A stretch of 64,000 nucleotides of DNA from Tomocerus qinae (lineage: Eukaryota > Arthropoda > Collembola > Entomobryomorpha > Tomoceridae), in contig CM034546.1 of NCBI GenBank assembly GCA_020055645.1, forward strand, positions 2,976,001 to 3,040,000, given 5' to 3'. The position numbers and the translations under genes are program-made. The notes beneath the pieces were generated by a model. It was not told the origin of the DNA. It was given only the letters and a program-made list of their open reading frames with translations, and made no database searches. Shown one piece after another: positions 1 to 64,000 of the stretch (its first letter is position 1; the number at the start of each line of letters is the position of its first letter).

Positions 1-10
1 ATTTGCACTT

Positions 11-91
11 TTGATGAAGTATCAGGTACAAAAAATCACCTTGAAAAATACGACCGACTCAATTTCGCATAGTTTTTCATCTCCAGTCTGA
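11..91 (+). promoter_or_regulatory. Class-A P450 upstream block, copy 1 (displaced)
   Basis: This stretch (core TTGATGAAGT, then CACCTTGAAAAATA, then TTTTTCATCTCCAGTCTG) recurs upstream of P450 genes 2 to 5, where it lies about 240-320 bp before the ATG. Here it is about 1.9 kb before gene 1. A dispersed repeat lies between. Conservation in duplicated DNA may be shared descent rather than function, so a promoter or enhancer role is inference. Confidence 0.45.
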
Positions 92-719
92 AATGCAACG
101 CAGCAGTTTATATATATAGTGGGTGCTTCATATTAATTTAACAAACATCTTATGCAATTGGTAACGACGTATATATGTCATCGTACCATACCAAACCTAG
201 GCCCAGGTAGATATCCACCGTGAGGATTCAAATCATCGGCCTAGTAAATCCATGGTGCATGTATGACCTAGTCAACGCTTTTTATTTGCGTGCACAAAAG
301 TTGCAATTTAATTGATTTTCACGGTTAGGCAGTTTTGGTGGGTATCCTTAGTTAAAAAGCATCATCCTCATTTGGGGCAAAAATACAAATGGCTTATTAA
401 GGATACACTTTTACACTATCCACTTTACACAAATAAAATGGTATTGCTAATTGCCAAGTAAAAATAACAAATTACTGGCATGGTAGTTAAATATCGACCA
501 ACAAATCATGCTCCTCCTTTGATTGCTTGCAAAATTTAAATTAAATTGTTTTCTTTTCATTTTAAGCATGACCGCCCAGCTTATCATTTTCATTAATTGA
601 TTGTCTTTAGGGAGTCATCACTTCCTTTTTACTTTTATTAAACTAATTTGTGAGCAGAATTGGCCATTGTCAGCTTGAGCTAACAGCTTTTATTGGAGAC
701 TCAATTGGCGCTTTATTTA
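92..719. other. Gene-free spacer
   Basis: No coding region was recognised. The first part (about 110-150) continues the similarity to the upstream regions of P450 genes 4 and 5, with a shared CATATTAATTTAA. The rest is AT-rich sequence in which I see nothing. Confidence 0.4.
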
Positions 720-1310
720 CTTACCAGTGAACCCAGCTAAAGGGGGGACCTAGCACACAAGGTAATTTCTGCAGGCCACGAAGCCACCCATCACAGTAAC
801 AAAAACAGTTCCAAAAAATCATCGGTACTTCACTAAGGTTATTATGTTAACCAGTACAACATACTGTTATTTAATTCTACAAAAAAGGTGTGCAAACTGA
901 CACAAAAAATCAAAGGGGCAGTAAAAAGTAACACAACTCTACAAAAAATGATAAAATTATAAAATAATTTGCCGATGTAGCAGAACTAATTTGGATTAGA
1001 AGTTTTGAAATGCTAATTGATACACACATTACAATCATTACAAAATGTCCCCTTTCGCTAATCATTTCCAGGAGGAAGTGAGCATGCGCATTTTGGTTTT
1101 AAGAAACCTGCATAATATATTACGTGTGTAATTGTTGGGGAGAGGAGGAGGTGGTATCCAAAAGTGTTACAGTCAGCACTTGCGTTACAAATTGGGGAGG
1201 GGTTTTCCGTTACGTGATGTATGCAGGTTTCCTAAGCTTTCCTACCAGACATACATACATAGATAGATTAGTAAATTTATTGTTTTATCTCTTTTCTGTG
1301 TTTATAATTA
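720..1310 (+). repeat. Dispersed repeat, copy 1
   Basis: The segment starting AGTGAACCCAGCTAAA and ending near CATACATACATAGATAGAT matches, in reverse complement and with moderate divergence, the region 27975-29400. A short further fragment is at about 30485-30610. No transposase or reverse transcriptase frame is visible. The small reading frames inside are chance frames shared by the copies. The class of element is unknown. It separates the class-A block from P450 gene 1. Confidence 0.6.
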
Positions 1311-1938
1311 TTTGTTAATTTCAAAATATTTTTTATCCAAGGAGGGCTTATTGTTATGCATACGCGCTTGCTCATTGCAACAAAAAGCCGCAACATCCAA
1401 GAGACATGGATACATGCGACATAGAAATAAATATTTTTATTATATAGTGATAGTGATAATCACTTTCGAAAAACTACAACTCAAAATGAGGAAATGATGC
1501 AATTTCAGTAGAATTTTCATATACTTATATTAAATAAGAAGGACTATCGTGTGTTATTTAGGCAATTAGGTTTTTATCTGAGCTTGAAAAGTGGAGGGTC
1601 GACTTTTCTAGACCGATTCAGCCACGTGGGTTCTTTGCCCGGTATTGATCTAGGACTGTGACATATATACAGATCTTGAATACACAGAACTATTTTTTAT
1701 GCTGACAATGACAATACTGATTGAGCGAAGTGTACAAATACAGTATGTCCTCGGTTGGAGAAAAGGCATTGTCCTGTACTGAAACTGATGCAATCTGAGA
1801 AGTAAGCTTTCGTTTGGTTTGTTACACAAGTTAGTGTTGTTTTGGCATCCGAAGAGAGAACTGCTAAGTGATAAAATATTGTAATTTGTATTCGCTTTGA
1901 AATAGTTTCTAAACAGTAATTTCATAGATACAGTAACA

Positions 1939-3977
1939 ATGCTCTGGTTAGTAGTACTAGTCGCGATTCCAGTGCTAGTTCTGTACGCTTTTTTTAAGTA
2001 CTACTACAACGAAACCGATTTCTGGACGAAAAAAGGCGTTAGATTAGTCACCAAAGATGAAGTCGGCGGTGTACTCGAAAGAATGACACTGAAAACTCCT
2101 ATTCACGAACTCGATGCTAGATTGTACAATAAACTTAAATCCGAGAAACTTCGTTTCGGCGGAGCGGAGGAATTTCAAACCCCGCTTTTCGTTCCAGTGG
2201 ATATGGACCTAGTAAAACATATAATGGTCAAGGATTTTGAATACTTCGTTAACAGAAGAATTCTTGTAAGCCAAAAGAATGACGAAACTTTGAAAAACAT
2301 GTTGACAATTAAAGAAAATCAGGAATGGAAAGACCTCAGGTCAACAATGAGTCCGGCATTTTCAAGTAAGAATATTTTGACAAATATTTTTATAAGTTAG
2401 GAAATTAAATAATAATTTATTAAATAATTATATTAGCTGGGAAAATCCGAAGAATGTTTGATATTTTCGAGCAATGCAGCACAAGAACGAACAGCTTCTT
2501 GAAAAAAGCAATCGCGTCCTCTGGCCCTGAAATTGATATATCCGATGCAATTGGCCGATACACTTTGGACGTTATCGCTTGGGCTTCGTTTGGAGTCGAC
2601 AGTAAAGTTTTCGATGACAAAGACGCAATTTTCTCAAAAATGGGAAAACGATTTGAAACTGGTTTACAAGGGCTAAAAGGGCTTCTAAGAGCAGCAGCGA
2701 TTCTCATGGTCCCTAGAATTGGTGCTCTATTTAAAGTTTCGTTCATTGATAAAACTACAGTAAATTTCTTCACTGAAGTTATCCATAAGACTATCAGACA
2801 TCGACAACAAACTGGAGAAAGACGACAAGATTTCTTGCAACTCATCCTAGATGCTCAAACAGGACAATTGAAAGATGACCCATTCGAAAATATTGATGAC
2901 CAGTTTGAAAAAGATGCAAAATTAGATAAAGCTAATAAAATTAAGATCACAGACGATATCCTCGTGGCCCAGTGCTTAATATTCTTCCTAGCAGGCTTCA
3001 GTACTACTCAGATCTTACTTATTTTCTCTGCATTTGAACTGGCACTTAATCCTGATGTACAAGATAAACTGGTTAAAGAAATACAAGAGGCGGTTAAGAA
3101 AAATGGGGGAAAATTAACCTACGACATTATCAACAACTTGGAGTATCTTGATCGTGTTGTTTCTGGTAAACTACGTACCTTACTTATATTAACCGTTACA
3201 AAGTCATTAAAAATCAATAACCATTTAACAATATCTTAATATCAAAAGTTTTAGGAATTGCAACTAAATATTTTGTCTAATCTCAGTAAAATTCCGGGAA
3301 TGTTGCATAATAGTTGAACAATGTATCAATATTAATACAATCATGAACTGGGCTAAATGTTTAAATATTTTACTTAGTTTATCAATTTTAAGACTCAGAA
3401 AGAACAATTTATAGTTCAAAAAAGTTGTATATATTGATTGTATTCTCTCCTTTATAGAAACGTTGAGGAAATACCCTCCTGCAGTCAGAACAGAAAGGAT
3501 TGCTACCATGGCCTATAAAGTTCCCGGGAGTGATGTTGTCTTACCAAAGGACACAGCGGTTATGATTCCTATTTGGGCCATGCATTACGACCCAGAGTAT
3601 TACCCAAATCCTCAAAAATTCGATCCTGATAGATTTAGTCCAGAAAATAAGGCTAAACGACATCCTTATGCTTATATTCCATTTGGAGCTGGGCCCAGAA
3701 ATTGCATCGGTTTGTTAATTAACTCCTTTCTCAGTCAAACTAAATGTCATAGACTTTCCTTCAGTTTCTTTTTCTTTAACAACATTTAAATGGTATTCTT
3801 TGTTTTACAGCAATGCGATTTGCTCTCATTGAAGGAAAAACTGCTATCGCAAAATTGGTGCAGAATTTTATACTGGAGCCAAGTTCAAGGACATCCATCC
3901 CTATAAAATACGGAAAACTCAATCTAAAACCTGACGATGGAATGTGGTTGAATATTAAACCCAGAAATTCCTTGTAA
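1939..3977 (+). CDS. Cytochrome P450 gene 1 (CYP3 clan)
   Basis: Four exons read by eye: 1939-2365, 2437-3165, 3458-3709 and 3811-3977, giving 524 residues, normal for the family. All introns are GT-AG and all three junctions are phase 1. Residues 2-22 form the hydrophobic ER anchor. Helix C WKDLR starts at W130; the I helix AGFSTT starts at A328; ETLRKYPP (ExxR) starts at E386; FDPDRF is the PERF-like motif; the haem loop FGAGPRNCI places the thiolate ligand at C468. The start follows the homologous MLWL in the other copies. This is a haem-thiolate monooxygenase of the ER face, expected to need P450 reductase; the substrate is unknown. AATAAA lies at 3987-3992. Unlike the other class-A copies it lacks the conserved block near its start codon. 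It is the most diverged in exon 1 (FWTKKGVRLVTKDEVGG) and exon 2 is six bases shorter than in most copies. Confidence 0.93.
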
Positions 3978-4917
3978 GCTCATGAGAATAAACAATAGAT
4001 ATTGAAAACGACTTTGTTTTCTCCATATTGTGGTAAATTTATTGTAAGGATTATATATTGGCTGTAATTACTGGAAACTCTCTTATAAGATTCCTAAAAT
4101 TAAAATCAAATGTGGAACATTCTTAAAGTTTCAATTTCGAAGGCAACAGATTGTGGCCGTAATATTCTGTTAAACGATCGCTTGTTTCAAGTATTATAAT
4201 ATACAATATTTCTAAACCTTTGGATAACCCTCTTGTGTCCCATGTTTTTACTTAAAACATCACAACAATGCATTTGGCATCTCTTTCTCCCCTCCAAAAA
4301 ATCATGTTTTTTATGCATAGGCAATGATTTTTTTAAAGCTGAATAAGAAGACATGAAGCATACTTTTTAAAGAAAGGCAGTCCTTATTTTTTTATTTACA
4401 TCGAATATCAGCGTTTATACTATTTATAAAAGCACAATAAAGGTAGTACAAGTGCTATTCAGTCAGCATCACGCATAGCAAGGAAAAAATAAGTTTGAAC
4501 TTTCACAAGCATAAAAATGGAAAAAAAATGTTAACTCAGGCTCTTCATAACAATAGTTAGACCTATCTCTTTCGGCTGATTTCGTTCATCACTTTTGACA
4601 ACAAGGTCATGATAATTTTCTACAGAGATGCATAATATGTTCATTTTGACTATATACGATATATTATTATGTTATGTTGGTTACCTCTATCTAGTTATCG
4701 TTGTTATGTCATTTTATGTATGGTGAGAATATGAGATCAACATTCACAGTAACACAGAATGACTTTGCACAAACATACATCTATTTTTACAAGTTATACA
4801 ATATCCCGATTTGGTAGCAGAAAAACTACATGGAAATTTTTATTACATAAAGCGACAAATAAAGATAGAATGCTATATATATATATCTAATAATGGTATT
4901 GTCTCAATATTTGCTGA
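3978..4917 (+). other. P450 gene 1-2 spacer, part of the duplication unit
   Basis: No gene. Sequence from about 4370 onward aligns with the spacers before genes 3, 4 and 5, including a run around GGCTGATTTCGTT at 4574 and a CTATTCAGTCAGCATCACGC-like stretch near 4453. This shows that the tandem unit included intergenic DNA. A TA microsatellite is near 4873-4886. Confidence 0.5.
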
Positions 4918-5010
4918 TGGATGATGAAGTGCAAAAAATCACCTTGAAAAATTCTGCTGCATGTCGTAACTATACAGCCAGCAATTTTATCATCTTCAGT
5001 CTTGAATACA
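4918..5010 (+). promoter_or_regulatory. Class-A P450 upstream block, copy 2
   Basis: Contains ATGATGAAGTGCAAAAAAT, CACCTTGAAAAATTC and TTTTATCATCTTCAGTC, shared with the other class-A copies. It ends about 150 bp before the ATG of gene 2. The likely promoter-proximal role is inferred from position and conservation only. Confidence 0.45.
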
Positions 5011-5161
5011 AGTGGATGTAGACACATTCTTTAAGATTAGTATTAATTTGACTCCAGACAAAACAAGTCCCAAGTAGTTCACATAATATTGTTACAACTT
5101 ACATCTACAATTAAAATTTTAAACCGTTGTGATATAATAAAATAATAAGTATTCAGTGACA

Positions 5162-7266
5162 ATGCTGTGGTTAATAGCAATCCTGGTGACGCCAGTGTTA
5201 GTTTTGTATAGTATTTTCAAATACTACTACAACGAAACGAATTTCTGGCCGAAAAAAGGCGTGAGATTGGTCACCAAAAATGAAATCGGGGGAGTAATTG
5301 AAAGAATTGCAATACAAACTCCTATGCAGGAACTCGACGCTAGATTGTACAACAAAATCAAATCCGAGAAACTTCGATTTGGCGGAGCGGAAGAATTCCA
5401 AACTCCGCTTTTCGTTCCTGTGGATTTAGAGCTCGTGAAACAAATAATGGTCAAAGATTTTGAATACTTCGTCAATCGAAGAGTCCTTGCAAGCCAAAAA
5501 CAGGACAAAACTTTAAGAGATATGATGTCTATCAAAGAAAATCAAGAATGGAAAGATCTTCGGTCAACAATGAGTCCCACCTTTTCAAGTAATAACATAC
5601 TAATTACTAATTTCATATCAATACCATTTCCTGGTACCATGAAAAGTATATACAGACAATAATAATGATTTTGGCTCTACAATAAACAAAATTAATGAGA
5701 CGTTTTATTATACAGCTGGAAAGATACGAAGAATGTTTGATATTTTTGAGCAATGCAGTTCAAGGACGAACAGCTTCCTAGAAAAAACAATCGCATCTTC
5801 TGGAAATGAAATTGATATATCCGATGCAATCGGCAGATACACTTTAGACGTTATTGCTTGGGCTGCTTTTGGAGTTGACAGTAAAGTTTTTGATGACAAA
5901 AACTCTGTTTTCTCGGTAATGGGTAAACGGTTTGAATCGGGTCTACAAGGGCTACGTGGAATCATAAGAGCGGCATTAATAATCATTTTACCCAAAATTG
6001 GAGCTCTTTTGAAAGTTTCTTTCCTTGATAAAACTACCACCGATTTCTTCATTGATGTTATCCAAAAGACAATCAAACATCGACAGGAAACAGGAGAAAG
6101 ACGACAAGATTTTCTCCAACTCATGCTCGATGCTCAAGCCGGACAGTTAAAAGATGAACCTATTGAGAATGGAAATATCAACGACCAATTTGAAAAAGAT
6201 GCAAAATTAGATAAAGCCAATAAAATTAAAATCACTGATGAAATTCTTGTAGCTCAGTGCTTACTATTCTTCCTGGCAGGTTTCAGCACTACTCAGATCT
6301 TACTCATTTTCTCTGCATTTGAATTGGCAATTAATCCTGATATACAAGAAAAATTAGCCAAAGAAATACAGGAAGCGGCAAAGAAAAATGGAGGAAAATT
6401 AACTTATGACATTGTCAACGATTTGGAATATCTCGACCGAGTTGTTTCTGGTAATCAACAATTTATATTTATTACTTACTTCTTACAAAAATTACAAAAA
6501 TATATCAATCATCTTGACAGATTTGACAAATGTACTAATCTCATAATGACGTGCAATTTCGACAACAATTTTGTTACAAAATTAGTACATAATATTTCTC
6601 ATTTGGAAATGTCGTATTGTGTTTAAATTTAAATCTTTTACGTATTAAAAACATTACGTTGGATCAAAGGAAAAAAACTGTTCTAATTTTCTGATGTGGA
6701 AAGAGAATGTCTAATTTTCAAGTGTCTAAACATTATTATTGATTCGTTTATAGAAACTTTGAGAAAATATCCTCCTGGAATTAGAACAGAAAGAGTTACT
6801 ACTATGGACTACAAGGTTTCAGGTAGCGATGTAATCGTACCAAAGGATACGGTTGTCATGATCCCAATCTGGGCCATTCACTACGACCCCGAGCATTACC
6901 CTAACCCACAAAAATTTGACCCTGAAAGATTCACTCCGGAAAACAAGGCGAAAAGACATCCTTATGCTTACATTCCATTCGGGGCTGGACCCAGAAATTG
7001 CATCGGTATGTTTACCATCTAATCTTGGCTGAACAGGCAATTATCATTATCTGTAAAGTGGTTGGCTGGGCAACAGTTAATTTTATTTTTTATTTGCAGC
7101 AATGCGGTTTGCTCTCATAGAGGGGAAAACTGCTATCGCAAAATTGGTGCAGAATTTTATACTGGAGCCAAGTTCAAAGACGTCCATCCCAATAAAATTT
7201 GGAAGACTTAATCTAAAACCTGACGATGGAATGTGGTTGAATATTAAACCCAGAAATTCCTCCTAG
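5162..7266 (+). CDS. Cytochrome P450 gene 2 (CYP3 clan)
   Basis: Exons 5162-5588, 5716-6450, 6754-7005 and 7100-7266 give 526 residues. The ATG at 5162 is chosen because ATTCAGTGACAATG is the shared start context of genes 2-4 and the protein begins MLWLIAI like its paralogues; GTG six bases upstream is not a start. It has an anchor at residues 2-22, WKDLR at W130, I helix AGFSTT at A330, ETLRKYPP at E388 and haem ligand C470. Exon 4 begins with CA, so the residue two after the Cys is Ala rather than the more usual Gly, as in the whole array. It is very close to genes 3 and 4, and exon 3 is almost the same sequence in genes 2, 3, 4 and 6. That fits recent duplication or gene conversion. Catalysis is expected from motif integrity; the substrate is unknown. 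Confidence 0.94.
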
Positions 7267-8377
7267 CCTCAAGATGATAAACAACATCTATTGAAAATTA
7301 TTCTTTTTCACTTTATGCGTATTAAATTTATTTTAAGGATTATGATTATCATTGGATGTAATTACTGCAAAATCTGTTACATAAAAGATTACAAAAATAA
7401 AAAATAGGGACATTCTCGAAGTTTCAATTTCAATGTCAACAGATCGAGGCTACTAGTAATTCAATACAGCAACCATTTGTCTAAAGTACTACATAAAATA
7501 TTTCTATATTCTTTTAAATAACAAGTTGTGTTCCATGTTTTGACTCACCATCACAACAAAGCAATGCATTTGGCATCTCTTTCTCCCTCCTCTCAAACGT
7601 TATTAATGTTGGTTAGCAAGCACGTATCTAGTAGGGGGCGCAGCGCCACCCCTAAAACTGACAAAAAGAGAAGATTTTTTCCAAAATGGGCCAAAAATTT
7701 CAAAAAATTTCGCGTTCGCTCGAATATGTCCAACTTTTGACATTATTTTTGCTTGCGCCCCCCCTTGAGCAAACTGGATACGTGCATGAAACATACGTTT
7801 TATAGAAACGCAGTCTTTTTATTTAGATCGAATGTCATCATTTGTAGTTACTTATAGCACAGTAAAGGTGGTACAAGTGCTATTCAGTCAGTATCACGCA
7901 TAACAGATTTGCAGGACAAAAATGATTGTGAATATTCACGATCATATTATATTATATGAAAACAGCATTAATCTTCATCTGTCACTTTCGGCTGATTTCG
8001 TTCATCACGTTTGACAACAAGGCCATGACAATTCTCCACAGTGCTGCCTATCTTCATTATGACTACGATGTACATACATATTATATTATGTTGTTTACAC
8101 TTTACATTCTATCAAGTGATTGTCATTAATATATTCCACTATATACACAGTTTATGTAGTTGGTGAGAATATGAGATTAACATTGACAGTAACAAAAAAT
8201 GACTTTGCATAAGCACAATAATATCTACTCTCATAATTATTACAAGAGCTGGATTTGCTAGCAAGTAAAACTATATGGATATTTTTAATAAGGCGACAAA
8301 TAAAGATTACACTTTAATATACATATTATCCATATACGCCAAGTTTGAATGGGTAAGCACTGTCTTAATATAAATGC
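7267..8377 (+). other. P450 gene 2-3 spacer
   Basis: No gene. It aligns with the gene 1-2 spacer (GGCTGATTTCGTT at 7990; CTATTCAGTCAGTATCACGC near 7881) except for an inserted MITE at 7621-7784 that the other spacer lacks. Confidence 0.5.
7621..7784 (+). mobile_element. Short MITE with CACGTATC termini
   Basis: Starts CACGTATCTAG and ends CTGGATACGTG, which are inverted copies with one mismatch. Subterminal GGGGGCGC and GCGCCCCCC blocks are also inverted. It is absent from the paralogous gene 1-2 spacer, so it inserted after duplication. I could not see a clean target duplication. A diverged relative in the opposite orientation is at 63801-63962. Non-coding. Confidence 0.65.
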
Positions 8378-8475
8378 ATGATGAAGTGCGAAAAGAAAAA
8401 TAACCTTGAAACATTCTGAATCAACTCGTAGTTACAGCTAGGAAATTTATTATCTTCACTCTTGAATACAAAGCA
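8378..8475 (+). promoter_or_regulatory. Class-A P450 upstream block, copy 3
   Basis: GCATGATGAAGTGCG, ACCTTGAAACATTC and TTTATTATCTTCACTCTTG match the blocks before genes 2, 4 and 5. It lies about 170-270 bp before the gene 3 ATG. Confidence 0.45.
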
Positions 8476-8647
8476 GCAGTTTGTAAGGTTACAATAGTGT
8501 CGTGGCATAGTGGATGTAGATACAGACTTTAAGATTAGTATTAATTTGACTACAGACTGGACAAGTCCCAAGAAGTGCACATTAAAATATTGTTACATAT
8601 CTATACAAATAATATTCTAAACAGTTCTGCCATTTTATTCAGTGACA

Positions 8648-10822
8648 ATGTTGTGGTTAATAGCAATAGTGGTGATTCCGTTACTAGTTGTGTATGGTAT
8701 TTTCAAATACTATTATAACGAAACGAATTTCTGGCCTAAAAGAGGCGTGAGATTAATCAGAAAAGATGAAATTGGGGGTGTAATTGAAAGAATTGCAATA
8801 CAAACTCCTATACAGGAACTCGACACTAGATTGTACAACAAAATTAAAGCAGAGAAACTTCGATTTGGCGGAGCGGAAGAATTTCAAACGCCGCTTTTCG
8901 TTCCTGTGGATTTGGAGCTTGTGAAACAAATAATGGTCAAAGATTTTGAATATTTTGTCAATCGAAGAGTCCTTACAAGCCAAAAACAAGAAATTTTAAA
9001 AGATATGCTGCTTAATAAAGAAAATCAAGAATGGAAAGACCTTCGGTCAACAATGAGCCCAACGTTTTCAAGTAATGACTAATTTATTGTCTGATGTCTT
9101 GACAAGTTTAAAAAAATATAATATACACAATACAATTAATATAATAGCTATTTATTCCATTAAGTTATCAACAATACAATTTCTCATATAACAATTTAGT
9201 AATAATCAATCAAGTTTCTTATTTAATAATTCAATAATAATAAAATTAATAATCTAGTAATTTAATAATAATCTAACTAATTTACAATCTCATAATTTAA
9301 TGCAACGTTTTATTATTACAGCTGGGAAGATACGAAGAATGTTTGATATTTTCGAGCAATGCAGTACAAGGACGAACAGTTTCCTAGAAACCACAATTGC
9401 GTCGTCCGGCAGTGAAATTGATATATGCGATGCAATTAGCAGATACACTTTAGACGTTATCGCTTGGGCTGCTTTTGGAGTTGACAGTAAAGTTTTTGAT
9501 GATAAGGACTCTATTTTCTCGACAATGTGTAAACGTTTTGAATCGGGTCTACAAGGAATAAAAGGGCTTTTACGAGCAGCAGTGGTTATCATAATGCCTA
9601 AAATTGGAGCTCTTTTGAAAGTTTCTTTCCTTGAAAAAACGGCAACCAATTTCTTTACTGATGTTATTCAAAAGACAATCAAACATCGAATGAAAACTGG
9701 GGAAAGACGACAAGATTTTCTCCAACTCATGTTAGATGCTCAAACCGGACAGTTAAAAGATGAACCTATTGAGAACGGAAATCACGATGACCAGTTTGAA
9801 AAAGATGCAAAATTAGATAAAGCCAATAAAACTAAAATTACCGACGAAATTCTCGTTGCGCAGTGCCTACTATTTTTCTTCGTGGGTTTCAGCACTACTC
9901 AAGTTTTGTTAATGTTTGCTGCATTTGAATTGGCACTTCATCCTGATATACAGGAAAAACTAGCTAAAGAAATACAAGAAGCAGCTAAGAAAAACGGAGG
10001 AAAATTAACTTATGATATTGTCAATGATTTAGAATATCTCGACCGAGTTGTCTCGGGTAATCAACAAATTATAATAATTATAACAATAAAAAAGCATCAT
10101 AGAGACCACATTGAGAGATTTAACAAAGAGTATCATAGACGTACTACAGAAAAATACAAAAAAAATTTCACAATCATAAATATCGTCTCTGTGCTGACAT
10201 ATAAATCTTTTACGCGTTAAAACACAAGAACCAAAAGTATGGTTTGTTTTAAAAAGTATAATTTACAATTTCGAAGGTTCTAAACATTATTTTTGATTCG
10301 TTTATAGAAACGTTGAGAAAATATCCACCTGGAATTCGAACGGAAAGGATTACTACAATGGACTATAAGGTTGCAGGTAGCGATGTAATCGTACCAAAGG
10401 AGACGGTTGTCATGATCTCCATTTGGGCAATTCACTACGACCCTGAGCATTACCCTAACCCACAAAAATTCGATCCTGAAAGATTCACTCCTGAAAATAA
10501 GGCGAAAAGACATCCTTATGCTTACATTCCATTCGGGGCTGGACCCAGAAATTGCATCGGTTTGTGAAATACCATTTGTCATCTAATCCTAATTCTACGG
10601 ACAATGGACAAACGAAACTTTGCTGAGCAACAATTAAATTTATTTTTATTTGCAGCTATGCGGTTTGCTCTCATGGAAGGCAAAGCTTTCATCGCAAAAT
10701 TAGTACAGAATTTTATACTGGAACCGAGTTCAAAAACATCCATCCCCATAAAATTCGGAAACCTGAATCTGAAACCTGACGACGGAATGTGGTTGAATAT
10801 TAAACCCAGAAATTCCTTGTAG
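8648..10822 (+). CDS. Cytochrome P450 gene 3 (CYP3 clan)
   Basis: Exons 8648-9071, 9322-10056, 10308-10559 and 10656-10822 give 525 residues. Exon 1 is one codon shorter than in gene 2 (TSQKQEILKDM against ASQKQDKTLRDM). Intron 1 is longer (250 bp) and rich in ATAATTTA-type repeats. Motifs: anchor 2-22, W129 in helix C, I helix VGFSTT at V329, ETLRKYPP at E387, haem Cys C469. The I helix opens with Val where most copies have Ala, a change shared with gene 7, so the oxygen-binding groove differs. The start has the same GTGACAATG context as genes 2 and 4. It is an ER monooxygenase; the substrate is unknown. Confidence 0.93.
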
Positions 10823-11781
10823 CGTCAAAATTGAAAACAATTGATTTTGGTGACGTCCTATCTTCTTAATTAATATTTATTGTAAAGACTAATTACATAA
10901 TGAGCTTTCGTGAGCCCTTAACTTGTCTTCTTAGCTATAGTAAAAGTTAATTCCTGTCGACACAAAAAGAAGTAAAATCGAGCACAAAATTTTAATTTTT
11001 GTGGGGCGTTCTTAAGCAACTGTTAAGGAAATACCAAGCCTAAATCTATTAGGCCCGCAATTCGCGCGCTCCAAAAAATGTTAATTTTGAATAATGCAGA
11101 AATTTATTTGGGGAAAGGGCTACATCTGAATCAGGAGAATATCAGATAGCCTTAATCTATGAATCTCTAACACAGGTCTTGTAGCCTTAACATGTTTTAA
11201 CACTGTTTTCTGGAGAAATGCAGTTTTATTTCAATTGCTAAAAATTGTCAAGCGATTCGATGGATAAATAATGAATGATTGAAGAAAAATATTACTTCCA
11301 GTGGAAGTTACAAGTAATTGTTTATTCATTGCTTATTCAATGTAAGTAAACAAATATTCGAGTGTTACCATTTATAGTTACTTATTATATGCAGCACAAT
11401 AACAACAGTACTGGCCATACTAAGTAGTTCAGTTAGCCCCATGCAACAAAAGTTGCTACATAAAAAAATAAAAGTGACATTGAACTTGCAAGAGTATAGT
11501 CCAACCGCCTAAATTGTATGGAAACTACGTTAATACAGGCTTTCGGTTGATTTCGTTTTTCGCTTTCGACAACAAGGCCAACAAGATTTCAACAGAGCTG
11601 CATCATCAGCACACTTTATCCAGCCTGTGTTACCTATGTTAAATAATAGTTAGTATATGCTTAATATTCGTATATGATTACACATGATAAGTCTTTTTAT
11701 GACTGCATTTACCCTTTTATTATATAACAACAAAGCCGCATTCATCTATATCTAAAGCGACGCCCTCATGTTTGTTTGCAA
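10823..11781 (+). other. P450 gene 3-4 spacer; holds the empty site of the gene 4-5 insertion
   Basis: No gene. From about 11090 it aligns with 15210-16300 in the next spacer, interrupted only by the 763-bp element there. The uninterrupted equivalent of the insertion site is at 11181-11220 (GTAGCCTTAACATGTTTTAA). Confidence 0.55.
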
Positions 11782-11851
11782 ATGATGAATTGTAAAACGG
11801 CCTTGAAAAATACAGCCGACCCTGACTCACAATTTTATCATCTCCAGTCCT
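11782..11851 (+). promoter_or_regulatory. Class-A P450 upstream block, copy 4
   Basis: ATGATGAATTGTAAAACGG, CCTTGAAAAATACAGCCGAC and TTTTATCATCTCCAGTCC. It is closest to the displaced copy at 11-91 and to the gene 5 copy. It ends about 245 bp before the ATG. Confidence 0.45.
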
Positions 11852-12096
11852 GAGTGTACAACGTACCAGCTTAGAATATAATATATTATGTGTCTCATAT
11901 TAATTTAATATTTGAATCTTCTGTAGACGCCGGTTATACCATCTGGATTGAAAATGTGTATATGTATTAGTGTACAGATAATAAATTAGTACCAATTTCG
12001 CTCCAGAAAGCTTAACTTCAAATAGAAGTATATTTAAAATATAACATTATTTGTTTATCAAGTAAACTGTAATTAATACTCAAATATTCAGTGACA

Positions 12097-14223
12097 ATGC
12101 TGTGGTTAATAGCGATAGTGGTGATTCCAATACTAGTTTTATATAGTATTTTCAAATACTATTATAACGAAACGAATTTCTGGCCAAAGAGAGGAGTAAG
12201 GTTGATTAGAAAAAATGACATCGGGAGTGCATTTGAAAGACTAACATTAAAAATTCCAATTCACGAACTCGACGCCAAAATGTACAATAAACTTAAATCT
12301 GAGAAACTTCGATTTGGCGGAGCGGAAGAATTTCGAACAATGGTTTTCGTTCCAGTGGATTTAGACCTCATTAAACAAATAATGGTCAAAGATTTTGAAT
12401 ACTTCGTTAATAGAAGAGTCTTTAAAACCCAAAAGGAGGATAAAACTTTTAAGGACATGCTGACAATCAAAGAAAATCAAGAATGGAAAGATCTTCGGTC
12501 AACTTTGACCCCAGCATTTTCAAGTTATAATATAATAATTACTAATTTATTGGCAGATTATATAACCATGCTGATTTTAGATCATTGGATATTGAAATTG
12601 ATAAATTAATTTGGCTTTTAAAACTAAATACCCGAAAATTTTATGTTGTATTTAATAGCCGGGAAGATACGAAGAATGTTTGATATTTTTGAGCAATGCA
12701 GTTCAAGAACGAATAGCTTCCTAGAAAAAACAATCGCATCATCTGGAAATGAAGTTGATCTTTCTGATGCAGTTGGGAGATATACTTTAGACGTTATCGC
12801 TTGGGCTGCATTTGGAGTAGACAGTAAAGTTTTTGATGATAAAGATTCGATATTCTCAAGAATGTCTAACCTATTTGAAAAAGGCTTTCAAGGCGTATTG
12901 GGACTATTACGAGCATTATTACTTATTATGTTACCTAAAATTGGACGTCTGCTAAAACTTGAAATGATTGATAAAACTGCCACCAATTTTTTCCTTGATG
13001 TTATCCAAAAGACAATCAAACATCGACAGGAAACAGGAGAAAGACGACAAGATTTTCTCCAACTCATGCTCGATGCCCAAGCCGGACAGTCGAAGGATGA
13101 ACCTATTGAGAATGGAAATCACGATGACCAATTTGAAAAAGATGCAAAATTAGAGAAAGCTAATAAAATTAAAATTACCGAAGGAATCCTCTTATCTCAG
13201 TGCCTATTATTCTTCCTGGCAGGCTTCAGTACTACTCAGATCCTTCTCATCTTCTGTGCATTTGAATTGGCACTTAATCCTGATGTACAAGAAAAACTAG
13301 CCAAGGAAGTACAGGAAGCGGCTAAGAAAAATGGAGGAAAACTAACTTATGATATTGTTAACGATTTGGAATATCTCGACCGAGTTGTTTCTGGTAATCA
13401 ACAAATTACAATAATTAAAACAAATATTAAATGACATGGTTAATCGCCATGAGAGATTTAACTAAGAGTGTAAAAGGTGTACTAATTTCATCATTTTGTA
13501 ACATTTAGATAAAAAAAACTTATTTGAAAGTTATACTGGACTGCTAAAAAACATTTTCACTTTTTTCTCATATATATAAATATCGTGTTCTTGTGCTAAA
13601 TTTAAAATATTTTACGTGTTAATACCATTTAGTTGGAGCAAGAAAAAAATTTTGATTTGGAAAGTAGAATTTACAATTTGGAAGATTCTAAACATTATTA
13701 TTCATTTTTATAGAAACTTTAAGAAAATATCCCCCTGGAGTTCGAACGGAAAGAATTGCTACAATGGACTATAAGGTGGCAGGTACTGATCTAATCGTAC
13801 CAAAGGACACGGTTGTCATGATTCCCATTTGGGCAATTCACTACGACCCTGAGCATTACCCTAACCCCCAAATATTCGACCCTGAAAGATTCACTCCTGA
13901 AAATAAGGCGAAAAGACATCCTTATGCTTACATTCCATTCGGGGCTGGACCCAGAAATTGCATCGGTTAATTAAATACCATTTATCATCTAATTCTAATT
14001 CAACAGACAAATAAAACTTTCCTGAACAACAATTAAATTTTATTTTTTATTTGCAGCTATGCGGTTTGCTTTAATCGAGGGGAAAACTGCTATCGCAAAA
14101 TTAGTAGAGAATTTTATAATTGAACCGACCTCAAAAACTGCCATCCCCGTTAAATTCGGAAAATTGGGTCTAAGACCCGACAACGGAATGTGGTTGAATA
14201 TTAAACCAAGAAATTCCTTATAG
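12097..14223 (+). CDS. Cytochrome P450 gene 4 (CYP3 clan)
   Basis: Exons 12097-12523, 12659-13393, 13714-13965 and 14057-14223 give 526 residues. Two donor sites are weak (GTTATAAT after exon 1, GTTAATTA after exon 3), but reading frame and paralogue positions fix both. Motifs: W130, I helix AGFSTT at A330, ETLRKYPP at E388, haem Cys C470. In exon 1, RTMVFVPVD replaces QTPLFVPVD, and the F-G region (VLGLLRALLLIMLPK) differs from genes 1-3; both could alter substrate contact. The C-terminal exon is slightly diverged (VENFIIEPTSKTAIPVK). It is intact by every motif I can check. Confidence 0.92.
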
Positions 14224-15307
14224 CATTCAATATAGGAAAAAATTGATTTTGACGACGTCCTGCTAGTTTGATGAAATTAATTGTAAAGATTATTAACATA
14301 TTCATTAGTTAGATACTACAGTCACTAAAAAGGCTCAAAGAATGAAGCATGTATGTATGTAGAAAGTTCCAATTTCAAAGACTGCACTTGGCGATCTGTT
14401 TAACATAATTTGAAGCTCTATGCAAACCTATGCACATTTTTCATACTTTTCAACGTTTCTGAATACCCCCACTAAATAAATCAATCTTTGTAAGCTTAAT
14501 ATATATATATATCATATTTAAAAACTGGGTCTTATAATAAAATAATTTTGTATTCGAAATTTCTTATTTAGATTGTGATACTTAATAATTCCTTGGAATG
14601 AAAGTTCGATTATCAAATTTATTAGCTGTAAAATCTTTCTACTTTGTATAGACAGTTATTTTTCAAATCGCCTCTTAATCTAAAATTTTGTTTGACCATT
14701 GTAGTTAAATATGTAATAATTATATTTGTATCTAACTTGTCAATAAAGTTGCACCTAAAAATTAAATTGAGTGATGGCGAGGAATTATTTTTTAATTCTC
14801 CGATTGACTTCGATATTCTATGCATTTAGATACCAATTACTAGCATACGACAAAAATCGTAAAAGCTGTTGTCCAGTAGACAGGATATAGAATGCCATAG
14901 CAAAAATGTCGTACAATCGGTCATTTGGAGAACATAGTAGTGTTCTGTAGTAGGCTATAAGGCTACAGGGTTTAGGTACGTTTTTGCGACATTTGTCTCA
15001 GGGTGGTCAATAATACAAAAGTTATTTATAGTTATATAAGAAGGGCTGTCGCGTTTTGATGCAGTCAATTTGACAGGAAACTATTTCCAAATGTAATATC
15101 TCAAAAATGGCTAAACAATCTACATATTCCTGTCTTAGCCTATATTTTATTTTCTTATAAGCAACAATTATAAAAATGCATAGTATGAGTCCATAAGCAT
15201 TTCGTTCGCTACAAATGTAGAAATTTGTTTGGGAAAAGGGCTACGTCTGAATCAGGAGATTTTGAGATAGCTAATCTACAAATCTAGCAGATCTGTAACC
15301 TTAATAT
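14224..15307 (+). other. First part of the P450 gene 4-5 spacer
   Basis: No gene recognised. It holds a short AT microsatellite near 14500-14512 and duplicated spacer sequence from about 15210. Reading frames of about 60 residues on both strands at 14622-14829 look like chance. Confidence 0.4.
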
Positions 15308-15571
15308 TGTGAGAACACAAACATCTCCTTTAGGGATATAGACTCAGAGATAGGAATGATTAGGGGTGATTTTGAATAGATTGGTAAGGTAGTCAAATGA
15401 GGACGAAGAGGACTAAAAAGTTATCACACACGGCTAGTATCGAAGCTAGCACCTCTCGCAATCCGGGCAAGTATTCTAACCATTAAACTACATGTGCGTA
15501 TAGGAAATTAGGAAGGAATTAGGAAGAGTCATTCTAATGTGAATACAGGTATTCACATTATCTTTCTTACA
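15308..15571. repeat. Left LTR-like direct repeat
   Basis: 264 bp, TG...CA. A perfect 12-bp inverted repeat with a 2-nt spacer (TAATGTGAATAC at 15535-15546, its complement at 15549-15560) lies next to its right end. It contains the tRNA-like unit at 15425-15497. Confidence 0.75.
15425..15497 (-). tRNA. tRNA-like cloverleaf, copy 1 (probably not a functional tRNA)
   Basis: Read on the minus strand, 73 nt fold as a cloverleaf. The acceptor GCACATG pairs with CGTGTGT (including G-U pairs). The D arm is GTTT/GAAT with loop AATGGTTA. The anticodon stem CTTGC/GCGAG has loop CCGGATT, and the T stem GCTAG/CTAGC has loop CTTCGATA. The A-box-like TAGTTTAATGG and a B-box-like TTCGA core are present, and a T5 run 5 nt past the 3' end (15415-15419) could stop RNA polymerase III. 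Deviations: C instead of U at position 33, an 8-nt T loop and a G-U first pair. The formal anticodon is GGA (Ser), but the body lacks a long variable arm, so a genuine tRNA-Ser is unlikely. Confidence 0.5.
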
Positions 15572-15801
15572 TGCCCTTCGCTCTCTTCGCTACCTATAAT
15601 GGGGGATACGGGTTTGATTCCCTTAGTCCCTCATATGCGTTTTGCTGTATGAGTCTTACGGCAATACAGTGTGCTGCTGACTGAGAGGCTTATGCACAGG
15701 CTGCAAGTGCTCATGTATAGCTTGGCAATGAGAAGTATAGGGAAAGGTGTATAGAGCACTATCCACTACTGGATAAGAGATACACAAATTACCCCGCATC
15801 T

Positions 15802-16070
15802 TGTGAGAACACAAACATCTCCTTTGGGGATATAGACTCAGAGATATGAATGATTAGGGGTGATTTTGAATTAGATTGGTAAGTAAGGTAGTCAAATGAG
15901 GACGAAGAGGACTAAAAAGTTATCACACACGGCTAGTATCGAAGCTAGCACCTCTCGCAATCCGGGCAAGTATTCTAACCATTAAACTACATGTGCGTAT
16001 AGGAAATTAGGAAGGAATTAGGAAGAGTCATTCTAATGTGAATACAGGTATTCACATTATTTTTCTTACA
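15802..16070. repeat. Right LTR-like direct repeat
   Basis: 269 bp, nearly identical to 15308-15571. It carries the same 12-bp hairpin (16034-16059) and tRNA-like unit. Confidence 0.75.
15924..15996 (-). tRNA. tRNA-like cloverleaf, copy 2 (probably not a functional tRNA)
   Basis: Same 73-nt sequence as copy 1, with no differences that I can see although the surrounding repeats differ, and the same T5 run (15914-15918). See copy 1 for the fold and deviations. Confidence 0.5.
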
Positions 16071-16725
16071 ATATTACGAAATACCATTTTCAGGAGAAAT
16101 GCAGTTTTACTTCAAGAGATTTATTGGACAAATAATGAATGCCTGAACAAAAATAATACTTCCAGCCGAATTCACAAGTAAAAATTGCTTATTCAGTGTA
16201 AGCAAACAAGTATTCGAGTATTACCATTTATAGTTACTTATATGCAGCGCAATAACAACAGTACTGGCATACTAAGTAGATCAGGTAACCCCACGCTTAA
16301 TAAAGTTGCAGAATACTAATAATTAAAAGTGACATTGAACTTGAGTATAGTCTAATAGCCCAAATATGCAAACAAAGCTCTCCGAAGCTTTCAGCTGAGT
16401 TTGTTGGTCACTTTCGACAAGGCCAAGGTTATTTTCCTCAGAGCTGCATATCTTCTTTCTGAATAACATGTATGTACATTTTATCTAATCTGTGTTATGT
16501 AATACTGCCTGAGTTTTAATAGTTAGTATATGTTTAACATTCGTATATGATGGCACAAGATGACTTTGCATGCCTACATTTACCCTTTGCTGATATTATA
16601 ACAGCAAAAACAGCATCCAATTATGTGGGAGTTTCTGACTACCAAAAGAGATTGCAATTCCTGCACAGATACAATACAAATACATGCAACTATATCTATA
16701 AGCGATGCTCTCATCTTTGTTGGTG
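16071..16725 (+). other. Second part of the P450 gene 4-5 spacer
   Basis: No gene. Duplicated spacer sequence continues to align with 11205-11780. The 74-residue frame at 16547-16771 lies in this duplicated non-coding DNA and is not conserved as protein. Confidence 0.45.
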
Positions 16726-16800
16726 GATGATGAATGTAAAACTTCACTTTAAAACGTGCAGCCGACCCTGACTCCCAATTTTATCATCGCCAATCCAGTG
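16726..16800 (+). promoter_or_regulatory. Class-A P450 upstream block, copy 5
   Basis: GATGATGAATGTAAAACTTC, GTGCAGCCGACCCTGACTC and TTTTATCATCGCC match the other class-A copies. It ends about 240 bp before the gene 5 ATG. Confidence 0.45.
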
Positions 16801-17042
16801 AACAGCACAGCCCGTTTAGAATATGTGTCTCTTATTAATTTAATATTTGAATTTTCTGTTGGTGCCGATTCTATATTATACTATCTGCATTGGCAGATTG
16901 GTACTTCTGGGCAAAGTGTATAGATAATAAATCAGTACCAATTTGGCTCCAGAAAGGTGAACTTCAACGAAGTGTGTATAAAATATATTTCAGCATTCGC
17001 CCATCAAATTATTGCAGTTGGTACTTCCCATATTCAGTGAAA

Positions 17043-19082
17043 ATGTTGTGGTTAATAGCAATAGTTGTTATTCCAATACTGGTTTTATATAGTATTTTCA
17101 AATACTATTATAACGAAACGAATTTCTGGCCAAAGAGAGGAGTAAGGTTGATCAGAAAAGATGAAATCGGGAGTGTGTTTGAAAGAATCACAATAAAAGT
17201 TCCAATTCAAGAACTCGACGCCAGAATGTACAATAAACTTAAATCCGAGAAACTTCGCTTCGGAGGAGCAGAAGAATTTCAAACTCCGCTTTTCGTTCCG
17301 GTGGACGCCGAACTCGTGAAACAAATAATGGTCAAAGATTTTGAATACTTTGTTAATAGAAGAGTTCTTGTAAGCCAAAAGAAGGATACGACTTTTAAGG
17401 ACATGATGTCTATCAAAGAAAATCAAGAATGGAAAGATCTCCGCTCTACTATGAGCCCGACATTTTCAAGTATAACAATAATATATTAATTACTAATTAA
17501 TTAACAGATTATAACCATGATGATTTTAGAACATAGGATACAGAAATTGATAAGTTTATTCATTTGGCTTTTAAAATTAAGTATTTTTAAATATTTTTGT
17601 TGTATTTTATAGCCGGGAAGATACGAAGAATGTTTGACATTTTCGAGCAATGCAGTTCAAGAACGAACAGCTTCCTAGAAAAAACAATCGAAACTTCTGG
17701 AAGTGAAATTGATATATCCGATGCAATTGGCAGATACACTTTGGATGTTATAGCCTGGGCTGCGTTTGGAGTCGACAGTAAAGTTTTCGTTGATAAAGAT
17801 TCGATTTTCTCAAGAATGGGTAAACGATTTGAAAAAGGCTTTCAAGGTCTATGGGGACTCCTAAGAGTGGCATTGGTTGTAGTATTACCAAAAGTTGGAG
17901 CTCTTCTAAAAGTCTCTTTCGTTGACAAACCGACGGCTCATTTTTTCAAAGACGTTATCAACAAAACAATCAAACTTAGACAGGAAACTGGAGAAAGACG
18001 ACAAGATTTTCTTCAACTTATGCTCGATGCTCAAGCAGGACAGTTGAAGGATGAACCTACGGAGAATGGAAATGACGATCAGTTTGAAAAAGATGCAAAA
18101 TTAGATAAAGCTAATAAAATTAAAATCACAGACGAAATTCTTGTGGCGCAGTGCTTATTATTCTTCCTGGCAGGCTTCAGTACTACTCAGATACTCCTCA
18201 TTTTCTCTGCATTTGAATTGGCACTTAATCCTGATATACAAGAAAAACTAGCTAAAGAAATACAGGAAGCGGCGAAGAAAAACGGAGGAAAGTTAACTTA
18301 TGACATTGTCAACGATTTGGAATATCTTGATCTCGTAGTTTCAGGTAATCATACTTAAAAACAATTAAAAAATATTTGAAGAGGAATTAAACATTATTCA
18401 ATCAGCAAACAACATCATTTTTATATTTCTAACGGTCGAAAAATGTTTCCCGTTCTAATTTCTTAAGATAAATACTTCTTAAACTTTACACTATTATAAA
18501 CATTGATTTTTATTACAAATTAACCATTTAGAAACTTTAAGAAAGTATCCTCCTGGACCCCGAACGGAAAGGGTCGCTACAATGGACTATAAGGTTCCCG
18601 GCAGCGATGTTATCGTTCCAAAGGACACAGTAGTCATGATTCCCATTTGGGCCATTCACTACGACCCAGACCATTACACAAACCCTCAAAAATTCGATCC
18701 TGAAAGATTTACTCCGGAAAACAAGGCGAAAAGACATCCTTATGCATACATTCCATTCGGAGCTGGACCCAGAAATTGCATTGGTTAGATAATTAATCTT
18801 ACGCCTATACAACTAGCAACAAATATACAGTTATGAATATTAGTTCAACAGCCTTTTATTTTTAAAAAGTCTAGTACATTTGTTTTTAATTTTTCAGCAA
18901 TGCGATTTGCTCTCATGGAAGGGAAAACTGCAATCGCAAAATTGGTACAGAACTTTATACTGGAGCCGAGTTCTAAAACATCCATCCCAATTAAATTCGG
19001 AAAAATTAATCTGAAACCTGACAACGGAATGTGGTTGAATATTAAACCCAGAAATTCTTTGAAAGTAAATTCAGAGGAATAA
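17043..19082 (+). CDS. Cytochrome P450 gene 5 (CYP3 clan)
   Basis: Exons 17043-17469, 17613-18344, 18532-18783 and 18898-19082 give 531 residues. The ATG at 17043 matches the MLWLIAI start of genes 2-4; the frame is open upstream (from 16890), but that extension lies in the spacer and is not conserved. The C-terminus is six residues longer than in genes 1-4 (KVNSEE after NSL). Motifs: W130, I helix AGFSTT at A329, ETLRKYPP at E387, haem Cys C469. The second exon carries one codon fewer before NGNDDQ and ends LDLVVS rather than LDRVVS. It is intact, and the substrate is unknown. Confidence 0.93.
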
Positions 19083-20037
19083 GCAATTTTTTTTGATTTT
19101 ACCTCTTTTGTTTTTAATTTGTATCAAAATGTGATAAACTAATTGTACTTTAATAAGCTATTTACTATGAATGCTACTAATTCTTCCACATTTGTTACGA
19201 TAACTAAAACTTAGTCGACCACTTGAGGATTAGGAACTGGAAACTCCTGGACAACAGTACCATGACTTCAAGAATGTCCGTTTCATATCATTTAACATTT
19301 CTTAAAATCACTGGTTTTTACTTCAATTCAATGTCACATTAATCTTTAATGAAATCTGACACCAATCAGTTTACTAGTTGAAGTAGTAATAAAAATCTAT
19401 AACCAAATTTTTTCGCTTTCAAAATTGTCAAATTTTTTAATTTTGGTTCATGAGTAGAGTTTAATGCAAGGATTATCTTCAAGTGCCAAATGAGAAACTG
19501 TTTTTATCTTTTCTATTTCTGTGCGGAACTAATTGAAAGGCTAAGAAATTAGATGGCCGTAATCTGTATACACTGTTTTAAAAATATAATTATCTTTCTT
19601 AGAATACTTCAAAAAAATATTGACTGTCATTAAAATTACTGAAAGTTTATACCAAACCTTCATCATCAATCATCGTATATAGCAAAAAATTACAGTGATA
19701 AATAAAAATGACCTTGAACTTACACGAATATAGAGTGAATGGTTACCTTACAAAACTTTGCAAAAACAAGGTCAAATCTATCTGTTGATTTCATTCAACA
19801 ATTTTGACACAGATAATGATGCTATGAGTTAGGTTTTATATATGCTGCCACACTGACAAGCATAATCATCTTCATGCCATTACATGTTATTATGTTGCAT
19901 TATATGATTTCGTTAAATTAATATGGTTAGGTACCTAATAGATAATATAACCATTATATTTATTACTATTACTCATAATATGGATATGTTTAACAGTTAA
20001 TACTTCAAAGTAAAATTATAACTATAATATAGATTAA
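19083..20037 (+). other. P450 gene 5-6 spacer
   Basis: No gene seen. It is AT-rich. A weak trace of the class-A spacer (CTGTTGATTTCATTCAAC near 19780) persists, but the class-A block itself is missing. The spacer is replaced by class-B sequence from about 20038. Confidence 0.4.
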
Positions 20038-20300
20038 TAAAATACAAAGTAAATGTATATGAACGCGGCAGATACATGACCACAAAAAATATTCCCATCC
20101 CATATTATAATGGACCTTGGAAAGACAAACCGACGACTAAGCGACTCTTCTCCTCATGCAATATTAACGTCTCGACTGGCTACGCAGCAGTATAATATTA
20201 GTGTATAGCTGACTGCTGAGTATTGATCGCTTTACATATATTTATCCCCGTGTAGAATGTACTGTGTACTACATGTAGTATCATTTTGACAACAGAAAGG
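20038..20300 (+). promoter_or_regulatory. Class-B P450 upstream region, copy 1
   Basis: Shares TAATGGACCTTGGAAA, CTACGCAG, TATTAGTGTA and GCTGAGTATTGATCG in the same order with 22700-22950 before gene 7, and with no class-A gene. It marks genes 6 and 7 as a separate pair. Regulatory function is inference. Confidence 0.4.
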
Positions 20301-20421
20301 AAAACATCTGACTCTGAGTACATTATTTACAAGTATATACAGTATATTATACAATAAAATATTGCAATTTTTGGCAATAATTGCAATGTCATAATAGTAA
20401 CTCATATCAGTTGAAACAAAA

Positions 20422-22327
20422 ATGCTGTTGCTGTGGTTAATAGGAATAGTGGTGGTTCCAATACTAGTTTTGTATAGTATTTTCAAATACTATTATAACG
20501 AAACAAATTTCTGGCCAAAGAGAGGAGTAAGGTTGATCACCAAAGATGAAATCGGGAGTGCATTTGAAAGACTCACGATAAAAGTTCCAATTCAAGAACT
20601 CGACGCCAGAATGTACAACAAAATCAAATCCGAGAAACTTCGATTTGGCGGAGCGGAAGAATTTCGAACATTGGTTTTCGTCCCTGTGGATTTAGACATC
20701 GTGAAACAAATAATGGTCAAAGATTTTGAATACTTCGTCAACAGAAGAGTTCTTCAATGCCAAAAGGAGGATACGACTTTGAAGGAAATGCTGACAATCA
20801 AGGAAAATCAAGGATGGAAAGATCTCCGCTCAACTATGAGCCCGACATTTTCATGTAATAATATATTAACCAGTAATTTATTGGCAGATTATATAACCAT
20901 AATGATTTTAGAACATTGGATATTGAAATTAATGAATTTATTCATTTGGATTTATAATATATTTGTTATATTTCATAGCCGGGAAGATAAGAAGAATGTT
21001 TGATATTTTCGAGCAATGCAGTACAAGAACGAACAGCTTCCTGGAAAAAACAATCGAATCTTCTGGAAATGAAATGGATATTTCTGATGCCATTGGCAGA
21101 TACACAATGGACGTTATCGCCTGGGCTGCGTTTGGAGTCGATAGCAAAGTTTTCGATGACAAAGATTCAATTTTCTCAAGAATGGGCAAACGAGTTGAAA
21201 AAGGTTTTGAAGGCGCATGGGGACTATTGCGAGCAGCAATAATTATTATGCTACCCAAAATTGGACGCTTGTTAAATCTGGATATGATGGATAAAAGTAC
21301 CACCAATTTTTTCCTTGATGTTATCCAAAAGACAATCAAACATCGACAGCAAACTGGAGAAAGACGACAAGATTTTCTCCAAATCATGCTGGATGCTCAA
21401 GCTGGACAGTTGAAGGATGAACCTATTGAGGACGGAAATCATGATGACCAATTTGAAAAAGATGCAGAATTAGATAAAGTCAATAAAATTAAAATTACAG
21501 ATGAAATCCTATTGGCTCAGTGCTTACTATTTTTCCTGGCAGGATACAGCACTACTCAGATGCTACTCATCTTCTCTGCATTTGAATTGGCAATTAATCC
21601 TGATATTCAGGAAAAACTAACTAAGGAAATACAGGAAGCAGCAAAGAAAAATGGAGGCAAATTAACATACGAAATTGTCAACGATTTGGAATATCTCGAC
21701 CGAGTTGTTTCTGGTAATCAACAAATTATACTTATTACAACATTAACACAAAATTATGGATTGTTTTAAAAGTAGGATTTGCAATTTTCGAGATTCTTAT
21801 CATTATTTCGTTTGTAGAAACTTTGAGAAAATATCCTCCTGGACCAAGAACGGAAAGGTTAGCTACAATGGACTATAAGGTTTCAGGTAGCGATGTAATC
21901 GTACCAAAGGACACGGTTGTCATGATTCCTATTTGGGCAATTCACTACGACCCGGAGCATTACCCTGACCCACAAAAATTCGACCCTGAAAGATTCACTC
22001 CTGAAAACAAAGCAAAACGACATCCTTATGCTTATATTCCATTCGGGGCTGGACCCAGAAATTGCATCGGTTAGTTTAATACCATTTATCATGTAAATCT
22101 TATTCAACAGACAAATGAAACTTTGCAGAGCAACAATTAAATTTTATTTTTTATTTGCAGCTATGCGGTTTGCTCTCATGGAGGGGAAAACTGCTATCGC
22201 AAAATTAGTACAGAATTTTATACTGGAACCGAGTTCAAAAACATCCATCCCTATTAAATTCGGAAGATTCATTCTGAAACCTGAAGATGGAATGTGGCTG
22301 AATATTAAACCAAGAAATACCTTGTAG
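20422..22327 (+). CDS. Cytochrome P450 gene 6 (CYP3 clan)
   Basis: Exons 20422-20854, 20979-21713, 21818-22069 and 22161-22327 give 528 residues. It starts MLLLWLIGI, two residues longer than genes 1-5, and in the start context GTTGAAACAAAAATG shared with gene 7. The exon 1-2 junction codon encodes Ser (FSS) where the other copies have Thr. Motifs: W132, I helix AGYSTT at A332 (Tyr unique in the array), ETLRKYPP at E390, haem Cys C472. Helix C carries GWKDLR instead of EWKDLR. Exons 3 and 4 are close to those of genes 2-4 although exon 1 and the promoter resemble gene 7. This mosaic pattern suggests gene conversion. Confidence 0.93.
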
Positions 22328-22699
22328 CTTCGAAATAGAAAAAAGTTGATTTTGTTAACAACCTAGACCTTAGTTAAAATTAATTGTAAGTATTAATTAC
22401 ACATTGATTGGCTATATACTACAATCACTGAAAATTGTCAAAGAGTGAAGCATGTAGAAAGTACCGATTCTCACGGCGAAAAGGTTGAGGCTGTACGTCG
22501 CGATCTTTTTGTTATTAATTTAATAGTATGTTTAGGTACACCCTTTAGTTGTATGTGAATCTATATATGAAGCATTATATTTATTACTTTAAAGGATAAG
22601 TTTAACCGTATGCATAAGTTTAAGTATAGGCAATGTTAAAAACACTAGTTGTGAGCTTAAACTACTATACGACTTCAAAGTAAATTTATATATTATTGT
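22328..22699 (+). other. P450 gene 6-7 spacer
   Basis: Short AT-rich non-coding stretch that resembles the 3' flank of gene 4. No gene. Confidence 0.4.
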
Positions 22700-22950
22700 A
22701 ACTATAATATACCATAATAAATAATATACAAGTCATATACGAACGAGGCATGGACATCTCTACATATATTCCCATAACAATAATGGACCTTGGAAAATAA
22801 ACCAACCGGCAAACCTACATGCATGCAACATTAATGTCTCGATTGCTACGCAGTATATTATTAGTGTAGAGCTAACTGCAGAGTGTGCTGAGTATTGATC
22901 GTTTTTTATTCGTCTGTATAATATATAATTTTGTCAGTAGGAAAGGAAGG
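22700..22950 (+). promoter_or_regulatory. Class-B P450 upstream region, copy 2
   Basis: Colinear with 20038-20300 (TAATGGACCTTGGAAA, TGCTACGCAG, TATTAGTGTAGAGCT, GCTGAGTATTGATCG). It lies 140-390 bp before the gene 7 ATG. Confidence 0.4.
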
Positions 22951-23085
22951 AAAACATCTGATTCTGAGTTATATACTGTGTACTGTACAAGGATATATTA
23001 TAGATAGTAAAATATTGCCAATGTTTTACCACTAAATACTATTTATTGTATTTATATTGTAACTCATATCTCTGTTGAAACAAAA

Positions 23086-25242
23086 ATGCTGTTGCTGTGG
23101 TTATCAGCAATAGTAGTAATTCCAGTTCTAGTTTTGTACTGTATTTTCAAATACTACTACAACGAAACAAATTTCTGGACAAAAATGGGTGTGAGGTTAG
23201 TCACCAAAAATGAAATCGGGAGTGTATTTGAAAGAATTACGGCAAGAGCCCCTGTACAAGAACTTGACGCTAGAATGTACAATAAACTTAAATCAGAAAA
23301 TCTTCAATTTGGCGGCACGGAAGAGTTTCGAACACCGGTTTTCGTTCCTGTGGATTTAGAGCTCGTGAAGCAAATCATGGTAAAAGATTTTGAATTTTTC
23401 ATTAACAGAAGAGTTCTCCAGCTCCAAAGGGACGACAAAACATTTAGGCACATGTTAATTGCTGCAGAAAACCAAGAATGGAAAGATCTCAGATCAACCA
23501 TGAGTCCTACATTTACAAGTAATTATTATTAGTTTATAATATTGCCAATTTTAGCACATTCTGATATTTATTACAAGTTACAGGATGATTTATAGGATGA
23601 TTATAGGTTATAGGATGATTTGAAACTGGCTCCTACTTGAATGAATGAAATAAATAAATGAATTATTGCATAGATACAACATAATATTTTTTATTTCACT
23701 AATAACTTTTAGCTGGGAGAATACGAAGAATGTTTGACATTTTCGAGGAATGCAGTTCAAGGACGAATAGTTTTTTGGAAAATACAATAGCATCTTCTGG
23801 AAGTGAAGTGGATATTACTGATGCAATTGGCCGATACACTTTAGACGTTATCGCTTGGTCTGCGTTTGGAGTCGATAGTAAAGTTTTCGAAGATAAAGAT
23901 TCTATTTTTGCAAGTATGGTCAAAAGATTTGAAACAGGTTTCCAAGGAATATTAGGAATACTAAGAATAGCAACGCTAGTCCTACTCCCTAAAATCGGAC
24001 GTCTGTTAAAACTTTCTTTCGTCGACAAAAAGATTCTCTGCTTTTTTAATGACGTTATTCAGAAGACAATCAAGCATCGACAGGAAACTGGAGAAAGACG
24101 ACAAGATTTCCTGCAACTCATGCTCGATGCTCAAGCCGGACAGTTGAAAGATGAATCTATGGAGAATGAAACTATCGATGACCAATTTGAGAAAGATGCT
24201 AAATTAGAAAAAGCTAATAAAATAAAAATCACGGACGACATCCTCGTGTCTCAGTGCATGCTATTTTTTATAGTAGGCTTCAGCACAACTCAAAATCTAC
24301 TTATGTTTGCTGCATTCGAATTGGCAATTAATCCGGATATACAGTATAAACTGGCGAAGGAAATACAAGACGCGGCCAAGAGAAACGGGGGAAAGTTAAC
24401 TTATGATATTGTCAACGGTTTGGAATATCTCGATCGGGTTGTTTCTGGTAAGCCGTCGTACTATTAGTTACTATTTTTCAAAATTTTTTTGAAGGTCTCA
24501 ATACTTGAGCCACCTGTGAGTTAATTCAAATCCTTAAAATCTAAATTTTTCGAGTCTTTTCCCAATGTAAAAAAACAAAAATTAAAAAATCTTGGAAGAT
24601 TCTAAACCATTATTTAAAAACAAAATTTATGTTAAGATTAAGACGGTTAGATTTATTTACAAATATTGATTGAGATTTATAGAGATTAAATTAGAAAACT
24701 GAATGTTATTCTTTCCCGCACAGAAACATTGAGAAAATATCCTCCTGGTGTCCGAGCCGAAAGGGTGGCTACCATGGATTACAAAGTGCCCGGTAGTGAT
24801 GTCATCGTGCCAAAGGACGCAGTTGCCATGATCCCTATTTGGGCTATTCACTACGACCCAGAGCATTACCCAAACCCTCAGATATTTGACCCCGAAAGAT
24901 TTAGCCCGGAAAGTAAGGCGAAAAGACATCCTTATGCGTACATTCCATTTGGAGCTGGACCCAGAAATTGCATCGGTTTGTAAAATTACCACTTGCCACA
25001 TCTTTACTAAATGTTTATGTATAACTCATACGTGTGATTTGTTTAGCAACAATTATTTTTTTTAATTTTCAGCGATGCGATTTGCAATAATGGAGGGGAA
25101 AACTGCTATAGCTAAATTGGTACAGAATTTTATACTGGAACCGAGTTGCAAGACATCTATACCCATAAAGTTTGGAAAAATCAATCTAAGACCTGACGAT
25201 GGAATATTTTTGAATGTTAATCCAAGAAATTCGTTTGTATAA
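23086..25242 (+). CDS. Cytochrome P450 gene 7 (CYP3 clan)
   Basis: Exons 23086-23518, 23713-24447, 24724-24975 and 25073-25242 give 529 residues. It is one of the most diverged members. Exon 1 reads TKMGVRLVTKNEIGS and RQLQRDDKTF-like changes precede helix C. The I helix is VGFSTT at V332, with QNLLMF after it. The C-terminus ends FLNVNPRNSFV instead of [10 protein letters not shown]. Motifs: W132, ETLRKYPP at E390, haem Cys C472. All four exons keep frame and GT-AG sites, so it looks functional despite lying at the edge of the array. No eighth copy follows before 36 kb. Confidence 0.92.
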
Positions 25243-25817
25243 TTCAGAGGACGGCTGAAATGTCATACAGACTTTATACAATATTCAAACGTGATATAAT
25301 TTCACCTTTTTGACAAAAAGGGGTCAAAACTATCTTAAAATAACCTAAAAATGCACATAATTGTTCTAACCGCGAAATATTTTTGAAATTCTAGTAAAAC
25401 TTGTTCTTATTTTGGATTTTACGGCTTTAACCTTTGAAACCATTTCTCAATACGTTCTTAAAATAATTTCACGCAGGGTTGCGGTATCGGGATAGGGAGG
25501 TGTGGACAAATACGATTGATTTTTGTTCACAAGAAAAAATTGTTTTATCAGGATAAAATGGTTATGTCTAGTGGACGCTGTGGTTTTTTCAAGGGGACAA
25601 AATTAATGTGATCCGGACAAAACGCCCTGAATTTCAGAGCAATGCACAATTGAAATAGATCGGTTTTGGGAATAGAAACAGCGACATTCAAAAGAACAAG
25701 TCGTTTATTATCCTCAAATAAACTTTTTCATAAATCATTTCAACCTTAGTAAAAGGTTTGGTTATTTTATGGAAAATGGTAGCCTTTATACCTTTCAATG
25801 GAATTATATACATTGCA

Positions 25818-25935
25818 AGAAGTAATTTTTGATCCCAATGTATAATGATAATTGTGACGTGCAATAGAATTCTTTGGTAGGGTGAAAACAAACACCAACT
25901 ATGAAGCAATCTGTGGATTTCAATGATTACAATTA
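25818..25935 (+). repeat. Dispersed repeat, copy 1
   Basis: About 115 bp similar to 50120-50230: TTTTTGATCCCAAT, AGAATTCTTTGG and CTATGAAGCAATCTGT occur in the same order in both. Non-coding. Confidence 0.6.
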
Positions 25936-26859
25936 AAACTTGTACCTATAGTTATCGTGTGGATATTTTTATGATAGTGAAAAGATTTTTATGATATCCC
26001 GTAATCATTTTTCTCTGATTTTACGAGGGAATTTTTTGGTAATACACTGAAAGAACAACTGAAATTTTACTAATGGACGTGAAACAATAGCTACCACACA
26101 CGATGCAAGAGCTTTGTGGTGTGCATCTATTGTTGTCCTTTCCTAGTAAATGACCTGTTGGCATATCAACCAAAGTCCCCACACGTCTTTATTGAATGCC
26201 ATACTGCACATCTAATGTCTTTTTACTGCACAGGAAACAAGAAAAGCATATTTTGCCTTTTTTGAATTTTACCGTTTTTGGTATTTTATAAAAAATGTAT
26301 TAGGAATAAGCTTTTATAAAAGCAGTCTTTTTGCCCTTTAACCTTCTTTGGTGTAGCAATGTGCTCCATTTACATCTACTTTACATGTGTAAAAATCTAA
26401 AAAGTAGTGTTGGTTTTACTTGCTTGTAAAAAGATGTACCTTTTTTGTTCCCTGTATTGTATCAGTTAGTTAATTGCTGCTTCAACTGTATGCTAATTAT
26501 AACATCAGACAATTAAGAATAGCATTTTATTCCGATAAATAATCTACAACATTGGAAAAGGTATTATCAGAGATAATGATTAATTTGTACATATGTAATC
26601 AAAACCAGGTCTGCCTGTTAAATGTTGTGGCCATGCAATAAATATTGTAATTACTGCTAATAAAGTTACGCTACTAGCAAAGACTATTATTTAAAGCAGA
26701 TAAATTGCTTTAGTGGTTTAACCCTTTCTGTCTGTCTGTCCGGAAATCCCTGTCTATTATAACTTCTGAGCAGTTGGAGCGGGACTGTTCCAATTTTCAG
26801 AGTAAATTATTGAAATAAAAGGTATGACTGAGTTCACAAATCGTCAAGGTCGCCTACTT

Positions 26860-27440
26860 AATAATATAGTGGTTGTTGTATTCTCCCCGTTAACACACAA
26901 TACACGGTGAGAAAATTGTCATAATATTTCTGTTGTAGAATGAAGATAACTTCAGAAAGTGTTACGAAAGTTACAATTATAAGCTTTTGTGAGAGTTGTT
27001 AGAATATGTAAAAATTACTGACAGCTCATCAACATTTTCAGATATTTTTGCAGCATTAGTATTTTTAAGTCAGTTTATTGTAAATCATTGCAAAGTATCT
27101 TCACAACTTACTTAAATTAAATACTCCTTCCATAGTAAGATACTTATAGTAGGATAGTATAGTGAAGTAACTATTGCTTAAACTACAGGAAATTAGTAAT
27201 AATCTCAATGGAAATTATCTTATTTTTAAAACTTCATATTGCCAAATAAGAATTTCCTTTGAGAAATTCACATTCTTCAAATACTGTATTAATAATTTTA
27301 GTTTCGCAACAATACACCAAGTCATGTAATCCAATTCAGTATCCACTCCCATCGTTAATTAATCCTGGACGTATTCCAGGCAAAAACACAAGCCCATGTA
27401 CAACAAAGACAACGTTTTCTGTGCACAGTGGTTCTAAAGT
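26860..27440 (+). repeat. Diverged dispersed repeat
   Basis: Shares ordered blocks with 33890-34290 (TTCTGTTG.AGAATGA, CGAAAGTTACAATTA) and with 34820-34910 and 35600-35860 (GTTTCGCAACA, TCCAATTCAGTATCCA). No coding capacity is apparent, and the class is unknown. Confidence 0.5.
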
Positions 27441-27974
27441 AAAAATAAAATTAATTATTCTTTTATGAAAAAATCTATTTGATTTGACTCCCAAGCGCAG
27501 ATGTACTTAAGTCAAATACATAATAATCCAACTCTTAGTACGCATCTGTACTGTGATTAAGTACCAACGTATAAAAAAACAGCCTTGCCAGATATTCGAA
27601 CTCCCAACATCATACTACAAACTCAGTTACTTAGCACATCACCACCTATGTCATATTATGGTGAAAGGGTGGCTGTTTTGGCTGTACTAAACCTAGTTAA
27701 CTCGGAGTTGGTACTGAAATTCGCTATTAATTTTGTTTAGTTTAAATGTGGACTAAGTATTAAACTTAAATACCTACCATTTAGTACCAACCAGTACTAA
27801 GGTTAACTACATGCCCATCGAAACATCGTAGTGTATATAAATTAAACCTAATTACCTATGCGTATTGAACCAATTAATACGTACTGAGTATTACCCATAG
27901 GATTATCGGTAAGTGGAGTTGCGCATTGAAAAATTTCCGTGATCTCTATATAATAAACACAGAAGGAAAAAAAC

Positions 27975-29400
27975 TTACCAATCTATCTATGTATCTATAT
28001 ATGTATGTGTGGTAGGACAGCCTAGGGAACCTGCATATATTGCGTAACGCAAAACCCACTCTCCCATGTGCAACGCAAGTGCTGACTGCAACACTTTTGA
28101 GTACCTCCTCCTCTCATCAACTGCACACGTAATATATGCACATTCCCTAGAAACAAAAATGCGCATGTTCACTTCCTCTAAACTGTCGAAATAAGTGCGA
28201 GGGGTTTCATACTAATCCACCCTAATTTTCAGCAATTTCGAATGCGTGTAAAGTGCTCTGCTCTGTTGTGAGTGGTGAAATTGTAATTTTCCTTTTTGAC
28301 CGCTACGATTTACATTCACCACCATTATAGTTCATTCTGGTATTTGATTTAAGAAATAAAGACACAAGCTAAGTGCATCTGCTGTTTCTTCATTAAAAGG
28401 AAAAATTCTCAGCTTCTTATTGATATTTTGCTCTGACTGAAATTGACAATGGAACTGATACGCGTAGTAATTTTTTTGATTTGAACACTGGTGACTGGAA
28501 CTGTCGGGTGACTGAATTTGGTCATATATAGCGTCCTGAACACTGCCGCTGATTGGTACATATTTAACCTTTTATCTATTTCAAGCTTATCGGTTATAGC
28601 TGTTAGAAATTATTCATTTGGTTAGTTACTACTGTTACACTTTTGGGTAACTTTTCCTCCCATCAACTGCACACTTAATATATGCACGTTCCTTAAAAGC
28701 AAGATGCGCATGCATGCCACTTCCTCTTAACACTGAAATGAGTCGTTTCAAAATATTATAACATCAAAACATAATAGAAATTTACATAAGGTGATTATTG
28801 GTGATTGAATGGAGATGATTAGCGAAAGGGGACATTTCAAAATATTATAGGCGTATTAATTAGCATATTTCAAAACCACTAATCCAAATTGGTTCTGCTC
28901 TATATATTGACAAATTTATGTCCCATTTTTTAATAGAGCTGATATTACTTTTTACTGCCCCCTTTATTTCTTCGTGCCAGATTGTACACCTTTTTGCAGA
29001 ATTAAATAACTGAGGACCACTATTTATTCGAATAGTGTATACTCATTGGATTTGTACATATTTCTAAAATCTAGGGAATCTTATTTTTCTGATTTTAAAT
29101 TTGAACTTTTTGGAGTCTTTATTAAAAATGGAGTCTTTCATTATTGCCTGTATTTGGTGCTAAGATCTACCTACAGTTATTATTTTTGTTTAGGAACTTC
29201 CTTTTGAACAGAAAGTTGGCATTTTTCCAACCGCTGTAGAAAATTAAAGTATATTTAAAATATTGTATTTACAAAGTTAACATAATAACTTAAGGGAAAT
29301 ACCGATGATATTTTCGGAATTGTTTTTATTACTGTGATGGGTGGCCTGATGAATTTCTCTTGAGTGCTAGGTTCACTCCTTTTAGCTGGGTTCACTAGTA
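27975..29400 (-). repeat. Dispersed repeat, copy 2, with internal duplication
   Basis: The reverse complement matches 720-1310 at both ends (AGTGAACCCAGCTAAA near 29390; CATAGATAGAT near 27985). It is longer because about 550 bp, 28200-28740, is inserted. That insert includes a second copy of the GCGCAT...TATATTA...CAGTTGATG block, which occurs at both 28090-28190 and 28640-28740. No ORF of an element protein is visible. Confidence 0.55.
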
Positions 29401-32400
29401 ATGTATAAATGTAAAAGATGAACTTCGTGTAACTACGCAGCGCAAGAATAATTGCTATATTTCGAAATTAAACAAAATGCTGCACGGGTGTTAAAAGGAC
29501 TTTAAACAGCAACTGTAAAAATATTTTAATTTTTGGTAAAATGATTGGATTTAGTGTTATCGATTGGGTAGTGTTGATAATTTTCCGTCCGTAGGACGGG
29601 CTTTTTTCTAGTATTTAATATTTTCGAACTATGCCAACGTAATAAGGTACTCGTAGTATTTAGTGTCAATAAATCCGACCTAAAAGGATCTTTAATACGT
29701 ACTATGCTTTGAAATAGAATACGCACATTTCCGTACTAGTACTAAAAGATAGTACCGTAATAATGAAACCATAAAACAATAATTCCGTGCGGAATTATTG
29801 TTTCAAGCACATAAAATAATTCCTAAAAAGGCTCAAACAGTCAATAATTAAATGTTTATTTGATTTTTGCTGGAAATAAAAAAGGTTTTATAAAAAATGA
29901 ATTTAGATGTCATCATCTGAAAACAGTGATACATCCATCGGATCATTTATGTCGAGATCAATGTCTTCTTAGAATTGTCTCCGAAGGCAGTAAAATGTCA
30001 TTCTCCTGGATCTAGGGCTCATCCATTTGCTTGTACATTTCTCTCCCTTCATTATAATCCTCGTCTGGTTTGAAGACTGTAATTAAATTGTCCTGACTTC
30101 CATGCCCATAATTTATTAGCCTTGATTTTGAAATCCAAATTTCTTAACAAGTACGTACTAGGAGTAAAAAATACACGTTCTTTCTCTGTTTCTGCCATAT
30201 CAGATTAATTGCAGACTGCAACTAAACTACCATTATACCAGATACCTAGAACACTAGAACTGTCAAGGCAATGTTCTTACTTCTTTAGTACACATCCACT
30301 TATCTAAGTTTAGGTGCCTTTTACCTACATTTGCATCTCAAAATTTACATACATTTCATATAAATTATCAAACAAACACAGGTATAGGTACGCGGAATTA
30401 TTTCGAAACGAGAAATAAATTACTACCGTATATGTATAGTATAGTACGGTATAAGTAAAATTATTACGGTATATTCCATTTAAAATCGTTACGTTTGCGT
30501 TTGGGGTTTTGCGTTACGTAATATATTATGCAGGTCTATCATATCTTCTATTTATAATAATATATATAAACAGGTAAATTTATTGCTTTATCAAGTCTAC
30601 GATTATAATATAGATGTTGTATTAATAGAGGATCATTCCGATACGACTGGATATAATCAAATAATCATAACATAAAAGTTGCGGTACAAAATGTATTTTT
30701 TATAATACCTAATAATTGATGGTTCAAATACCTGTCATGGGGTATCTTCATTTTCATTCTATGGAACTACAAAAATAATTATTATTTATGTGAAAATCTA
30801 CAAACTTTCAACAAAACTGCTTAATAATAAAATAAGTAATACAATCAGTTGAATCCCGGATCCATTCTACTACTTTACAGGAATGTTTTAAGCGCTTAAC
30901 ATTCATCCAACGGTCTGATAGTATAGCAAACACACGCAATCGTCTTGTGTAAACTGTAGACGATATTATAAACAGACGAAAATAACATAGTTCTAGTTTA
31001 GCATTGATTGTTGTGGAGCTCTAAATTAGCAGTCTTGTTTCTGCCAGGAAAATATTGTTTTCTGCATGAGTTACTCCTCATCATAAGTTTATAAAAATCA
31101 AACCAAAAAAACATAACTACATACACATGGGAGTCATTGTAATTTTTATAATGATCTTGAACTGTTTTCCCATTCAACTAAGCTTACGTTCTTTTACATC
31201 CATCATTTCCGTGCATCGCTTGATTTGCTTAATGTTAACATTTGTGCAATATAATTTGCGCATTTTTTGTCGAATTGCTGACGTAACATGCATATTATGT
31301 AACACGACTGGTTGCTGCTAATTACATGTTGATTATAAATAGCCAATTTATAAGGACATGAAAGTAAAATATAGTTGAATAACTTCATTTGCATTTGACC
31401 CACCGATTGACATTTTAATATGTTAGCTGTTATATGTAATTTGGTAATATGTAATTAGTAGATGATTTGGTTTCACACAAGAGTTTAAGTTGCACAATAA
31501 AATCCCAATCAAATTTTCAAGTCTCTACAAAAAGCAACTCCACCGATCTAAGAGTAAATGATTTATTCAATGTAGGATTTACACCGTCAGTTTTCCCATG
31601 AGTATATACTTACCGTGCTTAAAAAATACTTGTCCATGACGCCTCTGACCTCTGAAGATTACTACATCGTTTCCCAAACCACGATTTTGGTAATATGGGT
31701 CTTACTTTTTCAAGTAAATCCTCTACCAACTTACAACTTGATGAGTAATACATACAAACACACATCATCCAGTATATCCGCACACCTCTCCCATTTATTA
31801 CGCATGTTACGAAATCTTAACCTTCTCCTATACACGTTACCGGTGAGCAAGGCCGTATCCACCAAAAGTGAATAAGAAACAATGCACAATAAGATAGATA
31901 AACAGATACGCATACTGATGGGAAAGGAGATAGATAGAGGCAGAAGGAGCGAAGGAGAATAGCCGAAAACTTAATGTCTTCAAGTAATATAATATGCATG
32001 GGAATAGAAAAATCAATGTACTGTGGTACTTAATGTACACACAATAACAGGTACACATTCCCAATACTGTCAGCCGAGTAACTCCAATGGTGGAATTGAT
32101 CTAATAACACTACAAATTGAAGACCTTCGTCGGTCGGCTAGTTGAGCCCGACCGTTTCAACAATGTGATCGAGACGATAATAAAGAGTTTAATTGGGAAT
32201 TTAACTTAAAAAATGTATTTATTTGTCAATTGTTAAAATTAAATTACATATTTACTATGAGTACTATTGAAGAAAATATGCAGTAAAAAGCTTATGCCAT
32301 GTGAGATGTAATTATTTATTTTACAAAAATATCATGCAGGTAATAGTTTCCAAAAAATGGCAAAATATGTAAACAAATGTGTACAACAAACCGCAAATTA

Positions 32401-32944
32401 TGTATAAAATGTACACAAATAAGGAAAATTTGGACTATAAACGGAAAATATGTTCGAGAAAAAGGACCCATAAAAAGGAAAATATGTACGGAAAAACGGA
32501 AAGCATGTACAAAAAAAAACAACGTTAAATTACACATTTTTTTAAGATAAATGAATAAAAATGTTTATAAAGGTAAAATTATATATTAAAACTACCAAAC
32601 TGTTTCAAAATTGTGTAAAATTTCTTCATAACTTTCTACGCTATGTCAAAATATGGCTTAATAAGCTAAAAATCCAAAATATGGGCAAAATGTTCTAATT
32701 CCCAAAATATGTATGAAAATGTATTTTAGCTTCCAAACCTTAAATATGCAAAATAAAGTGGTTGTCAATATGCTTGAAAAGTTGCAAAAGGCTGACGTCC
32801 GAAGTCTCAGAACTGAATTCTCAAGCATAAAAAATATGCTTTACCTAAATATCAAGACTCTGATGATTATCCATGCACTGACTTCAAATTATGTAACAGA
32901 ATTGGACTGTATTCTTACTTGAATTACAACCGAAGGAGTGGAGT
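29401..32944. other. Gene-free region
   Basis: I recognise no gene on either strand. It holds a perfect palindrome at 29774-29803, a fragment of the 720-1310 repeat at about 30485-30610, and A-rich sequence at 32340-32700 with many imperfect AAATATGTA units. Confidence 0.4.
29774..29803. repeat. Perfect 14-bp palindrome
   Basis: AAACAATAATTCCG, two bases, then its exact complement. It could be a hairpin or the scar of a foldback element. No T-run or gene is next to it. Confidence 0.6.
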
Positions 32945-33661
32945 CAGGGTTACCAGATTTTCGTCAGCCAATCTAAGTATCCTGACCAACAAAAGCCATT
33001 TACCAACTCGCGCCCATCGTGCGCGTCTTAGTAAATTCTTTCAAATGTCATACAACCGCATTTGGCACTACCATATCCGCGCAGCTAACAAATGCAGTGT
33101 TTTTTGAAGAAAATAAAGCAAAAAAACGTAAAAACGTACTTTGAAATTAATATTCGTGTATAGTAATAGAGATATCAGAGACGATATCAACAAAAGGTAC
33201 CAATTTGCGCGAAGCGCGAGAAACTTTTGAAATTAAACGTCAAAATTTATCAATAATGATTTGACGAATTTTAAGTGATTTATAGCTTAATGGTTAAGTT
33301 GAGAAAAAGAAGTTTGCTATTTATCCTTCACTGATAAGTTATTAATGGATTTCCATCGAAAATGGAAGATAGTTATGACAACTAAACTGCATAGCTCAAG
33401 CTCAACAACCATCATTGAAATTCGCGATTCATTGAAATTTCAATATTTCAACTTATTTGAACGCTAACAAAATGTGTTCCAATATTTCACGATAAAATTA
33501 TTCCATTGTTACCGATTTTAGCTCATTTAAGTATATTTAAGTATAATTTAAATATTTTAAAATACTTGTAAGTATTTTAAAACACTTCCAAGTATTTTAA
33601 GTATAGGGTCCAATTTAAGTATTATACTTGCCATTAAATTTAAGTATGCCTGGAAACCCTG
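32945..33661. mobile_element. Non-autonomous hAT-type element
   Basis: 717 bp starting CAGGGTTACCAG and ending CTGGAAACCCTG, inverted termini with one mismatch. It is flanked by the 8-bp direct repeat AGTGGAGT at 32937-32944 and 33662-33669, the size typical of hAT insertions. The right half (33530-33650) is packed with AAGTATTTTAA-like units. It has no transposase; short frames inside are meaningless. Confidence 0.8.
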
Positions 33662-33889
33662 AGTGGAGTCCATAAATAGTAAAAGTACAGTAATATAATA
33701 ATACGTTATCTGATAGATAGATTTAAGTTTTAAGATTTCTTTTGGTTAATTTGGGCGTACAAGAATATTCAGCTCAACTATACAATTCAGGTTTGAATCC
33801 TGAATACTGAGTAGACCTTCAAATATTTTTTTTTAACTTTACACCCTATGCCTTAATTAATACACCCAGGCTTCAGCGGTAGCATAGCT

Positions 33890-34290
33890 CTGCTTACTAT
33901 AGTAGTTACTGTACACCCCCCCCCCCTAACACACAAGATACAACGAGAAAAATTCCCATATTTCTGTTGAAGAATGAGAAGTTCAGTTCAGAAATGTTGC
34001 GAAAGTTACAATTAATGTTTTTGATGTACCCCAACGCATACCTCTACGTACTAAATTTAGCACATGAAGTATGCGTTGGGGTACATTATTGAAAACATTA
34101 ATTCTAAGCGCGAAGCTTATGTTAGACTTGTTAAATTAAGTATCAATTACTAACAGCTCTTCAATATTTTCAGTTAATTCTTACAGCATTAAAATCTAAA
34201 GCCAGTTTATTATTGCGAACAATCCATATCCTGGGAACTAATTTAAATTCTCACTCCAAAGTAAGATAACCATGACTCACTATCAAGAGA
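33890..34290 (+). repeat. Diverged dispersed repeat carrying a foldback
   Basis: Relative of 26860-27200, containing a C9 run near 33915. It is interrupted by an inverted-repeat insertion at about 34014-34104 that the other copy lacks. Confidence 0.5.
34014..34104. mobile_element. Foldback insertion
   Basis: TGTACCCCAACGCATAC (34025-34041) is repeated exactly inverted at 34069-34085, and imperfect pairing extends outward to ATTAATG and CATTAAT. The related sequence at 26985 has ACAATTATAAGC with no insertion, so this looks like a small mobile foldback. Confidence 0.55.
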
Positions 34291-36489
34291 TGTTAGTTTG
34301 TCATCATATTATGCTTCATTGCACTCGGTGGAGCTATAAGGATACCAATCAGAGTATAAAGTCGGCATGCCGTAAATTATTTTCAGATGCCGCATGCCGT
34401 AAAATACATAATACACGGCAGAGACAGTTTAATGGAATTACAAAAATATAATTTTGATCGTTTTATAATAAATGATAACTTTCATGAGTTATAAAATGAG
34501 TTTTGGCTTTTCAGACACTGTAAGTGGCATAATGTAATGATGTTAATGTACAAAATTGATGTATAAAAGCACTTTTGGCGTGTTACTCACTTCTCACATC
34601 AATTTATGTATAAAAATTGTTAAAAAAAATATTTACCGCATTTACGGCATTTACTCGACACATTGATACCAATAGTCTTAAAATGCGGACTTTTGGGTAT
34701 GCTACCAGGACATTGAAGAATATCAAATTAGTGAACTTACTAATGTTTAAAATACGGAAAATAAGTAAGAAAATTTCAATGTACTATATATATGTTTTAT
34801 ATATCATGATACTAGCTACTAAGAATTCCCACATGGGAAATTCACATTCATCTGATACTGCGTTAATGATTTTTTTGTTTCGCAACAATACACGTAACAT
34901 TTTATAATAAAATCTGACTTAATCGTTACGTACACATTATTATGAAGACAGCCAAGAAAATAATCGGACACTACTTAAGGCAGTGTGTGGACATTGATTG
35001 CCATGCTAACGGGTAATTTACTGGAGGAATTGTCAAATCAGATTACCACCACTGAGTTTTTGCATCGTGGGTCACAGTAAAATTTCAGTTGTTACGATTG
35101 TTACTAAAAAGTTCCCATTCAGGAAAAATATAAAATATATAAAAAATGTCGTAAAAAATGAAAGAAAATGAGGGCAGGCATGAGGCTACCTTTTTGTCTG
35201 TAAATGTGAACCGAAATTATGCATTCCGCAACTCATAATCACAATTTTCAAATTGATTTTAATGATTTAAAAAATTATTTTCAAAAACCGGGCCTTCATT
35301 TTCGTCTTGAAAATCTTGGTGCACTTTGAAACTGAAAACCATAATATTACTGTACTTTCAGGCAATTTCTCTGAGCAATATTCGGCGAAAGTCCCCAGAA
35401 CTCCACAAATTGACTTCAAAAAAGTTGCCTGTAGGAAAACATGAAATATTAGTTATAACCTCAATGTAAATTTTTGAATGATTTTGTGCCTGCCTAACTT
35501 TAAAAAGCAGAAGTGTTTAGCTAATGTTATGCAATAGCTAAATGATAACATAAAGGTATATTATATTACCCATTAAGAACTCCCTTTTAAAATTTAAATT
35601 TTTCCGAGATTGCTTTAACGATTTTAGTTTCGCAACAGCTCACACAGTAAAATCCAATTCAGTATCCAGTCCAATCGCTAGTTAACCCTTGAATACGCGA
35701 CCCAGGTAAAAATTATTATTATATTACGTGATTTCTTCTGGGATTGAAATTGGAGCGTCAATACTTAAGCCTTTGGCTAACGAAGATGTCACAGTGGTTT
35801 TAAAGTTTCGGTGCACGGTGTTATTGTTGTAAAATGTTTCGAGCTAAAGGAAATAAATGCCAGAAAATTCAAATGGGCGCCCCGTCATGTATTATAGGGT
35901 TAATAGTTGTATCAAATTCATTGCCATAATACGTTTCTAATTGCCATTCTGTATTTATAAGCATGTAGACAACACAAAATTGTTCTACAACACAACAATT
36001 TATATTGCAGTTGGTTCTTATCGCATGGGAACGGAGGAAGCAAATAATTATAAACCACCGAACAGTTTTTTTAAATGTTACTCGACACTTATAAAAGTGA
36101 AGTGCAAGGAACATTTATTCTTATTTTGCTGTTAAAGTACCTTCTAGCAGTTCATTCGAAAACATCTGAAAAGCATTGATGTTGCACACTCGCTTTCAAC
36201 AAAATGATTGGTAAGGACAAATTTATTTTACAATTTGATTACACTATATCTAGACACTAAATAAAGTCAGGTTGACTTTCTACATATTCCTATTCCATCT
36301 TAAATTACATCTACTAGGATTTGTGGTGCCCTAGAATTAAGGTCCTCCAGCAACCTTATCAACCCATACCAGTCAGCATTATTAATTACATCTTCTATTA
36401 TAATTATTTTATTCATAGAAACTTTTCTCCTCTGTACAGATACCTGGAAAATTTTAACTGTCTGTGCGTCGGTCCCTTAAGGATGCAAA
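34291..36489. other. Gene-free region
   Basis: No gene recognised. Remnants of the 26860-27440 repeat lie at 34820-34910 and 35600-35860. Reading frames of 64-96 residues show no family resemblance. Confidence 0.4.
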
Positions 36490-36600
36490 AGACCTTAATC
36501 CACTTTTCGTTTGGCAGTGAAAGGGACCATAATCCAATGTAGGTAACGAAAAATGGAGATTGGCTCTTTTCACTGCTAAACGAAAAGTGGATTAAGGTCT
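36490..36600. repeat. 33-bp inverted repeat with 45-bp loop
   Basis: AGACCTTAATCCACTTTTCG continues to 36522 and is repeated inverted at 36568-36600 with one or two mismatches. It could be a hairpin-forming foldback element or a small hairpin RNA locus. Confidence 0.6.
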
Positions 36601-37041
36601 ACGGCATTTACGGCACATTCGATAATCTGGTATTAAATTTTTACATGAGAAATGTATTTAGAACTCCGTTTCGGGAGGACCTAGACGTCATATAGACTAA
36701 TCGAAAAATTTTGGCTTTTTTTGCGAAAATGAGTCAATTCTTTCCTTGAAATAAAATTCTCCTATATTTTGCTCATAATTTTTTTGTTCCTAAATATTTA
36801 CTAAAAAATCAACAAATGTTTACTTAATTATAAAAGAAGGGTGTACGCACATCCCATTCACGAACATTTCTCCTAAATGTCTCACAGTTCAATTATAAAG
36901 GAGTGAGGAAAACCGTTGTATATCTAACAACATGGCCGCCGCAGTGAAATCGAATGTTTATGATGATTATGTAATATTATGTAATGATAATCTAATATTT
37001 GACATTTAATGGTACGCAATGATATGGTATAAATTGTGCAG

Positions 37042-38842
37042 GAAACAGGAAATTTGCTTGGATTACTGCTGCGGTGGACGAAGAAACTGCGTTACAATCA
37101 ATAGTTCTGGCAAAGTCACTCTCTAGGGTGGTCACCGTAGCCGTAACTGTTATTTTAGTGTCGAAAGATGTTCCTGAAGATTTAGGGTAAGTCATTTCTA
37201 TGCACAACGGTAGATTAATTACATTATATTATTTTCTGCAAAATATTATTTTACAGTGCGTGGCGCGAGTTTCTGGCCATTGGAATTACCATAATGACCA
37301 CGTGCCAGAGGGTAGGTTAGGCTAGATTATGGTATATTAGCATGAAGGTATGAAAAAGGTTGCCTTTTTTCTAGCAAAACGGCACCTTTTTGCCTTTTTC
37401 TTATGACATTCGCTACATATGACGCTGAATTCAACATAAATTTGTGATAGTTACAAACCTCCTTTTCACATGACACAACAATATTGCCATTTTCTATGGC
37501 TTTTATGGTAGATTGATATTGTGTTTAAATGCACGAAACTGTAAATACAAAGATACCTATAATGGTAATGGAAAAGTAGACCATTAAACACAAATTTCGA
37601 TGGACCTAACCTAACCAAATGAAAAGATTAACTTGGATAAGGTCATGCCAATGCCACATACTCTGGAGTCGCCTTACTTGTACTACTGTTTCATATATCT
37701 TGTGCGCTAACTAAAGTTTCATATATCTTGTAATAAAAGTCATTAATCACTAGTGGTTTTCATCTTTACAATCACAATTGCTTTTTTTCTTTAGGAAATT
37801 TCTGACAAAGGTTTTTAATGATGTCATATCAATTGATCTGGGATCAAGCAAATCAAGGCTTCATAAAATGGAACTTCTTATTACGCACGCTTGGAATGTT
37901 GGAAGTTATACGAAATGCGTCTTTCTGTCCCCAAATAAAATGGTAAATAGTGATTATAATAAAAATAAATTCTTAGTAGTAAAGGTTTCTTAGTATTTTC
38001 ATTATTATTTTCATTTCACGTCAATGTAACAGATTGTGAGAAACTGCGATGAGCTATTTGACACACAAGACGAGTTTATGGCAGCTACTATGAATGGAAA
38101 AACTGGAAAACAGATTGATGTGTCGGTTATGTGTATGAAACCAGGATTTAATGATTTTATGGCTATCAACAAGTTGGCAGTGTCTGGGCAATACATTTTC
38201 CGTAAGTTTAATCATTTACATTTTACAAAATCATCTATTCAAAGCTTAATCACAATTACCAAAATTTAGTGCATGCATCAAGCATCATTACCAATTATTA
38301 GTTGTTGTTTTCTGCTAAATTATTTCCTGCTTTTAAGCAGTTTAAAGCAGTAAATAAATTATATGTAGTTGACTGGGAGGGATAGGAGACTGGGATGGAT
38401 ATAATATATAGCTCTCTCAGACTAGACTGAGAGGAATGCATTTGGTTATACTTTACTCACATCATAATTACTAAACCGTAATATTTAGAAAGATGATTCT
38501 AGCAACATTGATTAAAACGAGTATAAATAGCCTAGATTTGAAATATCATTAAGATCTTAAGGAAAAATTTTGGAGGGATTAAAGTCTGCCAGTGTGACTA
38601 AGTATTACTATTTTAACAGTGAAATTCTTCTAAATAACGCTTGTTAATTTCGAAATCGACTGATCTATATAATATATGTGAAAATTAATGATATTTGTTT
38701 GAATCTTCTATTACTAATATTATTCGATCACTTTGCAGTGTCAGATATTTTGGGTGCGTACATCGTCGATGCCAAAAAGGGGGAACTGAGCCATGGTTAC
38801 AATTTCGATGTGCAAAACATGTCTTTAAACAATATCAAGTAA
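37042..38842 (+). CDS. Glycogenin-like GT8 protein, 5' end unresolved, metal site lost
   Basis: Exons: about 37042 (or 37049)-37186, 37795-37942, 38033-38201 and 38739-38842. They join in frame into a product that resembles glycogenin in order. FAWITAAVDEETALQSIVLA is the GT-A start. KVFNDVISIDL matches the usual KVFDEVI stretch. SYTKCVFLSPNKM, then IVRNCDELFD, stands where glycogenins have YSKCVFLDADTLV and the DELF motif. Glycogenin primes glycogen from UDP-glucose through the Mn-binding DxD; here DAD is replaced by SPN, so normal catalysis is unlikely. A plausible first exon, MAAAVKSNVYDDY (36932-36970), does not join in phase. The frame stops at TAA 38840-38842, but a GTAAAT donor overlaps, so further exons are possible. 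It may be a divergent non-catalytic protein or a decaying gene. Confidence 0.55.
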
Positions 38843-39926
38843 ATTTTTGTTATACATAGACTAAATATTGTATAATATTTATATACTCTATACATCCGAA
38901 TCGTAAGTCATTTATTTTAAGTAAATATGAAATCAAAGCCCTTAAAAAAGTCCTAAAAAGACAATATTTGAGTAGCATCTTAACAGCATGTATTTAGGAC
39001 TACTTATTTAACTAATAAATGTTATGAAATGTTGTTTAGCTCAGTGATAAACATCAAAATACTATCAGGTTGTGGAACAACTGGAGGAAATCATCATGTT
39101 TCCTTACCGGAAATATTCCAGGTAATGTTTTGAAAATGGGTTATGATCAAAATATTTTTACTTTTATGCACGAGGTCAAAAGCCGGCTACCTAAAATGGA
39201 AAACCAGGTCGGTTCAAGCCGATTTATAAGACCGAATAAGTCCCAACCAAGGCGAAATATAGGTTTGTCAATGTTAACTTTTGTCCGGCCCTTAATGGTT
39301 TTTCTATATTTGTTTATTGACAGATATTATTTGATATCTGCCACAAAAATTTGTGGCACAGTGGGAAAAGAAGGAATGTGTAATTGGGTAGCTCATAGTC
39401 ATAGGAGAAAATAATTTTCAGGAAAAAATTCATTTTTGCCCCTGTCAGGGATAGGAGTACCACAATCCGAATAATTTCTAGCAAGAGAACCAATAAACAG
39501 AGTTGGATGAAACTTTAAAAATTATATCCCTACTCTACAGAAGATTACCTAGCCAGTAACGTAACGTGAGGAAACATTTCACTTTACCTTTGACGACTTT
39601 CCACATTTCAAGTGTTGTGATTTAAATATTGTTACAGCGATTCTCAGTCTAGTGCACAGAGTTTTAGCCGGCCAAAAGTATATTTGCCCACCCACCCTGG
39701 CAAAGGGTGCAGTGGGAAAAGGGGCCAAACGGGAAAAGTACCTAAAATTCAATTTCCACAATTTTTACATCCTTTAGTGTATCTTTTATCCCCATTTTGA
39801 CTTTTGCTCACTGTCCACTTTTGCCCCGTACTCACTACCCACCGTCCAGTTGAACTCTGCTAGTGCCCTTATAAATGAAAAATTTAACTGCAATCCGCAT
39901 AAAACAGTTTATAATTTATATTAATT
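38843..39926. other. Spacer between GT8-like gene and PKS
   Basis: No convincing gene. The 114-residue frame at 39070-39414 could begin as an extra exon of the GT8-like gene (acceptor CAG before 39069), but it shows no family resemblance. GGGAAAAG-type purine runs occur near 39360-39740. Confidence 0.35.
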
Positions 39927-40030
39927 ATATATGAGGGGCTGTATATAAGAACCTGGTATCTCCTTACTAAAATTTTGAAAGTAAGGTCAATTTGAGATAC
40001 CAGCTTCTTATACACTGCCCCTCATATATT
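39927..40030. repeat. Foldback sequence upstream of the PKS gene
   Basis: About 45-nt arms: TATATGAGGGGCTGTATATA with AGAACCTGGTATCTCCTTAC on the left, and their near-complement (GAGATACCAGC, TTCTTATACA, TGCCCCTCATATA) on the right. The whole 104 nt would fold as one hairpin with a loop of about 10 nt. It ends 366 bp before the chosen PKS start. It could be a small MITE or a hairpin RNA. Confidence 0.65.
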
Positions 40031-40183
40031 TATATTACAATAGGAAAATAAGAATAATTTTATTGCTAGTTTTCAATTGCTATTGTTTCAAATGTATGAG
40101 ACCGTAAATTTCCCAGAAAATTAACTTGCCGTTTCCATTTAAAAAACCTAAAACAAGCATCAGCGGTATTGAAATTAGACGCA

Positions 40184-40197
40184 CTTATATTTAAAGG
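40184..40197 (+). promoter_or_regulatory. Possible TATA-like element of the PKS gene
   Basis: CTTATATTTAAAGG lies about 205 bp upstream of the preferred ATG. AAACATTGCTAATTACTAAT followed by TTTGAACAG (to 40338) looks like a branch point and acceptor of a 5'-leader intron. Weak evidence. Confidence 0.25.
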
Positions 40198-40395
40198 TTT
40201 AAAATAATGTGTACCTTGTTACTGTCATTATCTCTTGGCAAATATCATTGTTTAAATGTGGGTATAGTTAATAGAAACCTAACACTAGCCAGATGGAAAA
40301 CATTGCTAATTACTAATATATTCCATAACTTTGAACAGGAATCATACACGTTTTGGCATACGTTATGGAAAGAAACAGAAATCGAATTGAAGATA

Positions 40396-43300
40396 ATGGC
40401 ATCTGGAAAAGAATTAAAACAAGATTTTGTGGACAAAAACGTCTCAAGTATAGAGAAAACTGACCACTATAAACACGCCATTGCTATTGTTGGTCATAGT
40501 TGCCGATTTCCTGGAGCAAACAGCATTGACGAGTTTTGGGAATTAATAAAAAACGGAGGCGATGGAATTCGTTCCGTTCCGGTTGAAAGGCTTTCCGAAA
40601 GTCAACTCAACGATGCTAGATATACAGAATCCAAGGCTGGATTTTTGAAATGTCCCATTTCAGAATTTGATGCCAAATTTTTTGGGATCAGTCCTCGAGA
40701 GGCGGCCTTCATGGATCCACAGCAAAGGCTTCTGGCTGAAGTGGCGTGGGAAGCGTTGGAAAATGCTGCAATCGATCCACATTCTTTGAAAGGCAGTAAC
40801 ACGGGAGTATTTACTGGAATTTGGACACAAGACTACGAACGATTGATTGCCGAAAACTCAACTGCACAAGATTTCCACCATGTGATCCTTGGAAACGCTT
40901 TTTCTGCAACATCCGCGAGAGTTTCTTACTTCTTGGGTCTCAATGGACCGAATGTGGCTACAGAGAGCGGCTGTTCCTCTTCGATGGTGGCTCTTCACCT
41001 GGCTTGCGACAGTCTCAGGAAAAGGGAAACCAATTTGGGTTTAGTGTTGGGGGCTAACCTTATTATTATTCCACTACCACTCAGCGAAATTTCAATTTTG
41101 GCCAAAGATGGTCACTGCAAAACGTTCGATGAATCGGCGGATGGTTTTGGCAGAGCAGAAGGAGTGGCCACAATTGTGTTGAAAAGATTGCCAGATGCAA
41201 TTAAAAATGGTGACAGGATTATGGGCATTATTAGAGGGACAGCATTGAGTAACGAAGGAACATCTTCCAATTTCGGAACTCCGAGTAAACTTTGTCAGCA
41301 AATTGCTATAAATGATGCTTTGAATAATGCACGAGTCAAGCCAGGAGATGTTGATTATGTAGAGGCACATGGAACTGGAACCCCCATTGGGGATCCCATT
41401 GAATTCGCTGCAATTTCAGCCGGCTACACTGGAGAAAGGGAAAAACCACTTTTAATTGGTTCGGTGAAAACAAATACAGGCCACACTGAATCATCAGCTG
41501 GGTTAGCTGGACTAATTAAGGTTATTCTGGCGATGGAGCATGAAGAGATTCCTCCGCATAGAAATTTCACTAAACTAAATCCAAGTATTGACTTGGACGT
41601 TGTTCCAGCTGTTATTCCTCTTGAACTAACTCCCTGGAGCCGAAATTCTGAAAGACCCCGAATTGCGGGAGTGAGTTCATTTGGAATAAGTGGGACTAAC
41701 GTTCATGTTGTTGTAGAGGAGCCTCCGTGTGATAATAAAACACGTCCTCTGGAACTACATGGTCTAGAGTCTGACAAATCTCATCATATTCTAACGCTTT
41801 CTGCAAAATCAGAAAATGCTCTCAAAGATTTGACCAGTCTTTATGCCAAGTATTTGAAAAACCACCCAGACGTTAGTGTAAGTGACCTCACTCACACCTG
41901 CAATACTGGGCGGGCACATCACAAGCACCGTTTGGCGGTTATTGGGAAATCTGTGGCTGATTTTCAGAAGGCTTTAGATAGCGATGTGCAAATTCCACCA
42001 GCACTTCATATTAAACCAAAAGTAGCTTTTCTATTTACAGGACAAGGTTCTCAGTATTATGGAATGGCGAAATCTTTATTCCAGTCGAGTTTCGTTTTTC
42101 GTCAAGCTTTTAGTGAATGCCAAAATCTTGTTTATGATTGCAATGGCATTTCCTTACAAAATGCATTATGGGTTGATGCAGATAGTAATTTACTGGACCA
42201 AACAATCTGTAGCCAGCTATCTATTTTTGCTGTAGAGTACGGTCTTTTGAAAATGTGGGAAAGTGTAGGAATTATTCCAGATATTGTTCTAGGACACAGT
42301 GTCGGTGAATATGCAGCTGCCGTTGCTGCGGGAATAATTAATTTGAAAGACGCCATAACCTTGCTAGCTGAAAGGAGTAGATTAATCCAAAGTCTCCCAC
42401 CAGGTGGAATGATAGCCATTCGTTCATCAAATGAGAACGTGTTCAAATTAATTTCAGCATTTTTAAATGTAAATTTTGAAATGTGGTTAGACGTTGCTGT
42501 TATTAATTCACAGGAAGAAACAGTTGTAGCTGGAAGCACAAATTCAATTGAAGCTTTCAAAATGTTTTGTGAAAATAATGAGGTTAAATTTCAAGTGTTG
42601 GCAGCTTCACATGCCTTCCATTCAAGGGAAATGGAGAAAATAGCAAAGAAGTTTGGGGAATTTTCAAGCAAAATGTCTTACATGTCTCCAAAATGTCTTT
42701 ATGTTTCAGGAACTACAGGAAACATTATTTCTAGTAATGAGATGGAGGATGGAAGTTATTGGGTGAGACATGCAAGAGAATCGGTTAATTTCCAAAAGGG
42801 AATTTGTACCTTAGGAGACTTCGGAAGTAATGTTTTTGTAGAAATTGGGGCACATCCCGTATTGCTAGCTTTGGGTATGTCCAACTTGAAAGATTCAGAC
42901 AGTCGTCTTTGGTTACCATCTTTAAGAAAGAACAAAGACGACTGGGAAACGATTCTTAATAGCATCGGGACATTGTATGCAAACGGAATGAATATAAATT
43001 GGAAATCAATAGACAATTGCTGTGCCTTAAAAAAGTTGCAATTACCAACGTATCCATTTCAGAGACAAAGATATTGGACTGAAACACCTTCTGATTGTAG
43101 TGAGAAGATAATTCATCCTCTCCTTGGAAGAAAAATAGTCCTGGCTGATCTAGCCGATCATGTATACGAGCATAAATGGAACCTAAACGATCTTCAATAT
43201 GTTAAAGATCATCAAGTAGCTCATGTAATCGTTTTACCGGGTGCTGGATTTTTAGAGATAATTTTAGCTGCTGGGAAGAATATTTTTCAAAAAAATATAG

Positions 43301-46300
43301 AAGACGATTTGGGTGTATTGACAGTTCAAGACTTTGTTGTGGAGGCGCCCCTGGAGTTGGAGGAAGGGATTAAATACAAAACTCAGGTTGTTGCTTCTCC
43401 TGTGGAGAATAAGAAAAATACGTATCATGTTAAAGTTCATGTATTTAAAAACTTAAATGGATATAACGACGAAAAAGGATGGAAACGATATTCTAGTGCT
43501 TATGTGTCTCTTACAGAGTCTTCAAATTTGCCGATTCAGAACAGTGTCGGGGAAGGGGAAATTATTTCCGGACAGGATAAAGAAGATCCTAAAATTAGTT
43601 ATTTCATTGAAGAAATAGACACAATTAAAAATCGTTGTCAAACAGAACTAGATTCAAAGGAATTCTACAAGTTAGCTCCAGAAATTGGAATATATTTTGG
43701 TGACAATTTCCAAAGCATCGACTCAGTTTCCGTAGGAGATAACGAGGCTGTGGGTTTGATTCCAACCGTAACTAAAGCAGGAAATGTTGCTGATTACATT
43801 TATCATCCAATTATTCTGGATGCAATGATACAGCTATTCGGTTTAAGTATGGGAAGGGAGAACATAGATTTATATTTGCCAATTGGCGTTGAACAAGTAA
43901 TTCTGGTGAACGATTCAGTTGTAGAAGATTTGTTCGCCCATGCGAAGTGGTCGGGTGAAAATTCAGTGGGGACTGTAGCCCTCTACAGTAAGAAAAATGT
44001 TCTTCTTGTTCTGATGGTGGGTGTTCGATTAATGAAGACGTCAGTCAGTTCGTTTCTGAATGTGGTTAATGCCCAGAAGAATATGTTACCTGGAATGTAC
44101 CAGACAGTTTTTAGACAAAGAATAGGACCTGTGCAGGCCCGAGTTGATGTGAGTAAAATAATCGACGCAGAAAATGTAATTATTCCATTTTTTGAATGCA
44201 TGGAGCAGCATGAGCATTTGTATTCAGTGGAAGTTCATCAGAAATCTGATGAGGGAGTTAGACTGAACATAATCAAAATATTGATACAAAATGGATTTAC
44301 ACCTAAGGTAGGAGTTGTTTATTGGATGGAAGAGTTGTTCCAGAATTATGTTATAAAAGGGTCACATCGATGGTTCGTTAAACGATTTTTCGAAATTTTA
44401 TGCCAAGATGGCTACGGTATCGAAATTGACAGTGGATCTGGATTTATGGATGGGTGGAAGTGTACTAAAGAGTTTCCAACAATTGAAGAAATTGATAAAA
44501 TTCAGGAAGAGATTAATGAATTTATTTATGTAAAAGACGCTCCTGAAGGTCGAACTGTTGTATCTCATATACTGCAAAAAAGTTACAGTCATATATGGGA
44601 CGTTTTACTTGGAAAAAAGACAGCTGTATCAGCTTTGTTTGAAAGTGATTTCAATCTATTGGACATATACACAAAGAGCAATGAATGTGTTCTTGCTAAT
44701 TTACGTCTGGCAAAGTATCTTGGGTTAGCTCTCCAAAGGTTTAAATCGGATCCAAAAAAAGAGGATTCTATTGTTCGGATTATTGAAATAGGAGCTGGCA
44801 GTGGGGCTACGACAAAGGAAATTGTGACCATTTTACAAAAAGAAGAAATTCCCTTTCGTTACACATTCACCGATATTTCTCCTCATTTTTTTGAAGGAGC
44901 CAAAGAACAATTTTCAGCCATCAACGGAATTGATTACAAAGTTTTAGACATTGAAAAAGATCCAACTTCACAAGAATTTTGTTTACATCATTATGATATT
45001 GTTGTTGCATCTAATGTGTTACATACTGGTAAGACTTTAAAGACTTCTTTGATTAATGCACGTAAGCTGATCCGAACTAATGGTATTTTAGTATTGGAAG
45101 AAATTACCAGACCTAGTAGAGCGTTAGATACAATATATGGCATTTTAGACGGATATTGGAGTTTTACCGATTACGACATACGACCTCGTCACATAATGAC
45201 AACAGTTGAAATATGGAATAAATTGATGATCGAAACTGGATTCACCAAGGCGGTTAATTTATCCGGTAAAGATGAGTTTATAAGTTGTTTGACCTCTCGG
45301 GCAGTAGACTTGGAAACCATTCAAACTATCAGTTTAAATAATAAAAATGACGTGTCAACGGTTGTTAAAAAGACTGCTTGGATTATTTTTGGTGAAATTG
45401 ATAATTTATCAGAACGGATTAAAGAAAAATTGGCACAAATTTGTGATGAGGTAATTATAGTTAACAGTGGAGGGACAGAGTTAGAAAACGAGGGCCAACG
45501 TGTTTATTATCACGATGTAACTAACGATAGTTCTGTAACGAAAATTGCAACGACCTTAAATGAAAAATATGTTGTTAAAGGTATAATATATTCGGCAACC
45601 ATGATAAACTGCGATAATAAGGAAATGGCGTACAGATCATTTTTAAACGTTGGCAAATTCATCTCAGAGGCCGCTAATAACAATTTTCAATTACTTGTAG
45701 TCACAAGAGGAGTATATTACATTCAAAATCAAAAGGACCTTACTCCCTGTAATGCGGCCATTTTGGGTATGTCTAAAAGCCTCGTGAATGAAGTTTCTAG
45801 TATACAGGGCAAAATGGTAGATTTGGACCCCGATGAATGCGATTTTACAATTGAAAGCCAACAAATATTTTTTGAGTTGTTTGATAGAAAGGAGCCTTTA
45901 GTTTGCTATAGGAGTAAAAAGAGGTTTGTATCCAGACTTGTATCGCTACCGCGTACATTGGCACCACTTACACTTCCACAAGGACGATATACAATTGAAA
46001 TTCCTAAATCCAAAAAAATTAATGATGTCAGTTTTACTTCAATGGAAAAAATCCCTCTTGGTCCTAAAGATATTGAAGTCGTAGTTAAAGCTGTCGCATT
46101 AAATTTCAGAGATATTTTTGTCATTATTAAGCCGGATATGTTTGCTTCATTGAAGGAGACAATTGGATCAGACTTTTCAGGAATTGTTTCCAAAGTTGGA
46201 TCACAAGTTACTAAGTTTAATTTAGGCGATGAAGTTTATGGAGTCTCACTAAGCAGCAGTGTAGCCAGTCATGCTATAACTCATGAGGACATAGTTATAC

Positions 46301-49300
46301 ATAAACCAAAAGAAATGACTTTCACAGAAGCAGCAACTCTTCCTTCAGTTTTAATGACTGCCTTTTATTGCATGGTGACTGTGGCTGATTTGCAAAAAGG
46401 CGAAACTATTTTAATTCACGTTGCTTCAGGTGGGGTTGGATTAATTGCCATTCAGATAGCCAAAAATATCGGGGCTGAAATAATTGCCACTGCTGGATCT
46501 CATAGAAAGCGGAATTATCTTCGCACTTTAGGCATTGAGCATGTATTCCATTCCCGAGATTTGACTTTTGGAGATGAAATATCTAGAGTGACGAATGGAC
46601 GAGGTGTAGACATGGTTCTCAATTCTCTGACTGGACACGGATTCAAAGAAACAACTCTCAAGGCTTGTGCACTAAATGCACGTTTTGTGGAGATTGGAAA
46701 AGTAAATATCTGGAAACCAGAAGAAGTTTCGGAATTACGACCCGATGTCCAATACACTATTGTTGACTTAGAGAAATCAACAACAACAGAAATGGGAAAG
46801 TTGATTGATGAAATGAAAAGTCAAAGCAAAGAAGATTACAAAGCATTACCTTATTCCAGATATGACGTGGTTAATATCAGGGATGCACTGAATTATTTTT
46901 TGAAAGCCAACCACATCGGAAAAATTGTGGTGACTATGCCAGATATGATCGAAACTGGGAATCAAATCCTCAGAAAAGATGTAATATTTAATCCAAATGC
47001 TACTTACTTAATTACAGGTGGGTTAGGTGGAATTGGGCTGGAGGTAGCAAAATGGATGACAGAATCAGGTTGCAAATGTCTAGTTCTAGTTGGCAGATCA
47101 GCACCGAATGAAGCGGTTTTACAAGTGTTGTCCAATTTAAGAGCGAAGGGATGCAAAATATTTTCATTCCAAGTCGACGTTGGTAATTGGGACCAATGTA
47201 ATTCCCTATTCGAAACGATCTCCTCTTCTGTTCTTCGTCTTCCTCCTCTAAGAGGCGTGATTCATTCTGCTGGTGTCATCTCTGATGCAATCTTCATGAA
47301 TCAAACGTGGGAAAGATACGAAGCTGTTTTCAATGCTAAAATTGCAGGGTGTCTCAATTTACACAAATTAACAAAATATTTGCACTTAGAACACTTTGTT
47401 CTATTTTCTTCTATGGCAGGTCTTTTTGGCCCAATGGCACAAAGTAACCACGCTGCCGCAAACGCTTTCCTGGATTCATTTGCTCACTATCGCCACTCTA
47501 TTGGCCTTCCAGCTCAAACGATAAATTGGGGAGGGTGGGCAGAGATAGGCGCGGCTTCTAACACAGTTTATGGAAATGAAGGCGCTTTAGGGGTAAAGCC
47601 GTTCACTCCTAATCAGGGCATCGCATCTCTAAAATTTATTATGAGTAGACCAGACTTACTCCAAGTAGGAGTGATTCAAATAGATTTTTCTGAATTTAGT
47701 CAACACTTCGATTTGGGAAATTTGCTTTCAGAGTTGACGGAAAATGCAGATGCTAAAGAATCTTCTCTTACCTCTATTCAATCCGAAACATTTTGGAATG
47801 AAATTGGACCACTTTCTGTTGCCGAACGAACTACTTATATTAAAGCTAAACTGACTGCAATTATTAGAAAAACGTTGAAGCTGCCTGAATTGGAGGCGAT
47901 AGACGAATTTCAAACATTCCAGGAAATGGGATTAGATTCTCTAATGGCTGTGGAAATGAAAAACAAACTGCAGGGAATTGTAGGAAAGCGAATAACGTTA
48001 AATGTCTCAGCAATGATGGATCATCCAACTATAAATTCATTGGGTAAATTTTTGGCAGAGAAAACACTTGAAGCAGATTTGGAGAACGACGGTGCAGTCA
48101 AGAATGAAGTAGCTGAATTTGATGTCAAAGCTATGTATGAATTGGTTAAGCAGGACTTCATTCTCGTGGATAGCATTCAGGGTCGTAACGATTGCACAAC
48201 GCCATCAGAAGTAAAAACTGTTTTGCTAACAGGATCAACTGGACATCTGGGTGCATATATTTTAAGAGAGTTATCTAAGATTGGGAAATTAAATTGTATT
48301 TGTTTGATTAGAGGAAAGTCGGTTGAACATGCACGGAGGAAGTTGATTGCTAATTTGAAAAAATATGCAGTATTAGACGATATTAATTTAGACAATATTT
48401 CTATTATATTAGGTGACATTACAGACGAAAATTTGGGCTTTCCCATCGAAGAATATCATAGACTTTCATCGTTAATTGACATGGTTTTTCATCTGGCCGC
48501 AAAGGCAAATCATGTTGAGAAGTATTTAGTCGCCAAGGGACATTTGACAGATATTCGCTCAGTCAATGTGCTAGGAACAGTTAATATAATAAAATTTGCT
48601 GCCCGTTTTAAAACTAAGCGAATTGTATTTCCATCTTCCTTTACAGCAATTAACCGTCTCACAGATGATGGATTCATTTGCGAAGATTTCCCTGATAACG
48701 AAAATAATGCCGATGATCTTACATTGGGTTATTCGGTGACCAAATTTGTGTGTGAAAAATTACTTAGACAAGCAAATGAAAGAGGAATTCCTTGTACCGT
48801 AATTAGATATTCGAGTCTTTTGGGGCACAGCGAGACAGGACTTTTTGTGTCAAACACAAATTCGGCAGTCAATCAACTACTTTTATCCCTTCGATTTGGA
48901 ATGGTTGCGGACGTAGAAAGCTGCTGGTTTGGTATCCCCGTTGATACAGCCAGTAAGCTAACATTGGAATTAGTGTTCAATGATAAAGTCGAATCAGGAG
49001 TTTTCAATATCGTCCAACCTGTGCCTACATATGCTAAGGACATTATTGCAGTAGCCAAGCGGTTAGGTTTTAATTTGGAATTAGTAACTTTGAAAGAATA
49101 CGAAGAAAAAGTTAAAAAGGAAATAGAAACGAGTAGCTTTTTAGCTGTTCTCAAAGATAGTTATGGCGAAAATGGTGAATTTTCGTACACAGAGTTATCT
49201 AAAACTCATCCAAAAATGCGGCAATTTTTGGAGAAAGGAATAAACACCAATAGAATAAGTGAAAAGTGTAAAGAATTAATTCCAGACATCAATGACAGAA

Positions 49301-49401
49301 TTCCACATCCACAAAATATTTTATATCTCTACCTAGAATTTGCTCATCGCAGTGGTATATTCGAGAAATTTGGGATAAAGGTTCCAAATCCTGGGCAATA
49401 A
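40396..49401 (+). CDS. Highly reducing type I polyketide synthase with terminal reductase domain
   Basis: One exon, about 3,001 residues. The frame is open from 40207, but MASGKEL at 40396 is preferred because the preceding residues are low-complexity and include a likely splice acceptor. Domains by residue: KS ~29-442 (C193 in ESGCSSSM; H325 in EAHGTGT; H363 in NTGHTE). AT ~542-845 (S635 in GHSVGE; HAFH, the malonyl-CoA type). DH ~907-1200 (DHQVAHVIVLP, where the usual Gly is His; HPIILDA). cMT ~1416-1635 (IIEIGAGSGATTKE, intact SAM site). ER ~1880-2190 (ASGGVG). KR ~2199-2395 (GGLGGIG; the usual Tyr is H2352). ACP ~2479-2555 (S2515 in GLDSLMA). Thioester reductase ~2606-3001 (TGSTGHLG; Y2779 and K2783 of YxxxK). 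The predicted product is a reduced, possibly C-methylated chain released as an aldehyde or alcohol. The domain order also fits animal FAS-like PKSs, but the terminal reductase, bacterial-style AT motifs and lack of introns suggest horizontal transfer. Confidence 0.93.
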   Translation: MASGKELKQDFVDKNVSSIEKTDHYKHAIAIVGHSCRFPGANSIDEFWELIKNGGDGIRSVPVERLSESQLNDARYTESKAGFLKCPISEFDAKFFGISPREAAFMDPQQRLLAEVAWEALENAAIDPHSLKGSNTGVFTGIWTQDYERLIAENSTAQDFHHVILGNAFSATSARVSYFLGLNGPNVATESGCSSSMVALHLACDSLRKRETNLGLVLGANLIIIPLPLSEISILAKDGHCKTFDESADGFGRAEGVATIVLKRLPDAIKNGDRIMGIIRGTALSNEGTSSNFGTPSKLCQQIAINDALNNARVKPGDVDYVEAHGTGTPIGDPIEFAAISAGYTGEREKPLLIGSVKTNTGHTESSAGLAGLIKVILAMEHEEIPPHRNFTKLNPSIDLDVVPAVIPLELTPWSRNSERPRIAGVSSFGISGTNVHVVVEEPPCDNKTRPLELHGLESDKSHHILTLSAKSENALKDLTSLYAKYLKNHPDVSVSDLTHTCNTGRAHHKHRLAVIGKSVADFQKALDSDVQIPPALHIKPKVAFLFTGQGSQYYGMAKSLFQSSFVFRQAFSECQNLVYDCNGISLQNALWVDADSNLLDQTICSQLSIFAVEYGLLKMWESVGIIPDIVLGHSVGEYAAAVAAGIINLKDAITLLAERSRLIQSLPPGGMIAIRSSNENVFKLISAFLNVNFEMWLDVAVINSQEETVVAGSTNSIEAFKMFCENNEVKFQVLAASHAFHSREMEKIAKKFGEFSSKMSYMSPKCLYVSGTTGNIISSNEMEDGSYWVRHARESVNFQKGICTLGDFGSNVFVEIGAHPVLLALGMSNLKDSDSRLWLPSLRKNKDDWETILNSIGTLYANGMNINWKSIDNCCALKKLQLPTYPFQRQRYWTETPSDCSEKIIHPLLGRKIVLADLADHVYEHKWNLNDLQYVKDHQVAHVIVLPGAGFLEIILAAGKNIFQKNIEDDLGVLTVQDFVVEAPLELEEGIKYKTQVVASPVENKKNTYHVKVHVFKNLNGYNDEKGWKRYSSAYVSLTESSNLPIQNSVGEGEIISGQDKEDPKISYFIEEIDTIKNRCQTELDSKEFYKLAPEIGIYFGDNFQSIDSVSVGDNEAVGLIPTVTKAGNVADYIYHPIILDAMIQLFGLSMGRENIDLYLPIGVEQVILVNDSVVEDLFAHAKWSGENSVGTVALYSKKNVLLVLMVGVRLMKTSVSSFLNVVNAQKNMLPGMYQTVFRQRIGPVQARVDVSKIIDAENVIIPFFECMEQHEHLYSVEVHQKSDEGVRLNIIKILIQNGFTPKVGVVYWMEELFQNYVIKGSHRWFVKRFFEILCQDGYGIEIDSGSGFMDGWKCTKEFPTIEEIDKIQEEINEFIYVKDAPEGRTVVSHILQKSYSHIWDVLLGKKTAVSALFESDFNLLDIYTKSNECVLANLRLAKYLGLALQRFKSDPKKEDSIVRIIEIGAGSGATTKEIVTILQKEEIPFRYTFTDISPHFFEGAKEQFSAINGIDYKVLDIEKDPTSQEFCLHHYDIVVASNVLHTGKTLKTSLINARKLIRTNGILVLEEITRPSRALDTIYGILDGYWSFTDYDIRPRHIMTTVEIWNKLMIETGFTKAVNLSGKDEFISCLTSRAVDLETIQTISLNNKNDVSTVVKKTAWIIFGEIDNLSERIKEKLAQICDEVIIVNSGGTELENEGQRVYYHDVTNDSSVTKIATTLNEKYVVKGIIYSATMINCDNKEMAYRSFLNVGKFISEAANNNFQLLVVTRGVYYIQNQKDLTPCNAAILGMSKSLVNEVSSIQGKMVDLDPDECDFTIESQQIFFELFDRKEPLVCYRSKKRFVSRLVSLPRTLAPLTLPQGRYTIEIPKSKKINDVSFTSMEKIPLGPKDIEVVVKAVALNFRDIFVIIKPDMFASLKETIGSDFSGIVSKVGSQVTKFNLGDEVYGVSLSSSVASHAITHEDIVIHKPKEMTFTEAATLPSVLMTAFYCMVTVADLQKGETILIHVASGGVGLIAIQIAKNIGAEIIATAGSHRKRNYLRTLGIEHVFHSRDLTFGDEISRVTNGRGVDMVLNSLTGHGFKETTLKACALNARFVEIGKVNIWKPEEVSELRPDVQYTIVDLEKSTTTEMGKLIDEMKSQSKEDYKALPYSRYDVVNIRDALNYFLKANHIGKIVVTMPDMIETGNQILRKDVIFNPNATYLITGGLGGIGLEVAKWMTESGCKCLVLVGRSAPNEAVLQVLSNLRAKGCKIFSFQVDVGNWDQCNSLFETISSSVLRLPPLRGVIHSAGVISDAIFMNQTWERYEAVFNAKIAGCLNLHKLTKYLHLEHFVLFSSMAGLFGPMAQSNHAAANAFLDSFAHYRHSIGLPAQTINWGGWAEIGAASNTVYGNEGALGVKPFTPNQGIASLKFIMSRPDLLQVGVIQIDFSEFSQHFDLGNLLSELTENADAKESSLTSIQSETFWNEIGPLSVAERTTYIKAKLTAIIRKTLKLPELEAIDEFQTFQEMGLDSLMAVEMKNKLQGIVGKRITLNVSAMMDHPTINSLGKFLAEKTLEADLENDGAVKNEVAEFDVKAMYELVKQDFILVDSIQGRNDCTTPSEVKTVLLTGSTGHLGAYILRELSKIGKLNCICLIRGKSVEHARRKLIANLKKYAVLDDINLDNISIILGDITDENLGFPIEEYHRLSSLIDMVFHLAAKANHVEKYLVAKGHLTDIRSVNVLGTVNIIKFAARFKTKRIVFPSSFTAINRLTDDGFICEDFPDNENNADDLTLGYSVTKFVCEKLLRQANERGIPCTVIRYSSLLGHSETGLFVSNTNSAVNQLLLSLRFGMVADVESCWFGIPVDTASKLTLELVFNDKVESGVFNIVQPVPTYAKDIIAVAKRLGFNLELVTLKEYEEKVKKEIETSSFLAVLKDSYGENGEFSYTELSKTHPKMRQFLEKGINTNRISEKCKELIPDINDRIPHPQNILYLYLEFAHRSGIFEKFGIKVPNPGQ

Positions 49402-50670
49402 CAGACATCCAATCAACAAATATTTCTATTGTTTTAAAACAAGTATCAATCAATTATTATTATTATCTCATTACAAGCTTACACTGTTTTATTTTACCCT
49501 GTAATCTAATTTAAGATATCAAAAATGCAGTTATAGGAAATACTGTGAGGTCTTCAATTTCAAGGGGTTATTGACAGGGGGCTTAGCAAAATATCATGGA
49601 GGTAAAAAGTCGATGTCAATGATTTAATGTGGTTTGAGATTGAGAGTGAGGTCACAGATTTTAAATGGTGTAAACCTTATAAACCTGCAACATTATAATA
49701 CTATACATGGTTTAAATACAAATAGGCAAAAATAATCAATTATTTCTTACGTTGGAAACCAGATTTAAATTATTCATACCACATTTTATTATAATGGTAA
49801 TCATTATTTCTATGTTTGTATGCTTGTATGTTTGTATGCATAAAAGATGATGGAGGTTGAAAAAACGTTGATATCTTTAAAATGGCGGCTAAAAGTAATA
49901 AAAACGTTTTGAGCTCCAGTGAAGTTTTTGTCAATATAATTTGGTGCTCCACTCAATCAAACACAATATTGAATAGGTGTCTACATCTAATTTAATGTAT
50001 CCTCTTGTATTGAATATTGAAATCCAGGAAAGAAAAATTTCTTAGTATTTAAAACACCGAGTAAAATACATTCTAATTTAATGCTGTGCGATGTGACAGA
50101 AAGAAATCTTTAGTAGTAATTCTTGATCCCAATTTTCGATGTGACAATTATGACGTAATAGAATTCTCTGGTAAGGTGAAATGAAATAGCCACTATGAAG
50201 CAATCTGTAGATTTCATTGATCAATTTAGGTTCTGAGTGTCACATTCTCTTTCTTCAAAATGGACCATTCGGTTACTCTCTAAAGGGAAAAAGAAGTGAG
50301 ACTCTATCCAAGGCTTTACAAATGAAACTTTCAACAGTGAGCATCGTGTGAATAGTATTCACTGAATACATTTGTGACAGTAAAGAGCTGCGCTATTGCA
50401 ATTTCATATCATGATTGAAAATGCAATAATAATTCAGACGCTTGTAACAATACCGATAGTTACTTATAAACTTTTTTTCTTTATTGTGTTCAGTTAAATA
50501 AATATTTTTTTGAATTTGGGCGTTGTATGAATAAAAGTACATTCTGTTTTTAAAAGTAGGTATGGCAAACCTCTTGAAAATAATATCACTCAATACTCAT
50601 AAAGCTATATATAGTGGTTTATATTGCATTATTATTTAAATAATGCTCAATTGCTCACTTACTCATTTTC
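49402..50670. other. Spacer 3' of the PKS gene
   Basis: No gene. No clear AATAAA follows the PKS stop. A short TATGTTTGTATGC tandem is near 49811-49840. A copy of the 25818 repeat lies at 50120-50230. Confidence 0.4.
50120..50230 (+). repeat. Dispersed repeat, copy 2
   Basis: Similar to 25818-25935 in the same orientation (TTCTTGATCCCAAT, AGAATTCTCTGG, CTATGAAGCAATCTGT). Non-coding. Confidence 0.6.
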
Positions 50671-51668
50671 TCATACTCTATTCCATGTAGCATCAAATCC
50701 TTTACCATTGTTTGACTCGTCACTATAAAGCACAAGAACATGGCTCTCAACCCAACAAAATTAAGGAATCCCGTAGATTCCCCGCAATACCTATTAGAAA
50801 AAAACCGGGTTATTAATTCCAAAACTATACTCGTCGAAACGAAAGAATGTGGAAGAACGAGATTTACCTTCCTTCTTGCGACATAGTTTCTTCGTTAACC
50901 GTGTACACTATCAAAGCATCATAAGTGCATCCAGTAGAAGCTTCTAGTTCGAGGGATGTAATATTTAGTTCATAAAATCTTGTATTCGAACGGTAATTGG
51001 TTGAGAAGACAAAAGTTGACAGTTCATTGTCATGATAATTTTCATTTCCTTGAGGATAGCTGATAGCGACGCCGGTGTCTCCAGTACTGAAATCATGACT
51101 GTGTTGAATTAAAGGCTGTGGATCTCCAACAGCTCTAAAATGAAAACGAAATCCTTGGCCACTGGTGCTTGAGTCTGATAAAAATTGAACTACCGCCACG
51201 GATCCGGCCAATAAGGCTTCTTCCCGGTCGTTCGTATTTTTGCCACTAATAAAAAAATATTAATTTATAGCAAATGATCATGACATAAAATATATGCATT
51301 AGTACGTTTTGAGCGAATTAAAATTACAAAGATCTCGTTGAGTTTAATCCCCTTTGGGCTACAAAAGTAAAAGCAGAAAGATAATCACGGCCAAGTTCTA
51401 AGTCGCTGAAAGATTTAGTTAATAGAAGATGAGTCGTAGGCGGATTAGTTCGAATGGTCCATAAACAGCGTCTGTAGGTAGGATAACCTTCCTCAAACAA
51501 ATATTCAATAGTCCCTGATGTTCCTTCAATTATACCGCCGCATTCAGTAACTAAAGATAAAGTTTAAATTTAGTCTCAATTGGTTATACATTGAAAATGA
51601 GAAGTTACATTTAATTTAATACATAAATTTGACTTACTAACTGGTCCGGGAAATGCGGTTATGAATAT
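50671..51668 (-). CDS. CUB-domain protein (5' end incomplete)
   Basis: Minus-strand exons 51328-51550, 50868-51245 and 50671-50743 join in phase. A 31-bp candidate exon at 51638-51668 (IFITAFPGPV) also fits, with a GTAAGT donor. The product begins TECGGIIEGTSGTIEYLFEE and continues RRCLWTIR, the opening of a CUB domain. A second CUB-like half ends SHVLVLYSDESNNGKGFDAT and then TGA. CUB domains are extracellular beta-sandwich binding modules, so secretion is expected, but no signal peptide was found. The missing first exon probably lies at 51.7-52.3 kb. It converges on the PKS gene. The spacing of Cys residues suggests two CUB modules, the second possibly degenerate. No protease domain is present. 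Confidence 0.65.
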
Positions 51669-52596
51669 CTATATCTATCTATATCAGTTATGAAAATTAA
51701 AACTTTTGTCTCCATTATAAATTTTACACAAGTCCAACACCAGATAGATTACAAAATCATAAAGCCGACCGTCAGGTGTGTAGTGGAGATGTAAAGTTTC
51801 AATGTGTTATTTATACATCCTTTGAATGTGTTATCAGTTTTCAATGACAAGTTTGAATGACAAGTGCTTTGTTTGCATTTGCAATAGGTTTCAGTGGAAA
51901 TAAAATTTGTTGGTAGAATTTTACATGTATGTAAAATTCCAAATTACAATTCCGTGATTTCAAACACTTATCTGTATCAATATCTACGGTTCCTTTAAAT
52001 TACTTTAATTTAGAGGTTTCTGATTAAACGACCTGCCGACCCAGAAGGTAATGTTCAATTCATCGGAATTGTATTGAGCTTAATATACACAACCAGGAAT
52101 TGCATATATTCTGATAAATCAACAAGATTTGAATGGGGCCTGTCAGAGATAATAGTTGATGCTTGTAATCAGCGAAAGTAATATTATATAATATCTGTTA
52201 AACGTTATAGTCTTACTATAAATAAACATTGTTCAATAATAGATAATCACTATAACAGTAAACGCAATAATTATGTATTTATTACATCAATGCACAGTTA
52301 ATTGAAGAGATCATAGACGGTTCCTTACGGCAATCGCTAATCCCCTGAAAGTATTATTTGCAAGTCTCATGGAGGGGTCAGTGAGCACTACAATAAAATA
52401 TCATGGATGCTAATTAATGAATGTTGGGTTATATTTGCTATGCTTAGCAAAATTAGACAAGGGGTGCTAATGGTCTATAATAATCATAATGTCGCTACTG
52501 TCAACTGTTCAGTTTATAAAAAAAATACATAATATATGATAATATAATCAAGACCCGACGTTTAGAGTTTGTAAAATACATTTGGATAAATTTTTA
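51669..52596. other. Gene-free stretch
   Basis: AT-rich. It may hold the first exon of the CUB gene, which I could not identify. Nothing else was seen. Confidence 0.35.
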
Positions 52597-52597
52597 T

Positions 52598-53517
52598 GGG
52601 GCTTTCAAAGTAATTCTTTGGGCAGTAAAAATAATTCTTTTAGGCAGTTTTCTATCGGCAGTTTTTTTAATTTTTCGGGGCAGTAAGAAACAAATGCGAT
52701 AGGCAGTAGAAACAATATTATTGGCAGTAACACAAAAATGTTATTTATTTTTAATATTCAGTCAAAAGTAAATTCAAAAAGAAAATCAACCATGATTATT
52801 TGTCAATATTATGTAATGGTAATAGATAGTTATTTTCCCATAAATGTACAACACTTTTAACTTCTAAGTTTTGCTTACATGGACATTTTTTATTGCCCTT
52901 GCAAAAAAATAAAAAACTTTGCACCCTTGGTTAATATTTTTATAACGAATTGACCAATCACTTTCAGTTTCGGACAATGCGTCTTCTTCTGTATTATACG
53001 GTTTTAAAAGATTCCAGTCGATTTTCTTTTTATTTAAGTTAGTATTTTCACGTTCTGAGTCAGTGTCGGAATCACTAAAATAATATGTAAGTTGGGAAGC
53101 CATTCTCTGACTTGTTAGTCAGTCTTTATACTGTCAGTATTGCTTTCAAATTGAGGTGGAAGTATAAAACAGCAGCATTCAGCCAACTCAAACAAGATAA
53201 GATACACATGATAAGACAATCTTATGTAAAGCAGGTACATTGTACATTCCAATAAGTTCGTTACCTTTAGCTAAATTCATTATCGGAATACCCACTAACA
53301 ATATTCATAAGCTTCCAAGTTGTAAGATTTATGTAGACAAGTAAATCTATTCTACAAAAATACTATGTAAAATACAGTTTTGTATTACTGCCATTTGCAT
53401 GGCTTCTACTGCCTAATGCATTTGTTTTACAGCCGTCTAACAATACCGGTTACTGCCAATTATAAAAACTGCCCCAAAACATATATTTACTGCCCAAAGA
53501 ATTACTTTGAAAGCCCC
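52598..53517 (-). mobile_element. DNA element with perfect 32-bp inverted termini and GGCAGT repeats
   Basis: Starts GGGGCTTTCAAAGTAATTCT and continues TTGGGCAGTAAA; the right end is the exact complement. Behind the left terminus GGCAGT is repeated about six times in 150 bp, and its complement ACTGCC recurs behind the right terminus. These look like transposase-binding sites. TA lies one base outside both ends (52595-52596 and 53519-53520), but the outermost bases do not match, so the target duplication is unsure. It carries the small reading frame at 52864-53103. Confidence 0.75.
52864..53103 (-). CDS. Small acidic protein inside the inverted-terminus element
   Basis: 79 residues, starting just inside the right end and reading inward, as a transposase would. 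It is rich in Asp, Ser and Glu at the start (YYFSDSDTDSERENT; DALSETESDW). Acidic-serine N-termini are seen in several cut-and-paste transposase families, but no catalytic residues are present. At most it is a truncated transposase N-terminus; chance ORF is possible. Confidence 0.3.
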   Translation of the reverse strand: MASQLTYYFSDSDTDSERENTNLNKKKIDWNLLKPYNTEEDALSETESDWSIRYKNINQGCKVFYFFARAIKNVHVSKT

Positions 53518-54370
53518 GTAAAAAGGTATCCAATACATTTTCACTAGATGATTATTTAATACGTAGCGTTTAATAGTGTTTTATTTTTATTTTAATGCTA
53601 TCAAAAATAAAACTACGTTGTAATTATACATCATGCATCATAAAGGTATAATAAAAAGAAGGCATGCGTCCTCTAATGACCCCTAATGACGTTCACGGAA
53701 TCTACAGAAGCAGATTGATGATAAATGAATGCTAACAACAGCATTTAAAGAAATAGTTTCAAGATTTTCATATACGGCTTAGTTAATGGAAAGTGGTAGA
53801 TTAAAGAGATATGGGGTATGGCACGTTTTAGATTTAAAAGTGAATCGAGAAAATGCGGACTTAAGTGTGACAAAATGTTTGATTTATGTGAATCCAGAAA
53901 ATAAATTATTTTGGATTTAAACGAATTGAACATTTAAAAAAGTGAATGGGGATTTTGGGGATCTTATGAGTCAACCTTATTTTAATTATACTTTGAAATA
54001 TAATTAGTTTATAGGTAAGTTACTTTATAGTGTCACTATACAGTTTAATAGTGATTATCAACCATTTTTAGCAAAATATTACATAGAAAAGGTAGCATAC
54101 ATAATATACCGAAATATTGCTAAATATAAAAAGTAATTAAATCACTAATAACAATTCAATCAAAGTCAAGGCTTTTTAAATGCTGCTAGCTATTTATATA
54201 GTACCTCATTTAATAAATAATAATAAAATAACGGTACTCAAATGGATTTTAAAGTTTAACTTCTAGTTATCTTAACTTGTACCCAATGCCCTTTAATTAA
54301 AACATATTATCAACAAGATTGTGGAGCGGTACACTATAAAAGATTTACATAATTTGAAATATATACTGTA
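53518..54370. other. Gene-free stretch 3' of receptor gene 1
   Basis: AT-rich. The 62-residue minus frame at 53745-53933 shows no recognisable features. Confidence 0.4.
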
Positions 54371-56251
54371 TTAAAAAGGTTGAACCAATGTTTGCTTTTT
54401 GAGCCGAGATTTCTTTATGTACCCGACCATTTCAAGTAAAAATATAATGAAAGCAGCAAAGAGAAGGTAACCGACCAAAAGAAAAATCGTATGAATTTTC
54501 ATGTCAAAATTAATACTTTTGGGTCTGGATTCCTCGAATTTAATTATTGCATCCAATCTACGTTCTGAGTAGTCTGATCTATGTCGTTCCCACATAAGCG
54601 AAAATCCTGTTTCTAGTAATTGCTGAGAAAACGAGACATATTCATGTCTAAAGGCTTTTAGATAGGACCAGAGTAGAAAATATGTAGCAACCCGTTCTTT
54701 AGCTGAATTACATTTGGCGTGAGGATGTAGATTTCGAAGATATTTCAAATATCCCAAGATCCGTTGTTTCGGAACTGGGCGCATTATTTTCAAACTAGTA
54801 TTGCCTATAAATTTCATTTCTAAGTTGCTAAAATGGTAACCTTGCTTTCTGTAGTCACCAGCCGTTGCTTCCCTTTGCCAGTCATACAAATATGTATAAT
54901 TTTCTTTATCGGAAATTCTATTCTTAAAAAACAAGTCAGAATAATCAACCGAATTAGAGCCGTCCAGTTGCTCTACAACTTTGTATCCGTTTTCAATTAG
55001 CTCTTTAAAATTTTGATATATCTTAATTTCCGATGGGACAATTACTTCACTTGTCATGTACGTCTCGTACAGAGATGTGACTACGATTGACATTAATAAA
55101 ACAGACATTGACAGAATGTGTCTCTTATACACGTATGTAGATTGACCAACTATCATTCCTGCTGTTTGCAAAACGGCTAGGACTACATTTGTACCAAAAT
55201 GCTGACCGGTAGAGTAAATAACAATTAAGATGAAATTGGCAAGAGGGAAAAATAAAAATATGAGTACCCAACTGACAGTATCGAACGTATTTTGCACCCA
55301 AACTGATAATGATACACTCAGAAAGGTTTCTTTTTCCTCGCAGTAGATGGCAAAGCTTGAGTAGCCTGAAGATTGAAACATTGTATTGTACCATCGAACA
55401 TTTTCTGCCATGGCGTAACCATTCGCAACATAAATACGTGAAAGGGGTGCTTCATTAAATTTTACCTGATCAGGTTTGCCGTAAACTGCTGAAAAGTTAA
55501 ATCTCTCTGCCATTGCCTCCACTTGTCTGTACTGAAAGACACATTCGACAGATACTTTAAGCAAATTGTATGTTGATTTAAGACATTGCTTCTGTGATGA
55601 TCCAATTGAGCTATAAAAATAATCCACTACATCAATCTGTTGCCTGTGAAGATGCCCATTGAGATCAGACCATTTGTTTATCCATTTGTCTTCTTCCACA
55701 TCTGAGTTAATTTCCACAAACGGAGAATTGGTAGATTTGTATAATTCAATAGTGTAGACAGACTGGCTTGTAAAGTCGTGGATTAAGAGAAGGTAAATTC
55801 CAAGAACAGACTCAAATTTTAGACTAGGAAAAAGGTAAAAAATATTGATCATAGTATCCTTTCCTTTGGCCTTCTCGTTTAAAATTATGAATTGAGAAGA
55901 GCGGCGATTAACTTCTGATCCAAAATAATAACTCAAAGAGTAAAATGGTTTGTCTGGCTCCAGAAGAATATTAATGCTGCACAAGCTGTTTGTTATATCA
56001 CTGGGATTGTTTTCATTCCGACCGAAGAGAGTTTTATTATAGTTTGGAGTGGCGATTGTCCAGGGCTGATGGTTTTGATTAGACTTCAAAAATTCTTCGC
56101 CCCATTGAAGTGCGCCAAATTTTATAACGTTGAAGTCACAACTTTTAAATAGTGATAAATTTCCAGCACAAAGGGCTTTGAATTTATTCAAGAACTGTAC
56201 AATCAAAAATATGCTGAGATACCGAATGAGATACATTACAAATTCGTACAT
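54371..56251 (-). CDS. Ionotropic-receptor-like protein 1 (intronless)
   Basis: 626 residues in one exon. Residues 1-29 include a hydrophobic signal-like segment; a second Met at residue 6 is an alternative start. A long extracellular region follows (SLCSINILLEPDKPF; EVNRRSS). The receptor module then shows TM1 at about 328-350, a second hydrophobic segment ~357-375, TM3 ~384-400 ending SLYETYMTSEVIVP, the NFKELIENGYKV segment seen in the ligand-binding lobe of arthropod IRs, and a last TM ~584-612 (KIHTIFLLVGYLLFAAFIIF). The topology is that of the IR branch of glutamate-receptor channels, used in chemosensation at the dendrite membrane. The glutamate-binding residues are not evident. It is a paralogue of the 57587-59446 gene. 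The family call is by topology and short motifs only. Confidence 0.7.
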   Translation of the reverse strand: MYEFVMYLIRYLSIFLIVQFLNKFKALCAGNLSLFKSCDFNVIKFGALQWGEEFLKSNQNHQPWTIATPNYNKTLFGRNENNPSDITNSLCSINILLEPDKPFYSLSYYFGSEVNRRSSQFIILNEKAKGKDTMINIFYLFPSLKFESVLGIYLLLIHDFTSQSVYTIELYKSTNSPFVEINSDVEEDKWINKWSDLNGHLHRQQIDVVDYFYSSIGSSQKQCLKSTYNLLKVSVECVFQYRQVEAMAERFNFSAVYGKPDQVKFNEAPLSRIYVANGYAMAENVRWYNTMFQSSGYSSFAIYCEEKETFLSVSLSVWVQNTFDTVSWVLIFLFFPLANFILIVIYSTGQHFGTNVVLAVLQTAGMIVGQSTYVYKRHILSMSVLLMSIVVTSLYETYMTSEVIVPSEIKIYQNFKELIENGYKVVEQLDGSNSVDYSDLFFKNRISDKENYTYLYDWQREATAGDYRKQGYHFSNLEMKFIGNTSLKIMRPVPKQRILGYLKYLRNLHPHAKCNSAKERVATYFLLWSYLKAFRHEYVSFSQQLLETGFSLMWERHRSDYSERRLDAIIKFEESRPKSINFDMKIHTIFLLVGYLLFAAFIIFLLEMVGYIKKSRLKKQTLVQPF

Positions 56252-57586
56252 TTAATAGTGGGCAGGGACCATTTAAATAGATATATATTATTAGTATGAA
56301 ACAATAAGAAATAAATATTTTTTGGAAATTAAATTTATCAATAGTAATTAATCGCTGTTCCAGAAACGTAAAATCGGAGTAAAATTGCCTGTAATTTTTT
56401 GGTTAAATTCTGTTGTAGACCAATTTGTCAAAACTATTTGTGTAATAATAGCGTTCAAATAATTCAAGATGACAATAAAGATTAGGCAATTTTCCTATAA
56501 AAATTATGTTTCATCTGTGGGGAAGCAATTCTAGTTAACTTACTACACCTAATTTATCAACAAACGTGAACGAGAAATTGACTAAATATTTTTTCTGCGA
56601 TTGGTGTCTTCGGAATCAATACGAAAGGGAATGCGTTTAAATTTCTACCATTTGTGTAAGCTACTAGGCTTAAAAATAAGTCATACCTAATGGTATTTGC
56701 AAACTGTCCGTCTCAAAGTAAGGAAGTAGAACTAAACAAATAAGTATTAAGAAATTCATGATAACTTCGCTGCCCAATGTGCGCATTAAAAATAAGCTGC
56801 GATAGAAGCATGCAATAGAAATATGTTAACAAGGAACGTAGACAAGCATATTAGCCAGGAAAGTGGTGGGTAGTTGTGGCTATTTATGCAGTAGGAAATC
56901 GATATTTCTAAGCTAAAGACATCATCAAGGCTAGGCACTAACATTTTCTGTTGTATGCCACGTAAATATACACAGTAATATCTTCTTCATATTCCTGGTG
57001 GAAAGGGTGCCATTTAATGGGTCGATGAAAAATTATTCCCTAAAAAGTCCCTAAAAATAGGTATACTATAATAATTTAAAAAGACCCTACAAATGCTGAA
57101 ATGAATTGATTGAAATGATATGATAGAAGATATGATAGATAGAAATGATTGAATTGTCTTGAATAAATAGCGTTTTCATCCCGTGTGGGTACTTATGAAA
57201 CCTCTCAAGATACTACTTCTCACCACCATACTGCATTTTTATTTTTCAAATGATTTTGGAACAAAATGGAGATCTTTTTGGTTTACTGCAAAAAAGTACT
57301 AAGGCTTAAAATTGCAAATTAGGTCCCCTTTTAACCACATACTGGGATTTTGAAATATAGGGCTGTATATTGAATTCCCTAATGTAGCCGTAAGTTGTTT
57401 TCGTCTTTATGCTTCAAGCATATCGGTGCAAATGAACATTATTTGGGACTGTTCTTACAATTAATACTTGATAAAATACAGTGGAATCCATATGCTGTTA
57501 TTATACATTACACTTACATAAATACTTTTTATGTACAATAAATACTTTGTTGAGTTTGCACAATATTATGCTTCAAATTCAAATAC
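56252..57586. other. Spacer between the two receptor-like genes
   Basis: No gene seen. It contains the upstream region of receptor gene 1 and the 3' flank of gene 2. No shared promoter block with the other receptor gene was visible to me. Confidence 0.4.
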
Positions 57587-59446
57587 TTACAAATTAAACC
57601 AATTTTGAAAAGAAAACCAATGAAATAGTTTAGTCCAAAAGAGCTCAACGCAAAACGATACGAGAAATGCGAGACTGAGATATCCACACAAAATAAAGAT
57701 CGTGTGGATTTTCATTCTTAAGTTGATGCCCACGGGTTGACTTTCTTTATGCTTTGTTTTTGCATCGAGTTGTTTGTATAGCAGATATGAAAAGTACCAG
57801 TGCTGCTCTTTATAATGAGAGAGTAGTCCTTCCTCCAGCATCCTTTGCAAGTACGCATGGAAATTGTGACGGTTGCAGCCCACAAAAATATAAAACAGTG
57901 CCTCTGTACCCGCACTATCCTTTGTCGTCATGCAATGCCCACCAGTTGAATATAATTTTGACCTTGCTAATGCATGTTGCACATCTTGAACTTCTGCAAC
58001 GCGAAATATTTTCATGGAATAGTTGGTCATTAAATTGAAGATCACTTTATTGTAGCTTCCATTTGGTTTCTCTTCTTCCCAATCATAAATGTAAACACTG
58101 GATTGCTCTTTTTCCAATATTTTATATTTACGAAATAAGTCTGTTTGATTTGAATTCCAATTGATTCGCTTGTCTTTCTGGCTCAGTACTTTGTAACCAC
58201 TTTCAATTAGTTCTTTGAAGTCTTTGAATATTTTCCTGTCTGGAGGTGCAATGATTTCGCTAGTTATCCAAGTTGCATAGAGAGTAGTGATTGCGAATCC
58301 CGTGGTTACTACAATCAAAAACAGACTCCTCCTTCTGTTATAGACAACTCCCTGGTCTAGAAGAACAGCTGCCAAGGAAATCAAAATCCTTCCTAGTTTC
58401 TTAGCTGCGGAGGGATTCGTCGACCCTAAAGCTAAAACTAAAAATGAAATTGGGAAGAGAGAGAAGATGAGAAGCCAGCAATAGTCGTCAAATGTATTCT
58501 GAATCAGCACCGACAATGGAACGTCGTGGAAATTAGGAGAGGCTTCACAGTAGTAGGGAATAGTGTCTGGAAAGTCTTCAAAAAATGTGGATCTATCCCA
58601 ATAATTTCCATATGGAGTCGAATAATGGGATAGCAGTTGTATCAATCCAAAATTTGAGTCAATTGAATTTGATTTAAAATGTTTGAAACTTGCAGCATAA
58701 ATTGTAGTAAAATTTAGTGCAACGGCCATTGTCTCCGTCGCTCTGTATGTAGATTCACAAATTCCATGACCCTTTTTCAGCGCAAAGTAGACAGAATCTT
58801 TGCATATTGAATATGAAGTAGCGTTTTCAAATCGAAAAGACATTTTCGTTCCTCGAAATGTGATGCCATGGAGATGTCCGTTGAGCGAGTGCCAAACTCT
58901 TTCCCAATCTTCATCCTCAATTTGTGTGTCTGCAACGAATCTCCTTTGGTTGTACAAATATCCAGTATGGACTGTACTGTAAGTGGCGTTGTGGATCATC
59001 AATATAAAAAGCTGACTAGACAATTCCCGTCTGAGACTTAATTGCCAATTTTGATGTTGACTTTCGACACTCTTCCTTTCATGGATAATTATGAATGTAG
59101 AAGAGCGACGATTGACCTCTTTTCCAAAATAATTACCCAGTAGATAGTAAAATGCGACATTCGGTTCCATGAGAATGTTGACACTGCACAAATTGTTTGA
59201 CAAGTCCCGTGAGTTTTCTTCATGTCGGCCAAATCGGCGTCTGTTGTATTTGTCTTTTGAAGCAACTGTCCATGGCTGAGAGTTTTGATTAGCTAACAGA
59301 AAACTCGTCGTCCAAACAGGATTAAATACAATTAAATTGAAGTCACAATTTCTGTAGTGTGACAGATTTCGGACGCCTTTGGAGGTCTGAATACAAGAGA
59401 ACCCCAAAGCAAAAGAAAAGCAAATGTGAAGACTTTCGAAATACAT
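57587..59446 (-). CDS. Ionotropic-receptor-like protein 2 (intronless)
   Basis: 619 residues, single exon, same strand and layout as the receptor at 54371-56251. MYFESLHICFSFALGFSC is a likely signal peptide. Conserved with gene 1: NLCSVNILMEPN, FGKEVNRRSSTFIII, VLIQNTFDD before TM1 (~319-343), TLYATWITSEIIAP after TM3 (~369-398), DFKELIESGYKVLSQ, and MKIHTIFILCGYLSLAFL in the last TM (~577-603). The proteins are clearly related but diverged, so the duplication is old. A channel or chemosensory role is inferred from topology; the ligand is unknown. Confidence 0.7.
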   Translation of the reverse strand: MYFESLHICFSFALGFSCIQTSKGVRNLSHYRNCDFNLIVFNPVWTTSFLLANQNSQPWTVASKDKYNRRRFGRHEENSRDLSNNLCSVNILMEPNVAFYYLLGNYFGKEVNRRSSTFIIIHERKSVESQHQNWQLSLRRELSSQLFILMIHNATYSTVHTGYLYNQRRFVADTQIEDEDWERVWHSLNGHLHGITFRGTKMSFRFENATSYSICKDSVYFALKKGHGICESTYRATETMAVALNFTTIYAASFKHFKSNSIDSNFGLIQLLSHYSTPYGNYWDRSTFFEDFPDTIPYYCEASPNFHDVPLSVLIQNTFDDYCWLLIFSLFPISFLVLALGSTNPSAAKKLGRILISLAAVLLDQGVVYNRRRSLFLIVVTTGFAITTLYATWITSEIIAPPDRKIFKDFKELIESGYKVLSQKDKRINWNSNQTDLFRKYKILEKEQSSVYIYDWEEEKPNGSYNKVIFNLMTNYSMKIFRVAEVQDVQHALARSKLYSTGGHCMTTKDSAGTEALFYIFVGCNRHNFHAYLQRMLEEGLLSHYKEQHWYFSYLLYKQLDAKTKHKESQPVGINLRMKIHTIFILCGYLSLAFLVSFCVELFWTKLFHWFSFQNWFNL

Positions 59447-60201
59447 TTTATATTGCTAATTAGCCTACAATTGTGGAATCTTGACTATGATTGAGTCCTT
59501 CCCTTATATTGCTAACTAGTCTGTTAAGAAATAGAACAACGTGCAAAAAATTGTTCAGTTCGCTGCCAGAGGCTTTTACGTTATAAATCCCAAAGTTTTA
59601 CTCCATACAACATTTATCCTGATATTTTCTTTTAGAGTAATTCACAAGATTAAATGCTATGCATTTCTTTCCCTTTCCACTGCTGGACTATTCTCCCGTT
59701 TAAATATAGGTGTGACATTGTGTTGGCTTTAAGTTCCTAAGGAAAGTTAAGGACACAGAACTTCAAAACACACGTACAATTCCTTGATTGGTAGAATTGA
59801 TATCCTACTTTGTCTTTCTATAATTGTCTCCTATATATAATATGTAAATGTCGATGTGCGATGGATTTACAAGCCGATAAATACCACATAATTGTTTTAG
59901 CCAATACATAATAACTGCATGTACAAAATATAAGGGTAGCCTTTAAAAGCCTACAAATACTTGCGTAGAAGGAGTACACTAAAAACGACAAAGAAATGTT
60001 TGTTCACACAAATGGAAGACCTCGGCTCGTGGTATCTAAATTATTTAGAGGAAACAGAAATCGATGATGGTCATTTCATTTGAATTTAAAGCCGCTGTTA
60101 GTTGTGTTCTTCTTTGCGGCTGCTAGTATAAGTAATTAAATAATTACAACGTTACCTCTGTGACTTCTTACAAATGAATATGATTGAAATAAAGTGTAAT
60201 C
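59447..60201. other. Gene-free stretch
   Basis: Upstream of receptor gene 2. The 63-residue plus frame at 59541-59732 has no recognisable feature. It ends with the AATC target copy of the next element (60198-60201). Confidence 0.4.
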
Positions 60202-62154
60202 GACAGAAATTATTTGAAATAGGAAAATGAAAAAAAGTAGGTCTTCAGTGGACATTTTTAGTTCTGTTTTTCTGTGCACTTTTTTATTGTTAACTGACTT
60301 CTTTGGTGAAAAAAATTCATTTTTCAGTATTTCAGGGCCTATGTGAAATAACACCAAAAAATCGGAATATGAAATAGCTCCGAAACTACTGGTCGGATTT
60401 GGATGAAACTTGGAACAGAAGTCAACAATCGCAATATCTCGGGGTGTTTTTTGAATTTGTGAAAAATTCGAATTTCTTCCCTTTCAAAATTACGAAAAAA
60501 ATTTCGAAATAGGCAGTTTTTCATATAAGGAATTGTTTCATAAAAATTCTGCCCAATTAAAAATAAAGCCCTTATAAAGTTATGGTTTATAGAGGAAAAA
60601 AATATTTCAAAATTGCTGACCTCCACAAGATGTCAGAGGTCAAATTTTATTTTGCGTCAAAATATGCTTATGTAAGGTGTCGTTCACCAGCTAAAGTTAT
60701 AGTACCGACCAAATAAGTATTTATTTTGGCAACCTAGGGCTTCATACAGAGGTCAAAGGTCATAACTGTGAAAATGGAAATGTCTGATGCACAAGCTATA
60801 CGGCGGTAGTGCATCTGGCATTTTAGTACTTACCAGCCATAACCCATTTTTAACATAGGCTTGTGTCTGCTTCAGTGCCTACATAATACATGGCAAAGTT
60901 TATTTTGCCTTTCTGCCAATTTGTTAGTCCATATCGATATCAGTTGGCTTCTTTATCAACATAATTTATGAATTAGGGCAGGGCCGCATCGAGGGGGGGG
61001 GCACCGGGGCCCGTGCCCCCCTCTCCGTAATTGAGAAAAATAATGAAATTTTTGTCTAAAATCGCAAGAAATCGCAAAATTTTCAGCTGTTTTTTTCTCG
61101 GTGCTCCTCCTGAAATTTTTCTCTGGCTGCGGCCCTGAATCAGGGATATTAATGAGTGAAACTTGAAATGTTTTAAAGCCCAACAAGTTCCTTTTGGAAA
61201 ACAAAGTGTTAAAGTGTTAGTGACAAAAGTACTATTCGCATTCACAAGTCGCATTGTTGGTAATTATTAAGAAAGTTCTATGATTTTTATTATGATATTT
61301 GACAATTATTCATATCATCTTCTTCACTTCGATGTACTAAATGTTCTTATCCTCAGCTTTCTATTAACAATAGACATATCACTACGATGTAATACATCAA
61401 TTACATTAGATTGCATTAGAAGTCACAAGTGTTTAATTGGCAGGGAGGCAAAATAAACTTTGTCATGTATTATGTAGGCACTGAAGCAGACACAAGCCTG
61501 TGTTAAAAATGGGTTATGGCTGGTAAGTACTAAAATGCCAGATGCACTACCGCCGTATAGCTTGTGCATCAGACATTTCCATTTTCACAGTTATGACCTT
61601 TGACCTCTGCATGAAGCCCTAGGTTGCCAAAATAAATACTTATTTGGTCGGTACTATAACTTTAGCTGGTGAACGACACCTTACATAAGCATATTTTGAC
61701 GCAAAATAAAATTTGACCTCTGACATCTTGTGGAGGTCAGCAATTTTGAAATATTTTTTTCCTCTATAAACCATAACTTTATAAGGGCTTTATTTTTAAT
61801 CGGGCAGAATTTTTATGAAACAATTCCTTATATGAAAAACTGCCTATTTCGAAATTTTTTTCGTAATTTTGAAAGGGAAGAAATTCGAATTTTTCACAAA
61901 TTCAAAAAACACCCCGAGATATTGCGATTGTTGACTTCTGTTCCAAGGTTCATCCAAATCCGACCAGTAGTTTCGGAGCTATTTCATATTCCGATTTTTT
62001 GGTGTTATTTCACATAGGCCCTGAAATACTGAAAAATGAATTTTTTTCACCAAAGATGTCAGTTAACAATAAAAAAGTGCACAGAAAAACAGAACTAAAA
62101 ATGTCCACTGAAGACCTACTTTTTTTCATTTTCCTATTTCAAATAATTTCTGTC
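60202..62154. mobile_element. 1.95-kb foldback element with about 720-bp arms
   Basis: Left arm 60202-60921 and right arm 61436-62154 are inverted copies that differ at only about eight or nine positions by eye. Outer ends are GACAGAAATTATTTG and CAAATAATTTCTGTC. AATC flanks both sides (60198-60201, 62155-62158), a 4-bp target duplication. Each arm holds the same 95-residue frame (60339-60626 minus, 61730-62017 plus), which resembles no known protein and may be only a consequence of the duplication. The loop (60922-61435) carries an unrelated MITE. No transposase, so it is non-autonomous. Confidence 0.85.
60979..61137. mobile_element. hAT-type MITE nested in the foldback loop
   Basis: 159 bp with perfect termini CAGGGCCGCA and TGCGGCCCTG, a GC-rich GGGGGGGCACCGGGGCCC stretch, and an 8-bp target duplication with one mismatch (AATTAGGG at 60971-60978, AATCAGGG at 61138-61145). 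Non-coding; frames across it are artefacts. Confidence 0.8.
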
Positions 62155-62158
62155 AATC

Positions 62159-63214
62159 ATTATAGCACGTTAAGCTAAAAAAATTCTTTTAACTATGATA
62201 AAGAAATCTATGGGAACAATTTATACGTAAATTATGATTTTCGTGTAAATGATATTCCCCAGTTTAACATCAGACGTCTGTAGTTATAATATTCAATTTG
62301 ATCCATCAAAACTTCCATTAATTAGCTACAATATTCTTAAAATCCATTCCAGTAGGCAGGAATATTAAGCTTGTTTTTTAAACCACAGTAGAAAGCAAAG
62401 TTGATTTACTGTTACGTGCTGACGACTAAGAATAAAATATCAGCAATTTTTATTGTGTTATTATAATAAACTGTCATATATCTTCTTGCTTTAAAACATT
62501 AAAAGTTTTCTATAGCTATCGCTTTCCCTTAAAACTAAAATGGATTCTAAATGTAGTGTTCAAATCTAACTCCACTCAGAGTTAACGTGTCACTATTCAA
62601 AACAACAGCCAAACTACTACGAGTAGATTATTGTACCTTTGCCCACGGTATAATATGTGGCAAATATATTCCTGTACGGTAAGAACATGTAATGTAATGT
62701 GATTGTGTCGCATTCTAAAATATTCAGACTTGCATGTTAATTATTAGAATATTTTATGTGATGGAAGTTTTAACACGTGAAGTATCCACCTCCCAATTAA
62801 CTAGCAGAAAACGTCAAAAGATTTATTTGTGCTTCTCAAGCACACTTGCATTACACATATTTGTATACTGCATTTCAAATTCTCAATATTATAATACAGT
62901 GGCATAGTAGAGTTCTAGTGGATGTACTTTTATTATTACATTAAGTTTTGATTATGGTTATTGTTTCTGTTGGTTAGGCTTATTTTATATTGAGACATTT
63001 GAAAGCATTAGCCCTACTCAATATTGGGACATTGCAATTCATATATGAGACCCAATGGACCAGTTACTTTTGCACAACCTCAGTAGATACATTTTACTAC
63101 ATGTTAAATAAAACAGGATAGAATACAATCAAAATAAGCTTATATGAGAATGATTATGAGAATGCAAATTCTTCGTTAATCCACGGTACAGGAAGAAGGA
63201 AACAATAATATAAG
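62159..63214. other. Gene-free stretch
   Basis: AT-rich with no recognisable gene, RNA or repeat. Confidence 0.4.
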
Positions 63215-63664
63215 TTATCTGTGTCTAGCTTGCCATTGTAAACCACGTACAGTTATCATAGATTTGATGCCTGCTATAAGACCCAGCTTACATCGCACAA
63301 TAAATGATTGCAATAAACGTTTTGGGTATTTGGCATCTGAAAATAACTTACAGCATTTCAATTTTACACGCTGCTTTTGAATCATTCTTATTAGTTTAAA
63401 ACCCAATGAAATAATCCACTCCCGATTTTTTGTGTATGACAGAAATTCCAGGGAAACAACAATAAGAGAGACTCCAAAAACATAGATAAGCAATAGCAGC
63501 TTGTCATAAATAGTAGTGTAGTAGTGTCTCCTTTGCTTGTTGGGCATTTTTTGCAAGCTTGTTGGGAAAGATAGAGAAATAGGAACTCTCAGTTTCAAAA
63601 AGGACTCAAAAATGTCAATGCATAATAGTATACAGAAGGTTGGTGTTTTTAAAAGATTTGACAA
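63215..63664 (-). CDS. Possible receptor C-terminal remnant
   Basis: 149-residue frame with one strong hydrophobic segment (LLLLIYVFGVSLIVVSLEFL) preceded by RRHYYTTIYDK, a layout like the last TM of ionotropic or other chemosensory receptors. No other receptor parts were found nearby within the window. It may be a terminal exon, a decayed third receptor, or chance. Low confidence. Confidence 0.2.
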   Translation of the reverse strand: MSNLLKTPTFCILLCIDIFESFLKLRVPISLSFPTSLQKMPNKQRRHYYTTIYDKLLLLIYVFGVSLIVVSLEFLSYTKNREWIISLGFKLIRMIQKQRVKLKCCKLFSDAKYPKRLLQSFIVRCKLGLIAGIKSMITVRGLQWQARHR

Positions 63665-63800
63665 TATTATTGAGCCTTATGGTGGTAAACATAGTATTGA
63701 TATAACTACTGATGTAACTAACGCATACTATGCAAATATTAGTACTCAACTGTATAAACAAGATGGCAACAATACACTTCCACCACTACTCCACCACAAG

Positions 63801-63962
63801 CACGTATCCAGGAATTTGACATAGAATGGGCGCAAGAAAACGTATTAACAAAATTGTTACATATTTGCGCTAACCTTGATATTTTTGAATTTTTAACCTT
63901 TTTTGACAAAAAATCGTCTTTTTTAAATTTAGAGAAGGCGGCCTCCCCTCTGGATACTATTT
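63801..63962 (-). mobile_element. Diverged copy of the CACGTATC MITE
   Basis: Starts CACGTATCCAGG and ends CTCTGGATAC. The reverse complement follows the 7621-7784 element through GACATA, TTGCGC and the A/T-rich middle. The right terminus is degraded. No target duplication is visible. Overlapping small reading frames are not genes. Confidence 0.5.
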
Positions 63963-64000
63963 GGTAACTATTTTATAAATGCAACACTAACAGACCACCA

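Follow-up and report, generated by a model that had tools for sequence, protein, structure and literature searches.

A further Helenus-type TRIM carrying a tRNA-like, putative Pol III unit in both LTRs

The element at 15308-16070 of the window (the whole stretch of 64,000 nt that was analysed, C1:2976001-3040000) is a well-supported further member of the Helenus type of TRIMs, not a new kind of element. We consider it probable that it is mobilised in trans by Gypsy-type functions and that its LTRs contain a captured tRNA-like Pol III unit, which would be kept as promoter and terminator. A sequence-only reading of this DNA had described TG...CA direct repeats, an ATAT target duplication and a paralogous empty site around 11181-11220, and all three were recovered by our analysis. 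The element is composed of a 264-bp LTR, a 230-bp internal region and a 269-bp LTR, with ATAT on both sides (Table 1). The two LTRs are 97% identical and run from TGTGAG to CTTACA. With a total of 763 bp, two LTRs and a short non-coding internal part, it has the size and structure of a TRIM, and no reading frame of 150 aa or more was detected within it. When its flanks were joined without the insert, they aligned across the junction to a second place in the window with 75% identity. The surrounding cytochrome P450 array thus contains a paralogous empty site, which reads ACAT at the target, not ATAT.

Table 1. Features of the element and of its empty site (window positions)
Feature	Position	Strand	Evidence
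Target duplication, left (ATAT)	15304..15307	.	Flank comparison, site survey
LTR, 264 bp; 3' LTR if sense = minus	15308..15571	-	Repeat alignment
T5 run, candidate Pol III terminator	15415..15419	-	Five-T run in 39/45 LTR rows
73-nt tRNA-like unit	15425..15497	-	Rfam RF00005, 36.3 bits
B-box-like CTTCGATAC	15437..15445	-	One mismatch vs GWTCRANNC
A-box TAGTTTAATGG	15480..15490	-	Zero mismatches vs TRGYNNARNNG
Palindrome in LTR, near-perfect, 26 nt	15535..15560	.
Candidate polypurine tract GAAGAGAGCGAAGGGCA, adjoins LTR	15572..15588	-	Purines 15/17
Internal region, non-coding	15572..15801	-
Expected primer-binding site position; none recognised	15784..15801	-
LTR, 269 bp; 5' LTR if sense = minus	15802..16070	-	Repeat alignment
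T5 run, copy 2	15914..15918	-
73-nt tRNA-like unit, copy 2	15924..15996	-	Rfam RF00005
B-box-like motif, copy 2	15936..15944	-
A-box, copy 2	15979..15989	-
Palindrome, copy 2	16034..16059	.
Target duplication, right (ATAT)	16071..16074	.
Paralogous empty site	11127..11234	+	Joined-flank alignment

The P450 array occupies 1900-25300 of the window and comprises seven tandem gene units, spaced 2.7-3.6 kb apart and 4.8-5.0 kb at the element; the one exon tested gave a Pfam p450 match. Further along, a single uninterrupted frame of 3068 codons (40195-49401, plus strand) encodes a type I polyketide synthase with KS, AT, DH, methyltransferase, zinc-dehydrogenase (ER-like), KR and carrier domains and an NAD-binding reductase at its end. 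Such a frame is unusual for an animal, and a horizontal origin is possible. Two long intronless membrane-protein-like frames lie at 54371-59455 on the minus strand; they are reminiscent of divergent ionotropic receptors, and the one searched against Pfam gave no match. An inverted repeat at 60199-62157 has arms of 723 nt, 99% complementary, at a spacing of 513 nt. The insect odorant receptor family yielded one weak match genome-wide (31.7 bits, one stop) in a search run without an insect control. This, with the few long contigs of the assembly, points tentatively to an arthropod that is not a winged insect, possibly a springtail.

The repeat is not unique to this locus. We searched the assembly (334 Mb, most of it in five contigs of 24-140 Mb) three times, each time with another LTR copy as query. 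Together, the searches located at least 45 separate LTR places, with 40 matches scored per search from 85, 82 and 86 first-look candidates. The internal region had 13 matches. No fewer than 36 insertion sites are represented: 30 obtained by merging, four added by the second LTR search, one with internal sequence only and one LTR added by the third search. They range from full copies to solo LTRs and include a tandem array. The internal part was found between LTRs at nine sites, including the array (S13), which consists of four LTRs and three internal regions. One site has an internal region with one LTR and another the internal region alone, and all other analysed sites hold only LTR sequence within the stretch fetched. 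Examination of 35 sites revealed identical flanking 4-mers at 18 of the 25 that could be scored, solo LTRs included, compared to agreement in 55 of 600 comparisons that paired the left 4-mer of one site with the right 4-mer of another. ATAT and ATAC were the commonest duplications. Counted as misses were the array, one site whose left end is an internal junction (S29) and one truncated at the left end (S15).

The LTRs fall into two variants, one starting with TGTGAG and the other with TATAAAAGTAC. Matching 4-mers were present at 11 sites of the former and seven of the latter, the TATAAAA start of which had been set by eye from the flanks before duplications were counted. In the array, three of the four LTRs have the start of the second variant, followed by a body that resembles the first. 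At site S03 (L013 994-1768), the left LTR stands head to head with an inverted LTR fragment, perhaps a product of self-integration or fold-back. The distribution of sites over the genome is uneven: C1 carries 29 of the 36 and makes up 42% of the genome (p 3e-6), and 14 of the C1 sites lie in one 16-Mb stretch at 32-48 Mb (p 9e-7, for a stretch picked after seeing the data).

Each LTR had been proposed to contain a 73-nt tRNA-like unit on the minus strand with an A box, a B-box-like sequence and a T5 run, and this description was borne out, including the anticodon loop CCGGATT and the T loop of 8 nt. Rfam RF00005 matches the unit in each LTR (36.3 bits against a gathering cut-off of 29, E 6e-4 for the window), and scores across genome copies were above the cut-off in 13 and below it in seven of the 20 loci given. 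ARAGORN called no tRNA at the units under default settings. Folding of the unit barely exceeds that of shuffled sequences (z -1.6; 16 of 200 shuffles were equally good). We used TRGYNNARNNG as A-box and GWTCRANNC as B-box motif. In the 45 aligned LTR rows the A box was exact in 41. Seven rows had two B-box mismatches and the other 38 had one; the T run counted five T in 39 rows and four or six in three, and none was found in three. Among 40 of the 63 listed host tRNA loci, Gly-TCC was nearest to the unit (score 16.5, the best of 200 shuffled units scoring 12.5), with only 51 identities. Parts of the unit were also sought as literal strings in prokaryotic, viral and phage collections, and none was found.

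We then compared the unit with the rest of the LTR in an alignment of 45 rows that covers 34 sites and includes all but one of the 45 places, plus one LTR fragment of S03. The unit was identical in 28 rows, representing 19 sites, whereas the largest identical class in the best of 47 non-overlapping 73-nt windows comprised six rows from four sites; 45 of these control windows lie in the left flank and two in the right, since the right one measures just 74 nt. Windows from LTR position 107, which include the T5 run, reached up to 29 identical rows, and nucleotide diversity was minimal exactly at LTR window 118-190 (27-site set). The 26-nt palindrome of each LTR also shows low variation between copies (LTR blocks 229-252, same set).

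On a tree of the 45 rows built without the unit, 12.0 internal-branch changes fell in the 73 unit columns versus 84.6 in the 179 others (0.16 versus 0.47 per column, about threefold rarer; binomial p 9e-5), and terminal branches had 48.0 versus 160.4 (0.66 versus 0.90 per column; p 0.03; Fisher test of internal against terminal branches, p 0.019), all p values being rough because the rows are related and some elements contribute several. A 43-row version gave 9.0 versus 75.5 changes on internal and 49.0 versus 165.5 on terminal branches. The internal-to-terminal ratio was 0.12 in the window at 114, 0.49-0.78 further left and 0.19-0.28 further right. The right LTR flank is fairly conserved as well, so the unit stands out most clearly from the left one.

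A cruder test of shared variants was less robust. With 27 sites, three fell in the unit and 37 elsewhere (p 0.0009); with 34 sites the counts were 15 and 49, and significance was lost (p 0.20), possibly because the older copies have recurrent changes or ancient variants in common. The smaller set uses one LTR per site and omits five of 41 rows that are partial or recombinant (S03_0, S07_0, S12_0, S15_0, S24_1); the larger one restores them and adds four new sites, seven sites more in all. Single-copy variants, which should mostly reflect decay after insertion, were spread evenly, with 24 in the 73 unit columns and 59 in the 179 others at 27 sites, and 31 and 86 at 34 sites. Full-length 73-nt variants revealed no stem compensation (seven changed pairs can still pair, 15 are broken). 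We read these patterns of copy variation as pointing to a unit that is constrained in the replicating lineage and then mostly decays freely after insertion. The sequence-only reading had asked whether the cloverleaf decays as fast as its flanks: changes on internal branches are rarer in it and identity is commoner, but single-copy variants are about as frequent inside as outside. The reading had also stressed that the two units of the window element match base for base. They do, but the two LTRs differ by only about five events (seven mismatches and a 5-nt gap by alignment; four substitutions by count), and by simple arithmetic five random events would all fall outside a 73-nt part of the 264 nt with a chance of roughly one in five. 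This identity is not significant on its own and proves little; the evidence for constraint comes from the other copies in the genome.

The 17 nt adjoining the LTR on the minus strand contain 14-15 purines in all 11 internal regions extracted (of the 13 found), the tract being interrupted by C. At the opposite end, six to eight purines were counted in the six internal regions with a correctly cut boundary; counts for the other five (S13, three times, S22 and S25) include LTR bases, the boundary having been cut by BLAST. The purine-rich 17-mer indicates that the unit probably lies in the sense direction and that the sense strand of the element is probably minus. No primer-binding site was recognised, as complementarity of the internal start to 40 host tRNA loci did not exceed the control (5 of 11 internal regions) in a search of tRNA 3' ends and any 12-mer in both orientations, with Ala, Asp, Leu, Phe, Pro and initiator Met not among the typed tRNAs. 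Self-priming found no support either: in eight comparisons of the transcript start or the unit end with the internal start, 65 to 246 of 300 shuffles paired equally. A genome search with the 14- or 17-nt internal ends detected no other multi-copy element that has them. TGCCCTTCGCTCTC occurred at 12 places, 11 of which belong to this TRIM family, and the 1014 bases fetched for the remaining one (C2:5104372) contained no repeat. ATAAACCCACGCRTCTT, with one mismatch allowed, occurred at 14 places, 11 from this family and three others versus four in the backward control; the window copy itself has diverged too far at this end for a match. Thus, no helper was identified.

We propose a Gypsy-type helper because of the 4-bp duplications and of Kojima's finding for animal Helenus elements, with no helper seen here. 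Its reverse transcriptase and integrase would move the gene-less element in trans. TFIIIC and Pol III would start transcription at the captured unit of the 5' LTR, with minus as the sense strand and the A box, B box and T5 run as signals. Some transcripts would continue past the first T5 and end at that of the 3' LTR; these would carry the unit at both ends, where it could act as the R region for strand transfer. Those stopping at the first T5 would be short, tRNA-sized RNAs. The unit would be retained as promoter and terminator rather than as a working tRNA, and Pol III transcription may be the reason for its retention. Several points count against this explanation. Besides the lack of a recognisable primer-binding site and of a helper, the loss of significance in the shared-variant test and the fairly conserved right flank, the T5 run of the 5' LTR would be expected to terminate most Pol III transcripts before they reach the internal region, and every LTR row has at least one B-box mismatch. 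Going further, one might envisage a tRNA-bearing TRIM lineage outside insects in which the Pol III unit is both R region and most constrained part, reverse transcription is primed without a canonical site for a tRNA 3' end and the integrase accepts TG...CA-type and TATAAAA-type termini; this we regard as doubtful.

It is unlikely that the element is an ordinary Pol II TRIM, whose tRNA-like stretch would stem from an old SINE or tRNA insertion and would be retained not as a promoter but for some other reason, such as packaging, strand transfer through the R region or recombinational homogenisation. A T5 run upstream of the internal region, an imperfect B box and stems without compensation would all suit such an element, but the most conserved block runs from the A box to the T5, and TATAAA is absent from both strands of the window copy. 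Maintenance of the unit by a host tRNA-type or insulator function is very improbable: nothing else in the LTR is conserved as strongly as the unit, yet single-copy variants are as frequent within it as outside, its anticodon loop is deviant and even the nearest of the 40 host tRNA loci is remote from it. Least credible is a dimeric or tandem SINE or other non-LTR repeat, for although SINE heads are characterised by a tRNA-like unit and a tandem array is present, 18 of 25 scorable sites have 4-bp duplications, solo repeats among them, one variant has TG...CA ends and, in the sense direction, 74 nt of the repeat precede the unit, which is followed by T5. The 5'-terminal tRNA head, 3' tail and variable duplications of a SINE were not found.

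The preferred explanation, a Helenus-type TRIM with a putative Pol III unit, has close precedents. Helenus/TRIMp3 elements are described as TRIMs with tRNA-like sequence in both LTRs (Kojima 2024, PMC10886601). In the same account, Helenus elements are 311-1263 bp long, with a polypurine tract next to the 3' LTR and a primer-binding site next to the 5' LTR, and animal members have 4-bp duplications and Gypsy-type mobilisation; the tRNA part is mostly not a functional tRNA, solo LTRs occur and LTR-11_DR forms tandem arrays (PMC10886601). The element studied here falls within this length range and shares the tRNA-like sequence in both LTRs, the 4-bp duplications, the solo LTRs and a tandem array, a likeness judged from the published description. 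Most Helenus families are said there to have TRGCY and YGG in box A and GGTTC in box B (PMC10886601); the boxes here are one letter off, with GCTTC for GGTTC and TAGTT (...TGG) for TRGCY. Kojima's case for function is the conservation of these motifs, and Pol III transcription is stated to be unproven (PMC10886601). The arthropod entries in that paper's Table 1 are Hymenoptera only, six wasp families (PMC10886601), whereas the present host is perhaps not an insect. Differences from Helenus are the lack of a recognisable primer-binding site and, in one sub-variant, an LTR that starts with TATAAAA instead of TG.

The plant TRIM Cassandra carries 5S rRNA in its LTRs, as summarised in PMC10886601, and is reported to form long tandem arrays (PMC7215508). 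Our element resembles it in having a Pol III-type unit and terminator in each LTR and differs in that the unit is tRNA-like. The suggestion that it is the tRNA analogue of Cassandra therefore fits, but the arrangement is not new, having been published as Helenus (PMC10886601). PbTRIM of the harvester ant is an arthropod TRIM with 4-bp duplications, most often ATAT, a TATA box in the LTR and a primer-binding site for tRNA-Leu (PMC3532108); unlike for the present element, no tRNA-like LTR unit is mentioned in the portions of PMC3532108 that we drew on. A literature search for Helenus (since 2024) or TRIMp3 in this sense retrieved only PMC10886601, and among the papers listed, titles and abstract openings pointed to no further report of tRNA-like units in LTRs.

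What is new is perhaps a non-insect arthropod host, together with evidence from copy variation that a putative Pol III unit and its terminator form the most conserved part of the LTR. Also new are the two alternative LTR ends and the lack of a recognisable primer-binding site. The variation among copies within one genome suggests that the replicating element keeps its captured Pol III unit, including the terminator, and the known arthropod range of Helenus-type elements may widen. The family is small, with 13 internal regions found, which suits it to a test of transcription, and tRNA counts in such genomes can include units borne by LTRs.
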